Assembly: GCA_016187515.1 (NCBI GenBank)
Contig: JACPJN010000005.1
Span: forward strand, 1 to 56,390
DNA from: Candidatus Uhrbacteria bacterium
Lineage (GTDB): Bacteria; Patescibacteriota; Patescibacteriia; GWA2-47-26
Length of the DNA stretch: 56,390 nt
Reading direction: 5' to 3'
In this document: positions 1-56,390 of the stretch, piece after piece
How positions within the stretch are numbered: position 1 is the first letter of the stretch
Layout of the letters: each line of letters begins with the position of its first letter
Position numbers and translations under genes: made by a program
Notes under the pieces: generated by a model
Told to the model about the DNA's origin: nothing
Seen by the model: only the letters and a program-made list of their open reading frames with translations
Database searches by the model: none

Positions 1-82
1 TGCGGACCCTTCTATGAAAATAACGATCGGCGATCTCCTTTCTTTGAATGGGGGTGAGCCGTGTAGATTTATGAATTGTCAT
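1..82 (-). CDS. IS481-like transposase, N-terminal fragment (runs off the left end)
   Basis: Reverse complement reads MTIHKSTRLTPIQRKEIADRYFHRRVR..., typical IS481/IS3-type transposase N-terminus; truncated by contig end. Confidence 0.75.
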   Translation of the reverse strand, partial: MTIHKSTRLTPIQRKEIADRYFHRRVR

Positions 83-127
83 AGTGTTCCCACTTTATCC
101 CAAGAATGGTAAAGTGTGAACAACGCG
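1..127 (-). mobile_element. Partial IS481-like element (upstream end), inner boundary at inverted repeat TGTGAACAACGCG (115-127)
   Basis: Same terminal sequence occurs inverted at 56264-56276 next to the transposase C-terminus. Confidence 0.75.
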
Positions 128-135
128 GCGATTTC

Positions 136-1215
136 TTACACTTTAACATACTGCGCAAACGTAATCCGTGGCTCACAATCGCGGTAGCCGGCCACCAGCC
201 AAGTCAGCGTGAGGTTATGCGTACGCAGAGCAAGGCCAGCGGCGCGCAGAACTGACGGATCGGCGGAGTAGCGCAGCAGCGTTTCCAAGCCGCCGGGATT
301 TGCCACAACGTCGGCGATTGATCGCGCCACTTCGCAAGTAGCGCGCAAATCAAATGGCGGTTTGTGCCTCGCGCGCCATTCCAGCATATCTCGGACAGTG
401 TCCAGCGGAACCGCCTGCGCGCTAAGCCACGGGGCATTGCGCGCAAGTTCACGGACTATTTCCGCCGATACTTGCCCTGATGCGATGCGTAGCGCCAGCT
501 CCAGCAAACAGTGCGCGCAGGAAAAATACTTTGTCAGGGCGGTAATTTCTCCATGCCGGAGTTCGCACAAACGCAGCATTGCCGCGGCCGGTAGCGCGCT
601 AGGCAGAGCGCTTGCGAAATTCCACAGTCGTTCAGTTAGATCCGTATTCGCAAGCGCGATAGGTAATTCCTGGTCGTGTATATGCCCGGCTGGATGTTCA
701 ATCGCCATCCGGACCGCGAGTTGAACGGTTCGCGCGTCGGCGCGCAGAACTTGCGCAAAGCGGATTCCGTCAGATTCCTTTTCAAAGGCAATCTTCAGCG
801 CCGTAATGCCGATTTGCAGAGCTAAAAGACGCTCTGGTTCGGGAAAATGCGCGCGAATTGCCTGGTGCAGAGCCGTAAGATGAGCCAGCACATCGCGCAA
901 GTCCAACCCGACGCCTTCGGCATCAATTAAGAGATCAACCGGAATGACATGCGCGACGCGGCCCGCCGGGGTGTGTACCTTAATGCGTTCAAGATCATCC
1001 CAGATTTTCAGCAGAGTTTCTCCCCGAGGCGCGCCTTTCGCCGCCCGTCGTGTGATTTCACGCATTAAGTAATCCACGAGCGCATCCCGCACGTCTTCTC
1101 CGTCAAAAGCGTATGCGGCGGTAACTCCCTCCAGCAGGAGACCGCGAAATTCATCCGCTGAAAGATCAGCAGCCATCCTTGCGGCGTCCCGAAACAATTT
1201 CTTTTGAACTCTCAT
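136..1215 (-). CDS. Hypothetical protein, 359 aa
   Basis: Long ORF; minus-strand promoter TTGACA-17-TATGCT about 1318-1290. Confidence 0.7.
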   Translation of the reverse strand: MRVQKKLFRDAARMAADLSADEFRGLLLEGVTAAYAFDGEDVRDALVDYLMREITRRAAKGAPRGETLLKIWDDLERIKVHTPAGRVAHVIPVDLLIDAEGVGLDLRDVLAHLTALHQAIRAHFPEPERLLALQIGITALKIAFEKESDGIRFAQVLRADARTVQLAVRMAIEHPAGHIHDQELPIALANTDLTERLWNFASALPSALPAAAMLRLCELRHGEITALTKYFSCAHCLLELALRIASGQVSAEIVRELARNAPWLSAQAVPLDTVRDMLEWRARHKPPFDLRATCEVARSIADVVANPGGLETLLRYSADPSVLRAAGLALRTHNLTLTWLVAGYRDCEPRITFAQYVKV

Positions 1216-1403
1216 GAGTGGATCCTTTCAAAGAGCGCTTCAGCGGGCGATTGCCCCGTTGGGTTTCCGGAAACGGTTTACCCGATTTAAGCATAGCAAT
1301 TGCCGGTTAGGGTGTCAAGATAAGCCCCGGCGCTTTTCAATTCGGAACCTTGCCACTATGCCGATTCTTGTTATAATCGCGGGTTGATCTGGACAGGACC
1401 TCA

Positions 1404-1439
1404 AGGATCTATAATAAGCGATCGCTTATTATAGATCCT
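1404..1439. repeat. 36-bp perfect palindrome AGGATCTATAATAAGCGATCGCTTATTATAGATCCT
   Basis: Exact self-complementarity with no loop, centred on GCGATCGC. Confidence 0.9.
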
Positions 1440-1532
1440 ACCCAACGGTGTCTAGATGAGTATTGATGGGGGGGATGGCGGGCTTGACGGCCGCGCTGTG
1501 GTTGGGTAGGATGGGAGTAGGAGGTGTTCCCC

Positions 1533-1736
1533 ATGAGTCAAACAAATTGGGTTCTCCCGTTCATCATCCTGTTTCTCCTGATGGCACTGTTGCTTGCATG
1601 GCGAACCTGGGTAGTGAAGGTCCTTTGGGCACAGCCGCAAAAGAGATCAGCGCGAATTCTTCTCGCCGTGTCCTTTGTTCTCCTATTGGCATGCGCAATA
1701 GGAGCCCCGCTACTCGGTGAAATCATGAGGCGATAG
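1533..1736 (+). CDS. Small two-TM membrane protein
   Basis: RBS AGGAGG upstream; MSQTNWVLPFIILFLLMALLLAW...; terminator-like hairpin downstream. Confidence 0.65.
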   Translation: MSQTNWVLPFIILFLLMALLLAWRTWVVKVLWAQPQKRSARILLAVSFVLLLACAIGAPLLGEIMRR

Positions 1737-1767
1737 TGAGGCATGCGCTTCAGCATCCGGTTCTTTC

Positions 1768-1808
1768 CCGCCTTGGTTCCCCTTCGGGGCCCGGGCTTTT
1801 TTTCTTTT
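1768..1808 (+). terminator. Rho-independent terminator-like hairpin with T tract
   Basis: GGTTCCCCTTCGGGGCCCGGGCTTTTTTTC. Confidence 0.6.
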
Positions 1809-1964
1809 TACATTATGGGTTTTTAAATTCTCCCGCACGATTGGTATCCTTGTTCTATTTCTGATACAATAATAATTGTCATTCCCGTGGAAACGGGAAT
1901 CCACGATTGGTCGATTGTGGATACCCGATCGCGGTCGGGGATGACCGTAAGTACATACATTACT

Positions 1965-3347
1965 ATGCAAAAGAATATCGTCATTCTTGGCGCGGGGTTT
2001 GGAGGGGTGCGGTGCGCGCTGGACCTGGCAGGGAAGGTGCCGCACGATTGGAAGGTAATCCTTGTTGATCGCAATGCGTACCATTTGTACTATCCGAGGT
2101 TGTACGAGGAAGTGATACCTCACGTATCACGTAACACGTATCACGTAACACGAAAATGCGCAGTTGACGTGAACGAGATTTTGAAAGGGACCAGGGTGGA
2201 GTTTGCGCAAGGGGAGGTGCAGGGGATTGATTGCAAAACCAAAACCGTTGTCATTTCGACCAAGCGACTCGATGGAGCGCGTGGAGAAATCTCTACCGCG
2301 AGAAATACGTATGGTAAAGAGATCTCTCGACTTCGGCCTCCGGCCTCCGCTCGAGATGACGAAAATTTTTCTTTAGCTTATGACTATCTGGTGCTTGCTT
2401 TTGGAGCGGATGCGGATTATTTTGGGATTCCGGGACTTAAGGAATATGCCTGTACGCTTAAGAGTTTGGAGGATGCGGAGATGATTCGGGAGCGGGTGGG
2501 GGAGTTTCTTAGGGTTCATAACCCACCCCGACCCCCTTCTACCCCCAGGGAGAGAGAGACGCCTTTTTCAATCGTGATCGGGGGGGCGGGAGCAACTGGA
2601 GTAGAAGTCGCGGCCGAACTGGCGTATTTATTTCGCAAGATTCCGCAAGAGCGGTGGTCAATTACGCTGGTGGAGGCGCTAAGCCACGTGCTGTGGATGT
2701 TTCCGCCAGCAGTGGGCCGGTATGCGCATAAGCGGCTCGAGGAGTTGGGAGTGAAGCTCATGCTGGATACATGTATTAAGGAGGTACTGGGTGGAGAGCG
2801 TGGAGTTGAAGTAGTCCTTGCCCCGCGGCCGCTGAAACCCGGAGAAAAGGAAAGCGAACTGGCGTGTGATTTTTTGCCGGAGCATGAAAAACGCGTGGCC
2901 GCTGACATTTTGCTTTGGGCCGGCGGTGTGCGTGCCAACACTTTAATTGCGCAGTGCGGGATTCCGACTGATCGCAAGGGACGGGTAGAAGTGGATGAAC
3001 ACTTAGTGGTGAAGGGAATGGAGGGTGTGTTTGCAATTGGCGACAACGCGGCGCTTACGGATCCGACTTCAAAGCAGCCGGTTCCGGCAATTGCCCAGGC
3101 CGCGCTTCTTGAAGGCAAGATCGCGGCGGAAAACATCGCGCGCGCAATCCGCGGACAACCGCTGGCGCTCTACCCTTTCCCACAATTTCCCGCCATTGTG
3201 CCGCTGGGCAGACGCGATGGGGTGGCCTTGCTGGGCAACCGCGTGCTGTGCGGATTGCCCGCATGGTTACTTCGCCAAATGGCGGATGGCCGATATTTTG
3301 CGAGCATTGTGGGATGGCGGAAGGCGTTGAAAAGGTGTATACTGTGA
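1965..3347 (+). CDS. NDH-2-like NAD(P)/FAD-dependent oxidoreductase, with in-frame repeat insertions
   Basis: MQKNIVILGAGFGGVRCALDLA Rossmann motif, GGAGATGVEVAAEL second nucleotide site, GDNAALTD; start shifted to the ATG at 1965. Confidence 0.85.
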   Translation: MQKNIVILGAGFGGVRCALDLAGKVPHDWKVILVDRNAYHLYYPRLYEEVIPHVSRNTYHVTRKCAVDVNEILKGTRVEFAQGEVQGIDCKTKTVVISTKRLDGARGEISTARNTYGKEISRLRPPASARDDENFSLAYDYLVLAFGADADYFGIPGLKEYACTLKSLEDAEMIRERVGEFLRVHNPPRPPSTPRERETPFSIVIGGAGATGVEVAAELAYLFRKIPQERWSITLVEALSHVLWMFPPAVGRYAHKRLEELGVKLMLDTCIKEVLGGERGVEVVLAPRPLKPGEKESELACDFLPEHEKRVAADILLWAGGVRANTLIAQCGIPTDRKGRVEVDEHLVVKGMEGVFAIGDNAALTDPTSKQPVPAIAQAALLEGKIAAENIARAIRGQPLALYPFPQFPAIVPLGRRDGVALLGNRVLCGLPAWLLRQMADGRYFASIVGWRKALKRCIL

Positions 3348-3351
3348 CCAT

Positions 3352-4626
3352 ATGAAATCAGCGCGGGAGCTAAAAAATATCCGCGGCAAGCGCGTACTGG
3401 TACGGGTTGATTTTAACGTGCCGTTGGCGAAGTCGTCAGTTCACAGTTCACAGTTCACAGTAGAGGACGATACGCGGATCAATGCTGCAATTCCTACGAT
3501 TGAATTTTTGCTCAAAAAGGGGGCGAAGGTGGTGTTGATGAGCCATTTTGGAAGGCCAGGAAAAATTAAAAATGTAAAATTGAAAATGAAAAATGATTTG
3601 GAACCAATTGTGGATCGGCTTAGTGAGTTGTTGAAGAAGAAAGCGGGCGGGGTGGAGAAATGGGATTTTACGCTCATTTACGAGCGAATAAAAAAAATGA
3701 AAGCCGGAGGGATTTTAATGCTTCCGAATTTGCGTTTGCATCCCGGGGAGGAAAAAAATAGCGCGGCATTTGCGCGCGATCTGGCCGGGCTGGGGCAAAT
3801 TTACGTGAACGAAGCATTTTCCGTATGCCACCGTAAGCATGCTTCCGTGGTTGGCGTGCCGAAATTTTTGCCATCCTATGCCGGACTGCAGTTGATGAAA
3901 GAAGTGGAAGTGCTTAGTCGTGTACTCCATAAACCAGAAAAGCCGCTCCTGGCGCTTATGGGTGGCGGAAAAATTGCCGATAAAATCGCACTAATGCGTG
4001 CGATGGTAAAACGCGCAAACGCAGTGCTCGTAGGCGGTGCGTTAGCTACGCATTTTTTCAAAGCCATGGGCTATGGAGTAGGCGACTCGCGCATTGAGGC
4101 CGAGGGGGTGCAGCTGGCCAAGAAGTTAGTGGGGAACCACCGCCATGGCGGGGCAAGTAAAAAAATTGTGCTTCCGCGTGATGTGGTGGTGGGAAGGGAT
4201 GATGGGGAAGGGGCGAGGGTGGTGGAGGTTCTGGCCAAGAGCCAAGAGCAAAGAGCAAAGAGCTCTACGCCCTACGCTCTATGCTCTAAGCCAGATGCCG
4301 TTTTAGACATTGGGCCGCAGACCATTTTGGAATATGCCAAACATATTAAAGGCGCGCGCACGCTGATCTGGAACGGGCCAATGGGGCTTTATGAGATAAA
4401 GCGATATTCGCATGGCACCCTTGCGCTTGGTCGGCTGTTTGCCGCGCGCTCGCGTGGGCGCGCATTTGGCGTGGCCGGAGGAGGGGAGACGATTGATGCG
4501 CTCAATCAAACCGGTATGCTGGAATATGTGGACTTTGTTTCCACCGGCGGAGGCGCGATGCTGGAGTTTTTAGGAGGCCGGAAATTACCGGGGATTGAAG
4601 CCCTGCATAACACTGAAAAACACTGA
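3352..4626 (+). CDS. pgk: Phosphoglycerate kinase
   Basis: VLVRVDFNVPL, MSHFGRPG, LMGGGKIADKI, GGGETI; two in-frame repeat segments. Confidence 0.95.
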   Translation: MKSARELKNIRGKRVLVRVDFNVPLAKSSVHSSQFTVEDDTRINAAIPTIEFLLKKGAKVVLMSHFGRPGKIKNVKLKMKNDLEPIVDRLSELLKKKAGGVEKWDFTLIYERIKKMKAGGILMLPNLRLHPGEEKNSAAFARDLAGLGQIYVNEAFSVCHRKHASVVGVPKFLPSYAGLQLMKEVEVLSRVLHKPEKPLLALMGGGKIADKIALMRAMVKRANAVLVGGALATHFFKAMGYGVGDSRIEAEGVQLAKKLVGNHRHGGASKKIVLPRDVVVGRDDGEGARVVEVLAKSQEQRAKSSTPYALCSKPDAVLDIGPQTILEYAKHIKGARTLIWNGPMGLYEIKRYSHGTLALGRLFAARSRGRAFGVAGGGETIDALNQTGMLEYVDFVSTGGGAMLEFLGGRKLPGIEALHNTEKH

Positions 4627-4628
4627 AT

Positions 4629-4886
4629 ATGAACGGAAAAGACACAGAAAATAAAAAATCACTCAAAATTGAAATCGTGGAGAAACTTTCCACGCTGATG
4701 GCCGCCGGATTTGGATTGGTGGCCGCGTTGGCCTGGAACGACGCGATACAGTCGTTGTTTACAACAATCTTTCCCACTGCCTCAAATGTCGTGGCAAAAT
4801 TTGTGTACGCCGGGCTCATTACCGTGCTGGTGGTACTGGTTACCACTCGTCTGGCCCGCCTTGCGGATAGATTAAAAAAAGAATGA
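4629..4886 (+). CDS. DUF5654-like small membrane protein
   Basis: 85 aa with two TM segments and AALAWNDAIQSLF motif. Confidence 0.6.
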   Translation: MNGKDTENKKSLKIEIVEKLSTLMAAGFGLVAALAWNDAIQSLFTTIFPTASNVVAKFVYAGLITVLVVLVTTRLARLADRLKKE

Positions 4887-5026
4887 GAGGTCAGCGAGGT
4901 ACCAGGCGGATCGGTTAGTTGCCGGGGTTTGTCAAGTGTGGTATGATAGGCGTATATAGGATTGCTCGAAAATATGACTCAAAGTGTCAATACTATACGC
5001 AATACAATATTGCAATAACAATAAAT

Positions 5027-5224
5027 ATGACTCAAACAGCACAGATTACTACCACTGAAAGAGAAATTATTATTCGCATTCCTCGTACTGTAGTTGAAAA
5101 GCAAGCAAAGAAAATAGTGAGTATCAGTCATTTACGCGGTTTAATGAAACGATCCCGATACGCGAAAGCGGGATCAGTTGCCGCACAACACGCTGCATGG
5201 AGGAAAGAAAATAATCAACAATAA
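5027..5224 (+). CDS. Small hypothetical protein, possibly antitoxin-like
   Basis: MTQTAQITTTEREIIIRIPRTVVEKQ..., adjacent to hicBA. Confidence 0.45.
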   Translation: MTQTAQITTTEREIIIRIPRTVVEKQAKKIVSISHLRGLMKRSRYAKAGSVAAQHAAWRKENNQQ

Positions 5225-5256
5225 CGTGGGCGTGGGAAGTAACTAATTTTCTTTAT

Positions 5257-5499
5257 ATGCAGATCAGTAACATCCTTACGTACACGGTTTTATTCGAACA
5301 GGCCGAGGAGGGTGGTTATGTGGCATATGCGCCGCTTCTTCCGGGTTGTCATTCGCAGGGTGAAACGCTTGAAGAAGTAGAAGTTAACATTCAAGAGGCA
5401 ATTGAGGCATATCTTGAATCCTTGCGAGCACATGGTGAAGAAGTGCCTGTGGAGCGTAAAATATTTCATGGCAGTGTGACGGTCCCTGTCGCGGTATAG
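5257..5499 (+). CDS. hicB: HicB-family antitoxin
   Basis: GGYVAYAPLLPGCHSQGETLEEVEVNIQEAIEAYL motif. Confidence 0.85.
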   Translation: MQISNILTYTVLFEQAEEGGYVAYAPLLPGCHSQGETLEEVEVNIQEAIEAYLESLRAHGEEVPVERKIFHGSVTVPVAV

Positions 5500-5505
5500 G
5501 AAGCT

Positions 5506-5733
5506 ATGCCCAAAGTTCCACCGCTTCAAGCAAAAGAGGTAGTCCGCGCTCTGAAGCGTCTTGGTTTTATTGAGGATCGACAAAAGGGAAGTCATCTGGT
5601 GATGTGGAATCCAAAGACAGGCGCTCGGACAGTGGTGCCGATGCATTTTGGAAAAACGCTCAAACGAGGACTTCTTTTTGGTATTATTAAAGACGCGCAG
5701 GTAAGCACAGAGGAATTTACCAAAGCATTATGA
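5506..5733 (+). CDS. hicA: HicA-family toxin
   Basis: ALKRLGFIEDRQKGSHLVMWNPKTGARTVVPMH motif; directly after hicB. Confidence 0.85.
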   Translation: MPKVPPLQAKEVVRALKRLGFIEDRQKGSHLVMWNPKTGARTVVPMHFGKTLKRGLLFGIIKDAQVSTEEFTKAL

Positions 5734-7049
5734 AAATCAAAAAAATTTTTGCCCAAGAGATTTTGGATAGCCGGGGAAATCCGACGGTCAAGGTGCGCGT
5801 TATGCTGCGAAATGGCGCGATGGGGGATGCGGCCGTGCCGTCGGGCGCCTCCACCGGCACGCATGAGGCGGCGGAGCTTCGTGATCACGACAAAAAGCGC
5901 TATGGCGGCAAGGGCGTGCTTAAGGCCGTGAAAAATGTAAATACGGTAATCGCAAAAAAGGTGCGCGGCATGAGCGTGGCGAATCTTCGCGCGATTGACG
6001 CAGCCATGATAAAGCTGGATGGCACAAAAAATAAACGCAAGCTCGGCGCCAATGCGATTCTGGGCGTGTCCCTGGCCTGCGCGCATGCTGGCGCCCGCGC
6101 CTCCGGTATGCCCCTTTATAAATGGCTCCGCAAAACTTACTCACTTACTCACTTACTCACTTACTCACTTCCCATCCCCACCATGAACGTCCTCAATGGC
6201 GGGGCGCATGCGGATTGGACTATTGATTTTCAAGAATGCATGATTGTGCCGCAACACCAACTGTTCCGCGAGCGAGTACGGATTGGGTCCGAAGTGTTTC
6301 ACGCCTTGCGCGCAATTTTAAAAGAAAAAGGATTTTCCGTGGGGGTCGGGGATGAAGGCGGATTTGCGCCGCGCCTGAAGCGAAACGCGGATGCCCTGGC
6401 CATGATCGCGCTGGCGGTAAAAAAATCCGGCTATCGTCTTGGCAAAGATGTTTGCTTTGCGATGGATCCGGCGGCATCAGAGTTTTATGATCCTAAGACA
6501 AAAAAATACACCTTGCGCACGGATGGGAAGGCGCTGGATGCGAAGGGCATGATTGCGATGTGGGCGGCGCTCACGAAAAAGTATCCGTTTGTTTCGCTGG
6601 AAGATGGACTGGCCGAGGATGATTGGGAAGGATGGGTTGAGTTGATGCGTACCCTGGCAAAGAGCCAAGAGCAAAGAGCAAAGAGCAAGCATCCGAACTC
6701 TACGCTCTATGCCCTACGCTCTATGCCGTTCATCATTGGGGATGATTTGTTTACCACTAATGTCGCGCGACTAAAGAAAGGGATCGCGCTTAGCGCGGCA
6801 AATGCGATTTTGATTAAAGTAAATCAAATTGGCACGCTTTCCGAAACAATTGATACGATTTTACTTGCGCAAAAACATGGCTATGCGATTTCAGTGTCGC
6901 ATCGTTCGGGCGAGACGGCCGACACGACGATTGCCGATCTTGCGGTGGCAGTGAACGCGGAGTTTATTAAAGCCGGAGCGCCTTCGCGAGGCGAACGTAT
7001 TGCAAAATACAATCGCCTTATGGAAATTGAACAAGAGCTCGCTCATTAA
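5730..7049 (+). CDS. eno: Enolase
   Basis: QEILDSRGNPTVKV, SGASTGTHEA, NVLNGGAHA, VGDEGGFAP, SLEDGLAEDDW, SHRSGETADT. Confidence 0.95.
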   Translation: MKIKKIFAQEILDSRGNPTVKVRVMLRNGAMGDAAVPSGASTGTHEAAELRDHDKKRYGGKGVLKAVKNVNTVIAKKVRGMSVANLRAIDAAMIKLDGTKNKRKLGANAILGVSLACAHAGARASGMPLYKWLRKTYSLTHLLTYSLPIPTMNVLNGGAHADWTIDFQECMIVPQHQLFRERVRIGSEVFHALRAILKEKGFSVGVGDEGGFAPRLKRNADALAMIALAVKKSGYRLGKDVCFAMDPAASEFYDPKTKKYTLRTDGKALDAKGMIAMWAALTKKYPFVSLEDGLAEDDWEGWVELMRTLAKSQEQRAKSKHPNSTLYALRSMPFIIGDDLFTTNVARLKKGIALSAANAILIKVNQIGTLSETIDTILLAQKHGYAISVSHRSGETADTTIADLAVAVNAEFIKAGAPSRGERIAKYNRLMEIEQELAH

Positions 7050-7064
7050 GAAGGAGGATAACGC

Positions 7065-7325
7065 ATGGCCTGTCCATGGTGCAAACAAGCTAACTGTGAC
7101 GGCCCGGAACGTGCCGGACCGTATTGCTGTGAATATGCCAAAGCATGCCGTAGGCGTCCTAGTCCGCCCCATCCGGACGTCGTGTTTCAGATGATCAGAG
7201 GCCGCGTGAGACCCCCGGCACTGGTGCGGATGAGGAAGGGGATATCCGTGCGCGGAGCCGCGTCTTCGCGAAAGAGGGCCGCGGATCAAAATCGTGGAGG
7301 ACCGCGTTCCAAACGCCCCGTTTAA
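7065..7325 (+). CDS. Small Cys/Arg-rich hypothetical protein
   Basis: Strong SD GAAGGAGGATAACGC before ATG; MACPWCKQANCDGPERAGPYCC. Confidence 0.5.
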   Translation: MACPWCKQANCDGPERAGPYCCEYAKACRRRPSPPHPDVVFQMIRGRVRPPALVRMRKGISVRGAASSRKRAADQNRGGPRSKRPV

Positions 7326-7404
7326 GGTCAGCTGCGCTTACGGCAGATTACCTTTTGCGGGGTACCTTCTTTTTTGGCACGCTTTCTGTTATACTATCTC
7401 AAAT

Positions 7405-9003
7405 ATGTCCACACGGCTAAAACCAGTGGTACTCATGATCCTTGACGGATTTGGCATAGCGCCGCCGGGAAACGGCAATGCCATCACGCGCGCCAAGCTG
7501 CCGGTCTATAATCGGTTGATTAGAACGTATCCGGCAGTTACGTTGCGGGCTTCCGGCGATGAAGTCGGCCTTTCTTGGGGAGAGATGGGCAATTCGGAAG
7601 TGGGGCACTTAACCATCGGCGCGGGACGGGTGTTTTATCAGACCCTGCCGCGGATTAATAAATCAATTGAGTCCGGAGATTTTTTCAAAAACGAGGCCTT
7701 TGGGAGAGCAATCCGGCAGGTGAAAAAAGAGGGCGCGACCCTGCACCTTATTGGGCTGGTTTCTCCCGGAGGCGTGCATAGCCATCAGGATCATCTTTAT
7801 AAATTGCTGGAGCTGGCCAAGAAAGAAAAAGTTAAAAATGTCGCGGTGCACGCGATTCTGGACGGACGCGATACGATCCGCGATACCGGAGCGCAATTTA
7901 TCGAAGCCCTGCGGAAAAAGATGAAAGAATTTAAAATTGGAGTGATTGCCTCGATCTCCGGCCGGTATTTTGCCATGGATCGCGACAATCGCTGGGATCG
8001 CACGGGCAAAGCGTATCGGGCGATGGTCGGGAACGGGGAGCGGGGAACGGGGAACGTAGCAACGGCGGAAGATCCCAAAAAAGCGATAGAGCAATCGTAT
8101 AAGGAAAAAGTTTATGATGAGGAATTTGTGCCGACCGTGATTGTGGAAAAAGATAAACCAGTTGCGCCGATTTCCGGAAGCGACGCGGTGATCTTTTTTA
8201 ATTTTCGCGAAGATCGGATGCGGCAGCTGGTTAAGGCCTTCGCGCTTCCCACTTTTGATAAATTCGATCGCGGAGCTTTTCCTAAAGATGCGCTTTTCGT
8301 CACGGTAACCGAATACGAAAAGGATTTGCCGGTTATTGTGGCGTTTCCGCCCGAGATTATTACGACCTGCCTTGCCAAATTGATTAGCGACGCGAAACTC
8401 AAGCAGTTTCATATTGCCGAGACGGAAAAGTACGCGCATGTCACTTTTTTCTTCAATGGCATGACCGAAGCGGCGTTTTCGGGAGAGGATCGCGAGATTA
8501 TTCCCTCGCCAAAGGTGGCCGCTTATGATAAAAAACCGGAGATGTCCGCTAAAGCCGTCGCGGACCGAGTGATCAAAGAGATTCAAAGCGGCAAGCCCGA
8601 TTTTATCGCGCTTAATTTTGCCAATCCGGATATGGTCGCGCATACCGGAGATCTTAAGGCGACGATCGCGGGATTGGAAGCCGTGGACGCGGAAGTGGGC
8701 CGGATTGTTGAGGCGACGCTCGCGAAAGGGGGGATGGCCTTGCTTACCGCCGATCACGGTAACGCGGAAGAGCTCGTTAATTTGCAAACCGGCAAAATGG
8801 ATAAAGAACATTCGACGAATCCGGTACCTTGCGTAGTTATCGGCGCTGCTTACGAGGGCCAAGGCGGGCCGCAAATCGAGGCGGTCGGAGGCGATCTGTC
8901 GCTGCTCCAGCCGGTGGGCACGCTCTCGGACGTGGCGCCCACCGTGCTTAAACTGATGGGACTCAAAAAACCGAGGGAAATGACGGGAGTGCCGCTTGTT
9001 TGA
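7405..9003 (+). CDS. gpmI: 2,3-bisphosphoglycerate-independent phosphoglycerate mutase
   Basis: VVLMILDGFGIAP, MGNSEVGH, HAILDGRDT, TADHGNAE. Confidence 0.95.
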   Translation: MSTRLKPVVLMILDGFGIAPPGNGNAITRAKLPVYNRLIRTYPAVTLRASGDEVGLSWGEMGNSEVGHLTIGAGRVFYQTLPRINKSIESGDFFKNEAFGRAIRQVKKEGATLHLIGLVSPGGVHSHQDHLYKLLELAKKEKVKNVAVHAILDGRDTIRDTGAQFIEALRKKMKEFKIGVIASISGRYFAMDRDNRWDRTGKAYRAMVGNGERGTGNVATAEDPKKAIEQSYKEKVYDEEFVPTVIVEKDKPVAPISGSDAVIFFNFREDRMRQLVKAFALPTFDKFDRGAFPKDALFVTVTEYEKDLPVIVAFPPEIITTCLAKLISDAKLKQFHIAETEKYAHVTFFFNGMTEAAFSGEDREIIPSPKVAAYDKKPEMSAKAVADRVIKEIQSGKPDFIALNFANPDMVAHTGDLKATIAGLEAVDAEVGRIVEATLAKGGMALLTADHGNAEELVNLQTGKMDKEHSTNPVPCVVIGAAYEGQGGPQIEAVGGDLSLLQPVGTLSDVAPTVLKLMGLKKPREMTGVPLV

Positions 9004-9093
9004 GTGAAGTAAATCAGGTGAATCAAGTAAATTAAGTAAATCAAGCCCGTGATTTACCTGTCTTGCCTGATTTACTTGATTTACCCAAAACCC
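9004..9093. repeat. Tandem/inverted repeat segment (GTAAATCAAGTAAATTAAGTAAATCAAG / CTTGATTTAC)
   Basis: Imperfect inverted tandem repeat in the gpmI-mutM gap. Confidence 0.7.
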
Positions 9094-10020
9094 ATGCCTG
9101 AACTGCCTGAAGTTGAAACCATCCGCCGCCAGCTGCAAAAAAACATGGTCGGCAAGACAATCAAAGTGGTGGAGGTGCAATATCCCAAGGTCGTGCACGG
9201 AATGAGCACGGCTGATTTTGTGCGCGCAATGCACGGGCGTAAAGTGCGCGAGGTTGGACGGCAGGGGAAGTTGATTTTGATACGACTGGAAGGAAACGAG
9301 ACGCTGGTAGTGCATTTGAAAATGACGGGCAGATTGCTATTGCAATCTGCCCGTCATCCTGAGCCCCGACGCGATAGTCGGGGCGAAGGATCCCTATACC
9401 ATGGCATGAGTAAGAGATTGCCACGCTCACTGCGTTCGCTCGCAATGACGGACTATAGCGTCAATAAATCCACTGAAGTCATCTTCACCTTCACCAATGG
9501 CTCAATCCTCCGCTACGACGACCTGCGTCGGTTTGGGTATATGAAAGTAGTACCGACTTCCGAGGAGGCGAAAGTTGTGCAGAAAGAACAGCTTGGAATT
9601 GATTTTTTTGACCGCGTCCTTACCGTGCAGAAGTTTAAAGAGTTAATTCGCGCGCGCGGCGGCTCGCAGATTAAGCCGTTGCTTTTGGATCAATCCTTAA
9701 TTGCGGGCGTGGGTAATATCTATGCCCAAGAGGCCTGTTTTATGGCAAAGATTCATCCCCTGCGCAAAGTCAGCAGTTTGAACGATGCTGAACTTAATGC
9801 GCTTTATCGCGCCTTGCAGACTATCATGAAAAAAGCAATTGTCTATGGCGGAACCACGGCAGATGATTATCGCGATGCTTACGGAAAAGAAGGAAAATTC
9901 GCCGTGCATCTTAAAGTATATGGGCGTCAGGGCAAACCCTGTTTGCGTTGTAAAGGCAAGCTTATCAAAAGCAGTATTGGAGGCAGAGGCACAGTATTTT
10001 GCCCGAAGTGCCAGAAATAA
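9094..10020 (+). CDS. mutM: Formamidopyrimidine-DNA glycosylase, with large in-frame repeat insertion
   Basis: MPELPEVETIRRQL; HLKMTGRL; C-terminal zinc finger CLRCKGKL...FCPKC. Confidence 0.95.
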   Translation: MPELPEVETIRRQLQKNMVGKTIKVVEVQYPKVVHGMSTADFVRAMHGRKVREVGRQGKLILIRLEGNETLVVHLKMTGRLLLQSARHPEPRRDSRGEGSLYHGMSKRLPRSLRSLAMTDYSVNKSTEVIFTFTNGSILRYDDLRRFGYMKVVPTSEEAKVVQKEQLGIDFFDRVLTVQKFKELIRARGGSQIKPLLLDQSLIAGVGNIYAQEACFMAKIHPLRKVSSLNDAELNALYRALQTIMKKAIVYGGTTADDYRDAYGKEGKFAVHLKVYGRQGKPCLRCKGKLIKSSIGGRGTVFCPKCQK

Positions 10021-10040
10021 GCTATTTCCAGGTAAAACAC

Positions 10041-10083
10041 TTGACAAAGTGGGCTTTCTGTGGTATACTGCATTGTTCTTTGA
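10041..10083 (+). promoter_or_regulatory. Promoter TTGACA-17-TATACT plus boxA-like TGTTCTTTGA at predicted start
   Basis: Consensus hexamers, spacer 10047-10063; motif at 10074-10083. Confidence 0.75.
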
Positions 10084-10107
10084 TAATGGGATTTATAGCG
10101 AAATAGG

Positions 10108-10257
10108 CGAGTGAAGCGCAAGGTGTCTTTCGTCTTTTTCCTCCCCTTAGGTTAAGGGGAGGTAGGAGGGGTTACGAGTCATGCACGGCTCATAACTCAC
10201 CCTACCCTCTCTTAACTTAAGAGAGGGAATACGATTGGACATCGCGCGCTTCACTCG
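10108..10257 (+). promoter_or_regulatory. Structured 5' leader closed by a 12-bp helix (10108-10119 / 10246-10257) enclosing two REP-type hairpins
   Basis: CGAGTGAAGCGC complementary to GCGCTTCACTCG. Confidence 0.55.
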
Positions 10258-10378
10258 ATTCTCTGGGTGCGCTAAAGGGAATCCCATGCCGGGAAACCCA
10301 AGGTCATGCGACCGTTGCGACTAGGCCTGGAGATCAACTCCTGTCCCGACGTAAAGTCGGGAACAAGGGGAGGGACCG

Positions 10379-11290
10379 ATGGAAGATTCGCAGACGAACG
10401 GAAAGAAGTGGTACATGCGGGCGTGGGCGCATCTCACGCGCAAGGTGCAGGGCAGTGCGGTCAGCTGGCAGGTGTGGGGACTGATCGTCTTCACGCTCAT
10501 GCTCACGGCGTTCGCGCTGTGGGTGCTCCCCACCGTGTACGCCATGACTCACCCGATCTTCGCGTGGGTGATGGTGGCGTGCGGGGCCGGCGTGTTCGTG
10601 CGCTTTGTGCGGATGATCGGGCATAAGCGGCCGGAGCGCTGGTCGTTCGCGATCAGAAGCGTGTGGCGTCCGGGAATTTGGCATATGGTGTGCAACAATG
10701 ACACGAAGCGCTCTCATTACACATGGCGGCGCTTCCTCCTTGCCAACCTGCTCATCTTCGGGGCGCTCCCGACGGTGTGGGCCGCGAGCCAGGTGTGGGC
10801 GTGGTTTGGCCCCCAGATCCCCCCGATCTCCTGGCCGGACGTTTTGGCAGACCTTCTCCTTTCCGTGCTTGCAATCGGCGGCGTAGTGTTCGTTCTATTC
10901 TTGGCGTGGAAGGGGATCGAGTGGGTCAAGGACACCGTCGGCCTGCGCAGACCGTACGAGGACAAGCTTCGGGAATTCCGGAACGCCATTGACGGGTGGA
11001 AGAGTGCACTCGAAGAACGCGATGCGACCATCAAGAAGCTGCGCGCCGCAGGGGCCGATGCGCTCGACGCGATTGCCATGGCGATGGTCCAGATCGAGGA
11101 GGAAAAGGGCGCGCGCAGCAAGGACGCGCAGATCGTCGCAGCAGTGGTAGCCAAGCACAAGCTCAAGGAGGCACTGATTCGCCTCGTTCCCGAGGAGAGT
11201 GGACGCAAGGGTGTCATCGGCCGAGCGTACGCGAACTTGCATCCGGAGCTTGCGGAAGCCCCGGCCCAGACCGACGTGCCCGCGGCGTAG
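10379..11290 (+). CDS. Membrane/coiled-coil hypothetical protein, 303 aa
   Basis: SD GGGGAGGGACCGATG; several TM segments then coiled coil; terminator follows. Confidence 0.75.
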   Translation: MEDSQTNGKKWYMRAWAHLTRKVQGSAVSWQVWGLIVFTLMLTAFALWVLPTVYAMTHPIFAWVMVACGAGVFVRFVRMIGHKRPERWSFAIRSVWRPGIWHMVCNNDTKRSHYTWRRFLLANLLIFGALPTVWAASQVWAWFGPQIPPISWPDVLADLLLSVLAIGGVVFVLFLAWKGIEWVKDTVGLRRPYEDKLREFRNAIDGWKSALEERDATIKKLRAAGADALDAIAMAMVQIEEEKGARSKDAQIVAAVVAKHKLKEALIRLVPEESGRKGVIGRAYANLHPELAEAPAQTDVPAA

Positions 11291-11307
11291 AAAAATCCCA
11301 TTCGGGT

Positions 11308-11352
11308 TGTACCCCGCCCAGTGCGCAAGCGCTGTGGCGGGGTTGATTTTTT
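11308..11352 (+). terminator. Terminator CCCCGCC...GGCGGGG + T tract
   Basis: GTACCCCGCCCAGTGCGCAAGCGCTGTGGCGGGGTTGATTTTTTTT. Confidence 0.75.
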
Positions 11353-11446
11353 TTATTGGGCGGGGTAAGGTGGGGGAATAATTGTGTGGGCGGAGAATGA
11401 CCCCTCCTATCCTCCCCTTGAAAAGGGGAGGAAATTGAAAGACAAT

Positions 11447-12598
11447 ATGCCGATATTGGGAATTGACGCTTCGCGGGCGGTGAAAAAGGAGAAAACTGGG
11501 GTGGAGTGGTATTCTTGGCATTTGCTTCAGGCCATGCAGAAACTAGCACCTCCCGATTGGCGGGTTCGTCTTTATGTTCCAGAGGAAATTGGAAATTGGA
11601 AATTAGAAATTAGAAATTGGCAGTGGCGCGTGCTCAAGTGGATCGGGCGGGGGTGGACGCAGGGACGGCTCTCGCTGGAGATGATGAAAAGCCCGCCGGA
11701 TATATTGTTCGTGCCATCGCATACGATTCCGTTGGTGCATCCCGAGCGCACTGTAACTACTGTGCATGATGTGGTGTTCGCGCGACATCCGGAATTATAT
11801 GATCCTAAGGACTTGAAAGCGCAAAAGCGCGGACTGGATTTTGCTTTGAAGTTTGCCAGAAAAATTATTGTGCCGAGCAAGGCAACGCGGGAGGAGGTGG
11901 TGCGGGCAGGGGCGAGAGAGGAGCAGGTGGTAGTGGTGCCGCATGGAGTTGGTGTTGGTGATTGGGGATTAGTTAATTCGTTAATTCAAAACGAATCGTC
12001 TAATCAACCAATTAACCAATCAACCAATCAACGATACATTCTCTTCATCGGCCGCATTGAAAAAAAGAAAAATGTGCTGGGGTTGGTGCAGGCGTTTCGA
12101 CGGTTGATGCATAACGCCCCCCAACCCCCTCTTACCTTAAGAGGGGGAGACGAATTGAAGCTCGTGCTTGCCGGTTCGCTTGGCTACGGGGCAGAAGACG
12201 TACTCCAGGCCATCAAAACTTTCAAACTTGAGGACCGCGTGATACACTTAGGGTATGTGGAGCGCGCGCAGTATCAGACACTGCTAAAGAACGCCGCGCT
12301 CCTGGCATCCCCTTCTTTTGGCGAAGGATTTGGATTTCCGGTTTTGGAAGCCATGGCGGCCGGCGTGCCGGTGGTCTGTGCTGACTTGCCGGTGCTTCAC
12401 GAGGTTGGCGGCAACGCGGCGCAGTATGTTAATCCGCGCGATCCGGAAGATATCGCGCGCGGCATTGAAGGCGTGCTTCAAAATGAAATGCTGCAATCGG
12501 AAATGATCAAGCGGGGGAAGGAAATTGCGGCGGAATTTACCTGGGAAAAGACCGCGCGAGAAACTTGGAATGTGCTATGCAATATAGCTGGCCGCTGA
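11447..12598 (+). CDS. GT-B (GT4-like) glycosyltransferase with in-frame repeat segments
   Basis: MPILGIDASRAVKKEKTGVEWY; YILFIGRIEKKKN; SPSFGEGFGFPVLEAMAAGVPVV. Confidence 0.85.
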   Translation: MPILGIDASRAVKKEKTGVEWYSWHLLQAMQKLAPPDWRVRLYVPEEIGNWKLEIRNWQWRVLKWIGRGWTQGRLSLEMMKSPPDILFVPSHTIPLVHPERTVTTVHDVVFARHPELYDPKDLKAQKRGLDFALKFARKIIVPSKATREEVVRAGAREEQVVVVPHGVGVGDWGLVNSLIQNESSNQPINQSTNQRYILFIGRIEKKKNVLGLVQAFRRLMHNAPQPPLTLRGGDELKLVLAGSLGYGAEDVLQAIKTFKLEDRVIHLGYVERAQYQTLLKNAALLASPSFGEGFGFPVLEAMAAGVPVVCADLPVLHEVGGNAAQYVNPRDPEDIARGIEGVLQNEMLQSEMIKRGKEIAAEFTWEKTARETWNVLCNIAGR

Positions 12599-13488
12599 TT
12601 GGTCACCAGAATGTCAGAAATTATTTTACTAAGGCATTTTCCGCCGGCCGGATTCACCATGCTTATTTATTTCAAGGGCCGAGTCAGGTGGGTAAGGATA
12701 CTTTTGCGCGGATGTTAGTAAATACTCTGCTTTGTAAAGACGAGCAGGTCCGGCCTTGCGGAAAATGTCAGGGGTGTCAAGCATTCGCGCGCGGGGCGCA
12801 TCCGGACGTGCTGACGCTTGTTCGCGGGGAGGATGCCTCAATTGGCGTGGAAAAGGCGCGCGAGTTTATTGCGAGTATTTCCTTAAAGCCCTTGCTTGGC
12901 GCGTGGAGAATTGGTATGATAGAGGGAGCCGCGCAGCTTACCAAAGAAGCCGCCAGCGCGCTCCTTAAAACCCTGGAAGAGCCCCCTTTACGCGTAGTTC
13001 TTTTTCTCGTCAGCGCGGTTGAACTGCTGCCGACCATCACTTCGCGCTGTCAACGCATCAGATTCGGGTTTGTCCCCGCCCAAGACATTGCCGAATATTT
13101 AGCGGCAAATTCCGCGGCGTTTACGGGTACCGGATATCGGGAAGTTGCGCAGCTTGCCGCTGGGCGCCCGGGTCGGGCCATTGAACTTACGCAGCCGGCC
13201 GCGTATGAAACGCGGATGCGGGAACTTACCGAGGTGGATGGGCTTCTTGACCAGAGTGAGGCGGCGCGGATTGTCTTTGCGGTGGCGCGGTTTGGAGGAA
13301 AGGGCGATCTTGCCGAAAAGCGCGAGGCATGCTTGGAGTTTATCGAGGTGCTGCAGTATGCTTTGCGGAAGCGCCTGCGCCTGGATAAAGGATTTGTTTC
13401 GCTGCTGAAAAACACTTTTAAAGCCGAGGCATATCTCCAGGCCAATGTTGATCCCAAACTCGTAATGGAATGTTTACTTTTTTCATAA
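12577..13488 (+). CDS. holB: DNA polymerase III subunit delta'
   Basis: LIGHQNVRNYF, HAYLFQGPSQVGKDTFA, CGKCQGC, AASALLKTLEEPP, TSRCQRIRF. Confidence 0.85.
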   Translation: MQYSWPLIGHQNVRNYFTKAFSAGRIHHAYLFQGPSQVGKDTFARMLVNTLLCKDEQVRPCGKCQGCQAFARGAHPDVLTLVRGEDASIGVEKAREFIASISLKPLLGAWRIGMIEGAAQLTKEAASALLKTLEEPPLRVVLFLVSAVELLPTITSRCQRIRFGFVPAQDIAEYLAANSAAFTGTGYREVAQLAAGRPGRAIELTQPAAYETRMRELTEVDGLLDQSEAARIVFAVARFGGKGDLAEKREACLEFIEVLQYALRKRLRLDKGFVSLLKNTFKAEAYLQANVDPKLVMECLLFS

Positions 13489-13501
13489 TCCCTAATCGCC
13501 T

Positions 13502-14560
13502 ATGACCAACTCACTAAATAAAATTATTGTCGCCTTTGGCGCGCTGATGCTTTTTGGAGCCGGCTGCATCAGTATAAGCAGCGGACCCGCGGGCAATGAT
13601 GGGGGGGTATTTAAATCCACGACGTTCGGACGAGAATGGGCGCCGAAGGTTACCCTGGTTACCTCGGCCGGACTAAAAAATTTTGGCGGAGCGAACATTA
13701 TTACTTTCGCGGTTGATCCGCAAGATCATCGCGCGATTTACGCCGGATCCGATCTTTCCGGCATGTTTTACACTTATGACGGGGGGGAGACCTGGCAGCA
13801 GCCCCAGGCCTTGACCCACGGATATGTTTCCGCGATCGCGATTGATCCGAAAAATAAGTGTATAACGTATGCGGCGGTTGATAATCGGATACTTAAGTCA
13901 GTGGATTGCAACCGCACGTTTTCCGAAATTTATCGGGAGGTTAGGGCGGAAAATACTTTAACGGCCTTTGTGATTGATCCTCGCGATTCCGCTAATCTTT
14001 ATGCCGGAACCGTGCGCGGAACGCTGCTTAAAAGCAATGACGCCGGTCGGACTTGGATTCTGGAGCATACTTTTCCGGGGCGGCGGATAGTGAGCATCGT
14101 AATTGATCCGCGCGCCTCGGCCGTGCGCTATGTCGCGCTGACGGGCAAGGGGGTATGGAAAACGACCGATGGCGGAAGCACTTTCAAAGAGCTTAGCGAG
14201 CCGCTAAAATCCTTCACCCGCGCGTTTGACGTGCGCTACTTGATCTCCGCGCGCAGCGCTTCCGGACATTTATTGCTCGCGACTCGCAATAGCATCTTGC
14301 GCACCGTGGACGGCGGCGAGCATTTTGAGGCGTTGCCGCTGGTTAGTCCCGGGGATGTCGATATTCTATCGATCGGTATGGATTTGAATAATCCGGACGC
14401 GGTATATTATGGAACCTCGACGACGTTTTATATTTCCGGAGATGGCGGTAAGGGCTGGTCAACAAAAAAGCTCCCTTCGACGCGCGCCGCCACCGCCCTG
14501 ATTGTTGATCCGGAAGAGCCGAACAATCTTTATCTCGGGGTGACCAAGATTAAACGCTGA
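13502..14560 (+). CDS. Beta-propeller (BNR/sortilin-like) lipoprotein
   Basis: Lipobox LFGAGC; repeated YDGGETWQ / SNDAGRTW / TTDGGSTF / SGDGGKGW motifs. Confidence 0.75.
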   Translation: MTNSLNKIIVAFGALMLFGAGCISISSGPAGNDGGVFKSTTFGREWAPKVTLVTSAGLKNFGGANIITFAVDPQDHRAIYAGSDLSGMFYTYDGGETWQQPQALTHGYVSAIAIDPKNKCITYAAVDNRILKSVDCNRTFSEIYREVRAENTLTAFVIDPRDSANLYAGTVRGTLLKSNDAGRTWILEHTFPGRRIVSIVIDPRASAVRYVALTGKGVWKTTDGGSTFKELSEPLKSFTRAFDVRYLISARSASGHLLLATRNSILRTVDGGEHFEALPLVSPGDVDILSIGMDLNNPDAVYYGTSTTFYISGDGGKGWSTKKLPSTRAATALIVDPEEPNNLYLGVTKIKR

Positions 14561-14565
14561 TTTTT

Positions 14566-15117
14566 ATGATTAATCTCGATGGTTCAAAATCAGAATTTGA
14601 AAAAAGCGTCACTCACCTCAAATCCGAACTGGGTGGTCTACGGAGTACGCGAGCCACCCCCGCGCTGGTTGAGCATGTGATGGTTGAAGTATATGGTTCA
14701 AAACAATCCTTGAAGGCCCTGGCTTCAATTTCAGTAGTTGATCCGAAAACGCTTACGATTGAACCCTGGGACAAATCAATTGCCAAAGAGATTGAACGCG
14801 CGGTAAGCGCGGCCAACCTGGGAATAAATCCGGTTAATGAGGGGCAGATTATTCGGATTATTTTACCGCCGCTTACGGAGGAATCCCGAAAAGAGCTGGT
14901 CAAGATTATTCACGATCGTCTGGAATCCGTCCGACAGGCCCTGCGTACTCTACGGGAAAAATTGCGGCAGCAGATTATTGACGCGGAAAAGAAAAAGGAG
15001 ATTAGTGAAGATGAAAAGTATAAGCAACTGGAAAAGCTCGATAAGCTGGTAGGGGAGTATAATGAACAAGTCAAAAAATTAGGAGAGAGTAAAGAAAAAG
15101 AAATAATGACGGTGTAA
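14566..15117 (+). CDS. frr: Ribosome recycling factor
   Basis: RSTRATPALVEHVMVEVYGS, GLINPxNEGQIIRIILPPLTEESRKELVK-type motif. Confidence 0.95.
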   Translation: MINLDGSKSEFEKSVTHLKSELGGLRSTRATPALVEHVMVEVYGSKQSLKALASISVVDPKTLTIEPWDKSIAKEIERAVSAANLGINPVNEGQIIRIILPPLTEESRKELVKIIHDRLESVRQALRTLREKLRQQIIDAEKKKEISEDEKYKQLEKLDKLVGEYNEQVKKLGESKEKEIMTV

Positions 15118-15244
15118 CAGGTATCGTTGGCGGTATCGTAGCCCGTATCGTAGGATGGTATGGGTGTCGTCAATTGACGTAACCGTGTAACGACACCGAT
15201 ACGAGCAGCGAAACCCACACCGTCTCGCGACATCTTTCACTAAT

Positions 15245-16555
15245 ATGGAAAATTTGATGGACAAGGTCGTATCACTCGCCAAGCGGCGAGGTTTTATATT
15301 TCCCGGCAGCGAAATTTATGGGGGGCTGGGGGGGACGTGGGATTACGGTCCGGCCGGCGCGCTTTTGAAAAAGAATTTGAAAGATAGTTGGTGGAAAGAC
15401 CTGGTGCAGCTGCGCGGCGATATTGTGGGAGTAGATGCCGCGATCATGATGAACCCAAAGGCCTGGGAAGCATCGGGACACACGCAGGCGTTTGTTGATC
15501 CTTTGGTTGAGTGTAAGCTATGCCATGAGCGATATCGGGCGGACCACGCGGATGAGATCGCGCTGCATGAGAAAAAACATAAAGGGAAAACAGTTGACTG
15601 GACCGAGCCGCGGCAGTTTAATCTGCTCGTGCGCGCGTATTTGGGAGTTGTGGAAGGCGCGCAATCCGAGATTTTTTTGCGCGGAGAGATTACCAATGGC
15701 GCGCAGGTAAATTTCAAAAATGTGTTGGATTCCACACGGGTGAAAATTCCGTTTGGCGTTGCGCAAATTGGGAAAGCGTTTCGCAATGAAATTACGCCGG
15801 GCAATTTTACGTTCCGCTCGCGCGAATTTGAACAGATGGAGGTACAGTTTTATATCAAGCCCGAGGAAAAAGAAGGAAAGAAATGGTTTGATTACTGGAA
15901 GAAGAATCGCATGGCTTGGTATGTCGGGCTGGGAATGAGCAAAAAGAATCTGCGTTTTCGCGACCACGCGGACGATGAACGCGCGCATTATGCGCGCGCC
16001 GCCACTGATATTGAGTATAAAACGCCTTGGGGCTGGCAGGAATTTATGGGCATTCATCACCGCGGCGATTATGACCTGGCCCGGCATCAGCAGTACTCCA
16101 AAGTTGATTTGCGCTACCGCGATCCGTACACCGGCGAGGCGTATTTGCCATGGGATATTGAAACTTCGGCCGGCGTTGATCGCTCAATTTTGTTTTTGTT
16201 GATTGACGCCTACCATGAAGAAGGCGAGCGAGTGGTGCTGAAATTGCACCGCACGCTTGCCCCGTACAAAGTCGCGGTGTTCCCGCTGCTTGCCAACAAG
16301 CCGCAGTTGGTTGAAAAGGCGCGCGAAATTTATGATACATTGAAACCGCACTACATGGTGGCCTGGGACGAACGCGGCAACATCGGCAAACGCTACTTCG
16401 CCCAAGACGAAATCGGCACGCCGTATTGCGTAACAGTGGACTTTGAAAGCGTGGAGGATAAAAAAGTCACCGTGCGGGACAGAGATACAATGAGGCAGGA
16501 GCGGTTCGATATCAACGAATTGATAGATTATCTACAACAGAAATTAAGATTGTGA
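15245..16555 (+). CDS. glyS: Glycyl-tRNA synthetase (class II, homodimeric type)
   Basis: GGTWDYGPAGALLKKNLK, FRNEITPGNFTFRSREFEQMEVQFY, ETSAGVDRSIL. Confidence 0.95.
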   Translation: MENLMDKVVSLAKRRGFIFPGSEIYGGLGGTWDYGPAGALLKKNLKDSWWKDLVQLRGDIVGVDAAIMMNPKAWEASGHTQAFVDPLVECKLCHERYRADHADEIALHEKKHKGKTVDWTEPRQFNLLVRAYLGVVEGAQSEIFLRGEITNGAQVNFKNVLDSTRVKIPFGVAQIGKAFRNEITPGNFTFRSREFEQMEVQFYIKPEEKEGKKWFDYWKKNRMAWYVGLGMSKKNLRFRDHADDERAHYARAATDIEYKTPWGWQEFMGIHHRGDYDLARHQQYSKVDLRYRDPYTGEAYLPWDIETSAGVDRSILFLLIDAYHEEGERVVLKLHRTLAPYKVAVFPLLANKPQLVEKAREIYDTLKPHYMVAWDERGNIGKRYFAQDEIGTPYCVTVDFESVEDKKVTVRDRDTMRQERFDINELIDYLQQKLRL

Positions 16556-16584
16556 TTGGTGAGGTTTGCTTTAACGACAATGTT

Positions 16585-16920
16585 ATGTCAAACAGAAAGA
16601 TAACGCTGCTTTACTTCGCCTCTGTCGGTCTGAGCGCACTAGTATTTCCGTTTCTTGTGTATTTTATGCACTACACCGGAGGCCCACAAAGATCGATTCC
16701 ATTCTGGTTCTTGGTCTTTGAGATACTATCTCTAGGAGGATTTACCATCCCAATTATTATTTATGTTATTTTTCCGCTCCATACATTGCACTTCACAGAT
16801 GGTTCTCGTAAATACCTCCACCACCTGTGCATATTAGCTATTGGCATCATACTATATGTGGTGATGGTGATTCTTCTTTTTGGCTTTTTGAACGTTTCAC
16901 CCGCAGTGTTGCCTTTATGA
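16585..16920 (+). CDS. Small polytopic membrane protein
   Basis: MSNRKITLLYFASVGLSALVFPF..., multiple TM segments. Confidence 0.6.
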   Translation: MSNRKITLLYFASVGLSALVFPFLVYFMHYTGGPQRSIPFWFLVFEILSLGGFTIPIIIYVIFPLHTLHFTDGSRKYLHHLCILAIGIILYVVMVILLFGFLNVSPAVLPL

Positions 16921-17001
16921 GGTGTCATTCGTCGAGACTGTGGTAATAGTAATCACTCCACTCGCGGTGAGGTGAGAAAAAGTAAAAACTAGCCCGTCAT
17001 A

Positions 17002-17046
17002 ACTCGTCCTGCATTTGGCTCGATCGCGTCAATGTCAAGACGACTT
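17002..17046 (+). repeat. Left arm of 45-bp inverted repeat flanking the PaaX/Cas2-like gene
   Basis: ACTCGTCCTGCATTTGGCTCGATCGCGTCAATGTCAAGACGACTT matches reverse complement of 17708-17752 at 38/45 by hand count. Confidence 0.85.
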
Positions 17047-17085
17047 GGAAATGAAATTTTATGATTATGATTTTCATAAATTACT

Positions 17086-17667
17086 ATGGGTTCGAAATTG
17101 ACTAAAGTTCAGATTACGCTTTTGGAACTTTTTGCGGTCTATCGGGATATTGATGACGCGCTGGCGTCCTATCGGCCATTGTATCCGAGTTTGAAATATG
17201 AACCTGCATATTTTATTGAGAAAGGGCGCAGGCGAGCAAAAAAAGAACAGGCCCAGCTTCGCAAACACCTTGATTATCTCAAGAGCCGGCATTATATTGA
17301 GGTGAAAAATGAGGGGGAGGAAAAATTGGTTCGTCTGACTGCCAAAGCCAAGTACGAATTATTGCGGCTTCAGTTTGCGTTGCACATGCGCGCTCAAAGA
17401 AAGCGCGCGTGGGATCGGAAGTGGCGGCTGGTTATTTTTGATGTACCGGAAATTCGAAAGAGATACCGTGATTTTTTGCGTAAACTCATGCGCGTAAACG
17501 GTTTTCGTATGTGGCAGTTGTCGGTATGGGTGTCACCATATAATCCGGAGCCGCACCTTTCGAATCTGCTTCAGTATTTGGGTATTGAAAAGCATTACGA
17601 GCTGATTGAGGCAGACTGCGCAAAATGCAGTCCGCGCCTACTCCACAAGTTTGCTGAAGTAAAGTAG
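17086..17667 (+). CDS. PaaX-like wHTH protein with C-terminal Cas2-like ferredoxin-fold domain
   Basis: C-terminal KWRLVIFDVPEIRKRYRDFLRKLMRVNGFRMWQLSVWVSPY...; N-terminal winged-helix-like region. Confidence 0.7.
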   Translation: MGSKLTKVQITLLELFAVYRDIDDALASYRPLYPSLKYEPAYFIEKGRRRAKKEQAQLRKHLDYLKSRHYIEVKNEGEEKLVRLTAKAKYELLRLQFALHMRAQRKRAWDRKWRLVIFDVPEIRKRYRDFLRKLMRVNGFRMWQLSVWVSPYNPEPHLSNLLQYLGIEKHYELIEADCAKCSPRLLHKFAEVK

Positions 17668-17707
17668 GGTTGTGAAAGCAGGCAATGCGGTGATGTATCT
17701 CTAACCT

Positions 17708-17752
17708 AAGTCGTCTTGCAAAAAACGCGATCGCGCCAAATGCGGGACGAGT
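17708..17752 (-). repeat. Right arm of 45-bp inverted repeat flanking the PaaX/Cas2-like gene
   Basis: See 17002-17046. Confidence 0.85.
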
Positions 17753-17795
17753 AGTATTATGGGGCATGGATGGCGTGGTGAGGATAATTGTTGCC

Positions 17796-17824
17796 TTGTA
17801 GCATATTTGCGTGCGTGATATAAT
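17796..17824 (+). promoter_or_regulatory. Promoter TTGTAG-17-TATAAT giving an apparently leaderless transcript
   Basis: -10 ends 8 nt before the ATG at 17833. Confidence 0.6.
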
Positions 17825-17832
17825 CACTCTCT

Positions 17833-18135
17833 ATGAATTGTGCATGTTGCGGCAGAGATTGCCCGGACATTACAAAACACCATCTTGTGCCGCGCACTCG
17901 GCACAGTAATAAAAAAACGAAGAAATGTTTTACTCGTGCAGAGTTACAAACGACAGTAGATTTTTGTCGTTCCTGTCATCGGCAAGTGCACGCGCTCTTT
18001 ACCGAAAAGGAGCTTGAACGTTCTTATTTTACTCTTGCGGCATTGCTGACGCATCCCGCAATGTCTCAGTTTATTAATTGGATTAAAACCAAATCCGCTG
18101 ATGTGCGGCCGAGGGTAAAGAGGTTAAATTCATAA
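17833..18135 (+). CDS. HNH-endonuclease-like zinc protein
   Basis: CACCGRDC...KHHLVPR...FCRSCHRQVHALFTEKEL. Confidence 0.65.
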   Translation: MNCACCGRDCPDITKHHLVPRTRHSNKKTKKCFTRAELQTTVDFCRSCHRQVHALFTEKELERSYFTLAALLTHPAMSQFINWIKTKSADVRPRVKRLNS

Positions 18136-18181
18136 CTCCCCCTACCCCCTCTTACCTTAAGAGGGGGGAAATTACCAAAGT

Positions 18182-19480
18182 ATGTTTGAAAAGAGAATAC
18201 TTAAAAATGGAGTAACCGTGGTGCATGTGCCGCTGGTCTCAACCAAGGCGGCCACAGTTTTGGTTTTGTTTCGGGTGGGATCGCGGTATGAGACGCGCAA
18301 TATCAACGGGATCGCGCATTTTGTGGAGCACATGATGTTTAAGGGGACGAAAAAGCGGCCGACCACCCTGCATATTTCCAAAGCGTTGGATCGGTATGGC
18401 GCGGAATACAACGCGTTTACCAGTAAAGATCAAACCGGTTACTACATTAAAATAGATCGCGATAAACTCGGCGAGGCCATGGATATTTTGTTTGACATGC
18501 TGCTGCACTCCAAAATTGATCCGGCCGAAGTAGATCGTGAGCGCAAGGTGATTTTTGAGGAAATAAAAATGCATGATGAAAATCCGCTGATGCATATTGA
18601 GGATATGTTTGAGAGCGTGCTTTTCCGCGGCTCAACCTTGGGATGGGACATCGCTGGCACTAAAGAGAGCATGTCCAAAGTAACGCGGCAAAACATCGCG
18701 GACTTTGTGCATGATTACTACCGGCCCTCACGTACGCTGGTGGTGGTGTGCGGAAATGTGGATGAACATATTTTCAAAGATGTGGAGAAGGGGACCCGGC
18801 AGTTGCGCGAGCCAAGACATCGTGAGCGAGTATGGAAACCGTGGGTTTCCGCCCCTCACCCTGCCCTCTCCCGCGGGGAGAGGGGTGCCGCAGGCCGGGT
18901 GAGAGTGCAATTTAAGGAATTGGAGCAAACCCAACTCATGCTCGGGTTTCCCGCGTATAAGTATGGCGACGAGCGGCTACTTACGCTTTCGCTTTTGCAT
19001 GTGATATTGGGCGGGACGATGTCTTCGCGACTATTCGTGGCCGTGCGCGAGCGGCGCGCGCTGGCCTATACGGTGCGTACGGATGTGGGGAGTTATGAAG
19101 ACACGGGATCGTTCTCTGTCCATGCCGGTCTGGACGCGGCGCGCGTGCCCGAGGCAATCAAAGTAATCCGCGCTGAACTTTCTCGTGTAGTAAAAAGTGG
19201 TGTGACAGCGCGCGAGCTGGAGGACGCGAAAAATACGATTAAGGGACGCACGGTGTTAAGTTTGGAAGAATCCAATGATCTTGCGGGCTGGTTTGCCAAG
19301 CAAGAGCTTTTTCAGGGCAAGATGGAAACACCGGAGGAGCGGTTTAAAAAACTTGATGCGGTAACGCGCGAAGATGTGTTGCGCGTAGCGCGTCAAGTAA
19401 TTCAACCCCGCAAAATGGCCGCGGCGGTAATTGGACCGTTTAAGGAGGAGGGGAAAGTGCGTGGGTATTTGTTTAAGTAA
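18182..19480 (+). CDS. M16-family zinc protease with in-frame REP-like segment
   Basis: GIAHFVEHMMFKGT (HxxEH), RRALAYTVRTDVGSYEDTGSF. Confidence 0.9.
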   Translation: MFEKRILKNGVTVVHVPLVSTKAATVLVLFRVGSRYETRNINGIAHFVEHMMFKGTKKRPTTLHISKALDRYGAEYNAFTSKDQTGYYIKIDRDKLGEAMDILFDMLLHSKIDPAEVDRERKVIFEEIKMHDENPLMHIEDMFESVLFRGSTLGWDIAGTKESMSKVTRQNIADFVHDYYRPSRTLVVVCGNVDEHIFKDVEKGTRQLREPRHRERVWKPWVSAPHPALSRGERGAAGRVRVQFKELEQTQLMLGFPAYKYGDERLLTLSLLHVILGGTMSSRLFVAVRERRALAYTVRTDVGSYEDTGSFSVHAGLDAARVPEAIKVIRAELSRVVKSGVTARELEDAKNTIKGRTVLSLEESNDLAGWFAKQELFQGKMETPEERFKKLDAVTREDVLRVARQVIQPRKMAAAVIGPFKEEGKVRGYLFK

Positions 19481-19626
19481 ATGTCATAATTCCCACTATT
19501 CCTTATTACCTCCGACGCCCTGCGGGGTCGGAGTCCGACCTCCGACGCTCCGGTCGGAGCAGGCGAAGCGTCGGACTTAAGAGGGGGGATCGACTAGATT
19601 CCCGCGTGCGCGGGAATGACATTGTT

Positions 19627-20358
19627 ATGAAAAAACTTATTGTGGCGAATTGGAAAATGTACCTTACTCTTAGTCAGAGCGTAACTCTGACTAAGAGAAT
19701 TTCCAAATCACAAATCACAAATCACAAATTGAGGGTGGTGCTGTGTCCGTCTTTTGTGGCGCTGGAGGAAGTGGGAAAGATCGTGCATGGCACGCGCGTG
19801 AAACTTGGCGCGCAGGATGTTGAGCCGGAAAAGCGCGGGGCGTTTACCGGCGAGGTGGGACTTGACGATCTGGCCTCACTTCAGGTAGAATACGTCCTTG
19901 TTGGCCATTCCGAGCGGCGGCGGATTTTCCATGAAACCGATGCGCTGGTCAACGAAAAGTTGCGCGCGGTAATCAAAGCCGGAATGCGGCCGATCCTATG
20001 TGTCGGGGAGCCGCATGGCGTGAGAACGCAGGGGATGGCGAAGGTACGAAGGTATGTAGGTACGCAGGTAAAAACTGGACTTCGCGGTGTGGCGAAGAAA
20101 GATTTAAGGCGTACCGTGATTGCCTACGAGCCGATTTGGGCGATTGGGAGTGGAAAATCTGATATGCCTGAAGACGCGGTCCAAATGCACGCCTGGATTC
20201 GTAAGGTTGTCGGTATCAAAAGCGTGCGGATTCTCTACGGCGGCAGCGTCAGCGCAAAAAACGCCCGCGCGTTTCTGCGCGCGCCGGGTATAGACGGTCT
20301 GCTGATTGGAAAAGCGAGCGTTAACCTCGGTCAGTGGCGAGCGATTACTCATCTATAA
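19627..20358 (+). CDS. tpiA: Triosephosphate isomerase
   Basis: MKKLIVANWKM, VGHSERR, AYEPIWAIGSGK, LYGGSVSAKNA, GLLIGKAS. Confidence 0.95.
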   Translation: MKKLIVANWKMYLTLSQSVTLTKRISKSQITNHKLRVVLCPSFVALEEVGKIVHGTRVKLGAQDVEPEKRGAFTGEVGLDDLASLQVEYVLVGHSERRRIFHETDALVNEKLRAVIKAGMRPILCVGEPHGVRTQGMAKVRRYVGTQVKTGLRGVAKKDLRRTVIAYEPIWAIGSGKSDMPEDAVQMHAWIRKVVGIKSVRILYGGSVSAKNARAFLRAPGIDGLLIGKASVNLGQWRAITHL

Positions 20359-20366
20359 GCGGTCTT

Positions 20367-21128
20367 ATGATTATTGGTATTTTAGCGGTTGCCGCGCTTG
20401 TCGCGCTGGGGGTCATGGCTTGGGTCGTGGTTCCGAAATTATCACTGCTATCATCACTGCAAATTGAAGAATCTCCGCGGGAGCGGTGGAGACGCCTTAA
20501 AAAGCATATTGTAATTAGCCGGATGATCAGAAAAGTCAAAGAGCAGTCGACCGAGCTGGAAAAAAGGATATTCAATAAAGAACGCCGAGCGCGGTTTCGC
20601 TTCCGCATCGAAAGCGCGATTGCAAAATTGAGGAAACTGGAGGAAAATTATCGCGAGCAGACCAAGGATCACAAGATTGTAATGCTGTTAAAAAAGGCGG
20701 CCGAGCAGCTGGAGGATAATTCAGAAAGCGCGGAAGAAAAATTTTTGGAGGTGGTGCGGCTTGATCCGCACAATCTTGAGGCCTATGAAGGTCTTTTACA
20801 GATCTATCTTACTCGGAAAAAGCTGGCGGAGGCCTCCGAGATAGTTGATTTTCTAAAGAAAATAAACCCGGCTTCGGTTGGCCGGTACTCCTTTGATCTG
20901 GCAAAGTTGCTGCTGGAAGGAGGGGAGTTTAAAAAAGCCAGGAAGTATGGCGAGCAGGCGCTTAAAGATGAACCGGAAAATCCCAAGTACCTTGATTTTT
21001 TGATTGAGGTTGCTATACTGGGTGGCAAGCGCGGCGAGGCGCAGCAGCACGTGGACAGATTAAGGGAGGTTAACCCGGAGAACGCCAAGATCGTCGAATT
21101 TGAGAGTAGGATCGGGGCATTAAATTAG
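20367..21128 (+). CDS. TPR-repeat protein with N-terminal TM helix
   Basis: MIIGILAVAALVALGVMAWVV then TPR-like helical repeats. Confidence 0.7.
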   Translation: MIIGILAVAALVALGVMAWVVVPKLSLLSSLQIEESPRERWRRLKKHIVISRMIRKVKEQSTELEKRIFNKERRARFRFRIESAIAKLRKLEENYREQTKDHKIVMLLKKAAEQLEDNSESAEEKFLEVVRLDPHNLEAYEGLLQIYLTRKKLAEASEIVDFLKKINPASVGRYSFDLAKLLLEGGEFKKARKYGEQALKDEPENPKYLDFLIEVAILGGKRGEAQQHVDRLREVNPENAKIVEFESRIGALN

Positions 21129-21129
21129 C

Positions 21130-21204
21130 GCCGTTGTAGCTCAGTGGTAGAGCAACTCCATGGTAAGGAGTAGGTCGCCGGTTCAATCCCGGCCAACGGC
21201 TCCA
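21130..21204 (+). tRNA. tRNA-Thr(GGT)
   Basis: GCCGTTG/CAACGGC acceptor stem, ACTCC-ATGGTAA-GGAGT anticodon arm, encoded CCA. Confidence 0.95.
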
Positions 21205-21217
21205 GATAAGCGAGTGT

Positions 21218-21301
21218 GGGCAGGTGGCAGAGCGGTCAAATGCACCTGACTGTAAATCAGGCGCCCCTGTGGCTACCTAGGTTCGAATCCTAGCCTGCCC
21301 A
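21218..21301 (+). tRNA. tRNA-Tyr(GTA)
   Basis: GGGCAGG/CCTGCCC acceptor stem, CTGTAAA anticodon loop, long variable arm. Confidence 0.95.
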
Positions 21302-21424
21302 ATTTTCTGGTTAGTTTTGTAAAAGCTGAATTCGCGAAGAATTCACTTTTTGGTTTCAGACAAAAAAATACGACCCCACGCACGGTGCATGAGGTCAAGG
21401 AACGATTTACTACTCCTTACTACA

Positions 21425-22192
21425 CTACTCCACGTAGCAGGATTTGTCGTCGTGGTGTTGCTGGTGGGGTTGGCAGGTGCTGTAATCCACGCAGAATTTT
21501 GACCCGCCTTTGTAGTAATCTTCTGGCGAGCAGAGGCGCGGTATGTTGTCTGTACACTCGATGAAATTGCCTTGGGTATTGCGGTAGATCACCGTGACGT
21601 GTGTCTTACCGCGATCACACCACAACTTGCGACTCCAGAATTTACCGGGTGCCTGGCGAGAGAGACAAGTTCGCCCATCAATCTCTCCGGCGGTAGCACA
21701 CGGGCTGTCGCTAAAGGGGCGAGCGTAAGCGCACCAGAACACTTCGCCGCGCTTGGTCACGTAAGGGACTACGCGCGGACATTCCGGCTCCGGCACAGAT
21801 GAGTCCGAGCGGCGCGTACTTTCTCCCGGACCTGGAGTCATGGAGTATTGGCGTGTGTTTGGCGCGTGACATGGAGGCATTATACTTGCCACGAAGAACA
21901 TGGCAAGCAGAATCTCGGTGAGCCGACCGAGTAGCCACATCCGCAATATCCGTTCCACTACGAGTGGCTGCCACCAGGGATCGCGGGGAGTCGGCGCATA
22001 CCTGGTCTCGCACAACCACGCGGCGCGTAGTGCAAGCGTACATGCCAGGAGGATTCCTGTAGTTGTAAGGAGCAGCACCGGCCTCGTATTCCACGACAGG
22101 GCGAACATGATGGCCGTCATTGCCGCAAAGGCAATAGTGAGAATCCGGTAGGACTTTACGTCCGCAGAGGTTGGAGACAGTGTCGTATCCAT
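21425..22192 (-). CDS. Hypothetical membrane protein with Cys-rich C-terminal region
   Basis: SD GGGAGGAATAACCG upstream on minus strand; TM segments at the N-terminus. Confidence 0.65.
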   Translation of the reverse strand: MDTTLSPTSADVKSYRILTIAFAAMTAIMFALSWNTRPVLLLTTTGILLACTLALRAAWLCETRYAPTPRDPWWQPLVVERILRMWLLGRLTEILLAMFFVASIMPPCHAPNTRQYSMTPGPGESTRRSDSSVPEPECPRVVPYVTKRGEVFWCAYARPFSDSPCATAGEIDGRTCLSRQAPGKFWSRKLWCDRGKTHVTVIYRNTQGNFIECTDNIPRLCSPEDYYKGGSKFCVDYSTCQPHQQHHDDKSCYVE

Positions 22193-22403
22193 CGGTTATT
22201 CCTCCCTCTTGAGAAGGCCTCGCCCTCATTACAACACGAAAGCTAGCCCTTGTCAAGTGCTGTGCCAACGTGCTATATTACGAAGACAGACAATAGTGAA
22301 ATCTGGATCCCGTGCATTCAGAATTTTGCCACCTTAGGGCCGACGCTACGGTCGGTCGGCCGACTGAAACGTCGGCCCTCAATGGTAGAGTCCCGCACCT
22401 TTT

Positions 22404-22477
22404 GCCAACGTAGCTCAGTGGCAGAGCAGCTGTTTTGTCCCCCTGCGGCGGATCACCCGTAGGGTGATAAACAGTAG
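22404..22477 (+). pseudogene. tRNA-Thr(TGT) remnant: 30-nt insertion in the anticodon loop (22439-22468), T-arm and 3' acceptor missing
   Basis: GCCAACGTAGCTCAGTGGCAGAGCAGCTGTTTTGT[CCCCCTGCGGCGGATCACCCGTAGGGTGAT]AAACAGTAG directly abuts the next tRNA. Confidence 0.75.
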
Positions 22478-22552
22478 GCCGATGTAGCTCAATGGCAGAG
22501 CAACGCTTTTGTAAAGCGTAGGTTGTCGGTTCAACTCCGACCATCGGCTCCA
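22478..22552 (+). tRNA. tRNA-Thr(TGT)
   Basis: GCCGATG/CATCGGC acceptor stem, ACGCT-TTTGTAA-AGCGT anticodon arm, encoded CCA. Confidence 0.95.
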
Positions 22553-22603
22553 GAATCTGACAACCCATGATTCATTATTCCTGATTCATAATTCATTCAA
22601 CGT

Positions 22604-22759
22604 ATGTCCCAAGACAATCTTATCAAGTTCGAATGCACCGTGTGCAAAAAGATAAATTATCACTCCACGAAAAATAAGAAGACGCTCAAGAACCGGCTGG
22701 AACTCAATAAATTCTGCAAGGGGTGCAGGAAGCATACGGGGCATAAAGAAACGAAGTAA
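22604..22759 (+). CDS. rpmG: 50S ribosomal protein L33
   Basis: [51 protein letters not shown]; below the length cutoff of the ORF track. Confidence 0.85.
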
Positions 22760-22855
22760 ACGGGATAGCCATGGATAGGAGACAGGATAGCCACAGGATC
22801 ACAGATCCGTGATCAGTCGGCCATCCGTCAAAAATCAGTGGCAATCCGTGTTCAC

Positions 22856-23545
22856 ATGAACCCCATTATCAAGATTCTCATTTTCGCGGATTTTTTCGTG
22901 TTTTCCGGTCTGGGGCTGATTAACCCGATTTTTGCGGTTTTTATCAAAGAAGATTTGCGCGGCGCAACGCTGGCCTCGGTCGGCATGGCCGCCACGATTT
23001 TTCTGGTGGTCAAAGCCGTTTTACAGATTCCGATCGCGCGCTTTACTGATCGGGAGCCAGCCAGTTTGCGAGAGTTTTGGACTCTGGTTGTCGGGCAGGG
23101 TATTATCGCGATTGTACCCTTTTTGTATCTCCTAATTGATAGTGTGGGAGAGCTTTATGGCGTGCAAGCGCTTTATGGCCTTGGCGCGGCCTTGGCCTTC
23201 CCCGGCTTTATGGCCATCTTCACCAAATTCGGCGATCATGAAAAAGCCGCGTTTTCTTGGTCGCTGCATAGTACCGTGGTCTTGCTTTCCATGGCCGCTG
23301 CCGCGGGTATTGGCGGATATGTTGGCCAGCACTATGGATTTAGGGTTTTGCTTGTCGGCGTTGGGGCGCTGACTTTTTTGGGATTTTTTACCACGCTTGG
23401 CCTCGCGCTTTTTTACCGCGAATTGAGTAATGAGAAATTAAAAGCGGGCGGTTCATTTTGGAAGCGTTTAGCGTCCGCGCTGCGGCGCAGTAAACAACCG
23501 CCGCCGCCTCCGGCCGCGCTGGCCGGAACAAGTGTTCCGAAATGA
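22856..23545 (+). CDS. MFS-like transporter, half-length (about 6 TM)
   Basis: MNPIIKILIFADFFVFSGLGLINPIFAVFI..., VLQIPIARFTDR. Confidence 0.65.
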   Translation: MNPIIKILIFADFFVFSGLGLINPIFAVFIKEDLRGATLASVGMAATIFLVVKAVLQIPIARFTDREPASLREFWTLVVGQGIIAIVPFLYLLIDSVGELYGVQALYGLGAALAFPGFMAIFTKFGDHEKAAFSWSLHSTVVLLSMAAAAGIGGYVGQHYGFRVLLVGVGALTFLGFFTTLGLALFYRELSNEKLKAGGSFWKRLASALRRSKQPPPPPAALAGTSVPK

Positions 23546-23664
23546 GAAGAAGAAGGAGGATTCTGCCCGTTTCGGGCGGTAAATGGGGCGGTAAGAAAAT
23601 TTGACAGATTTAAGGATGGTTGATATAGTGGGAGTGTAATACATAGTATTAACTATCATTCAAT

Positions 23665-23898
23665 ATGCGCACATCATCTCTAGTAAGTATTTCTCTGCCG
23701 CCTTCAATGGTCAAGGAAGCCGAAAAGGTCGCGAAAAAGAAACATATGACCCGTTCAGAGTTTATGCGCGCCGCGCTGCGGCATTTTATTGAGGAGATGC
23801 AGTTTGATGAAGCGGTTCGTATTGCGGATGAAGAATTAAAGACCGGAAAGTACAAGGTCTTGCCGCCGGGTGGTCTTGCCGCCTTAATACAACGGTAA
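23665..23898 (+). CDS. Ribbon-helix-helix (CopG-like) antitoxin
   Basis: SLVSISLPPSMVKEAEKVAKKKHMTRSEFMRAALRHFIEE. Confidence 0.75.
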   Translation: MRTSSLVSISLPPSMVKEAEKVAKKKHMTRSEFMRAALRHFIEEMQFDEAVRIADEELKTGKYKVLPPGGLAALIQR

Positions 23899-23899
23899 A

Positions 23900-24019
23900 A
23901 GGTACTCGCAAAGACCACTGGTCGTTTTCAATCACCTATAAACATCGTATCGTGTTCAGATTTCTTAGCGGCGATACGGTGTATTTTGTTGATGTAGGAG
24001 ATCACTCGATATATCTATG
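23900..24019 (+). pseudogene. RelE/ParE-type toxin C-terminal remnant
   Basis: Frame reads VKGTRKDHWSFSITYKHRIVFRFLSGDTVYFVDVGDHSIYL*; no start codon or N-terminal half; follows the RHH antitoxin. Confidence 0.6.
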
Positions 24020-24271
24020 AAACTTCAATTTCAAAAATCCGAAATTGGAAATGCGGCCGTATTTATCCGCCGTTGCGGATATGGAGAGTATTACGATCGG
24101 CGGATGAGAAAAACCAGCTATATGAAGCGGGCGCGGATGAGCGATATGTTTCCGCGTTACCATGTCTATATTGAAGAGCAGGGCGAGGAGGTCGTGCTCG
24201 ATTTGCATTTGGATCAAAAACGGCCGAGTTATGAAGGGTCGGCCATGCACAGCGGGGAATATGACGGGGCG
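24007..24271 (+). repeat. 265-bp direct repeat, copy 1
   Basis: Gap-free match to 25546-25810, about 10 substitutions, all in the first half. Confidence 0.9.
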
Positions 24272-24304
24272 TTTGACAGGTTGGGCTGTTTGTGCTATTA
24301 TTAA
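24017..24304 (+). CDS. Small hypothetical protein (paralogue A)
   Basis: MKLQFQKSEIGNAAVFIRRCGYGEYYDRRMRK..., nearly identical to 25557 ORF. Confidence 0.6.
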   Translation: MKLQFQKSEIGNAAVFIRRCGYGEYYDRRMRKTSYMKRARMSDMFPRYHVYIEEQGEEVVLDLHLDQKRPSYEGSAMHSGEYDGAFDRLGCLCYY

Positions 24305-24320
24305 GCGTTGCTCCTTAATA
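24273..24320 (+). promoter_or_regulatory. Promoter TTGACA-17-TATTAT plus TTGCTCCTTAA at predicted start
   Basis: Same geometry as the 10041, 31705, 32873, 36079 and 37114 promoters. Confidence 0.65.
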
Positions 24321-24461
24321 TTAAGAATTTGGCTTGAAAACGGCGTGGTGTGGTTATATCTATGACCTCACGCCGCCGTTTTCAATCAAAGGCAAGTTCG
24401 TACAACCGTGAATGTTCACGGAACGGACCAGCCGAACGGCACAAAAAGGAGGCAAGCCATC

Positions 24462-25274
24462 ATGGCCAGCCTTTCGACCGCAACGGACGGAGAGATCACG
24501 GAGTTCAAGAGGCGTCTCGGTCGCGCGGGGTTCAGCGCGGAGATCATCCGCGAAGTGAACCGTGGTGACGACAACGTGCTCGCCACGACCATGTACGAGG
24601 CCCTGATGCGCCACCCGCGCTTCACCCTCGTCCACGGCGTGTTCACGAAGCAGGACAACGTGCTCGCGGCCTTCAAGGCGCGCTGCGCGGCGAAGGACAT
24701 CAACTTCGGCAAGTTCTCGTGGGTCGGTCCCGAAACCGCGCCCGACTTCGATCCGGACGATCCGGAGACGGTCGTCGTCCTCGACGCCACCCTCGACACG
24801 CTCCAGAACACGTTCGAGTTCGCCTGGGCGTGGACGGTCGACGGACAGGACGACAAGTGGCGCTGGGATGGCATGGTGTCGGATGCCAGCAAGCTCCGAC
24901 TCCTGTCCGATGAGCGTCCGGACGATGCCGAGGGTGACAGCCCCGAGTTCAAGCCCTGGACGATCTCGTGGCGTCGCATCAAGCTCAACACCTTCGTCGG
25001 CAAGAAGCCCGGCGACGTGCGCAACGCGAAGTCCTCGCCCGGCTGCGCCCTGCTCTTCGTGGCGGCGGAGCACCCGGCCCGGATCAAGGCCACGGACTAC
25101 AAGACCCGCTTCGGCTTCTGGCTCGCTGGCCTGAAGTGCACGGCGCCCGACGAGGAGCCGTGGCAGGACGTTCCGTACGTCAGCTTCAACCTCGGCCACC
25201 GTCAGGTGGAGCTCTCCTCGGACCCGTGCCCTGACGCCCACGGCCACCTCGCCGTGCCGTCCTTCAGGGAGTAG
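24462..25274 (+). CDS. Hypothetical protein, 270 aa, GC-rich codon usage
   Basis: SD AAAAAGGAGGCAAGCCATC; MASLSTATDGEITEFKRRLGRAGF...; terminator follows. Confidence 0.75.
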   Translation: MASLSTATDGEITEFKRRLGRAGFSAEIIREVNRGDDNVLATTMYEALMRHPRFTLVHGVFTKQDNVLAAFKARCAAKDINFGKFSWVGPETAPDFDPDDPETVVVLDATLDTLQNTFEFAWAWTVDGQDDKWRWDGMVSDASKLRLLSDERPDDAEGDSPEFKPWTISWRRIKLNTFVGKKPGDVRNAKSSPGCALLFVAAEHPARIKATDYKTRFGFWLAGLKCTAPDEEPWQDVPYVSFNLGHRQVELSSDPCPDAHGHLAVPSFRE

Positions 25275-25545
25275 AGGAGCTCGTACCTCGGACTCTTGGG
25301 TCTCGGGGATCATGGACTTCGGTCCTTGGTTCTCGAGCCCTTTTTTAATTTACTGCATTATGATATTCTGGCATTGGAGAGTAGGCTCATGAATCTTGAT
25401 TGAAGGATCAAGATCGCCGAAATCCGCTCAATTCGCAAAAGCCGCCAGAGTCTTCACTTATTTGTAAGTGTTGAGCGTGTGGCGCGAATGATGAGTACTC
25501 CGTGCTTCTTTTTGGGACTGGTCTATACAAAGAAGCGAGTCCCGC

Positions 25546-25810
25546 CGATATATCTATGAAACTTCGATTTCAAAAATCAGAAATTGGAAATGCGGCCGTA
25601 TTTATCCGCCGTTGCGGATATGGCGAGTATTACGATCGGCGGATGAGGAAGGTGAGTTATATGAAGCGAGCGCGGATGAGCGATATGTTTCCGCGTTACC
25701 ATGTCTATATTGAAGAGCAGGGCGAGGAGGTCGTGCTCGATTTGCATTTGGATCAAAAACGGCCGAGTTATGAAGGGTCGGCCATGCACAGCGGGGAATA
25801 TGACGGGGCG
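25546..25810 (+). repeat. 265-bp direct repeat, copy 2
   Basis: See 24007-24271. Confidence 0.9.
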
Positions 25811-25903
25811 ACGACAGCAGGTGAAAAAATAACAAATAACAAATTCCAAATTACAAACAAATCACAAACTCCAATGATCGAAATTACAAATTCAAGTTTG
25901 TAA
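25557..25903 (+). CDS. Small hypothetical protein (paralogue B), C-terminus extended through a repeat element
   Basis: Same as 24017 ORF, then TAGEKITNNKFQITNKSQTPMIEITNSSL read from repeat DNA. Confidence 0.5.
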
Positions 25904-25945
25904 TTTGTAAATTGTGGTTTCCTTGGGATTTGTGATTTGGAATTT
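25826..25945. repeat. AAATTCCAAATTACAAACAAATC / GATTTGTGATTTGGAATTT inverted tandem element
   Basis: Near match to 46536-46650; fragments also inside tpiA and the glycosyltransferase. Confidence 0.8.
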
Positions 25946-25998
25946 TATATGGTATAGTTTTTAACGAAGTTTAGTTGTATCTGTGGATAATATCGTGT

Positions 25999-27624
25999 AT
26001 GTCCAAATTTATTTTCGTCGTCGGCGGGGTGATGTCCGGGGTGGGCAAGGGGACGGCCGCGGCCTCCATTGGAAAAATTTTGCAAAGCAAGGGGTTTGCC
26101 GTTACCGCCCTGAAGATTGACCCTTACATTAACGTGGACGCGGGCACGATGAATCCGGTGGAACACGGCGAGGTTTTTGTTACCGACGATGGGGACGAGA
26201 CGGATCAAGATATTGGGACCTACGAGAGGTTTTTGGATACGACAATCAGTTCGGTAAATTACATGACCACCGGCCGAGTGTATCAGACCGTGATTGAGCG
26301 CGAGCGGAATTTGGAATATGGAGGGAAGTGCGTGGAAGTGGTTCCGCATGTGCCGGAAGAAGTGATCCGGCGCATTCGCCTTGCCGCCAAACGCGCCAAG
26401 GCCGACATTACGCTTATTGAAGTGGGCGGAACGGTCGGGGAATACCAGAATATCTTATTTTTGGAAGCGGCGCGCATGATGAAACTGGCTGCTCCGCGCG
26501 AGGTGCTGTTTGTGCTGGTGTCTTATCTTCCGATTCCGGGCAATTTGGGGGAAATGAAGACCAAGCCCACCCAATATGCCTCCCGCACCCTTAACTCCGC
26601 CGGAATTCAGGCCGATATTGTAATCGCGCGTTCGGAGCGTCCTTTAGATGAACCGCGGCGCAGGAAGCTCGCCATGTTTTGCGGTGTTGCCGCGCAGGAT
26701 ATTGTTTCCGCGCCCGACGTTGATTCCATCTACAAAGTGCCGCTCAATTTTGAAAAACAGCGTTTAGCCGAACTGATTCTGGCCAAGTTTGCCATGAAGG
26801 TCCGCCGCGGCCGGGACATGAGCGATTGGAAGAAAATGGTACGCACCGCGGAGCACGCCAAACGCACGGTGCGCATCGGGGTGATTGGCAAGTATTTTTC
26901 CACCGGTGACTTTACGCTCTCCGACGTATATCTTTCGGTGATTGAAGCGCTTAAACACGCGGCCTGGTTTCATCGCGTAAAGCCGGAACTCCTCTGGCTG
27001 AATTCGGAAGCGTATGAAAAAAATCCCGCCCTGCTTAAAGAGCTGGACGATCTTGACGGCGTAGTGATTCCCGGCGGTTTTGGCACGCGGGGAGTAGAGG
27101 GGAAGATCGCGGCCATTCAGTACGTGCGCACGCGTAAAATTCCGTATCTGGGATTATGCTACGGCATGCAACTGGCGGTCGTGGAATTTGCCCGTCATGT
27201 CGCGGGTCTGAAAGACGCCAATACCGCCGAGATTAAGCCGGATGTCATTACGCCGGTTATTCACATCATGCTCGGGCAAGAAAAAATTATGGCTACCAAA
27301 AAATACGGCGGGACCATGCGGCTCGGCGCGTATCCGTGCGTACTTCATGCTCACTCCATCGCGCGGAAGGCCTATGGCGCGCGCGCGATCTCGGAACGCC
27401 ATCGTCATCGCTACGAACTTAACAATAAATATCGGCCGCTTTTTGAAAAAAGGGGCCTGCTGATCGCCGGGACCTCGCCGGACCGCAAACTCGTGGAAAT
27501 TATAGAACTTCCGCAGCACCCGTTTTTTGTGGGCACGCAATTTCATCCGGAATTTAAGTCCCGCCCGACCCGTCCGCACCCGCTTTTCCGGGAATTCATC
27601 CGTGCCGCGATGAGAAATCGGTAG
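25999..27624 (+). CDS. pyrG: CTP synthase
   Basis: KFIFVVGGVMSGVGKGTAAASIG, KIDPYINVDAGTMNP, GGFGTRGVEGK, GLCYGMQL, GTQFHPEFKSRP. Confidence 0.95.
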   Translation: MSKFIFVVGGVMSGVGKGTAAASIGKILQSKGFAVTALKIDPYINVDAGTMNPVEHGEVFVTDDGDETDQDIGTYERFLDTTISSVNYMTTGRVYQTVIERERNLEYGGKCVEVVPHVPEEVIRRIRLAAKRAKADITLIEVGGTVGEYQNILFLEAARMMKLAAPREVLFVLVSYLPIPGNLGEMKTKPTQYASRTLNSAGIQADIVIARSERPLDEPRRRKLAMFCGVAAQDIVSAPDVDSIYKVPLNFEKQRLAELILAKFAMKVRRGRDMSDWKKMVRTAEHAKRTVRIGVIGKYFSTGDFTLSDVYLSVIEALKHAAWFHRVKPELLWLNSEAYEKNPALLKELDDLDGVVIPGGFGTRGVEGKIAAIQYVRTRKIPYLGLCYGMQLAVVEFARHVAGLKDANTAEIKPDVITPVIHIMLGQEKIMATKKYGGTMRLGAYPCVLHAHSIARKAYGARAISERHRHRYELNNKYRPLFEKRGLLIAGTSPDRKLVEIIELPQHPFFVGTQFHPEFKSRPTRPHPLFREFIRAAMRNR

Positions 27625-27637
27625 AAAATACAATCGC

Positions 27638-27777
27638 TTGACCCCGCGCCTTAAGGCGGATATGTAAAATGAAAAATGCGGAGAGCGAGACAGTCTTTGA
27701 TTACAGGGCATAGCCCCGCACACGATTGTACCCCACGGCGTGTTGCGCCGAAGTCCGCTTAAGGCGCGGGGTTGACA
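27638..27777. mobile_element. MITE-like element copy 1, about 21-bp terminal inverted repeats
   Basis: TTGACCCCGCGCCTTAAGGCGGA...GTCCGCTTAAGGCGCGGGGTTGACA. Confidence 0.75.
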
Positions 27778-27800
27778 CGCTATTATTCTTGCGTTAGGAT
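27772..27800 (+). promoter_or_regulatory. Promoter TTGACA-17-TAGGAT; -35 is the right end of MITE-like copy 1
   Basis: Hexamer spacing. Confidence 0.65.
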
Positions 27801-27870
27801 AAGAAATCGTATCCTGTCAATGGTGGCCGGGATGCGGGTTCCTTTTTTGCGCAACAAGATGGAGGAGAAC

Positions 27871-29967
27871 ATGAACGGTAAAGAGTTGCCGATTTGGGCG
27901 GTCATGCCGCAAGTACTCGCTCCTCTGCGGGAGGGGCGCAATGTCGTCGTTACGTCTCCGACCGGTTCCGGGAAGACCACGCAGGTTCCGCAGGCCATCC
28001 TTGATTCCGGGCTTGCCTATGACGGTATGATTTTCGCGGTTCAGTCACGGCGGGTCGCGTGCCGGGCTGCCGCGGTGCGCGTGGCCGAAGAGCGTGGCGC
28101 ACAGCTAGGTCGGGAGATTGGCTACATTGTTCGGTACGATAGGAAAACGTCCGAAGGTACGCAGATTTGCTTTGTAACCGATGGCGTGCTGATGCGTTTC
28201 CTGGAGAAGGATCCGGAACTGCGCAAAGTGAGCGTCGTCATTCTGGATGAGTTCCATGAGCGGCGGATGTTGTCCGATGCGGCGCTCGCGCTGATGCGGC
28301 AGGTGCAGAAGAAGCGCACGAACCTGCGGCTTGTCGCGATGTCGGCCACCCTCGATACGCTCGCGGTGCAGAAATTTCTTGATGCCGCGGTGGTGGACTC
28401 CGGAGGGGAAAAACTTTTCCCGATCGAGATCCGCCAATTCGGGAGAAGGCCGTTAACCAGGATGCTTCCGGAACAGATCGCAACGAGCGTACGCAACCTG
28501 TGCAGTAGCGGGAAATCCGGTCACATTTTGGTATTCCTTCCGGGCAAGGCCCTTATCCAAGATACGCGGCAAATGCTTACGCGCCGGGCCGAAAGATTTC
28601 CAAAGGAGTTTGCCAATACGGTCGTATTGCCGCTTCACGCGGAGCTTTCCGAAGAGGAACAGGATCGGGTCTTTAAGCCGACTGCGGAGCGCAAGATTAT
28701 TCTCGCGACCAACGTGGCCGAGACCTCGCTGACCATTCCCGGAGTGACCATGGTGGTTGATTCGGGATTGGAGCGTCGCGCGCGGTACTCTCCGCACAGC
28801 AGTATTACGCACTTGGGGATTGTTCCGATCTCCAAGGCATCCGCCACCCAGCGTACCGGCCGGTGCGGCCGCGAAGCGCCCGGGATTTGCGTGCGGCTGT
28901 GGTCGGCGAGCGAACATGCGCGCCTTGAAGCGCTGACGCCCCCGGAAATTCGGCGTACGGATGTGGGTGGACTGGTACTGTCGCTCAAAGCCGTAGGTGT
29001 CAATGAAGTTGGGAAGTTCCAATTTTTTGAGCCGCCTTCGGAAGAGCGACTCGCGAAAGCGCAAGAGTTGCTCACGAGATTGGGCGCGCTTGATCAAGGG
29101 GGAGGTCTGACCAAGATTGGTTGGAAAATGCTCCGCCTGCCGCTTCCCCCAAGACAGGCCAGAATGGTGGTTGAAGCACGAAAGAGCCGATGTCTGAAGA
29201 TGGTGTCAACGATTGCCTCTTGCATGCTTGATCCCTCAATTTTCGCGCGGCCGATGGGAAAGCGTGAATGGGCGCAAGATCAGCATCGCTCGTTCGCGAT
29301 TGATGATACCTCGGATTGCTTCAGTTTCCTTCAGCTCGTTCGCGAGGCCGATCATTTTAAGTTCAGTCCGGAGTGGTGTACGCGGCATGCAATCAATCGA
29401 AGCGCGCTTCTTGAGGCGTGGCGGTTGCGTTGGCATGTAATGCGCGCGGTGCATCGGATTGATCCAATGCATGTGGCGCCCGGACGAGAGCCCCACTTGC
29501 CTTCGCTTAGGGAACAGCGCGCGGTAATCCGCCGTTGTATTGCCGCCGGACTGGTGGACCGGGTTGCGCGGCGCGTGGCGCCCGGGCGGTACGAGCTTTG
29601 CACCGGAGCTGTCGTGGACCTTGACCAGGGCTCGGTGGTTGATGCGGAGTGGATCGTTGCCGGAGATATGCGCAAGGTGGGTACCACCAAAAAAGCGCCG
29701 GTTCGAATTTCGCTTGCCACCATGGTAGACCTTCCGATGATGGAGCAATTGGCGCCAACGCTCTTTCGAAGCAGTCGCGAGGTGATTGAGCGCTACCCGC
29801 TTACCAAGACCGCGCGGGTGCGTCGTGAACGCCGCTATCTGAACCTTGTTCTTGAGCAGGAGGAAGGATTGGTCGCGGACGGAAACGCCGGCGGAGAAAG
29901 CGGGCTTGCAAAACGCCTGGCGCCGCTCTCCGAGGCCGTTGCGCGGCTTACCGGAAAAACCAAGTAG
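27871..29967 (+). CDS. HrpA/HrpB-like DEAH-box ATP-dependent helicase
   Basis: VVTSPTGSGKTTQVPQAIL, VILDEFHERRMLSD, VAMSATLD, QRTGRCGREAPG; GGAG SD before ATG 27871. Confidence 0.9.
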   Translation: MNGKELPIWAVMPQVLAPLREGRNVVVTSPTGSGKTTQVPQAILDSGLAYDGMIFAVQSRRVACRAAAVRVAEERGAQLGREIGYIVRYDRKTSEGTQICFVTDGVLMRFLEKDPELRKVSVVILDEFHERRMLSDAALALMRQVQKKRTNLRLVAMSATLDTLAVQKFLDAAVVDSGGEKLFPIEIRQFGRRPLTRMLPEQIATSVRNLCSSGKSGHILVFLPGKALIQDTRQMLTRRAERFPKEFANTVVLPLHAELSEEEQDRVFKPTAERKIILATNVAETSLTIPGVTMVVDSGLERRARYSPHSSITHLGIVPISKASATQRTGRCGREAPGICVRLWSASEHARLEALTPPEIRRTDVGGLVLSLKAVGVNEVGKFQFFEPPSEERLAKAQELLTRLGALDQGGGLTKIGWKMLRLPLPPRQARMVVEARKSRCLKMVSTIASCMLDPSIFARPMGKREWAQDQHRSFAIDDTSDCFSFLQLVREADHFKFSPEWCTRHAINRSALLEAWRLRWHVMRAVHRIDPMHVAPGREPHLPSLREQRAVIRRCIAAGLVDRVARRVAPGRYELCTGAVVDLDQGSVVDAEWIVAGDMRKVGTTKKAPVRISLATMVDLPMMEQLAPTLFRSSREVIERYPLTKTARVRRERRYLNLVLEQEEGLVADGNAGGESGLAKRLAPLSEAVARLTGKTK

Positions 29968-30001
29968 AAAAATCCGTCCATCATGGCGGTGAGGTCGCAG
30001 A

Positions 30002-30022
30002 ATATCGCGACCTCTTTTTTAT
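30002..30022 (+). terminator. Terminator GAGGTCGC...GCGACCTC + T6
   Basis: Hairpin followed by TTTTTT just after the helicase. Confidence 0.8.
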
Positions 30023-30118
30023 TGAGGGGTCACTCCGGTGGGGTGTTGATAAGTGATTATTAAGTGTGGTATACTCAATTTGACAGGAATCTAAGCAGAT
30101 GGTAAAAGGATAAGCGAT

Positions 30119-30340
30119 ATGGGCATTGAGAATACATTCTATCTTTTTGCAAAGCCTTCATTTATTGAAGGAGTTGGGCGCGTACTTGACTTAGGTGGAG
30201 TACTTGATACCTATAACATCAGTACAACCCCAGCCGAAGCAGATGCCAAGGCACTCCGCACTGATTGGATGGCAGTCGGTAATGATCTAAGGAGTGCCAT
30301 GCAACAATATGCAAGCCAATTCTCCGGCGTCGCAAGATGA
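30119..30340 (+). CDS. Small hypothetical protein, 73 aa
   Basis: MGIENTFYLFAKPSFIEGVGRVLDLGG...; overlaps the next ORF. Confidence 0.6.
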   Translation: MGIENTFYLFAKPSFIEGVGRVLDLGGVLDTYNISTTPAEADAKALRTDWMAVGNDLRSAMQQYASQFSGVAR

Positions 30341-30716
30341 ACGACGTATCTTTTCCGCTACTCAAGAATTACATGTGGGTCCTCTTCCGAAGCCGCAAGA
30401 TTTCGAGTATTATGAGCGAGTGTTGCCCGGAGCTGCTCAAAGAATACTCGCGATGGCGGAACAGCAATCAATGCATCGGCGCAAGCAAGAAAATCGCGTG
30501 ATCCTGGGAGATTTGATAAAATCGGCAGTCGGGCTCCTTTTTGGATTTTTGATAGGTATGGCGAGCATTATAGGAGGGATTTGGTTGGTATATCAAGGTA
30601 AATCAGTAACAGGAGGGTTTATTAGTTTTACAGGCGTTGCAGCATTGACAAGTGTTTTTGTCTATGGTTCTCAACAACGCAGGAGAGAACGCGAAGAACG
30701 ACGAATTACTAATTGA
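30306..30716 (+). CDS. DUF2335-like membrane protein
   Basis: GPLPKPQDFEYYERVLPGAAQRILAMAEQQ plus two TM helices. Confidence 0.65.
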   Translation, partial: NMQANSPASQDERRIFSATQELHVGPLPKPQDFEYYERVLPGAAQRILAMAEQQSMHRRKQENRVILGDLIKSAVGLLFGFLIGMASIIGGIWLVYQGKSVTGGFISFTGVAALTSVFVYGSQQRRREREERRITN

Positions 30717-30831
30717 ACGATTATAATAATAGAGAAAAAAACGGCCCGCAAAAACATCGCGGTCCATTTTCTTATAAACTGCCCTCGCGATCTTGACGGA
30801 AAGCATAGGAGGCGGTACTATCCTTTTGCTC

Positions 30832-31351
30832 ACAGGGAACTGGATGGTCGCTGCCCCGTGCTTAAGGCGGGGGAGAGGAAAGTCCGGACACCCTCCGCAG
30901 CAATGCGGAGAAAAAGGTACCAGCTAACGGCTGGGCATCTTGACCGGGATAACTCCGACGCTTCGGTCGGAGAAAAACCGGCTGACGGACAGTGCTACAG
31001 AGACCATACTACCCGAGCGTCACCCACTCTCTCCTCCCAGTGTGGGTTAATAGCCCCACTGGTCAGGGTGGCGTTGGGGAAAGGTGAAAAGTGAGGTGGT
31101 GTTGAATTATGTGCTTCGCCCAAAAGGTGGCGCATGTAAAACGGCTACACCTCTTCCCGGCAGGCAACTGTCGCGGAGGAAAACCCTACCTGGTGCAAGG
31201 CCTAGAGCCGCTTGAGCCCAATCGCGAGGTTGGGCCTAGAGGAATGACCGTCGCCTTTTGCGCAGGGCCTTGTTTGGCAAGTATCCGCAAGGATACTTAG
31301 TCAGCCGAAGCTTTGGCAGGAGGAACAGGATCCGGCTTATAGGTTCCTTGT
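30832..31351 (+). ncRNA. rnpB: RNase P RNA (bacterial A type, enlarged, about 520 nt)
   Basis: GAGGAAAGTCCGGACA, ACAGTGCTACAGAGACC, GAGGAAAACCC, AGGAATGACCG, ATCCGGCTTATAGG; P1 ACAGGGAA/TTCCTTGT; promoter TTGACG-17-TACTAT upstream. Confidence 0.93.
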
Positions 31352-31389
31352 GAGCGTTTTTGACGTTTTTCAAACGGAAGGGGAACGGA

Positions 31390-31593
31390 ATGTCTGCAAA
31401 AAGAAAAAAGAAGGCAAGAGGTCAGCCATTGCCACAGGAATCCATACCACAGAAGAGTGGCCCCCCCGCAGTGATAAAGGATGCGGACGGCAATGTGGTT
31501 CGTTTGGTTGCTACGCCCGAGCAGGAAAAGGAGGTTCTACGGAAAATCGTGAGAATACTGCTTGGCTCAACCTCATCATCCTCTTCTAAATAA
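31390..31593 (+). CDS. Small basic hypothetical protein
   Basis: MSAKRKKKARGQPLPQES..., directly after rnpB. Confidence 0.5.
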   Translation: MSAKRKKKARGQPLPQESIPQKSGPPAVIKDADGNVVRLVATPEQEKEVLRKIVRILLGSTSSSSSK

Positions 31594-31704
31594 GGTGGCA
31601 CTGCGGTACCTATTCATCAATCAACGCGCGCCAATTGGGGCGAGCGTGCTCTTTCTCGCCCGGCATGAATGTGTTGGGCGCTTTTCTTTTTTAGGTACAG
31701 GTGC

Positions 31705-31750
31705 TTGACACGCACCACTTGGTGTGTAATAATGCGGACATGCTCTTTGA
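31705..31750 (+). promoter_or_regulatory. Promoter TTGACA-16-TAATAA plus boxA-like TGCTCTTTGA (31741-31750)
   Basis: Motif begins at the predicted start site. Confidence 0.7.
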
Positions 31751-31775
31751 TATATGAGCAGGAAAGGAGACGATC

Positions 31776-32672
31776 GTGATAAATACCGTGCTGGTTGGGA
31801 TTTTGTTCTTCATTGTGGTTGCAAGCCTTCTCACGATCGTGAGTTGGATTGCCGCGAGGTTTGCGCAACTCTATCCAAAGAAGGAAGGGCTTTTTGCCGC
31901 CGGGTCGAAGCAGTCTCATTCTGACGAAGCGCGCCCGCTCTCTCTCGCTCAAAAGGTATTGATAGGGGTGGTGTTAGTTCTGACTACGATTGTTGTACAA
32001 GTCATTGAGCAGAGAACCGGTCTCCGTATCTTTCTCATCGCCAGTTACTGGTGTGGGGTTCGGTTGCTTGTATTGCTTGTGCAAGAAACGATGGGCGACT
32101 CGCGCAACTCCGTTGTTTGGTGTGTTACATCATGGAGTATCCCAACCATTATTACGGCCGGATGGATGGGATTTCCCAATTGGGTAACGCTCAACAGCAC
32201 CGGCATAATGATAGTGTGCGCAATGTTGATTACCATGCGGCATATTTCGCCTCGCGCGGTGGTCATTATTTCGTTTGTGATCATGGTGTTCGACATCGTT
32301 GCGGTCTACGCCTCGGACATCATGCTCAAGATAGTAGGAGTGTATGACGGAATGCCCGGAATGCTTTGGGTGCCAAAGGATTGGTCGCTTGCTGGAGGGT
32401 TTGGAGTACAGAATAGAATCATGGATCTTGGGTTGGGCGACTTGTTTTTTCCGGGCCTTTCCATGATATATATCGCGCGGATCGCGCTTGAGAAGAATGC
32501 AATCGCGTCGGTTGTCGGCGCGTATCTTGGATACATTTTCGGCGGCGCAATTGCGATGAGCGTCTCTGCGGTAACCCACACGGGGCAACCGGCCACGATC
32601 TTTCTCATCCCCGCGGTGTTTGTCGGATACCGACTGGGAAATGCACTTGCGCAACCGCAGGTTGCGCAATAG
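31776..32672 (+). CDS. Presenilin/signal-peptide-peptidase-like intramembrane aspartyl protease
   Basis: FDIVAVYASDIM, LGLGDLFFPGLSMI (GxGD), QPATIFLIP (PAL-like) in a polytopic membrane protein; GTG start with AAAGGAGA SD. Confidence 0.8.
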   Translation: MINTVLVGILFFIVVASLLTIVSWIAARFAQLYPKKEGLFAAGSKQSHSDEARPLSLAQKVLIGVVLVLTTIVVQVIEQRTGLRIFLIASYWCGVRLLVLLVQETMGDSRNSVVWCVTSWSIPTIITAGWMGFPNWVTLNSTGIMIVCAMLITMRHISPRAVVIISFVIMVFDIVAVYASDIMLKIVGVYDGMPGMLWVPKDWSLAGGFGVQNRIMDLGLGDLFFPGLSMIYIARIALEKNAIASVVGAYLGYIFGGAIAMSVSAVTHTGQPATIFLIPAVFVGYRLGNALAQPQVAQ

Positions 32673-32736
32673 CTTCCGCCCGGCGCTCTCTGCGCTGTGG
32701 CGGACTTTTTTATTTATTCAATAAATGCTACAATGT

Positions 32737-32878
32737 TTGACCCCGCGCCTTAAGGCGGACATGTAAATATAGGGTAACTCAAAAACCAGGTGAACTTTAA
32801 TTGTATCCCTGAACTTACTCATAAAATTGCACCAAGCGGCGCCTTGCGCCGAAGTCCGCTTAAGGCGCGGGGTTGACA
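32737..32878. mobile_element. MITE-like element copy 2
   Basis: TTTGACCCCGCGCCTTAAGGCGGACATGTAAA...GCCGAAGTCCGCTTAAGGCGCGGGGTTGACA; ends match copy 1, interior diverged. Confidence 0.75.
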
Positions 32879-32917
32879 GCCGAGCCAAAGGGTGGTAGGT
32901 TGAAAGGTCCTTTGACA
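32873..32917 (+). promoter_or_regulatory. Promoter TTGACA-17-TAGGTT plus boxA-like GGTCCTTTGACA; -35 is the right end of MITE-like copy 2
   Basis: Hexamer spacing; motif at predicted start. Confidence 0.65.
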
Positions 32918-32958
32918 ATAATGGGCAACAGGCCCAAAAACAGAAAGGTAGAAAACCC

Positions 32959-33678
32959 ATGTATTCCGACATGGAGGCGCGGCTGGCCGCGCTGGAACAA
33001 CGACTGGGCGTGGAGTTCAAGGATCGCAAGCTACTGCTGGAGGCGGTAACGCACCGTTCCTACCTGAATGAAAATCGGAGGCATCCGGTAGGGCACAACG
33101 AGCTTTTGGAGTTCTTGGGCGACTCGGCGCTTGAACTCGCCATCACCGAGTACTTGTTCAAAAGGTTCCGCGGCAAGGAAACCGAAGGTGTGCTTACCAA
33201 CTTTCGCGCCGCACTCGTCAATCTGGATTCGTGCGCCACTATCGCCATCGAGTTGAAGCTCGACGAAGCGATCCTCATGTCGCGCGGAGAAGTCAAGTCA
33301 GGGCGCGGTTCCAAGAGTTGGCGCGTCATCATGGGTAACGCCATGGAAGCAGTGCTTGGCGCGATCCTCGTGGATCAAGGAATCGGCGCGGTGCGGCTGG
33401 TGGTGGATGCGCTTTTCAGCGCGCGTTTTTCCCAGATCGTCGCGCGCCACGAGGATCCCAAGAGCGAACTTCAGGAGTTGGTGCAGGATCGTCAAAGCAT
33501 CACTCCGCATTACAGTGTGGTGCGCGAGTGGGGCCCGGATCACGCGCGCCATTTTCGGATGGCGGTGTATGTGGGCTCCATGAAGATCGGGGAAGGGGAA
33601 GGAGATTCCAAGCACGAAGCGGAAAAACAGGCGGCGCGGGCAGCTCTCAAAACCATCAACCGTCAAAGTGACGCTTGA
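32959..33678 (+). CDS. rnc: Ribonuclease III
   Basis: AVTHRSYLNE, NELLEFLGDSALELAI, MGNAMEAVLGAI, C-terminal dsRBD. Confidence 0.95.
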   Translation: MYSDMEARLAALEQRLGVEFKDRKLLLEAVTHRSYLNENRRHPVGHNELLEFLGDSALELAITEYLFKRFRGKETEGVLTNFRAALVNLDSCATIAIELKLDEAILMSRGEVKSGRGSKSWRVIMGNAMEAVLGAILVDQGIGAVRLVVDALFSARFSQIVARHEDPKSELQELVQDRQSITPHYSVVREWGPDHARHFRMAVYVGSMKIGEGEGDSKHEAEKQAARAALKTINRQSDA

Positions 33679-33732
33679 GGTAGCGGGGCATTGCCCCCCT
33701 GCCTTAAGCGCCTCTGGAGAAAGGAAAACAAC

Positions 33733-36024
33733 ATGTCCGACACGGATGATACCTTGTTTCATCGGGACTTTGAGGGTAAAGAAGGCCGCCAGTTGGACGC
33801 GATCGAGGAGGCGCGTGCGGTACTTCCTTTTAACCGAAACGACGAGCTTGACAAATACTTCGCCGCGTTCAAGCGGTATCCGAAGTTCCCGAATCGGGAA
33901 GCGTTTTTGGAAGCGCACACGCGCTTTCGCGCCGGCGCAACCGAGGAAGAACGCTTGGCGGCGCGCGACGAAATCGTGTATCGCAACGCGCGGCTGGTGT
34001 TTTCGGTGGCCTACCCCATGTCAGGTCGCGGCCTTGGGCTTTTGGACATGCTCCAAGAAGGAGCAATTGGACTCATGACCGCGCTTGAGAAGTACCAGGT
34101 CGAGCTGGGCTACGCGTTTTCGACCTACGCCACGCACTGGATTCGGCAGGCAATCAGCCGGGCGATCACCGAGCTCAACGAAAGGCGTCCGTACCGAATC
34201 CCGGTGCATGTCGCGGATAAGATGTGGCCGGTACAGCAGATCATTGAGAAGCATGTGCTTGAACAGGGTCAGTGGCCCAAGCCCAAAGAGGTGCTGGAGG
34301 AGCTGCAGCGCAGTGACAGTATCACTGACCGTCAGACCACGCTTGGGCAAGTTGTGGCGTGCATGCGCATCTTGCTCGAGGGGTATGTGTCGCTCGATCA
34401 GTCCGTCGGTGAGTACCAAGACGACGGCGATTTACCTACTCTCGGGACCATCGTAGAAGACGAACGCGTGGACACCGAATCCGTGGTAGAAGCGCGGCGC
34501 ATGCTTCACGAGTACGAGCAAGCGTTGGCCCGCATCGAGGCCGAGGTGGACAAGCTTGATCCGCGCAGTGCCATGGTCATCCGACTGCGCTTCGGTTTTG
34601 GCGAGTTTGACTCCATGACACTCCAAGAAGTGTCCGAGCGCTACGAGATTACTCGCGAACGCATCCGGCAGATTGAGGTCAAGGCGCTTGGTCAGCTGGG
34701 AGAGATACTCAGCGTCACCGGCGAGGAAATCAGCCAGATCATCGCGGCAGTGACCGAGCTTCGAAACATCACGGGTGCAGAGCCGGCAGAGCGGGCGGCG
34801 GAAACTGCGCCGGAGAAGAATGCTTCGGTCGTTGCGTCGCTTGATCATTTGTTCGGCTTGCTCTGCGAACATGTCATGCTCACCCCCGCAGGATTGCGGA
34901 TCGTGAAGGCGCCGCTTGCCACGCTTCAAGTGCGCGGGCGGCTGATCTATGGCGAGGCGTGCGCTGCGCTCGGCGAACTCCAGACGCGCGGGTTGATCGA
35001 GGGAGTTGCGCCTTGGGTGATGATCAAGATCATTCCCGAGGTGGCAATTCCGGAGTACCGTCACGGCGCCGGTCAGATGGGCAAGAGGGACGTGGAAGAA
35101 GATGACGAGGAAGTGGAAGATGCGGCTGACGAGGGCGCTGATGGAATTGTTCCCTCACCCCAACCCCCTCCCACCGGGCTCGCGGAGCGATCCAAGGGAG
35201 AGGGGGTCTGTGTACCGGTGGTGGTTGCGCCGAGGGTGGCGGGTTCGCCAGAAGCGAAGCCGCGCGGACGACCGCCGGCTAGTCAGTCCGGGATTCAGCA
35301 TTTCCCGGCGCACAAGGGTCCGCAAAAGCGTCGCGCGGGTGTCATCCTCGATCGGCTGACCTATGCCGAGGTGTACGAGGTGCTTACCTCGCGGGCGAGC
35401 GCAGTGTCTGGCGAACGGGTGGTGCGTGGCGCAGCGCCCATCCTCGAGACCTGGTTCAAGATCTGGACGCAAGACGCGACCCGGGTCTTGGAAAAGCTCG
35501 CGGAACAAGGGTACATCACTGCGCGCGACGGTTTCCGAGTAATCGTACTTCATTACGATCGTCTGGACCGGCAGGAGCTGATGTTCGGGGTTGGAGTTGT
35601 TTCCGCACCCGCTCCGACTGCGGTCGGAGCACCCTCTCCTGTCGGGAGAGGGGAACGTCGCGCGGTATTTTATGTGCCGCCAAGCGGGGCACAAGACCCC
35701 GTGCTTCGGGTGATTCCGGGCGGTGAGGCGTCTCCGCGCAAGGAGGCCGCGGTGCGTGCTCCTGCGCCTCTGGCCACGCAGCAGGCGCGAGGACCCCGCC
35801 ACGATGTGCTCGATACGGCGGTCCGCTGGATCGAGCAGCAGCTTCCGCACCTGCGGGCTTCGCTTGGCGAGGCGCACGAGCGGCTGGTCAAGCTTGAGGT
35901 GGCGTGTATCACCTTGAGAAAGGCGCGCGACGGCCATCAGCAGACGGCCTCCGCGGTGGAAGGCGCGATTGCCGAAATGGAGTCGGCAATGCAAGAGTTC
36001 TTTACTTTGCTTCGGCAGGGCTAG
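33733..36024 (+). CDS. Sigma-70 family sigma factor with about 400-aa C-terminal extension
   Basis: Region 2 NARLVFSVAYPMSGRGLGLLDMLQEGAIGLMTALEKYQVELGYAFSTYATHWIRQAI; region 4 MTLQEVSERYEITRERIRQIEVKAL. Confidence 0.88.
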   Translation: MSDTDDTLFHRDFEGKEGRQLDAIEEARAVLPFNRNDELDKYFAAFKRYPKFPNREAFLEAHTRFRAGATEEERLAARDEIVYRNARLVFSVAYPMSGRGLGLLDMLQEGAIGLMTALEKYQVELGYAFSTYATHWIRQAISRAITELNERRPYRIPVHVADKMWPVQQIIEKHVLEQGQWPKPKEVLEELQRSDSITDRQTTLGQVVACMRILLEGYVSLDQSVGEYQDDGDLPTLGTIVEDERVDTESVVEARRMLHEYEQALARIEAEVDKLDPRSAMVIRLRFGFGEFDSMTLQEVSERYEITRERIRQIEVKALGQLGEILSVTGEEISQIIAAVTELRNITGAEPAERAAETAPEKNASVVASLDHLFGLLCEHVMLTPAGLRIVKAPLATLQVRGRLIYGEACAALGELQTRGLIEGVAPWVMIKIIPEVAIPEYRHGAGQMGKRDVEEDDEEVEDAADEGADGIVPSPQPPPTGLAERSKGEGVCVPVVVAPRVAGSPEAKPRGRPPASQSGIQHFPAHKGPQKRRAGVILDRLTYAEVYEVLTSRASAVSGERVVRGAAPILETWFKIWTQDATRVLEKLAEQGYITARDGFRVIVLHYDRLDRQELMFGVGVVSAPAPTAVGAPSPVGRGERRAVFYVPPSGAQDPVLRVIPGGEASPRKEAAVRAPAPLATQQARGPRHDVLDTAVRWIEQQLPHLRASLGEAHERLVKLEVACITLRKARDGHQQTASAVEGAIAEMESAMQEFFTLLRQG

Positions 36025-36037
36025 GGTAAGTGAAACC

Positions 36038-36078
36038 CTGGGGCGGCGGTTCTTCGCGAACCGACCGCCCCTTTTTTA
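36038..36078 (+). terminator. Terminator GGGGCGGCGGTTCTTCGCGAACCGACCGCCCC + T6
   Basis: GC-rich hairpin plus T tract. Confidence 0.85.
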
Positions 36079-36122
36079 TTGACGAGATGCCACGGATGTT
36101 ATATGGTATGGATGGTTCTTTT
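36079..36122 (+). promoter_or_regulatory. Promoter TTGACG-17-TATGGT plus TGGTTCTTTT at predicted start
   Basis: Same geometry as other boxA-like promoters. Confidence 0.6.
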
Positions 36123-36133
36123 AAGGAGAAACC

Positions 36134-37054
36134 ATGGCTCATGAGCACGATCCTGTAGAACAGTTGAGCAGCGTAGTTTCCGCGTTGCGCGCGATTCAAC
36201 CCCGGTCGCCGGCGCCAGGTTCAAAAGATGTGGCACCGGCAATCGTGCCGAAGTGTCCACGCATTACAGAACTGCGTCTTCCCAGCGGGCATCAACCACT
36301 GAAAAAGTTTCAGCGCCGCGCCGCGCCGGATCTGCCCGTGGTAGAGGAAATAGTGAAAGACGGTCACCCGTATGATGTGATCGGGCGTGCGCTTGCCGCT
36401 TATTACGGGGTGGAGGTCATGTTTATCTATGGCTTGACGCGCGAACAACCGTCAGCGCTGGTTCGCCAAATCATGATGTATCTGATCGTGCGCGTGCTGG
36501 AAGTACCCCAGGCGGAGGTTGGACGGGTGTTTGGATATGATCACACCACGATAATGAGTGGATGCAATAAGGTGGCGAAGTTACGGACGCTGGATGCGCG
36601 CCTTGACGAACAATTGACCGCGTTTGGTCAGCAGTTCGCACCCCTGCGGGAAAAGGTTGCGCCATTCCGGAGAGTAGTGAACAGCCCGCTTACGCAAGCC
36701 ATGTACGCGATTGTGCAAACCCACCGCCAAGCCGAATCGCAGGTACAGGCGCAATCCGCGGCTGAACTGGGGCTTACTTCATTTCCCCCGGGAATGTCTC
36801 CATCGCGCCTGCGCTGTTATCACGCAATTGTGATGGCCTTTCATGCGGGGAAGCTGGAGAAAATGGCGGCGATCAGTGCAAATCTTCCCCGAATGCTGAC
36901 CCTGCGTTTTGGGCTGGATCAGCTTGATCGGCCGGTGTACCGCACACTCCAAGAAGTTGCTGACCTGATGAACGTGAGCCGGCAGCGGGCGCTTCAAATT
37001 GAACAGCGCGCGTTCAAACTTTTGGGCATCACGAAAGAGAAATCCGCACCTTGA
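36134..37054 (+). CDS. DnaA domain-IV-like plus sigma-70 region-4-like fusion protein
   Basis: RQIMMYLIVRVLEVPQAEVGRVFGYDHTTIMSGCNKV (DnaA IV signature) and LRFGLDQLDRPVYRTLQEVADLMNVSRQRALQIEQRAFKLL (sigma r4). Confidence 0.75.
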   Translation: MAHEHDPVEQLSSVVSALRAIQPRSPAPGSKDVAPAIVPKCPRITELRLPSGHQPLKKFQRRAAPDLPVVEEIVKDGHPYDVIGRALAAYYGVEVMFIYGLTREQPSALVRQIMMYLIVRVLEVPQAEVGRVFGYDHTTIMSGCNKVAKLRTLDARLDEQLTAFGQQFAPLREKVAPFRRVVNSPLTQAMYAIVQTHRQAESQVQAQSAAELGLTSFPPGMSPSRLRCYHAIVMAFHAGKLEKMAAISANLPRMLTLRFGLDQLDRPVYRTLQEVADLMNVSRQRALQIEQRAFKLLGITKEKSAP

Positions 37055-37113
37055 GCCGCAGGCCGTTTACCGCGCAATGGTCAACGGCTTTTTTCTTTGC
37101 AAATTGCAAGCCC

Positions 37114-37160
37114 TTGACACGCCTGAAAATTGTTGCTACATTAGAGCCAGTGTTCTTTGG
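37114..37160 (+). promoter_or_regulatory. Promoter TTGACA-17-TACATT plus boxA-like TGTTCTTTGG
   Basis: Motif at 37151-37160; second CCCTTTGACATG about 20 nt later. Confidence 0.7.
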
Positions 37161-37207
37161 GCATGGTGCCCTTTGACATGAGCAAAAACGAGCAGAAGGA
37201 GGACGCC

Positions 37208-39484
37208 ATGACGCACGCGGAAATTCGACGCGCGCTGGCGGAGCGTTTGCGCGCCCTTCTTGGGGCGCATCAGAATCTTCCGATTTCGCTGCGGCCCTAC
37301 CAGTTGGAAACACTTCGCGCCATCCTTTCCTTGCTTGAAGATCCGGAAGGCAGCCGGCGCGGCTATGTGGAACACGCGACCGGTCTGGGCAAGACCGTGC
37401 TGTTTGCGGCGCTGGCCGGGTTCTGTACGGATCTGCGCGTGCTGATTGTGGTGCCGAGCTTGATCCTGGTTGAGCAGACGGCGAGAGCGGCCGTGAAGTT
37501 TACCGGCGGCATGCTGGGCTACTTGGGCAGCAATCCGTCAGTGACGGATGAGCGCGGACAAGTGATTGCGATGCGCGGACACAAATTTTCCAATGTGGTG
37601 GTTACCACGGACGAAAGTTTCGCGCGCAGTCCCCGCCGCATTGCGGAGGAGTTCAATCCGCATTTGATCGTGTTTGACGAGTGCCACTGGGCCTATACCG
37701 GAAAGTCGTCGTGGGCGCTGACTCTTTTCCCGGAGTCGGTGATCATCGGGTTTTCCGCCACGCCGGATTATCTGACCACGACTGCGCGATCCGACTACAC
37801 GCCAGTGGCGCTCGATAACGGCCAGACGCTTTACGCGCCGCCCGCGCGGCTGGCGCAGCACGAGTTTGGCACGCTGATTGATAAGCGCACGGTGCCTTGG
37901 GGCGTGAGTCAAGGATGGCTTGCGCCGCTGGCCTGGAGCCGGGTGGAATTTGATGTCTCGCTTGACGGCCTACCGGTCAATGAGGGCGAGGGCGGCATGG
38001 ATTATCAGGTCAATGCTTTGACCCGGTATATGGAGCAGGAATGGTGGAGGATGATGCGTGCGATACGCCGCGTGTACGGAGAAGGAAGGTACGGACTTGC
38101 GAATCGGCAAGTATTCGCAGTTTGCCCCTCGGTGGTAGCCGCGAATGAGCTTGCTCGCGCAATTTCCGAGCTGGGGGTTTCCTCGGCCTGCATCACCGGG
38201 CATACGCCCGGGCAGGAGCGACATCGGATTCTCCGGGCCTACGCCCGCAATGAAGTACGCCTGCTCACCTCGGTTATGGTTTTGCGGGAAGGATGGGATG
38301 CTCCTAACGCCGAGGTCTGCCTCATGATGCGGCCGACCAAGTCGCGCGTGCTCTATGTGCAGGCCGTCGGGCGCGTACTGCGGCCTTCGCCTGATGGCAA
38401 GGACAAGGTTGCGCTGGTGCTGGACGGGCACTTTAGGGATACCATCTTCCAGCCGCTTTCCGCGCCGGTCTTGTTTGCGCCGGTAGGAAGAACTATGGCT
38501 ATGGGTGAGATTATCCTGCAAGTGAACCAAGGCGCAGCAGGTCCGGCACGGCCGGTTAAATCTCCCTATGTGGTTGACGGCGCGGATACGTACACGGTTG
38601 AACCGATCGCGCTGGAACATCACGCCGGGAAAGACGGGACGTTCGTGGATAACGGCGAAATTTGGGGTTCGGAACGCGGACTGGCCAAGAAGCTGGGAGT
38701 CGACATTCACTATATCCAGACCTGGGTAATCCACAGCAAGGCGCGTACGCGGGTTGCCAAGACCGAGACCGGACAAACCGCAACCTTTTACGCGTTGTCT
38801 GATGTCGTGGCTGCGGCACACACGACGGGCTACCATTCGGATGTGCAGTCCGGAGCGATCGCAGATCGCGCGAAAGCGGCCTTGGCCGAGGTGCGCCAGC
38901 GGTCGGTTGCGGCACTTCCTGCGCCAAAGGCGGTGAAGGAGATTCCTGCGGCTGTGGCACAGCCGGTAGTGATTGAAAAGGTTGTTCCCTCGCCGGTTAC
39001 GCCGAGGGTGTCAGCCCCAGTTCAACTGGAGCTGAAGGCGCCTGTAAGCGGATCGTTGGTCGTGGAAAAGAGGGAAGTGCAACCCGAAGGCGTAGCGCCT
39101 CCGTGGGCAGCAGCCGGATCTGGCTGGGGTCAGGTGATTGAATTCAGACCGCGGCCTGTAAGACCGTCTCCCAAGGCGCGACCAGTGGCGGCGCCAGCGA
39201 CGGTCGTTCCTACCAAAGCCAAACCGCGCAAGAAAACGCGAAAGGCGGAGGCGCAGAGCGATCTCCGCGGGCTTCGCCGCGGATGGATCAGTGCTGCGCA
39301 AAGCGTACTTGGGAAAATCCAGCGCAGGGTTGACCTTCGCACGCAGGACCGCAAGGTTCGCGAGCTTCTGCGTATTGCCAAGGAGCTGGCGCGGCTCGAG
39401 CGTTCCGGTACGCGCAAGGTTCGCAGGAAAAAGCACCATACGCTTCGCGTGAAGAACGCAAAAGCGGCGGGCGAGGATGAGTAA
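37208..39484 (+). CDS. SF2 (DECH-box) helicase with C-terminal HTH-like domain, paralogue 1
   Basis: ATGLGKTVLF, VFDECHWAY, GFSATPDYL, VLREGWDAPNAEVCLMMRPTKSRVLYVQAVGRVLRP; SD AGGAGG before ATG 37208. Confidence 0.85.
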   Translation: MTHAEIRRALAERLRALLGAHQNLPISLRPYQLETLRAILSLLEDPEGSRRGYVEHATGLGKTVLFAALAGFCTDLRVLIVVPSLILVEQTARAAVKFTGGMLGYLGSNPSVTDERGQVIAMRGHKFSNVVVTTDESFARSPRRIAEEFNPHLIVFDECHWAYTGKSSWALTLFPESVIIGFSATPDYLTTTARSDYTPVALDNGQTLYAPPARLAQHEFGTLIDKRTVPWGVSQGWLAPLAWSRVEFDVSLDGLPVNEGEGGMDYQVNALTRYMEQEWWRMMRAIRRVYGEGRYGLANRQVFAVCPSVVAANELARAISELGVSSACITGHTPGQERHRILRAYARNEVRLLTSVMVLREGWDAPNAEVCLMMRPTKSRVLYVQAVGRVLRPSPDGKDKVALVLDGHFRDTIFQPLSAPVLFAPVGRTMAMGEIILQVNQGAAGPARPVKSPYVVDGADTYTVEPIALEHHAGKDGTFVDNGEIWGSERGLAKKLGVDIHYIQTWVIHSKARTRVAKTETGQTATFYALSDVVAAAHTTGYHSDVQSGAIADRAKAALAEVRQRSVAALPAPKAVKEIPAAVAQPVVIEKVVPSPVTPRVSAPVQLELKAPVSGSLVVEKREVQPEGVAPPWAAAGSGWGQVIEFRPRPVRPSPKARPVAAPATVVPTKAKPRKKTRKAEAQSDLRGLRRGWISAAQSVLGKIQRRVDLRTQDRKVRELLRIAKELARLERSGTRKVRRKKHHTLRVKNAKAAGEDE

Positions 39485-39627
39485 GGAAACAAACTCATCT
39501 CCGCCCGTTTTTTGTTTTTTGTCTAAAATTTTTTGCAAAAATTTTAGGTACAAAAACCAATCCGCCGAGCTACAGGTGCCTCGGAGCCGAATGGTATGGG
39601 CGGTGGGCAGAGAGGCGGATATGTCTC

Positions 39628-39682
39628 TTGCAAGCATTGAGTATCTGTGTTAATGTCTTTGTAGGTCAGAAGACCTTTGACA
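39628..39682 (+). promoter_or_regulatory. Promoter TTGCAA-17-TAATGT plus AGACCTTTGACATT
   Basis: Weaker hexamers; leader motif near +8. Confidence 0.45.
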
Positions 39683-39713
39683 TTCACCAATAAAAAAGAA
39701 AGGAAGGAGAGTC

Positions 39714-41831
39714 ATGCAGCATCCAGATATTCGCCGTGCGCTTGCGGAGCGGCTGCAGGCCCTCCTGGAGTCGCAAGAACGGCTGCCGATCAAACCGCGT
39801 CCGTACCAGTCCGAAACGCTCGGTCGTACCGCGCAGTGGCTTGAAGATTTTGGCGGGACTCGCCGCGGCTATGTTTCCCAAGCCACCGGTTTAGGCAAGA
39901 CCTGGCTTTTCTCGGCCATGGTCAGCCACTGCACCGGCCTGCGAACGCTGATCGTGGTGCCCACCAAGGTTCTGATTGAGCAGACGGCGCGTTTTGTGGT
40001 GCAGTTTACCGGCGGACTCATCGGACATCTTTCCGGTCTCAAGCAGATTCGACGCGCTGACGGAGAGGTGGTCGCCGTGCGCGGCCATGAGCACTCGGAT
40101 GTGGTCATCACCACGGATGAAAGTTTTATCAAGCACGCGGGCAAAATCGCTTCCGAGTTTGGACCGCATCTGATCGTGTGGGACGAATGCCATTGGGGTT
40201 ACACTGCCGAAGCGCAACGGGCGCTGGCGGCGTTCCCCGAGGCGGTCGTGATCGGGTTTTCCGCAACGCCGGACTACCTCGGCACTGCGGCGCGCGGTGG
40301 ATTTGTGCCGGTTACCCTCGACAATCGTCAAGTGCTTTACGGCGATCCGCAGCGGCTCGCGGCAACGCACTTTGGTACTTTGATTGACGAGCGGACGGTG
40401 CGGTGGGGCATTGAGAACCAGTGGCTGGCACCGTTTGCCTGGGGCATGCTGGAGTGCAACATCGCGCTTGACCAACTGCCTACGGCGCTTACCGGTGCGG
40501 GCATGGATTATTCCGAAAACGCGCTTCAAACGCTCATGTCGCGGCACTGGTCAACGATCGTTGAAGTGGTGCGACGCTTGTACGCGGATGCGCAGTACAC
40601 GCTGGCGCAGCGTCAAGTGTTTGCGGTGTGTCCGAGCGTGAAAACCGCGGAAGCGCTCGCCAAGGCAATCCATGAAAGCGGGGTGCGCTCCGCTTGCATC
40701 ACGGCGGCAACTTCGGATACGGAGCGCAATGTGGTTCTGGCTTCTTACGCCACCGGCGAGATCAAGTTTTTGACCTCGGTCATGGTGCTTCGCGAAGGAT
40801 GGGATGCTCCCAACGCCGAAGTGTGCCTTATGCTCCGGCCGACCAAGTCGCGGGTCTTGTACCTGCAGAGCATGGGGCGAGTCCTGCGGCCCGCGGCAAA
40901 TGGCGGACGCAAGGTCGCGCTAGTGGTGGATGCGTTTTCCCAGAGCGAAAAGTTTTCCGCGCTTTCCGCGCCGGTGCTTTTCGGCGAGCCCGGGAAGTCC
41001 GTGCGCGAGCGCGCGATTCTCTTGGGGCCGAAGCTTCCCACTGCGGATGCTCCGGAAGAAACTTCGCCCTATCTGCCCGAAGGAGTGCAACCGCGGCTCG
41101 TGTTCGTACATCCGCTTCAGATCGAGTACTGGGTGGGCAAAGACGACATCCTTGAGTTGGACGGGGAGACATGGGCACTGGCAGGTGTACTTGGAAGATT
41201 GTTTAAGCTTGATCCTAACACGGTTAGGAGTCGCTTAGCTCGAGCACAGGTACGCACCAAGGAGATGAGAGGTGGGCGTAGCCAAATCAACACCTTTTAT
41301 TGCGTTTCTGATGCTCGTCAAGCATGCGCTGACCTGTTGCGCTTTCCGAGAGCCGGGGCGAAGGGTATGTTCCGTGCCGATAGTCGGTTGTGGGCAAGCC
41401 CGCCGGCGCTTTACTCTTGGTTCGGTATCAAAAGAGCGCGGGTGATAGAGGGTCGGATTAAGACGCACAAAATACGGCCTCGGAAAGGACGAGACCGTTC
41501 GGGCAGGGTTGCCGATTTCTATTCTGTGGTTGCGGTGAGGAAGATCTGTGGGGATTTGGTGGAAGCATCGCGGGTGGGCCTGACGCACCACGGCATACTA
41601 AAGGTCCGAGGCATGCTCTGGGTAAGTCGGAGTGGACTCATACCACTCTTGAAGGCAGATGCACACACGATCGCAGCGTATTTGCAATCTCCGATGGTGC
41701 GGCGCCTTCAAGCCAGGAATCGGGCTGGACGTGTAGTGACTGTATATGCTCTTAGGGATGTACGGAAGCTCCGTCATAGTATGCAAAAAGGCACCAGCAG
41801 AGACAAGGTGTCAGTTGAGAAAGAAACTTAG
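39714..41831 (+). CDS. SF2 (DECH-box) helicase with three C-terminal HTH-like repeats, paralogue 2
   Basis: ATGLGKTWLF, VWDECHWGY, GFSATPDYL, VLREGWDAPNAEVCLMLRPTKSRVLYLQSMGRVLRP. Confidence 0.85.
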   Translation: MQHPDIRRALAERLQALLESQERLPIKPRPYQSETLGRTAQWLEDFGGTRRGYVSQATGLGKTWLFSAMVSHCTGLRTLIVVPTKVLIEQTARFVVQFTGGLIGHLSGLKQIRRADGEVVAVRGHEHSDVVITTDESFIKHAGKIASEFGPHLIVWDECHWGYTAEAQRALAAFPEAVVIGFSATPDYLGTAARGGFVPVTLDNRQVLYGDPQRLAATHFGTLIDERTVRWGIENQWLAPFAWGMLECNIALDQLPTALTGAGMDYSENALQTLMSRHWSTIVEVVRRLYADAQYTLAQRQVFAVCPSVKTAEALAKAIHESGVRSACITAATSDTERNVVLASYATGEIKFLTSVMVLREGWDAPNAEVCLMLRPTKSRVLYLQSMGRVLRPAANGGRKVALVVDAFSQSEKFSALSAPVLFGEPGKSVRERAILLGPKLPTADAPEETSPYLPEGVQPRLVFVHPLQIEYWVGKDDILELDGETWALAGVLGRLFKLDPNTVRSRLARAQVRTKEMRGGRSQINTFYCVSDARQACADLLRFPRAGAKGMFRADSRLWASPPALYSWFGIKRARVIEGRIKTHKIRPRKGRDRSGRVADFYSVVAVRKICGDLVEASRVGLTHHGILKVRGMLWVSRSGLIPLLKADAHTIAAYLQSPMVRRLQARNRAGRVVTVYALRDVRKLRHSMQKGTSRDKVSVEKET

Positions 41832-41863
41832 TGCCGCGCGACTCTACGGAGTTTCGCGGTTTT

Positions 41864-42175
41864 TTATTCGGGAAGCGCGGAATCGGGATTTACCGCAAAG
41901 GGGTCCCGGATTCCGTTTAGCTTTAAGACCGCCCCGCTTTTTTTGATCTCTAACCAGCGCATCGCTTTCGTAAATAAGTTCAATTTTAGCGGTTCAAGCA
42001 CGGCTTGTTCTTTGAGTTCGGCAAGCGTCTTGGTTTCCTGAAGAGCAAGAAAGAAGTTTTGATACAAAAATGCTCCTAAAGCGGCGCAAAGCAGGATAAC
42101 AAAAATGATCGCGAGCACAAAGTGATAGCGCGATAAAAAACCGCTGAAACGAGCCGAGGATTTATTGATGAACAT
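41864..42175 (-). CDS. Small inner-membrane protein of pilus operon (PilP-position)
   Basis: Single TM; last gene of pil operon; overlaps next gene. Confidence 0.55.
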   Translation of the reverse strand: MFINKSSARFSGFLSRYHFVLAIIFVILLCAALGAFLYQNFFLALQETKTLAELKEQAVLEPLKLNLFTKAMRWLEIKKSGAVLKLNGIRDPFAVNPDSALPE

Positions 42176-42698
42176 AGGCGGCGCCTCTAAATATACTAGT
42201 CAATTCATTTTTACGCTCTTCGCCAGCCGGGTTCAGACGAAATTCGAGTTCGGAAAGCGGTAAGAGCAAGGGAGCGCTTTCCAATTCCCCGATGAAATTA
42301 AGCGTGCTGGTGAGGTTGCCTTTGACCTCGATTTCAATGGGTAGTTCCAGGAGCGCATGTTTACCGGCTTGCGGTTCACCCAAGCGCAGTTTTTCGGACA
42401 GTCCGGACCGGCGGCTCTTCTCCTCCAGCAGAGTGAACAGCTCGATTTCGCGGCCCGGTTTAATAAAGAGTTCCATGAGCCGGGGCAGGGCCTCTTTTAC
42501 TTTTTGCACGTCGCCCCCGGTGTGCCGCAGTCCCAAGGCGCCGCTCACGGTTTTTTCAATGCGCGCGCGTTCTTCGTCAATGGCTTGCGCCAGTACCCGC
42601 ATACTTGCGATTGTCGGCGCCACGACGATCAGCATAATCACGGCCAAACCGGCAACTAAGACGGCCACGGACAGCAGTGCGCGATAAAAAAGAGACAT
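42162..42698 (-). CDS. pilO: PilO-like pilus assembly protein
   Basis: Single N-terminal TM and coiled coil; operon position after PilN. Confidence 0.65.
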   Translation of the reverse strand: MSLFYRALLSVAVLVAGLAVIMLIVVAPTIASMRVLAQAIDEERARIEKTVSGALGLRHTGGDVQKVKEALPRLMELFIKPGREIELFTLLEEKSRRSGLSEKLRLGEPQAGKHALLELPIEIEVKGNLTSTLNFIGELESAPLLLPLSELEFRLNPAGEERKNELTSIFRGAAYVHQ

Positions 42699-42707
42699 AT
42701 CCTTTGT

Positions 42708-43247
42708 TTACGGCTTAATTTTCTGCGCATCGATTGCGCCCGTGATCCGGAAATTGGCCGCCTTTTCTTTTACAAGAAACTGCAGGGGCAGGTCCACGCT
42801 TTTTAGGTAAGGGATTTTTTCAAGCGCGCTTTTGAAGGCCAGCAGCTGATCCCGCGCCGCGGCCGTTCCCTGGATCTCAAGGGTTCCGGCGCTATTGATC
42901 CTTAGCGAAGAAAACGAGATCTCGGCAGGGGCGGCCTGCAGCACGCCTTGAATAAGCGGCGACCAGAGCAGGGAATTCTGCATTACGGAATCAATGGCCA
43001 GCAGGTCCCGATTGATCAGGCGAATATCGCGGTTCAGCCGTTCAATTTTGGCGGTCCCCGGGACATATTCCACAACGACCGCGCGGAATTTTTGTGAAAG
43101 TATAAAATGCGCGGCCAGGAGGATCAGCGCTCCCAGCGAGAAGGCGATAAAAATAAATAGCAAAATTTCATGGAGCAGCGTGAGGGCCGCCACGCGCTCC
43201 AGTTCCTGTTTATGAGTTGGCGGTAGGAGATTAAGGGCGGGGAACAT
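42708..43247 (-). CDS. pilN: PilN-like pilus assembly protein
   Basis: MFPALNLLPPTHKQELE N-terminus plus TM; start shifted to 43247. Confidence 0.75.
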   Translation of the reverse strand: MFPALNLLPPTHKQELERVAALTLLHEILLFIFIAFSLGALILLAAHFILSQKFRAVVVEYVPGTAKIERLNRDIRLINRDLLAIDSVMQNSLLWSPLIQGVLQAAPAEISFSSLRINSAGTLEIQGTAAARDQLLAFKSALEKIPYLKSVDLPLQFLVKEKAANFRITGAIDAQKIKP

Positions 43248-43288
43248 AAGACCTTTTGAGGAATTAAAATCCAGCGGCGGGAAGCAGA

Positions 43289-44329
43289 TTAAATCGCGTG
43301 TTCCCGGGTTAAACCCGTAAGCGCCAGGCCGCAGGCCGTGGTAAAACGTATCCCGGCCTTTACGCCGATCTGGATGCCGATGGCTTCCGGGGTGTTGGTC
43401 CACGGGTCGCCGATTTTAACTGGGATACGCAGCAGGGGAGTCAGCGCCTCCGGAAGTCCCGTAAGCAAACTGCCGCCGCCGGAAAGGATTATTTCGGAAA
43501 TTGCCGGACCCGGGTGAACGCGGTTTAAGATAAAGGAAATCGTGCTGTTGATCCGCTCGGAAAGAGTCGCGAGGTAGGTTTGGACGACGGCGCGGTATGG
43601 TTCAGTACCATCCCGGGCGCCATATTTATATTTCATTTCTTCAGCCGCCCCAAGCTCAATATTCATTCTTTGCGCGATAGCGCGGTTAAGTTCGTTTCCC
43701 GGACTTCTCCCATCAGCGGTGGTGAGTATGGTTCGCTGATTAGCCACAATAATGGTGGACTTTGTCGCGCCCAGGTCAACGATCGCAACACATCCGGGAG
43801 TTTGGCGCTCATTAATCATGGATCGAACAATGCAGAGCGGCTCCAGGTCAAAGATGAAGGGAATCAGTCCGGCCTGCTTCACGGCGTTTTGGTATGACGC
43901 AATAAGGGTTTTGGGCGCGGCGCCGACCAGGACTTCCAGACCGGTAGCTCCGGTTGAGACAATCCGGAAATCCCACCAGACCTCGTTCAATTCATAGGGG
44001 AGGAGCTTGGACAGTTCTAATCGGATTTGCTCTTCGACGTTTTCCGGATTGGCGCCCATTACGTTAAGCGTAGTTATAAAACTTTTGGCTTCCGGAAGCG
44101 CCAGGACCACCCGTTTGGCAACGATGTGGGTTTTACGCAGGAGCGCTTGCAGCTGTTTGGCCAATTCATCAGACCGGAGGATTTCCCCCTTTTCAATAAT
44201 ACCTTCGGGCAGGGTGAGCTCTCCAAAGGCGACCAGGTAGGTTTTATGCTTGCGAATTCTAAACTGGAGGACCTTGAGCGAACGATCTCCAATATCCAGA
44301 CCGAAAGCAAGTTCGTTGCGATAACTCAT
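43289..44329 (-). CDS. pilM: PilM-like actin-fold ATPase
   Basis: AFGLDIGDRSLKVLQF, IVDLGATKSTIIV, IILSGGGSLLTGL. Confidence 0.9.
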   Translation of the reverse strand: MSYRNELAFGLDIGDRSLKVLQFRIRKHKTYLVAFGELTLPEGIIEKGEILRSDELAKQLQALLRKTHIVAKRVVLALPEAKSFITTLNVMGANPENVEEQIRLELSKLLPYELNEVWWDFRIVSTGATGLEVLVGAAPKTLIASYQNAVKQAGLIPFIFDLEPLCIVRSMINERQTPGCVAIVDLGATKSTIIVANQRTILTTADGRSPGNELNRAIAQRMNIELGAAEEMKYKYGARDGTEPYRAVVQTYLATLSERINSTISFILNRVHPGPAISEIILSGGGSLLTGLPEALTPLLRIPVKIGDPWTNTPEAIGIQIGVKAGIRFTTACGLALTGLTREHAI

Positions 44330-44392
44330 GGTTGTAAGAGAAATAGGTGGTTAGGAAATCAGAAAGCGGTCGCTGATCTCATTATACCACAA

Positions 44393-45568
44393 CTAGTATT
44401 GTTCTTCCCAGTGGCTGGTTTCGATAATCGGGGAGGAAAGATTCAGGTCAGCGTTTAAAATACGGCGAAGCAGCGCGGGATCGTGAGTTATTATGATACT
44501 CACGGATCCCTCCTGGTCGCGCTCCAGCTCGATTTCCCTGGCCATTAATCCGCCGCGGACGCTGACTTCAAGCGGCGCGGCAGTGTCATCGTCATCAAAT
44601 TCGATCTCCAGGGTATTGGTGGCGTAGACCAGTCCTTCCAAGGAGGAGGAATTTTCAATTTCCAGATCGCCGCGAACCAGCAGTCCGGCCGGACCGGTCT
44701 CCGGCGCTTCAATATACAGGTGCCCGGGCTGTTCAATTTCAAAACTTCCGTTGATGACCAGCAGCCCCCGCACCGTCAGGTCGCGCCGCAGATCGTTGGG
44801 GGCCCCTTCCAAGTAAATGATGCCTTCTAGGATGGTACCGCTCGGGAGCCGATTAAACTCGTGCGGGGTAATTCTTTGAGTGGCTTGATTTCTCCAGGAG
44901 GTGGCGAGGGCGGAATTAAAATCCACCGCCGGCAGCTGAATTTGGTCAACGCCGGTCCTGGTCGGGCCGATAAGCGCGGACCCTTCCGAGACGCGAATTT
45001 CATCATGGGCGTGAAAACGTCCGTTGGTCCGGGCCTGGACGCGCGCGTTATTTCGCACGTCGATGTCATCGTTGGAAAATAGAATTCCGCCGACCAGATC
45101 AAGATCCAGTTCCAGTTCAATATCGCGTCCGGGCGCGCCGCTGAAAACCGAGTAATCCGTGATCGCGCTGCCCAGCGCGCGGGCGACCGCGGTTTCGATC
45201 CGGCGCGTCGCCGAGGTTTCCGCCAGGGGCGTTTGTCCTTGCGATATCAGGGTGGCTTCTCCCGGCGCGCTACTTACCGCGTGGGCGACAAGAGTTTCTC
45301 CGATCCGAAAGACATCCAGGTATTGACGCTGTGAGGATGCCTCGGTTAGCGTACCCTCCACAAAGGCCGTTTGCAACTCGCCCGTTTCTTCCAGTTCATG
45401 GGTAAGTAGCATGCGCGCGGTTTCCGCCAGATAGTAGGCCCGCACCGTGGCGCCGTGGGCTTGCGCGATCCGGATTTCGCTAAGCGACCCGGAGACAAAA
45501 AATATACCCAACAGCAAAATCAGCGCGGTAATAATGGTGGCCGCGATTAGCGCGAATCCCTGTTTCAT
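44393..45568 (-). CDS. PilX-like pilus-associated protein
   Basis: MKQGFALIAATIITALILLLGIFFVSGSL prepilin-like N-terminus. Confidence 0.6.
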   Translation of the reverse strand: MKQGFALIAATIITALILLLGIFFVSGSLSEIRIAQAHGATVRAYYLAETARMLLTHELEETGELQTAFVEGTLTEASSQRQYLDVFRIGETLVAHAVSSAPGEATLISQGQTPLAETSATRRIETAVARALGSAITDYSVFSGAPGRDIELELDLDLVGGILFSNDDIDVRNNARVQARTNGRFHAHDEIRVSEGSALIGPTRTGVDQIQLPAVDFNSALATSWRNQATQRITPHEFNRLPSGTILEGIIYLEGAPNDLRRDLTVRGLLVINGSFEIEQPGHLYIEAPETGPAGLLVRGDLEIENSSSLEGLVYATNTLEIEFDDDDTAAPLEVSVRGGLMAREIELERDQEGSVSIIITHDPALLRRILNADLNLSSPIIETSHWEEQY

Positions 45569-45584
45569 AAAATGATGTTTAAAA

Positions 45585-46160
45585 TTAGGCGCCGGTGAAA
45601 TTTCTGCCGAAAATACTGGTGTTTGAAATTACTCGCGCCTCTCCGCGGCGAACTTCGAGGTTGATGTGAATATTCTCGTCTCCCCAAAAAGATAGGACGC
45701 TCACGCCTTCCGCGACGGCTAGATCCTGCACCACCGTTTTTACCGGAGCATTGCCGTCTTCGTCGCGGACATTGTAAACGACGCGGAGCTCCGGCGCGGA
45801 GGGAAAGGCGTAGTAGGATTCTTCCCGATAGAGCAGCCCATCAATTAGATGATAGCGCAGATAAGTGAGGGTCTCCGGATCATGGCCATCGTGAAATTCT
45901 ATTTCCGTAGGCGGAGGCAAAAGGGGATCATCGGCGGTATCCGGAAGATTGGTGACCAGTTCTTCGGCTTGGCGCAGATCGCGAGTGATTCTTTCCAGCG
46001 CGATGCGCGCGTTTTGAACGGCCTCCGCGCGGTCGCCTCCGCTATTTAGCGCGACTCGCGTTAAAGAAAGAATGTGTAAAACTCCTAACAAAATTATCAA
46101 GCTCGCGGCAACCCCGGCGACCAGTTCAATCAAAGTAAAACCACGGCCCTTATGATTCAT
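45585..46160 (-). CDS. Type IV prepilin-like protein (PilW-like)
   Basis: GRGFTLIELVAGVAASLIILLGVLHI class III signal. Confidence 0.8.
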   Translation of the reverse strand: MNHKGRGFTLIELVAGVAASLIILLGVLHILSLTRVALNSGGDRAEAVQNARIALERITRDLRQAEELVTNLPDTADDPLLPPPTEIEFHDGHDPETLTYLRYHLIDGLLYREESYYAFPSAPELRVVYNVRDEDGNAPVKTVVQDLAVAEGVSVLSFWGDENIHINLEVRRGEARVISNTSIFGRNFTGA

Positions 46161-46536
46161 TGATGATCGTGGAGATTTCATATAAACGCGAACCAAAGGA
46201 GGTTCCGTAAAATACGCGGACATCAACGCGCTTAAGGCCTTGATTTACCGCGCTTGGCGCGAAAGTGTCAGGATCAATATAGCTTACCGCGGTTTCACGC
46301 TCAAAATTCGGACTGACCAGATGGCGCGCTTCAGCGACCCCCACGGCCACGGTTGCATAGGATTGATTAAGCAGGGCTTCCATCTGGTCCTGGGCAAGAT
46401 TGGCGGCATTCGTGATCGCCTCCGCGCGGCTGACCAGATTTAACGCGCGCGGAAAAATTTGCGCGCTGCCCATTACCAGAAATACCAGTAGCGCGATGGA
46501 GACGATCAGTTCAATAAGGGTAAATCCCTGCTTCAT
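46150..46536 (-). CDS. Type IV prepilin-like protein (PilV-like)
   Basis: MKQGFTLIELIVSIALLVFLVMGSAQIF. Confidence 0.8.
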   Translation of the reverse strand: MKQGFTLIELIVSIALLVFLVMGSAQIFPRALNLVSRAEAITNAANLAQDQMEALLNQSYATVAVGVAEARHLVSPNFERETAVSYIDPDTFAPSAVNQGLKRVDVRVFYGTSFGSRLYEISTIINES

Positions 46537-46650
46537 AAATTCCAAATTCCAAATTACAAACAAATCTCAAATCCCAAATACCAAACGTTTGTGATTTGTG
46601 ATTTGGAGCTTGGAATTTCCTTGTAATTTGGTGTTTGTGATTTGGAATTT
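46536..46650. repeat. AAATTCCAAATTACAAACAAATC... inverted tandem element
   Basis: Same family as 25826-25945. Confidence 0.8.
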
Positions 46651-47116
46651 ATTCGATTCTGACATATCCGGAAGGGCGAACGTTAATTAGCATCGTGGTT
46701 CCGCTTGCGTGTATCAGCGTAATTATCCCGGGCGTGGCAGTGGCCCCCAGCGTGTTGAATACTACGGTTGCCTCCGGAACGGTAATTTCCCCCAGCCGGA
46801 CCGTTTCGTTTATTCGGGCGTTTTTTATTATAATTTCCGGATCAGCAAGGCGGACTAGCGCGTAAGCTGAACCAGCCGGATTAAGGCGGAGTGCGTGAGC
46901 GGTTTGGGTTGAACTGGCCAGTTCCGAGGCGTAGCGCAGGTCCGCGGCCAAGGTCCGCGCTGCCGCCCTTGTGGCGAGCGTTGGTCCGGCGGCGCGCAAG
47001 GAAGCGGCGGCAACGGTCAAAAGCAGCGCCAGAATTCCAAAGGTGGTGAGGAATTCGACCAGAGTAAACCCTTTAGCCATCACATTGCGATAAAACCAAG
47101 TCATAGCGGATTTCAT
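46649..47116 (-). CDS. Type IV prepilin-like protein (GspH/FimT-like)
   Basis: MAKGFTLVEFLTTFGILALLLTVAAASL; alternative start at 47080. Confidence 0.8.
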   Translation of the reverse strand: MKSAMTWFYRNVMAKGFTLVEFLTTFGILALLLTVAAASLRAAGPTLATRAAARTLAADLRYASELASSTQTAHALRLNPAGSAYALVRLADPEIIIKNARINETVRLGEITVPEATVVFNTLGATATPGIITLIHASGTTMLINVRPSGYVRIE

Positions 47117-47119
47117 TCT

Positions 47120-48169
47120 CTAGATTTGCTCCAGTAAACTATACATCGGAAGCAGAATGGCCACCGCGATTCCGCCGACCCCGGCGCCCAGGATCAGAAT
47201 CAGCAAGGGCTCGATTATCGAGGATAAATTTTTTGTCATTTCATCCACGCTTTCTTCATAAAATCCGGCGACTTCTTCAAGCAGGTCGGTCAAAGTGCCG
47301 GATTCCTCGCCAATCTGGAGCATGGTAATCATGGTGGGAGGAAAAAGATTTTTGGTTTCCTTAAACGCGGCGGCCACCGCGACTCCTTGGCCGATTTTTT
47401 CCGCGGCGGCAATCGTGGCCAGCCGATATTGATCATTGCCCAGCACATCAGCCGTAATCTTTAGGGCGTCCACGACCAGGATGTCGGTGGAGAGCATGGT
47501 GGAAAAAGTGCGGGCAAAGCGGGCCAGATTGACTTTTTTTATCAATCCTCCCAAAATCGGCAAGCGCGTGAGCAGCCGGTCAAATTGTCTCTTTAGCGGG
47601 CCGCGAGCCAAATAGATTAAGAGCCAGAGGGATAGCGCCGCGGAAATGGCGAGGATAATCGCGGAGTTGGAGATAAAATGCGATAGCGCGATAAGCAGGC
47701 GCGTGGGCAAAGGAAGCTGGGCGTTAAATCCTTCAAAAAGCGGAATCAATTTGGGGATAACAAACACCATGATCACGGTCCCAATACCCGCCATCGCGAC
47801 CAGCACAAAAGCCGGGTAGGTAAGCGCGGATTTAACTCGCGAGCGCAGGTCGTAGTCCTTTTTCATCTGGACGTAAAGACGGCGAAGCGCGCCTTCAAGT
47901 TTGCCGCCTAATTCCCCGGCCCGGATCATGTTGATGAAGAGTTGTCCAAATACTTTGGGAAACTCCTCCAAACCCTTCGATAAGGCCTCTCCCTTTTTTA
48001 CGTTTTCAAGCAGGACCGCGAGGATGGTTTTAAAGCCCTTATGCTCGGTTTGTTCCGCCAGCGAGGAGAGCGCCCGGTCCAGCGGAATGGCGGCCTTGAG
48101 CATCACCGAGAGATGCTCAACAAAAAACATTTTTTCCTTAAATGGCACGCGCGGGGTAAAAATTTTCAT
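47120..48169 (-). CDS. pilC: PilC/GspF-like platform protein
   Basis: FVEHLSVMLKAAIPLDRALSSL, TMLQIGEESGTLTDLLEEVAGFYEESVDEMTKNLSSIIEPLLILILG. Confidence 0.92.
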   Translation of the reverse strand: MKIFTPRVPFKEKMFFVEHLSVMLKAAIPLDRALSSLAEQTEHKGFKTILAVLLENVKKGEALSKGLEEFPKVFGQLFINMIRAGELGGKLEGALRRLYVQMKKDYDLRSRVKSALTYPAFVLVAMAGIGTVIMVFVIPKLIPLFEGFNAQLPLPTRLLIALSHFISNSAIILAISAALSLWLLIYLARGPLKRQFDRLLTRLPILGGLIKKVNLARFARTFSTMLSTDILVVDALKITADVLGNDQYRLATIAAAEKIGQGVAVAAAFKETKNLFPPTMITMLQIGEESGTLTDLLEEVAGFYEESVDEMTKNLSSIIEPLLILILGAGVGGIAVAILLPMYSLLEQI

Positions 48170-48170
48170 A

Positions 48171-49880
48171 TCACTCTTTGGTAACCCGGATAATCTCGGA
48201 GATCGTGGTCAGGCCGCGTTTGGCTTTTATAAAAGCATCTTCCAGGAGCGAAATCATCCCCTGTTTGTTAGCGGATTTTTTTAGTTCATCAGCAGCGGCT
48301 CGGCGATAGATCAAGGAAGACAATTCCGGCGTAACCTCCAGCACTTCGTGAATCGCGACTCGGCCGCGATAGCCGATCTGGCCGCACATGGCACAGCCCG
48401 CCCCTTTGAAGAAACGCATTTCCGTAAGCGGGGTCTTGGCCTCACTGATCACTCCGGTTCGCTCTAAAGCGGCGGCAATCGCCTCCATATCAAAGAGCGC
48501 GCGCAGCTCGTCGGCCATTTCTTTAGGCAGCGTGTAACTTACCGTACAATGCGGGCAAATCCGGCGCACCAGACGCTGCGCGGTAATTAGCGCAGCGGTC
48601 TGGGCGATCAAAAATGGCGGCGCGCCCAGGTCGAATAATCTGGAAATCGCCGTAATGGCGTCGTTGGTGTGCAGCGTGGAGAGCACCAGGTGGCCGGTCA
48701 GCGCGGCATTGATCGCGATATCCGCGGTTTCCGCGTCTCGAATTTCTCCAACCATGATGATGTTGGGATCTTGGCGCAAAAGCGCGCGCAGACCAATGGC
48801 AAAGGTAAAACCAATCCGGGGATTGACTTGGCTTTGGTTAATGCCGGGGATGCGATATTCAATCGGGTCTTCGATAGTGGAGATATTTACCTGCGGTTTG
48901 TTGAGCGCGGCGAGAAAGGCATAGAGCGTGGTGGTTTTTCCCGAGCCGGTTGGCCCGGTGACTAAGATAATGCCGTGCGGTTTTTGGATATTGCGCGCAA
49001 CCAGTTTCAACTGGTCCGGCTCAAATCCCAGCTCATTGATACTCAACAGCCGCAGCCCTTCCTGTAAAATGCGCAGGACAATTTTTTCGCCGTCAAACAT
49101 GGGAAAAATTGAAACGCGGATGGATACTTTATAATTGGGAATTTGCACCTTAAAACGGCCGTCTTGCGGGATATTGTGCTCATCGATTTTAAGATTAGCC
49201 AAAATTTTAACGCGCGCCGCGATGGAGGGCTGAACTTCCTTGGGTAAGATCATGGCCTCGCGCAACATTCCATCAACGCGGAAGCGGACCAGCATTTCTT
49301 TCTCCCGCGGCTCGATATGGATATCGGAGGCGCCCTGCAGGATCGCGTGTTCAAGCAGGGTGTCAACAATCCGCACTACCGGGGCCTCCTTGGCGAGTTC
49401 CTCCACCGGTTTTTTGCTGGCTTTCGCAATCTCTTTAAACTCGGCTTCCAAGCTCTTCTTATATTGCTTAAGCGCGTCCTCACAGCTCTCCGGATCAGTG
49501 AGCGAAATTTCGAGCGCGAGTCCGAGTTTCTTTTCAATAAAATCCAGAATTTGCAGATCGTCCGGATTAAGCGCGGCGATCTTTACGGTTAAACCTTCTT
49601 TGGCATAGGGAATAATGCCGTGGGTCCTCGCGATGGGTTCGGGGATGAGATTAAGCACCGCGCTGGGAATAATGGTCCCCAAAAGTTCGATATAGGGGAG
49701 GTTGAAAAATTTGGCCGCGGCTTTGTAAAGCAGGGGCGGGTTGACCAGGCGTTTCTTAAAAATACACTGCTCCAGTGAAAGTCCTTTGCATTCCGCTTCT
49801 TCCTGGATTTTCGACAGGTCCTTTTTATTCAAAATACCGGCCTGGTCTAAAATGTCGGGGAGTTTTTGGATTGGCAGCAT
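48171..49880 (-). CDS. pilB: PilB/GspE-like assembly ATPase
   Basis: GIILVTGPTGSGKTTTLYAFL, STIEDPIEYRIPGINQSQVN, MVGEIRDAETADIAI, CxxC zinc motif. Confidence 0.95.
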   Translation of the reverse strand: MLPIQKLPDILDQAGILNKKDLSKIQEEAECKGLSLEQCIFKKRLVNPPLLYKAAAKFFNLPYIELLGTIIPSAVLNLIPEPIARTHGIIPYAKEGLTVKIAALNPDDLQILDFIEKKLGLALEISLTDPESCEDALKQYKKSLEAEFKEIAKASKKPVEELAKEAPVVRIVDTLLEHAILQGASDIHIEPREKEMLVRFRVDGMLREAMILPKEVQPSIAARVKILANLKIDEHNIPQDGRFKVQIPNYKVSIRVSIFPMFDGEKIVLRILQEGLRLLSINELGFEPDQLKLVARNIQKPHGIILVTGPTGSGKTTTLYAFLAALNKPQVNISTIEDPIEYRIPGINQSQVNPRIGFTFAIGLRALLRQDPNIIMVGEIRDAETADIAINAALTGHLVLSTLHTNDAITAISRLFDLGAPPFLIAQTAALITAQRLVRRICPHCTVSYTLPKEMADELRALFDMEAIAAALERTGVISEAKTPLTEMRFFKGAGCAMCGQIGYRGRVAIHEVLEVTPELSSLIYRRAAADELKKSANKQGMISLLEDAFIKAKRGLTTISEIIRVTKE

Positions 49881-50180
49881 ATAGAGTAACAAATAGCGCA
49901 CGAATGATAGACAAATGGCTCACGAATCGGGGACGAATGGCTCATCAATTTCTCCTCTCCTGCCCGAGGAATTTCTCCCCCTGTCCCGATTCTCGAGAAT
50001 CGAGGATCCTCGGCCGCAGCCGGGACCCGAGGGGGAGATTAAGAGGGGGTGGGAGGGAGGGGTGGCCGCAAAGTTCCTCCGCAAGTCCTATATTATACCA
50101 CATGCCAAAAGGTTTGACTAAATCCGCCAATATGTTAGGATGGAGGCAGCTGTAGAAGCAACCAATAAAGGGAGGTCGCC

Positions 50181-51041
50181 ATGCGTATCGGTTTCATTGG
50201 TCTTGGCATCATGGGAACTCACATGGTTCGGCATCTCATCCGTGCCGGCCATCAAGTCATGGTATGGAATCGTACCGCGTCAAAAGCCACCGCGCTTGAG
50301 GCAGAGGGTGTGGTGGTTGCCCGGTCGCCGCGCACGCTTGGGACGATGGTTGAAGTCGTAATCACCTGCGTGACGGACACGAGCGATGTGGAGGAGGTGC
50401 TGTTCGGAGCGCAAGGGGTTGCGGAGTGTGGGACAAACGGCCTTGTGGTCGTTGACATGAGCACGATTTCCGCGGGCGCGACGCGAACAATGGCGGCGCG
50501 GTTCAAGGAGCGCGGAATTGATATGCTCGACGCGCCGGTTTCCGGCGGAGAGCTTGGCGCAAAGAACGCGTCGCTCTCCATCATGGTTGGAGGGAAACGT
50601 GAAGTGCTCGAACGCGTCCGTCCCATCCTGGCCGTTCTTGGCAAGAGCATTGTGTATGTCGGAGAGCATGGTGCAGGGCAAACGGTAAAAGCCTGCAACC
50701 AGATTCTCTGTGCGGTGACGCTCGTGGGCGTGTGCGAAGCAATCGCGCTTGCGCGGAGGGCGGGCGTGGATCCCCAGAAGATGCTGGAGGTTACCAGGCA
50801 AGGCGCAGGAGGATCCTGGACGCTGGACCACCTTGGTCCGAAGATTCTTGCTGGTGATCTGTCTCCCGCGTTCATGGTGATGCTCATGCAAAAGGATCTG
50901 GGATTGGTTGTCGAGCTTGCCGACGAGGTGGACGCGACCATTCCCGGTACCATGCTTGCCCAATCACTCATGGCACAGCTTGTTTCGATGGGCCTTGAAC
51001 GGTTTGGAACACAGGCGCTCGTCAAGGCCTTTGAGGAATAG
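50181..51041 (+). CDS. NAD-binding 3-hydroxyisobutyrate dehydrogenase/tartronate semialdehyde reductase-like
   Basis: MRIGFIGLGIMGTHMVRHLIRAGHQVMVWNRT; LDAPVSGGELGAKNASLSIMVGG. Confidence 0.88.
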   Translation: MRIGFIGLGIMGTHMVRHLIRAGHQVMVWNRTASKATALEAEGVVVARSPRTLGTMVEVVITCVTDTSDVEEVLFGAQGVAECGTNGLVVVDMSTISAGATRTMAARFKERGIDMLDAPVSGGELGAKNASLSIMVGGKREVLERVRPILAVLGKSIVYVGEHGAGQTVKACNQILCAVTLVGVCEAIALARRAGVDPQKMLEVTRQGAGGSWTLDHLGPKILAGDLSPAFMVMLMQKDLGLVVELADEVDATIPGTMLAQSLMAQLVSMGLERFGTQALVKAFEE

Positions 51042-51045
51042 CTGA

Positions 51046-51104
51046 CCGCACGACGGGGATCAAGACGGCACACGCGTGCCCGCCTCCCCGTCGTTTTTTA
51101 TTTA
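51046..51104 (+). terminator. Terminator ACGACGGGG...CCCCGTCGT + T tract
   Basis: Hairpin after 50181 gene. Confidence 0.75.
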
Positions 51105-51196
51105 AGGGCATCGAAAAATTCCTCCTCCCTTGGTGGGAGGGGTAGGGGAGGGGGCGGGGGTGGTGCGTTGAAAAAAGTGGCTTATATTTTCGGACA

Positions 51197-51226
51197 AAAG
51201 TTACATAGTGTACACTATGTAACTTT
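51197..51226. repeat. 30-bp perfect palindrome AAAGTTACATAGTGTACACTATGTAACTTT
   Basis: Exact self-complementarity. Confidence 0.9.
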
Positions 51227-51237
51227 CCACTCAATCG

Positions 51238-51271
51238 CTAAACGGCTCGACCTGCCGGTCGAGCCGTTTAG
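51238..51271. repeat. 15-bp-stem hairpin CTAAACGGCTCGACC-TGCC-GGTCGAGCCGTTTAG
   Basis: Perfect stem, 4-nt loop. Confidence 0.9.
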
Positions 51272-51313
51272 TTTACTTGCAAAATACGGCAGTTGCGGTA
51301 CAATACCATTGCT

Positions 51314-53182
51314 ATGCCAGAACGCATTCCCCACAATAGCGAAGCACTCAAAGCGCGATTTCCCGAGGTTTATCAGGAGTTTTTTTCAAAATGCGCGTTG
51401 GTGTGTTCCGCGCCGCGGGCGGTAACCTGGGTGGGGGAACACACGGTTCGCTACGGCGGGCTGACCATGCGACAGTCGCTCCCGATGCGCACCTATGTTG
51501 GCATTACTCCGGTGAAGACCCCGCGCATAAAAGTGGTCAGTCATACAACTTACGATCCGCTCGTTGACGGCTTTCGTAACGATACGCTTCCACGGGAGGA
51601 GTACATTGACCCGCTAGAACATCACCTACTCACATTTTTGAAAGATGTGGGCGGATATAAATTTGATTCTGGATTTGACATTCATATCCTTACTGGACTG
51701 CCTTTTGAGCGAGCGATCGGCGCGGCTGGATCATTTTTGGCAGCGTTATTTAGCGCGCTTCTTTTGCATAATAAAGTTTTATCCGTAAAACATATTAAAC
51801 TTTGGGCGGATCGCACTGTCGCGGATCTTCAAAAAGATAAAGAATTAATGTTTGACGGAGTTTTACGGTTGATTTGGAAATGGGAAGGAATAATTTTTGA
51901 TAACCCAAGCGCCGCAAATCCGTTTTCCGCGTTGCTCCCTTCTCCAACCCCGATTATTTTTGCTGCCAAGCGTCCGCCAATGACAGAAACACTACAGGGT
52001 TTCCTGCCGGTTGAGCGCTTGGCGACCGGCATCACTTGGGTGGACAGCGCGCGCTGGTGGGGCGCGCGCACCAGCGAAGTATTCGGGAAACACGTTGGGT
52101 GGCCGCTACCTTTTGATTGGGGTGTAATTTCGGCTTCCGGGACCTGGCTACTGCGGGATGCGGTATTTTCAACCGCGAAGTTGAATAGCGAGCTTTTGCA
52201 TGCTACTCGCTTCGCAAAAAATATTTGCGATACTATTTTTAAAAATCTTACGCCGGAAGATTTACCCGATTTTTTAAGTCTTTGTCAGCAAGGGAATCAG
52301 CCGCAACTATGGCAAGAGTACATTAAGCCGCTTCATTTATTGTCCTTTCAAGCGTTTATGCGCTTTAAAAAAATCATTGAAAGCGGCCCTGCGCTTCCAG
52401 AAGCGCAGGCGTTATTTGAGGTACTGTATAAAGCACATTCCATGCTTTATATTTTGGGTTTTTCTTCACCGAGAGTTGAACAAATGGTTTACTGGCTTCG
52501 CACATTAGTTCACGAAAAAAGCGGTGGCGTGCAGATCGGAATTAAGTTAAACTCAACTTCCCAGCGAGGTAATCTGCTTTTCGCGATGCAGGCCTCGGTA
52601 GTGCGCGCATGGATGCCGGAGATTATTGCGGAGCTGCGCGCGAAAATTGACGATAAAATTACGCTTGACTACGCGTCCTGGATTGATGGCTATGATGAAG
52701 AAGGGGGAGTAAAGATTGAGCAGTGGCTTGAGGAAGGGATACACTCGCCGCTTTTAGCTTCTGATGCGGTGCGGGTTATCCTCTGGAATAAGAAAGGAGA
52801 ACAAAGGATCGAAACCTCCGCGCGGGAGGAGGTCTTGAAAAAGAAACACGATCTGCTTTTTGACTGCATTGTGCATCATGTGCGCGTGGCCGGCAAAGAA
52901 TGCACTTCCAAAGAGTTGCCTTCCCAAAAAGCCACGGTGGCCATTATGGACGCGCTTTTGAGCGCCGAAGGTCATCGCCTGCACAATCGCGCGCTTCCGG
53001 AATCCGGATATACCAAGTATCGCAATGAATTTCAAGGTAAGATTACCGGTCCGCTTGTGGCGCTTATTAAAAAACGCTTGAAAAAAGACCTCGCGCTCAA
53101 AGTCGAAGGCACGCTTACCGATTTTACCGTCTCCCTTGACCCGAAAGGATTTGATATTGCGGTGGTGAAGAAGTTGGGGTAG
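51314..53182 (+). CDS. Divergent GHMP-kinase-like protein with conserved C-terminal module, paralogue 1
   Basis: WVGEHTVRYGG (galactokinase-like GEHTDYNGG) and ERAIGAAGSFLAALFSALLL; C-terminus GKECTSKELPSQKATV... Confidence 0.6.
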   Translation: MPERIPHNSEALKARFPEVYQEFFSKCALVCSAPRAVTWVGEHTVRYGGLTMRQSLPMRTYVGITPVKTPRIKVVSHTTYDPLVDGFRNDTLPREEYIDPLEHHLLTFLKDVGGYKFDSGFDIHILTGLPFERAIGAAGSFLAALFSALLLHNKVLSVKHIKLWADRTVADLQKDKELMFDGVLRLIWKWEGIIFDNPSAANPFSALLPSPTPIIFAAKRPPMTETLQGFLPVERLATGITWVDSARWWGARTSEVFGKHVGWPLPFDWGVISASGTWLLRDAVFSTAKLNSELLHATRFAKNICDTIFKNLTPEDLPDFLSLCQQGNQPQLWQEYIKPLHLLSFQAFMRFKKIIESGPALPEAQALFEVLYKAHSMLYILGFSSPRVEQMVYWLRTLVHEKSGGVQIGIKLNSTSQRGNLLFAMQASVVRAWMPEIIAELRAKIDDKITLDYASWIDGYDEEGGVKIEQWLEEGIHSPLLASDAVRVILWNKKGEQRIETSAREEVLKKKHDLLFDCIVHHVRVAGKECTSKELPSQKATVAIMDALLSAEGHRLHNRALPESGYTKYRNEFQGKITGPLVALIKKRLKKDLALKVEGTLTDFTVSLDPKGFDIAVVKKLG

Positions 53183-53191
53183 ATTTGATTT

Positions 53192-54334
53192 ATGAAACTG
53201 GGTAGTTGTAAAGCAATATTTTTTGACATGAACGGCCTTTTGGTTAATAGTGAAGACTTATTGCCAAGGGCTGGGAAAGCTTTTTTTAGTGCGCATGGCG
53301 TGCGTTGGCATGATAGGTATCAGCAAGAGATTAAAGGAATGGCCGTTCAAGAATATGCGGTGATATGGAAGGTACGATTTGGCTTCCACGAGAGTATTTC
53401 GTATATTGTAAAGGAATTAAAGAGATTGGAGGAACAATTAGTGTATCGCAGTGGTCAGTTGAAATTGCTTCCCGGTGTGATAGATTTTCTTGACTGGGTT
53501 GCTGTACAGCCACTTCGGTGCGGTTTGGTGACTACAAGTTGGCGTGACGTTGCAGTGTTTGTTCTTCGGCGTTTTCATATTAGGCGTTATTTTGATGTTC
53601 TTGTAACATTAGAGGATCTCAACGGTGCTCATTCGAAACCGGCTCCTGATTCTTATCTTATAGCGGCTAACAAGCTGAAAATATCGCCCAAAGAGTGTGT
53701 AGTATTCGAAGATTCAGTGACTGGTGCGCGTGCGGCGAAAAGAGCTGGCATGGCATGTGTGGTGGTGAATAGTACCGCATCGCGACGAAAGTACCCCAAT
53801 GTAGGATTATTTGTTAGATCATTTAAGGACGCACGGGTATTTGATTTTGCGAGAAAGCAGCGTCAAGCTGCCGCGCTCTATTTGGGTCGGTTCCAACCAT
53901 TTCATCGCGGGCATCTTTGGTGTATCAAAAAAATTCTGGAGAATAATCAGAAATTGATTATCGGTCTGTTTAATGACCCATCAGACCATAGGAATATTTT
54001 TACTCTTTCCGAACGCCAAAAAATTATTACCACTGCTCTTCGCGCCGCGGGCATTGACCCCCAGCGATGGCGGTTTGTTGTGGTGGACCGAAGCAAAGCA
54101 GGATGGGCAACGCACTTGCACGAACAATACCCATTTGGTACGCTCTATGCGGGCAACCCTAATCTCAAGAAGCCTTTTCGCAATGTTTCTTGTGTTATTC
54201 GTCATCTTCCACGCAAAGCGAATGCATTTTCCGCTACTGAAATTAGAAAACGATCCAAGCGCGGAGAATCAATTAGTACCCTCGTCGTACCCGGGACGGT
54301 ATCTATGATTAATGCATTGTTTAAAGAAAAATAG
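53192..54334 (+). CDS. HAD-family phosphatase fused to NadM-like nucleotidyltransferase
   Basis: IFFDMNGLLVNSE ... KPAPDSYL ... VVFEDSVTGARAAKRAGM (HAD) and YLGRFQPFHRGHLWCIKKIL ... FSATEIRKR (HxGH nucleotidyltransferase). Confidence 0.8.
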   Translation: MKLGSCKAIFFDMNGLLVNSEDLLPRAGKAFFSAHGVRWHDRYQQEIKGMAVQEYAVIWKVRFGFHESISYIVKELKRLEEQLVYRSGQLKLLPGVIDFLDWVAVQPLRCGLVTTSWRDVAVFVLRRFHIRRYFDVLVTLEDLNGAHSKPAPDSYLIAANKLKISPKECVVFEDSVTGARAAKRAGMACVVVNSTASRRKYPNVGLFVRSFKDARVFDFARKQRQAAALYLGRFQPFHRGHLWCIKKILENNQKLIIGLFNDPSDHRNIFTLSERQKIITTALRAAGIDPQRWRFVVVDRSKAGWATHLHEQYPFGTLYAGNPNLKKPFRNVSCVIRHLPRKANAFSATEIRKRSKRGESISTLVVPGTVSMINALFKEK

Positions 54335-54337
54335 AGT

Positions 54338-56209
54338 ATGGACACTTTTGATCGTCGGGAAAATACCGAGGCGTTGCAGGAACGATTTCCGGAGGTGTAT
54401 AAGAAATTTTTTGCAGAAAACGATGTAGTTGTTTCAAGTAGCGTGCATTTTACGCACACCTCAGCGCAAAGTTATCGTATTGGAGGATTGGATATTTTTC
54501 AGAAACTACCGTTCAGGGGATATGTGGGGGTTAAAAAAGATGGAGGGGTGGGACGGCTTCGAATGGGAGACATAGAAGTGTATTTTAGTGACAAAAAATA
54601 CTTCTCATCAGAAGGACACGATCTTCATTTTCGGGACAAGGGTTTCGAATTTCTACAGGAATACTTGGTGAAGGCTCTTGGGAGGAAGGATTTTTCGAGT
54701 GTGAGCTTTAATTTATTGCTCGAGCAACCCGAGAACATTGGTTTTGATACCTCAATTGCTACTCTCATTATGGCGGGTGTGCAACTGTATTATAGCCTGT
54801 TGTTGCCCGAAAATCTTAGGGCGATGACTTTATTGAAGAGTAAGGCAGTGTTAGATAGGAACGGAGATATCGTACAAAAGTATCTGCGTCTCCATGCAGA
54901 TACTTTGAAGTTGATAACCCAATTCGTTCGTCCGACTGCGTCTGGCGGTACTATTTATGCGAATATCATGGATTCCGAGGATCCTCTCGTTTATTTTACC
55001 GAGGATCGACGAGGGAGCGATTTAGATCAGGTTGAGGGGTTTTTCCCCGCTGAGGTATTTGAGAGGGTGGGTTTGTTCGATGATTTTCGATGGTTTGGTT
55101 TTCGATTAGGTGATGTTGTCCGATTGAGCAATCAATTTCCACTTGATGTAGTGAGTATTTTCCCCGGGGTTGGTAAGGGCGAAATACTTGAGATGTATGA
55201 GTCCGTCCATCGTACCATCGGGGAACACTTCGAAGAGTTGCAGACATTTATGGGCAGTGTTTTTTCAGTGGGAACAACTGATTGGAGCCTTGGGCGTCAA
55301 CCTCCTTTTTACAAAGATATCTCGGAAGCAAAAAGTTATTGGTATAAATTTGCGACAGGACAAATGTTTTCGGCATTATTTATATTTAAGCGGCTCTTAG
55401 AATTATATAAGCATAAGTCTTCTTCTTCGGCATTCCAGAATTTTATAGATGCGCTACAAGCGCAGAACACAATCAACGAGCCCTTTGAGGAAACGCCTTC
55501 TTCAAATATGTTGTATATTGTGCGTAGAATTTATCAGAAGGCAGAGGAGGTAGGAGTGCCGGTAGGCGTACGGTTGCTCTCTACAGGTAAACAGGATGCC
55601 AGCATTTTGGTATTTAGTCAGATCCCCAAATTTAGAGAAGAAATAAAGGAATTGGTAGATGAGCTTATTCACCATCACGACAAGCGCATCCATATCAACT
55701 TCGCTTCCTGGCGCGATGGGTGGGGAAAGGACGGATTGCGGGTGGAGCAATTTATTTCCAAAGGCATCTACTCAAAGTTTATCGAGCAGGGCGCAATGCG
55801 CTTGGTGCATTGGACTCGAAAAGGGGAAGTCAACGCGAGTGTGGTAAAGAATGGTGCACTAAAGAGCGCAGGGCGCGATCTGCTGATTGATCTGGTACAC
55901 GAGAAAATTCAAGTGGCCGGAAAAGAATGCACTTCCAAAGAACTGCCTTCCCAGAAAGCCACTGTAAAAATCATGGACGCGCTCCTTACTGCTGAAGGTC
56001 ATCGTTTGCATAATCGCGCGCTTCCGGAATCAGGATATACCAAATATCGCAACGAATTTCAAGGCAAAATTACCGGTCCGCTTGTGGCGCTGGTCAAAAA
56101 ACGCCTTAAAAAGGATTTAGATCTCAAAGTTGAAGGTACGCTTACCGATTTTACCGTCTCGCTTGATCCGAAAGGATTTGATATTGCGGTGGTGAAGAAG
56201 TTGGGGTAG
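54338..56209 (+). CDS. Divergent GHMP-kinase-like protein, paralogue 2, same C-terminal module
   Basis: C-terminal about 100 aa nearly identical to 51314 protein, rest diverged; N-terminus RFPEVYKKFFAEN like paralogue 1. Confidence 0.6.
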   Translation: MDTFDRRENTEALQERFPEVYKKFFAENDVVVSSSVHFTHTSAQSYRIGGLDIFQKLPFRGYVGVKKDGGVGRLRMGDIEVYFSDKKYFSSEGHDLHFRDKGFEFLQEYLVKALGRKDFSSVSFNLLLEQPENIGFDTSIATLIMAGVQLYYSLLLPENLRAMTLLKSKAVLDRNGDIVQKYLRLHADTLKLITQFVRPTASGGTIYANIMDSEDPLVYFTEDRRGSDLDQVEGFFPAEVFERVGLFDDFRWFGFRLGDVVRLSNQFPLDVVSIFPGVGKGEILEMYESVHRTIGEHFEELQTFMGSVFSVGTTDWSLGRQPPFYKDISEAKSYWYKFATGQMFSALFIFKRLLELYKHKSSSSAFQNFIDALQAQNTINEPFEETPSSNMLYIVRRIYQKAEEVGVPVGVRLLSTGKQDASILVFSQIPKFREEIKELVDELIHHHDKRIHINFASWRDGWGKDGLRVEQFISKGIYSKFIEQGAMRLVHWTRKGEVNASVVKNGALKSAGRDLLIDLVHEKIQVAGKECTSKELPSQKATVKIMDALLTAEGHRLHNRALPESGYTKYRNEFQGKITGPLVALVKKRLKKDLDLKVEGTLTDFTVSLDPKGFDIAVVKKLG

Positions 56210-56263
56210 GCAAGGTTTTTTAAATTTGACATGTATGTGATGGTATGGTATGTAGGATTTAGT

Positions 56264-56390
56264 CGCGTTGTTCACAGTTTTTGCGGATAAAAGTAATTAA
56301 TTAGTTGTTCCATGGGGGTAAGATTGTTGATGCCTTTGTGCGGTTTAACGGTATTGTAGTAGTTCACGAATCGGATAAGTTCTTGTTTCC
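56264..56390 (-). mobile_element. Partial IS481-like element (transposase 3' end), inner boundary CGCGTTGTTCACA
   Basis: Inverted repeat shared with 115-127. Confidence 0.75.
56272..56390 (-). CDS. IS481-like transposase, C-terminal fragment (runs off the right end)
   Basis: Reverse complement reads KQELIRFVNYYNTVKPHKGINNLTPMEQLINYFYPQKL*, integrase-core C-terminus. Confidence 0.8.
   Translation of the reverse strand, partial: KQELIRFVNYYNTVKPHKGINNLTPMEQLINYFYPQKL

Follow-up and report, generated by a model that had tools for sequence, protein, structure and literature searches.

What could a protein do that carries domain IV of DnaA near one end and a sigma-70 domain 4 at the other, and where did it come from? 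These questions are raised by a gene at 36134..37054 of the 56,390-nt window (the whole stretch of DNA that we analysed; window coordinates written with two dots are on the forward strand), which is the entire contig C5 of a 1.2 Mb Candidatus Uhrbacteria genome assembled in 10 contigs. The ORF is real and well bounded, with an ATG start 5 nt downstream of an AAGGAG Shine-Dalgarno sequence (36123-36128). It is preceded by a promoter-like site (TTGACG-N17-TATGGT, 36079..36107; a consensus reading only) and is separated from the upstream sigma gene by a strong hairpin with a T6 run, which reads as an intrinsic-terminator-like element at the 3' side of that gene (36040..36077). The 306-aa product is predicted to begin with a disordered N-terminus, followed by the DnaA domain IV (residues 81-147; 36374..36574), a helical linker and a C-terminal module (residues 201-306; 36734..37051), within which the sigma-70 domain 4 occupies residues 252-297 (36887..37024).

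The assignment of the N-terminal half is consistent across sequence, profile and predicted fold. It matched the Pfam family Bac_DnaA_C (PF08299) with 53.1 bits (E = 3e-14; gathering cut-off 31.5), the fusion protein found the DnaA domain IV structure 1j1v when used as a phmmer query against the PDB (E = 9e-6), and a DnaA-IV profile built without the fusion protein recovered it (E = 1.6e-20, in a small database). The region reached a pLDDT of 92-98 in an AlphaFold model of the whole protein (30 sequences), and its best PDB match by Foldseek was again 1j1v (TMt 0.83, 1.3 Å). A reading of this DNA made from sequence only had credited the domain with a full DnaA-box-binding signature, which held in part: the positions of E. 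coli R399, R407, Q408 and of the DHTT motif (D433-H434-T435-T436) are kept, but those of R401, K415, L422 and P423 are altered (we take the roles of these residues in DnaA-box contact from the 1j1v complex). This half likely binds specific DNA, with a specificity that is uncertain. The protein resembles DnaA in the fold and DHTT motif of domain IV but differs in having sigma4 attached and no Pfam match to AAA+ domain III; because it lacks AAA+, it is, by its sequence, not a DnaA, and the DnaA profile TIGR00362 matched over profile positions 348-433 only (53 bits versus a cut-off of 343.9). It shares a DnaA-IV domain without AAA+ with stand-alone proteins (NCBIfam PRK06030, NF004686-NF004688; phage proteins such as PHROG 30669), many of which occur in viral contigs, but the second domain sets it apart from them (23.8 bits to NF004687 versus a cut-off of 181).

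The C-terminal half matched Sigma70_r4 (PF04545) over the helix-turn-helix (HTH), residues 270-295 (26.2 bits, E = 6e-6; gathering cut-off 24.1). It also aligned with RpoD sigma4 (1tlh_B) over residues 236-297 in a phmmer search of the PDB (E = 0.004) and was recovered by a sigma4 profile built without the fusion protein (E = 4.6e-10, in a small database). In the full-length AlphaFold model this half was without aligned relatives and of low confidence, so that confident folds were local only; the two halves were aligned and modelled separately, because a mixed alignment had placed sigma4 rows on the DnaA half. Modelled alone with 7 sequences, the C-terminal half gave a pLDDT of 88-96 in its HTH region; its PDB matches, among the matches listed, were sigma factors, and the best compact one listed was domain 4 of sigmaA (4g8x; TMt 0.74, 2.0 Å, probability 1.00). 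The Foldseek E-values for the best matches of the two halves (0.0018 and 0.0037) are modest because the query domains are short. The module thus resembles the RpoD group in its C-terminal HTH, its LRFGLD-type lead-in and its fold, but differs in having no Pfam-detected region 2 or 3 and in two replaced residues: R584 and Q589 (E. coli numbering) are kept, while E585 has become Q and R588 has become L, all four being residues that we take, from -35 complexes, to contact the -35 element. As it lacks region 2, the protein is on sequence grounds not a sigma factor. Contact with RNA polymerase through this half is nonetheless plausible, because the half resembles a housekeeping sigma4 and its gene adjoins a sigma gene. 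SigO-RsoA, the split sigma factor of Bacillus subtilis, offers a likeness, in that a sigma4-bearing subunit would have to obtain region 2 function from a partner; it differs in that a complete sigma factor is encoded next to the fusion gene and that the fusion's sigma4 is carried together with DnaA-IV. Taken together, sequence and structure prediction describe a single chain that joins two DNA-binding modules, one of DnaA-IV and one of sigma4 ancestry, each folded separately. The pairing proposed by the sequence-only reading, including the absence of AAA+ and of sigma region 2, is borne out, and structure prediction recovered both folds.

Whole-fusion orthologues were found neither in 58 relatives, 384 genomes of the class and 384 of the phylum, nor in a phage set and a plasmid set, nor in viral contigs and 85,462 GTDB genomes, the last two scanned coarsely with exact 8-residue peptide words that detect close relatives only. 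In this exact form the fusion is apparently unique; each half is conserved in other proteins, but the pairing itself was found nowhere else. Open-access literature searches, PHROGs, NCBIfam and PADLOC agreed with the earlier statement that no characterised protein with this pairing is known: the three databases returned the two halves separately or nothing, and neither databases nor open-access literature yielded a described protein or system of the fusion or cassette kind. Each of the two domains is already known, also in stand-alone form.

Both halves have relatives within the source genome. Its three DnaA-IV domains belong to the full DnaA, to the fusion protein and to a 118-aa stand-alone protein (contig C6, 107.7 kb), which is better conserved than the fusion's DnaA-IV. 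Extra copies are rare in the class, since just 13 of 369 genomes, the source genome included, have more than one. The gene of the 118-aa protein (L037 4689-5045) adjoins an adenylate kinase-like gene and a membrane-protein gene. Viral relatives of the DnaA-IV half (80 loci) are mostly stand-alone proteins of less than about 240 aa, and none of the 80 tested carried a sigma4. At the other end, the last 100 aa of the fusion share 40% identity with the tail of a 377-aa paralog (C6:258866) and 43% with that of the paralog's relative in genome G075. These belong to an unnamed sigma4-tailed family with members found in 4 of 384 class genomes only (the source genome, G075, G322 and G186), whose N-terminal domain is not DnaA-IV and has no Pfam match. 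Because the C-terminal 100 aa are shared and the N-terminal domains differ, the fusion is best read as a tail from this family joined to a DnaA-IV domain. Elsewhere on C6 (L035 2156-4072), a FliA-like sigma gene is followed by a gene for a sigma4 protein in which Pfam detected no region 2, so that the genome holds a further pair of a sigma and a sigma4-only protein.

The fusion gene sits in a cassette (27772-41831) that also encodes an HrpB-like DEAH helicase (27772..29967, likely ATG at 27871), an RNase III (32959..33678), a sigma factor (33691..36024) with RpoD-like regions 2 and 4 and a 400-aa C-terminal extension, and two SF2 (ResIII/RadD-like) helicases (37157..39484, likely ATG at 37208, and 39714..41831). 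A better-scoring RNase III is present elsewhere in both genomes tested (at C9:12285 in the source genome); judged from these comparisons the cassette copies are extra, and the cassette, its RNase III being a second copy, is accessory. The rnc-sigma unit is preceded by an inverted-repeat promoter region (32735..32901, with TTGACA at 32873 and a -10 TAGGTT at 32896), of which a near-copy (27636-27800) precedes the HrpB-like gene; the repeat TTGACCCCGCGCCTTAAGGCGGA precedes both genes. A MITE-like inverted-repeat element, TTGACCCCGCGCCTTAAG, covers 27638-27777 and 32737-32878 and recurs at C7:92876-93004 and C10:2211, and its end supplies the -35 TTGACA to the HrpB-like and rnc units. A BoxA-like leader (CCTTTGACA) before three cassette genes was dropped, as genome-wide its relaxed pattern was not far above the control (31 hits versus 21). 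The MZA anti-phage system was rejected as an identity for the cassette (the cassette sigma matched MzaA with 193 bits against a cut-off of 800, through the generic sigma part only), as were other known defence systems, to which only generic sigma and helicase matches were found. Also in the window, two near-identical small ORFs (24017-24304 and 25502-25903), about 1.5 kb apart, represent a local duplication.

The cassette recurs at L090/L091, L093, L095 and L096 in Uhrbacteria and Magasanikbacteria, a group that we take to be class ABY1. A helicase scan of the 85,462 GTDB genomes gave 8 loci, of which 7 hold real relatives. Where such a locus comes from a named organism, this belongs to the Uhrbacteria or Magasanikbacteria; the eighth locus, from an alphaproteobacterium, is 24% identical. 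The helicase family was not found in viral contigs. One of the 7 is G290 (GTDB record JAJYXM010000016; loci L090/L091), which represents another family of the class and carries the cassette at a different chromosomal site in the same gene order as the window: an HrpB-like helicase (46% identical to that of the window) is followed, in divergent orientation, by RNase III, sigma, a DnaA-IV protein of 590 aa, another RNase III gene and an SF2 helicase. At L091 8363-9829, a 488-aa protein contains two stretches of RNase III, of which that at the N-terminus is weak, and looks like a duplicated or dimer-in-one-chain RNase III. The cassette helicases (window 37157-41831; L091 9854-12520) end in C-terminal repeats, several in G290, that resemble small DNA-binding units and have no Pfam name.

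Other copies vary in content. L096 encodes a helicase, the HrpB-like protein, a DnaA-IV protein of 213 aa, RNase III and sigma, together with a 759-aa protein that bears an extra sigma4 but lacks sigma region 2, and a helicase; in L093, RNase III and sigma are accompanied by a 405-aa protein (no DnaA-IV), the HrpB-like protein and a helicase; L095 has a long sigma and a helicase only; and L092, L094 and L097 have the helicase only within the stretch examined. The L093 and L095 cassettes contained no DnaA-IV domain within the stretch examined. DnaA-IV is thus present in other cassette copies too, one of which encodes an additional sigma4 on a different protein. The 400-aa extension of the window sigma recurs on the G290 DnaA-IV protein and on the L096 759-aa protein, and for this reason we read the cassette's DNA-binding proteins as having shuffled domains among themselves. 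As the sigma4 domains of L096 and of the fusion show no specific similarity, the parallel between them is one of domain type and not of orthology. Even so, the occurrence of DnaA-IV and extra sigma4 as separate L096 proteins supports a putative functional link between the two.

Direct repeats at two of the loci suggest that the cassette may be mobile. In G290 an intact comF borders it on one side and a 120-bp repeat of the comF 3' end, 94% identical, on the other; the two direct copies (L090 7258-7371 and 17955-18074), on either side of the cassette, are 99-100% identical outside one 6-bp indel and resemble attachment sites or a duplication. The minimal sigma-helicase pair of L095, from Magasanikbacteria, is flanked by direct repeats of 40 nt (95%) and 27 nt (89%) within 7353-7467 and 11664-11763. 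No direct repeats bounding the whole window cassette were found, nor did the genes listed include a recognisable integrase gene.

For the function of the fusion we tentatively favour, at somewhat less than an even chance, an accessory DNA-binding transcription regulator that works with RNA polymerase or with the cassette sigma. The DnaA-IV domain would bind a specific site, either DnaA-box-like or of diverged sequence; the sigma4 module would touch the beta flap of RNA polymerase or the -35 region, acting in concert with the cassette sigma or competing with domain 4 of a bound sigma; and transcription of cassette or host genes would be activated or limited as a result. Because region 2 is missing, the protein would not be expected to open promoters alone. 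This proposal draws on the recognition of both domains by sequence, profile and fold, on the order rnc, sigma, DnaA-IV protein, helicase that is kept in G290/L091, on the rarity of extra DnaA-IV domains in the class, on the presence of both functions as separate chains in L096, and on a gene with its own expression signals in an accessory cassette. Against it stand the absence of canonical DnaA boxes from the cassette, the E585Q and R588L replacements, the loss of some DnaA-IV contacts, a fusion seen once, an L096 sigma4 that is not specifically similar, and the cassettes of L093 and L095 without DnaA-IV in the stretch examined. The sequence-only reading had conjectured that the protein could recruit RNA polymerase to DnaA-box-like sites or antagonise DnaA; of this, the link with transcription gains indirect support from the position of the gene beside a dedicated sigma in a recurring cassette, and from the cassette copies that carry DnaA-IV and, once, an extra sigma4.

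Sigma4-like HTHs are often purely DNA-binding domains, and the replacement of E585 and R588 is compatible with a protein whose two HTHs both rest on DNA and neither on RNA polymerase. Such a bipartite protein, which we consider somewhat unlikely, could act as a repressor, bridge operators, or serve in the replication or partition of a mobile cassette. The many viral DnaA-IV proteins that manage without sigma4, and the inverted-repeat elements before two cassette units, would fit it; but those repeats also occur elsewhere in the genome and need not be a target, and the C-terminal module matches the housekeeping RpoD sigma4 specifically and adjoins a sigma gene.

The kept DHTT motif and R399, R407 and Q408 positions, with AAA+ absent, would also suit a competitor of DnaA that has no ATPase domain and restrains initiation by sitting on boxes at oriC or in promoters under DnaA control, with sigma4 adding a transcriptional output. 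We regard this as very doubtful: the K415, L422 and P423 positions are changed, the better-conserved 118-aa protein would suit the role, and TTWTNCACA boxes numbered 0 inside the cassette and 5 across the window against 3.7 expected, which is chance level. Canonical boxes of the TTATCCACA type were dropped as local targets on this count. A fusion that arose recently in this lineage, does little by itself and is possibly decaying would account for a singleton with diverged residues in both HTHs but is just as improbable, given an open frame with Shine-Dalgarno sequence, promoter-like site and terminator, and two domains still recognisable and predicted to fold.

Returning to the accessory regulator, a more specific version, which we think unlikely, would have the fusion bridge the recognition of DnaA-type sites and RNA polymerase in the service of the dedicated sigma. 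Its cassette (sigma, RNase III, RNA and DNA helicases) would then process RNA, be mobile, regulate itself and be peculiar to Uhrbacteria/Magasanikbacteria-type Patescibacteria. If this version is true, it would represent a class of transcription regulator, and perhaps of mobile element or defence island, that has no described counterpart. The regulation of tiny-genome bacteria is almost unknown. A DnaA-box reader and a sigma4 in one chain suggest that sites of the replication-origin type are linked physically and directly to transcription, and the repeated occurrence of the same domains beside a private sigma, helicases and a second RNase III suggests that these bacteria carry an accessory cassette that had gone unrecognised.
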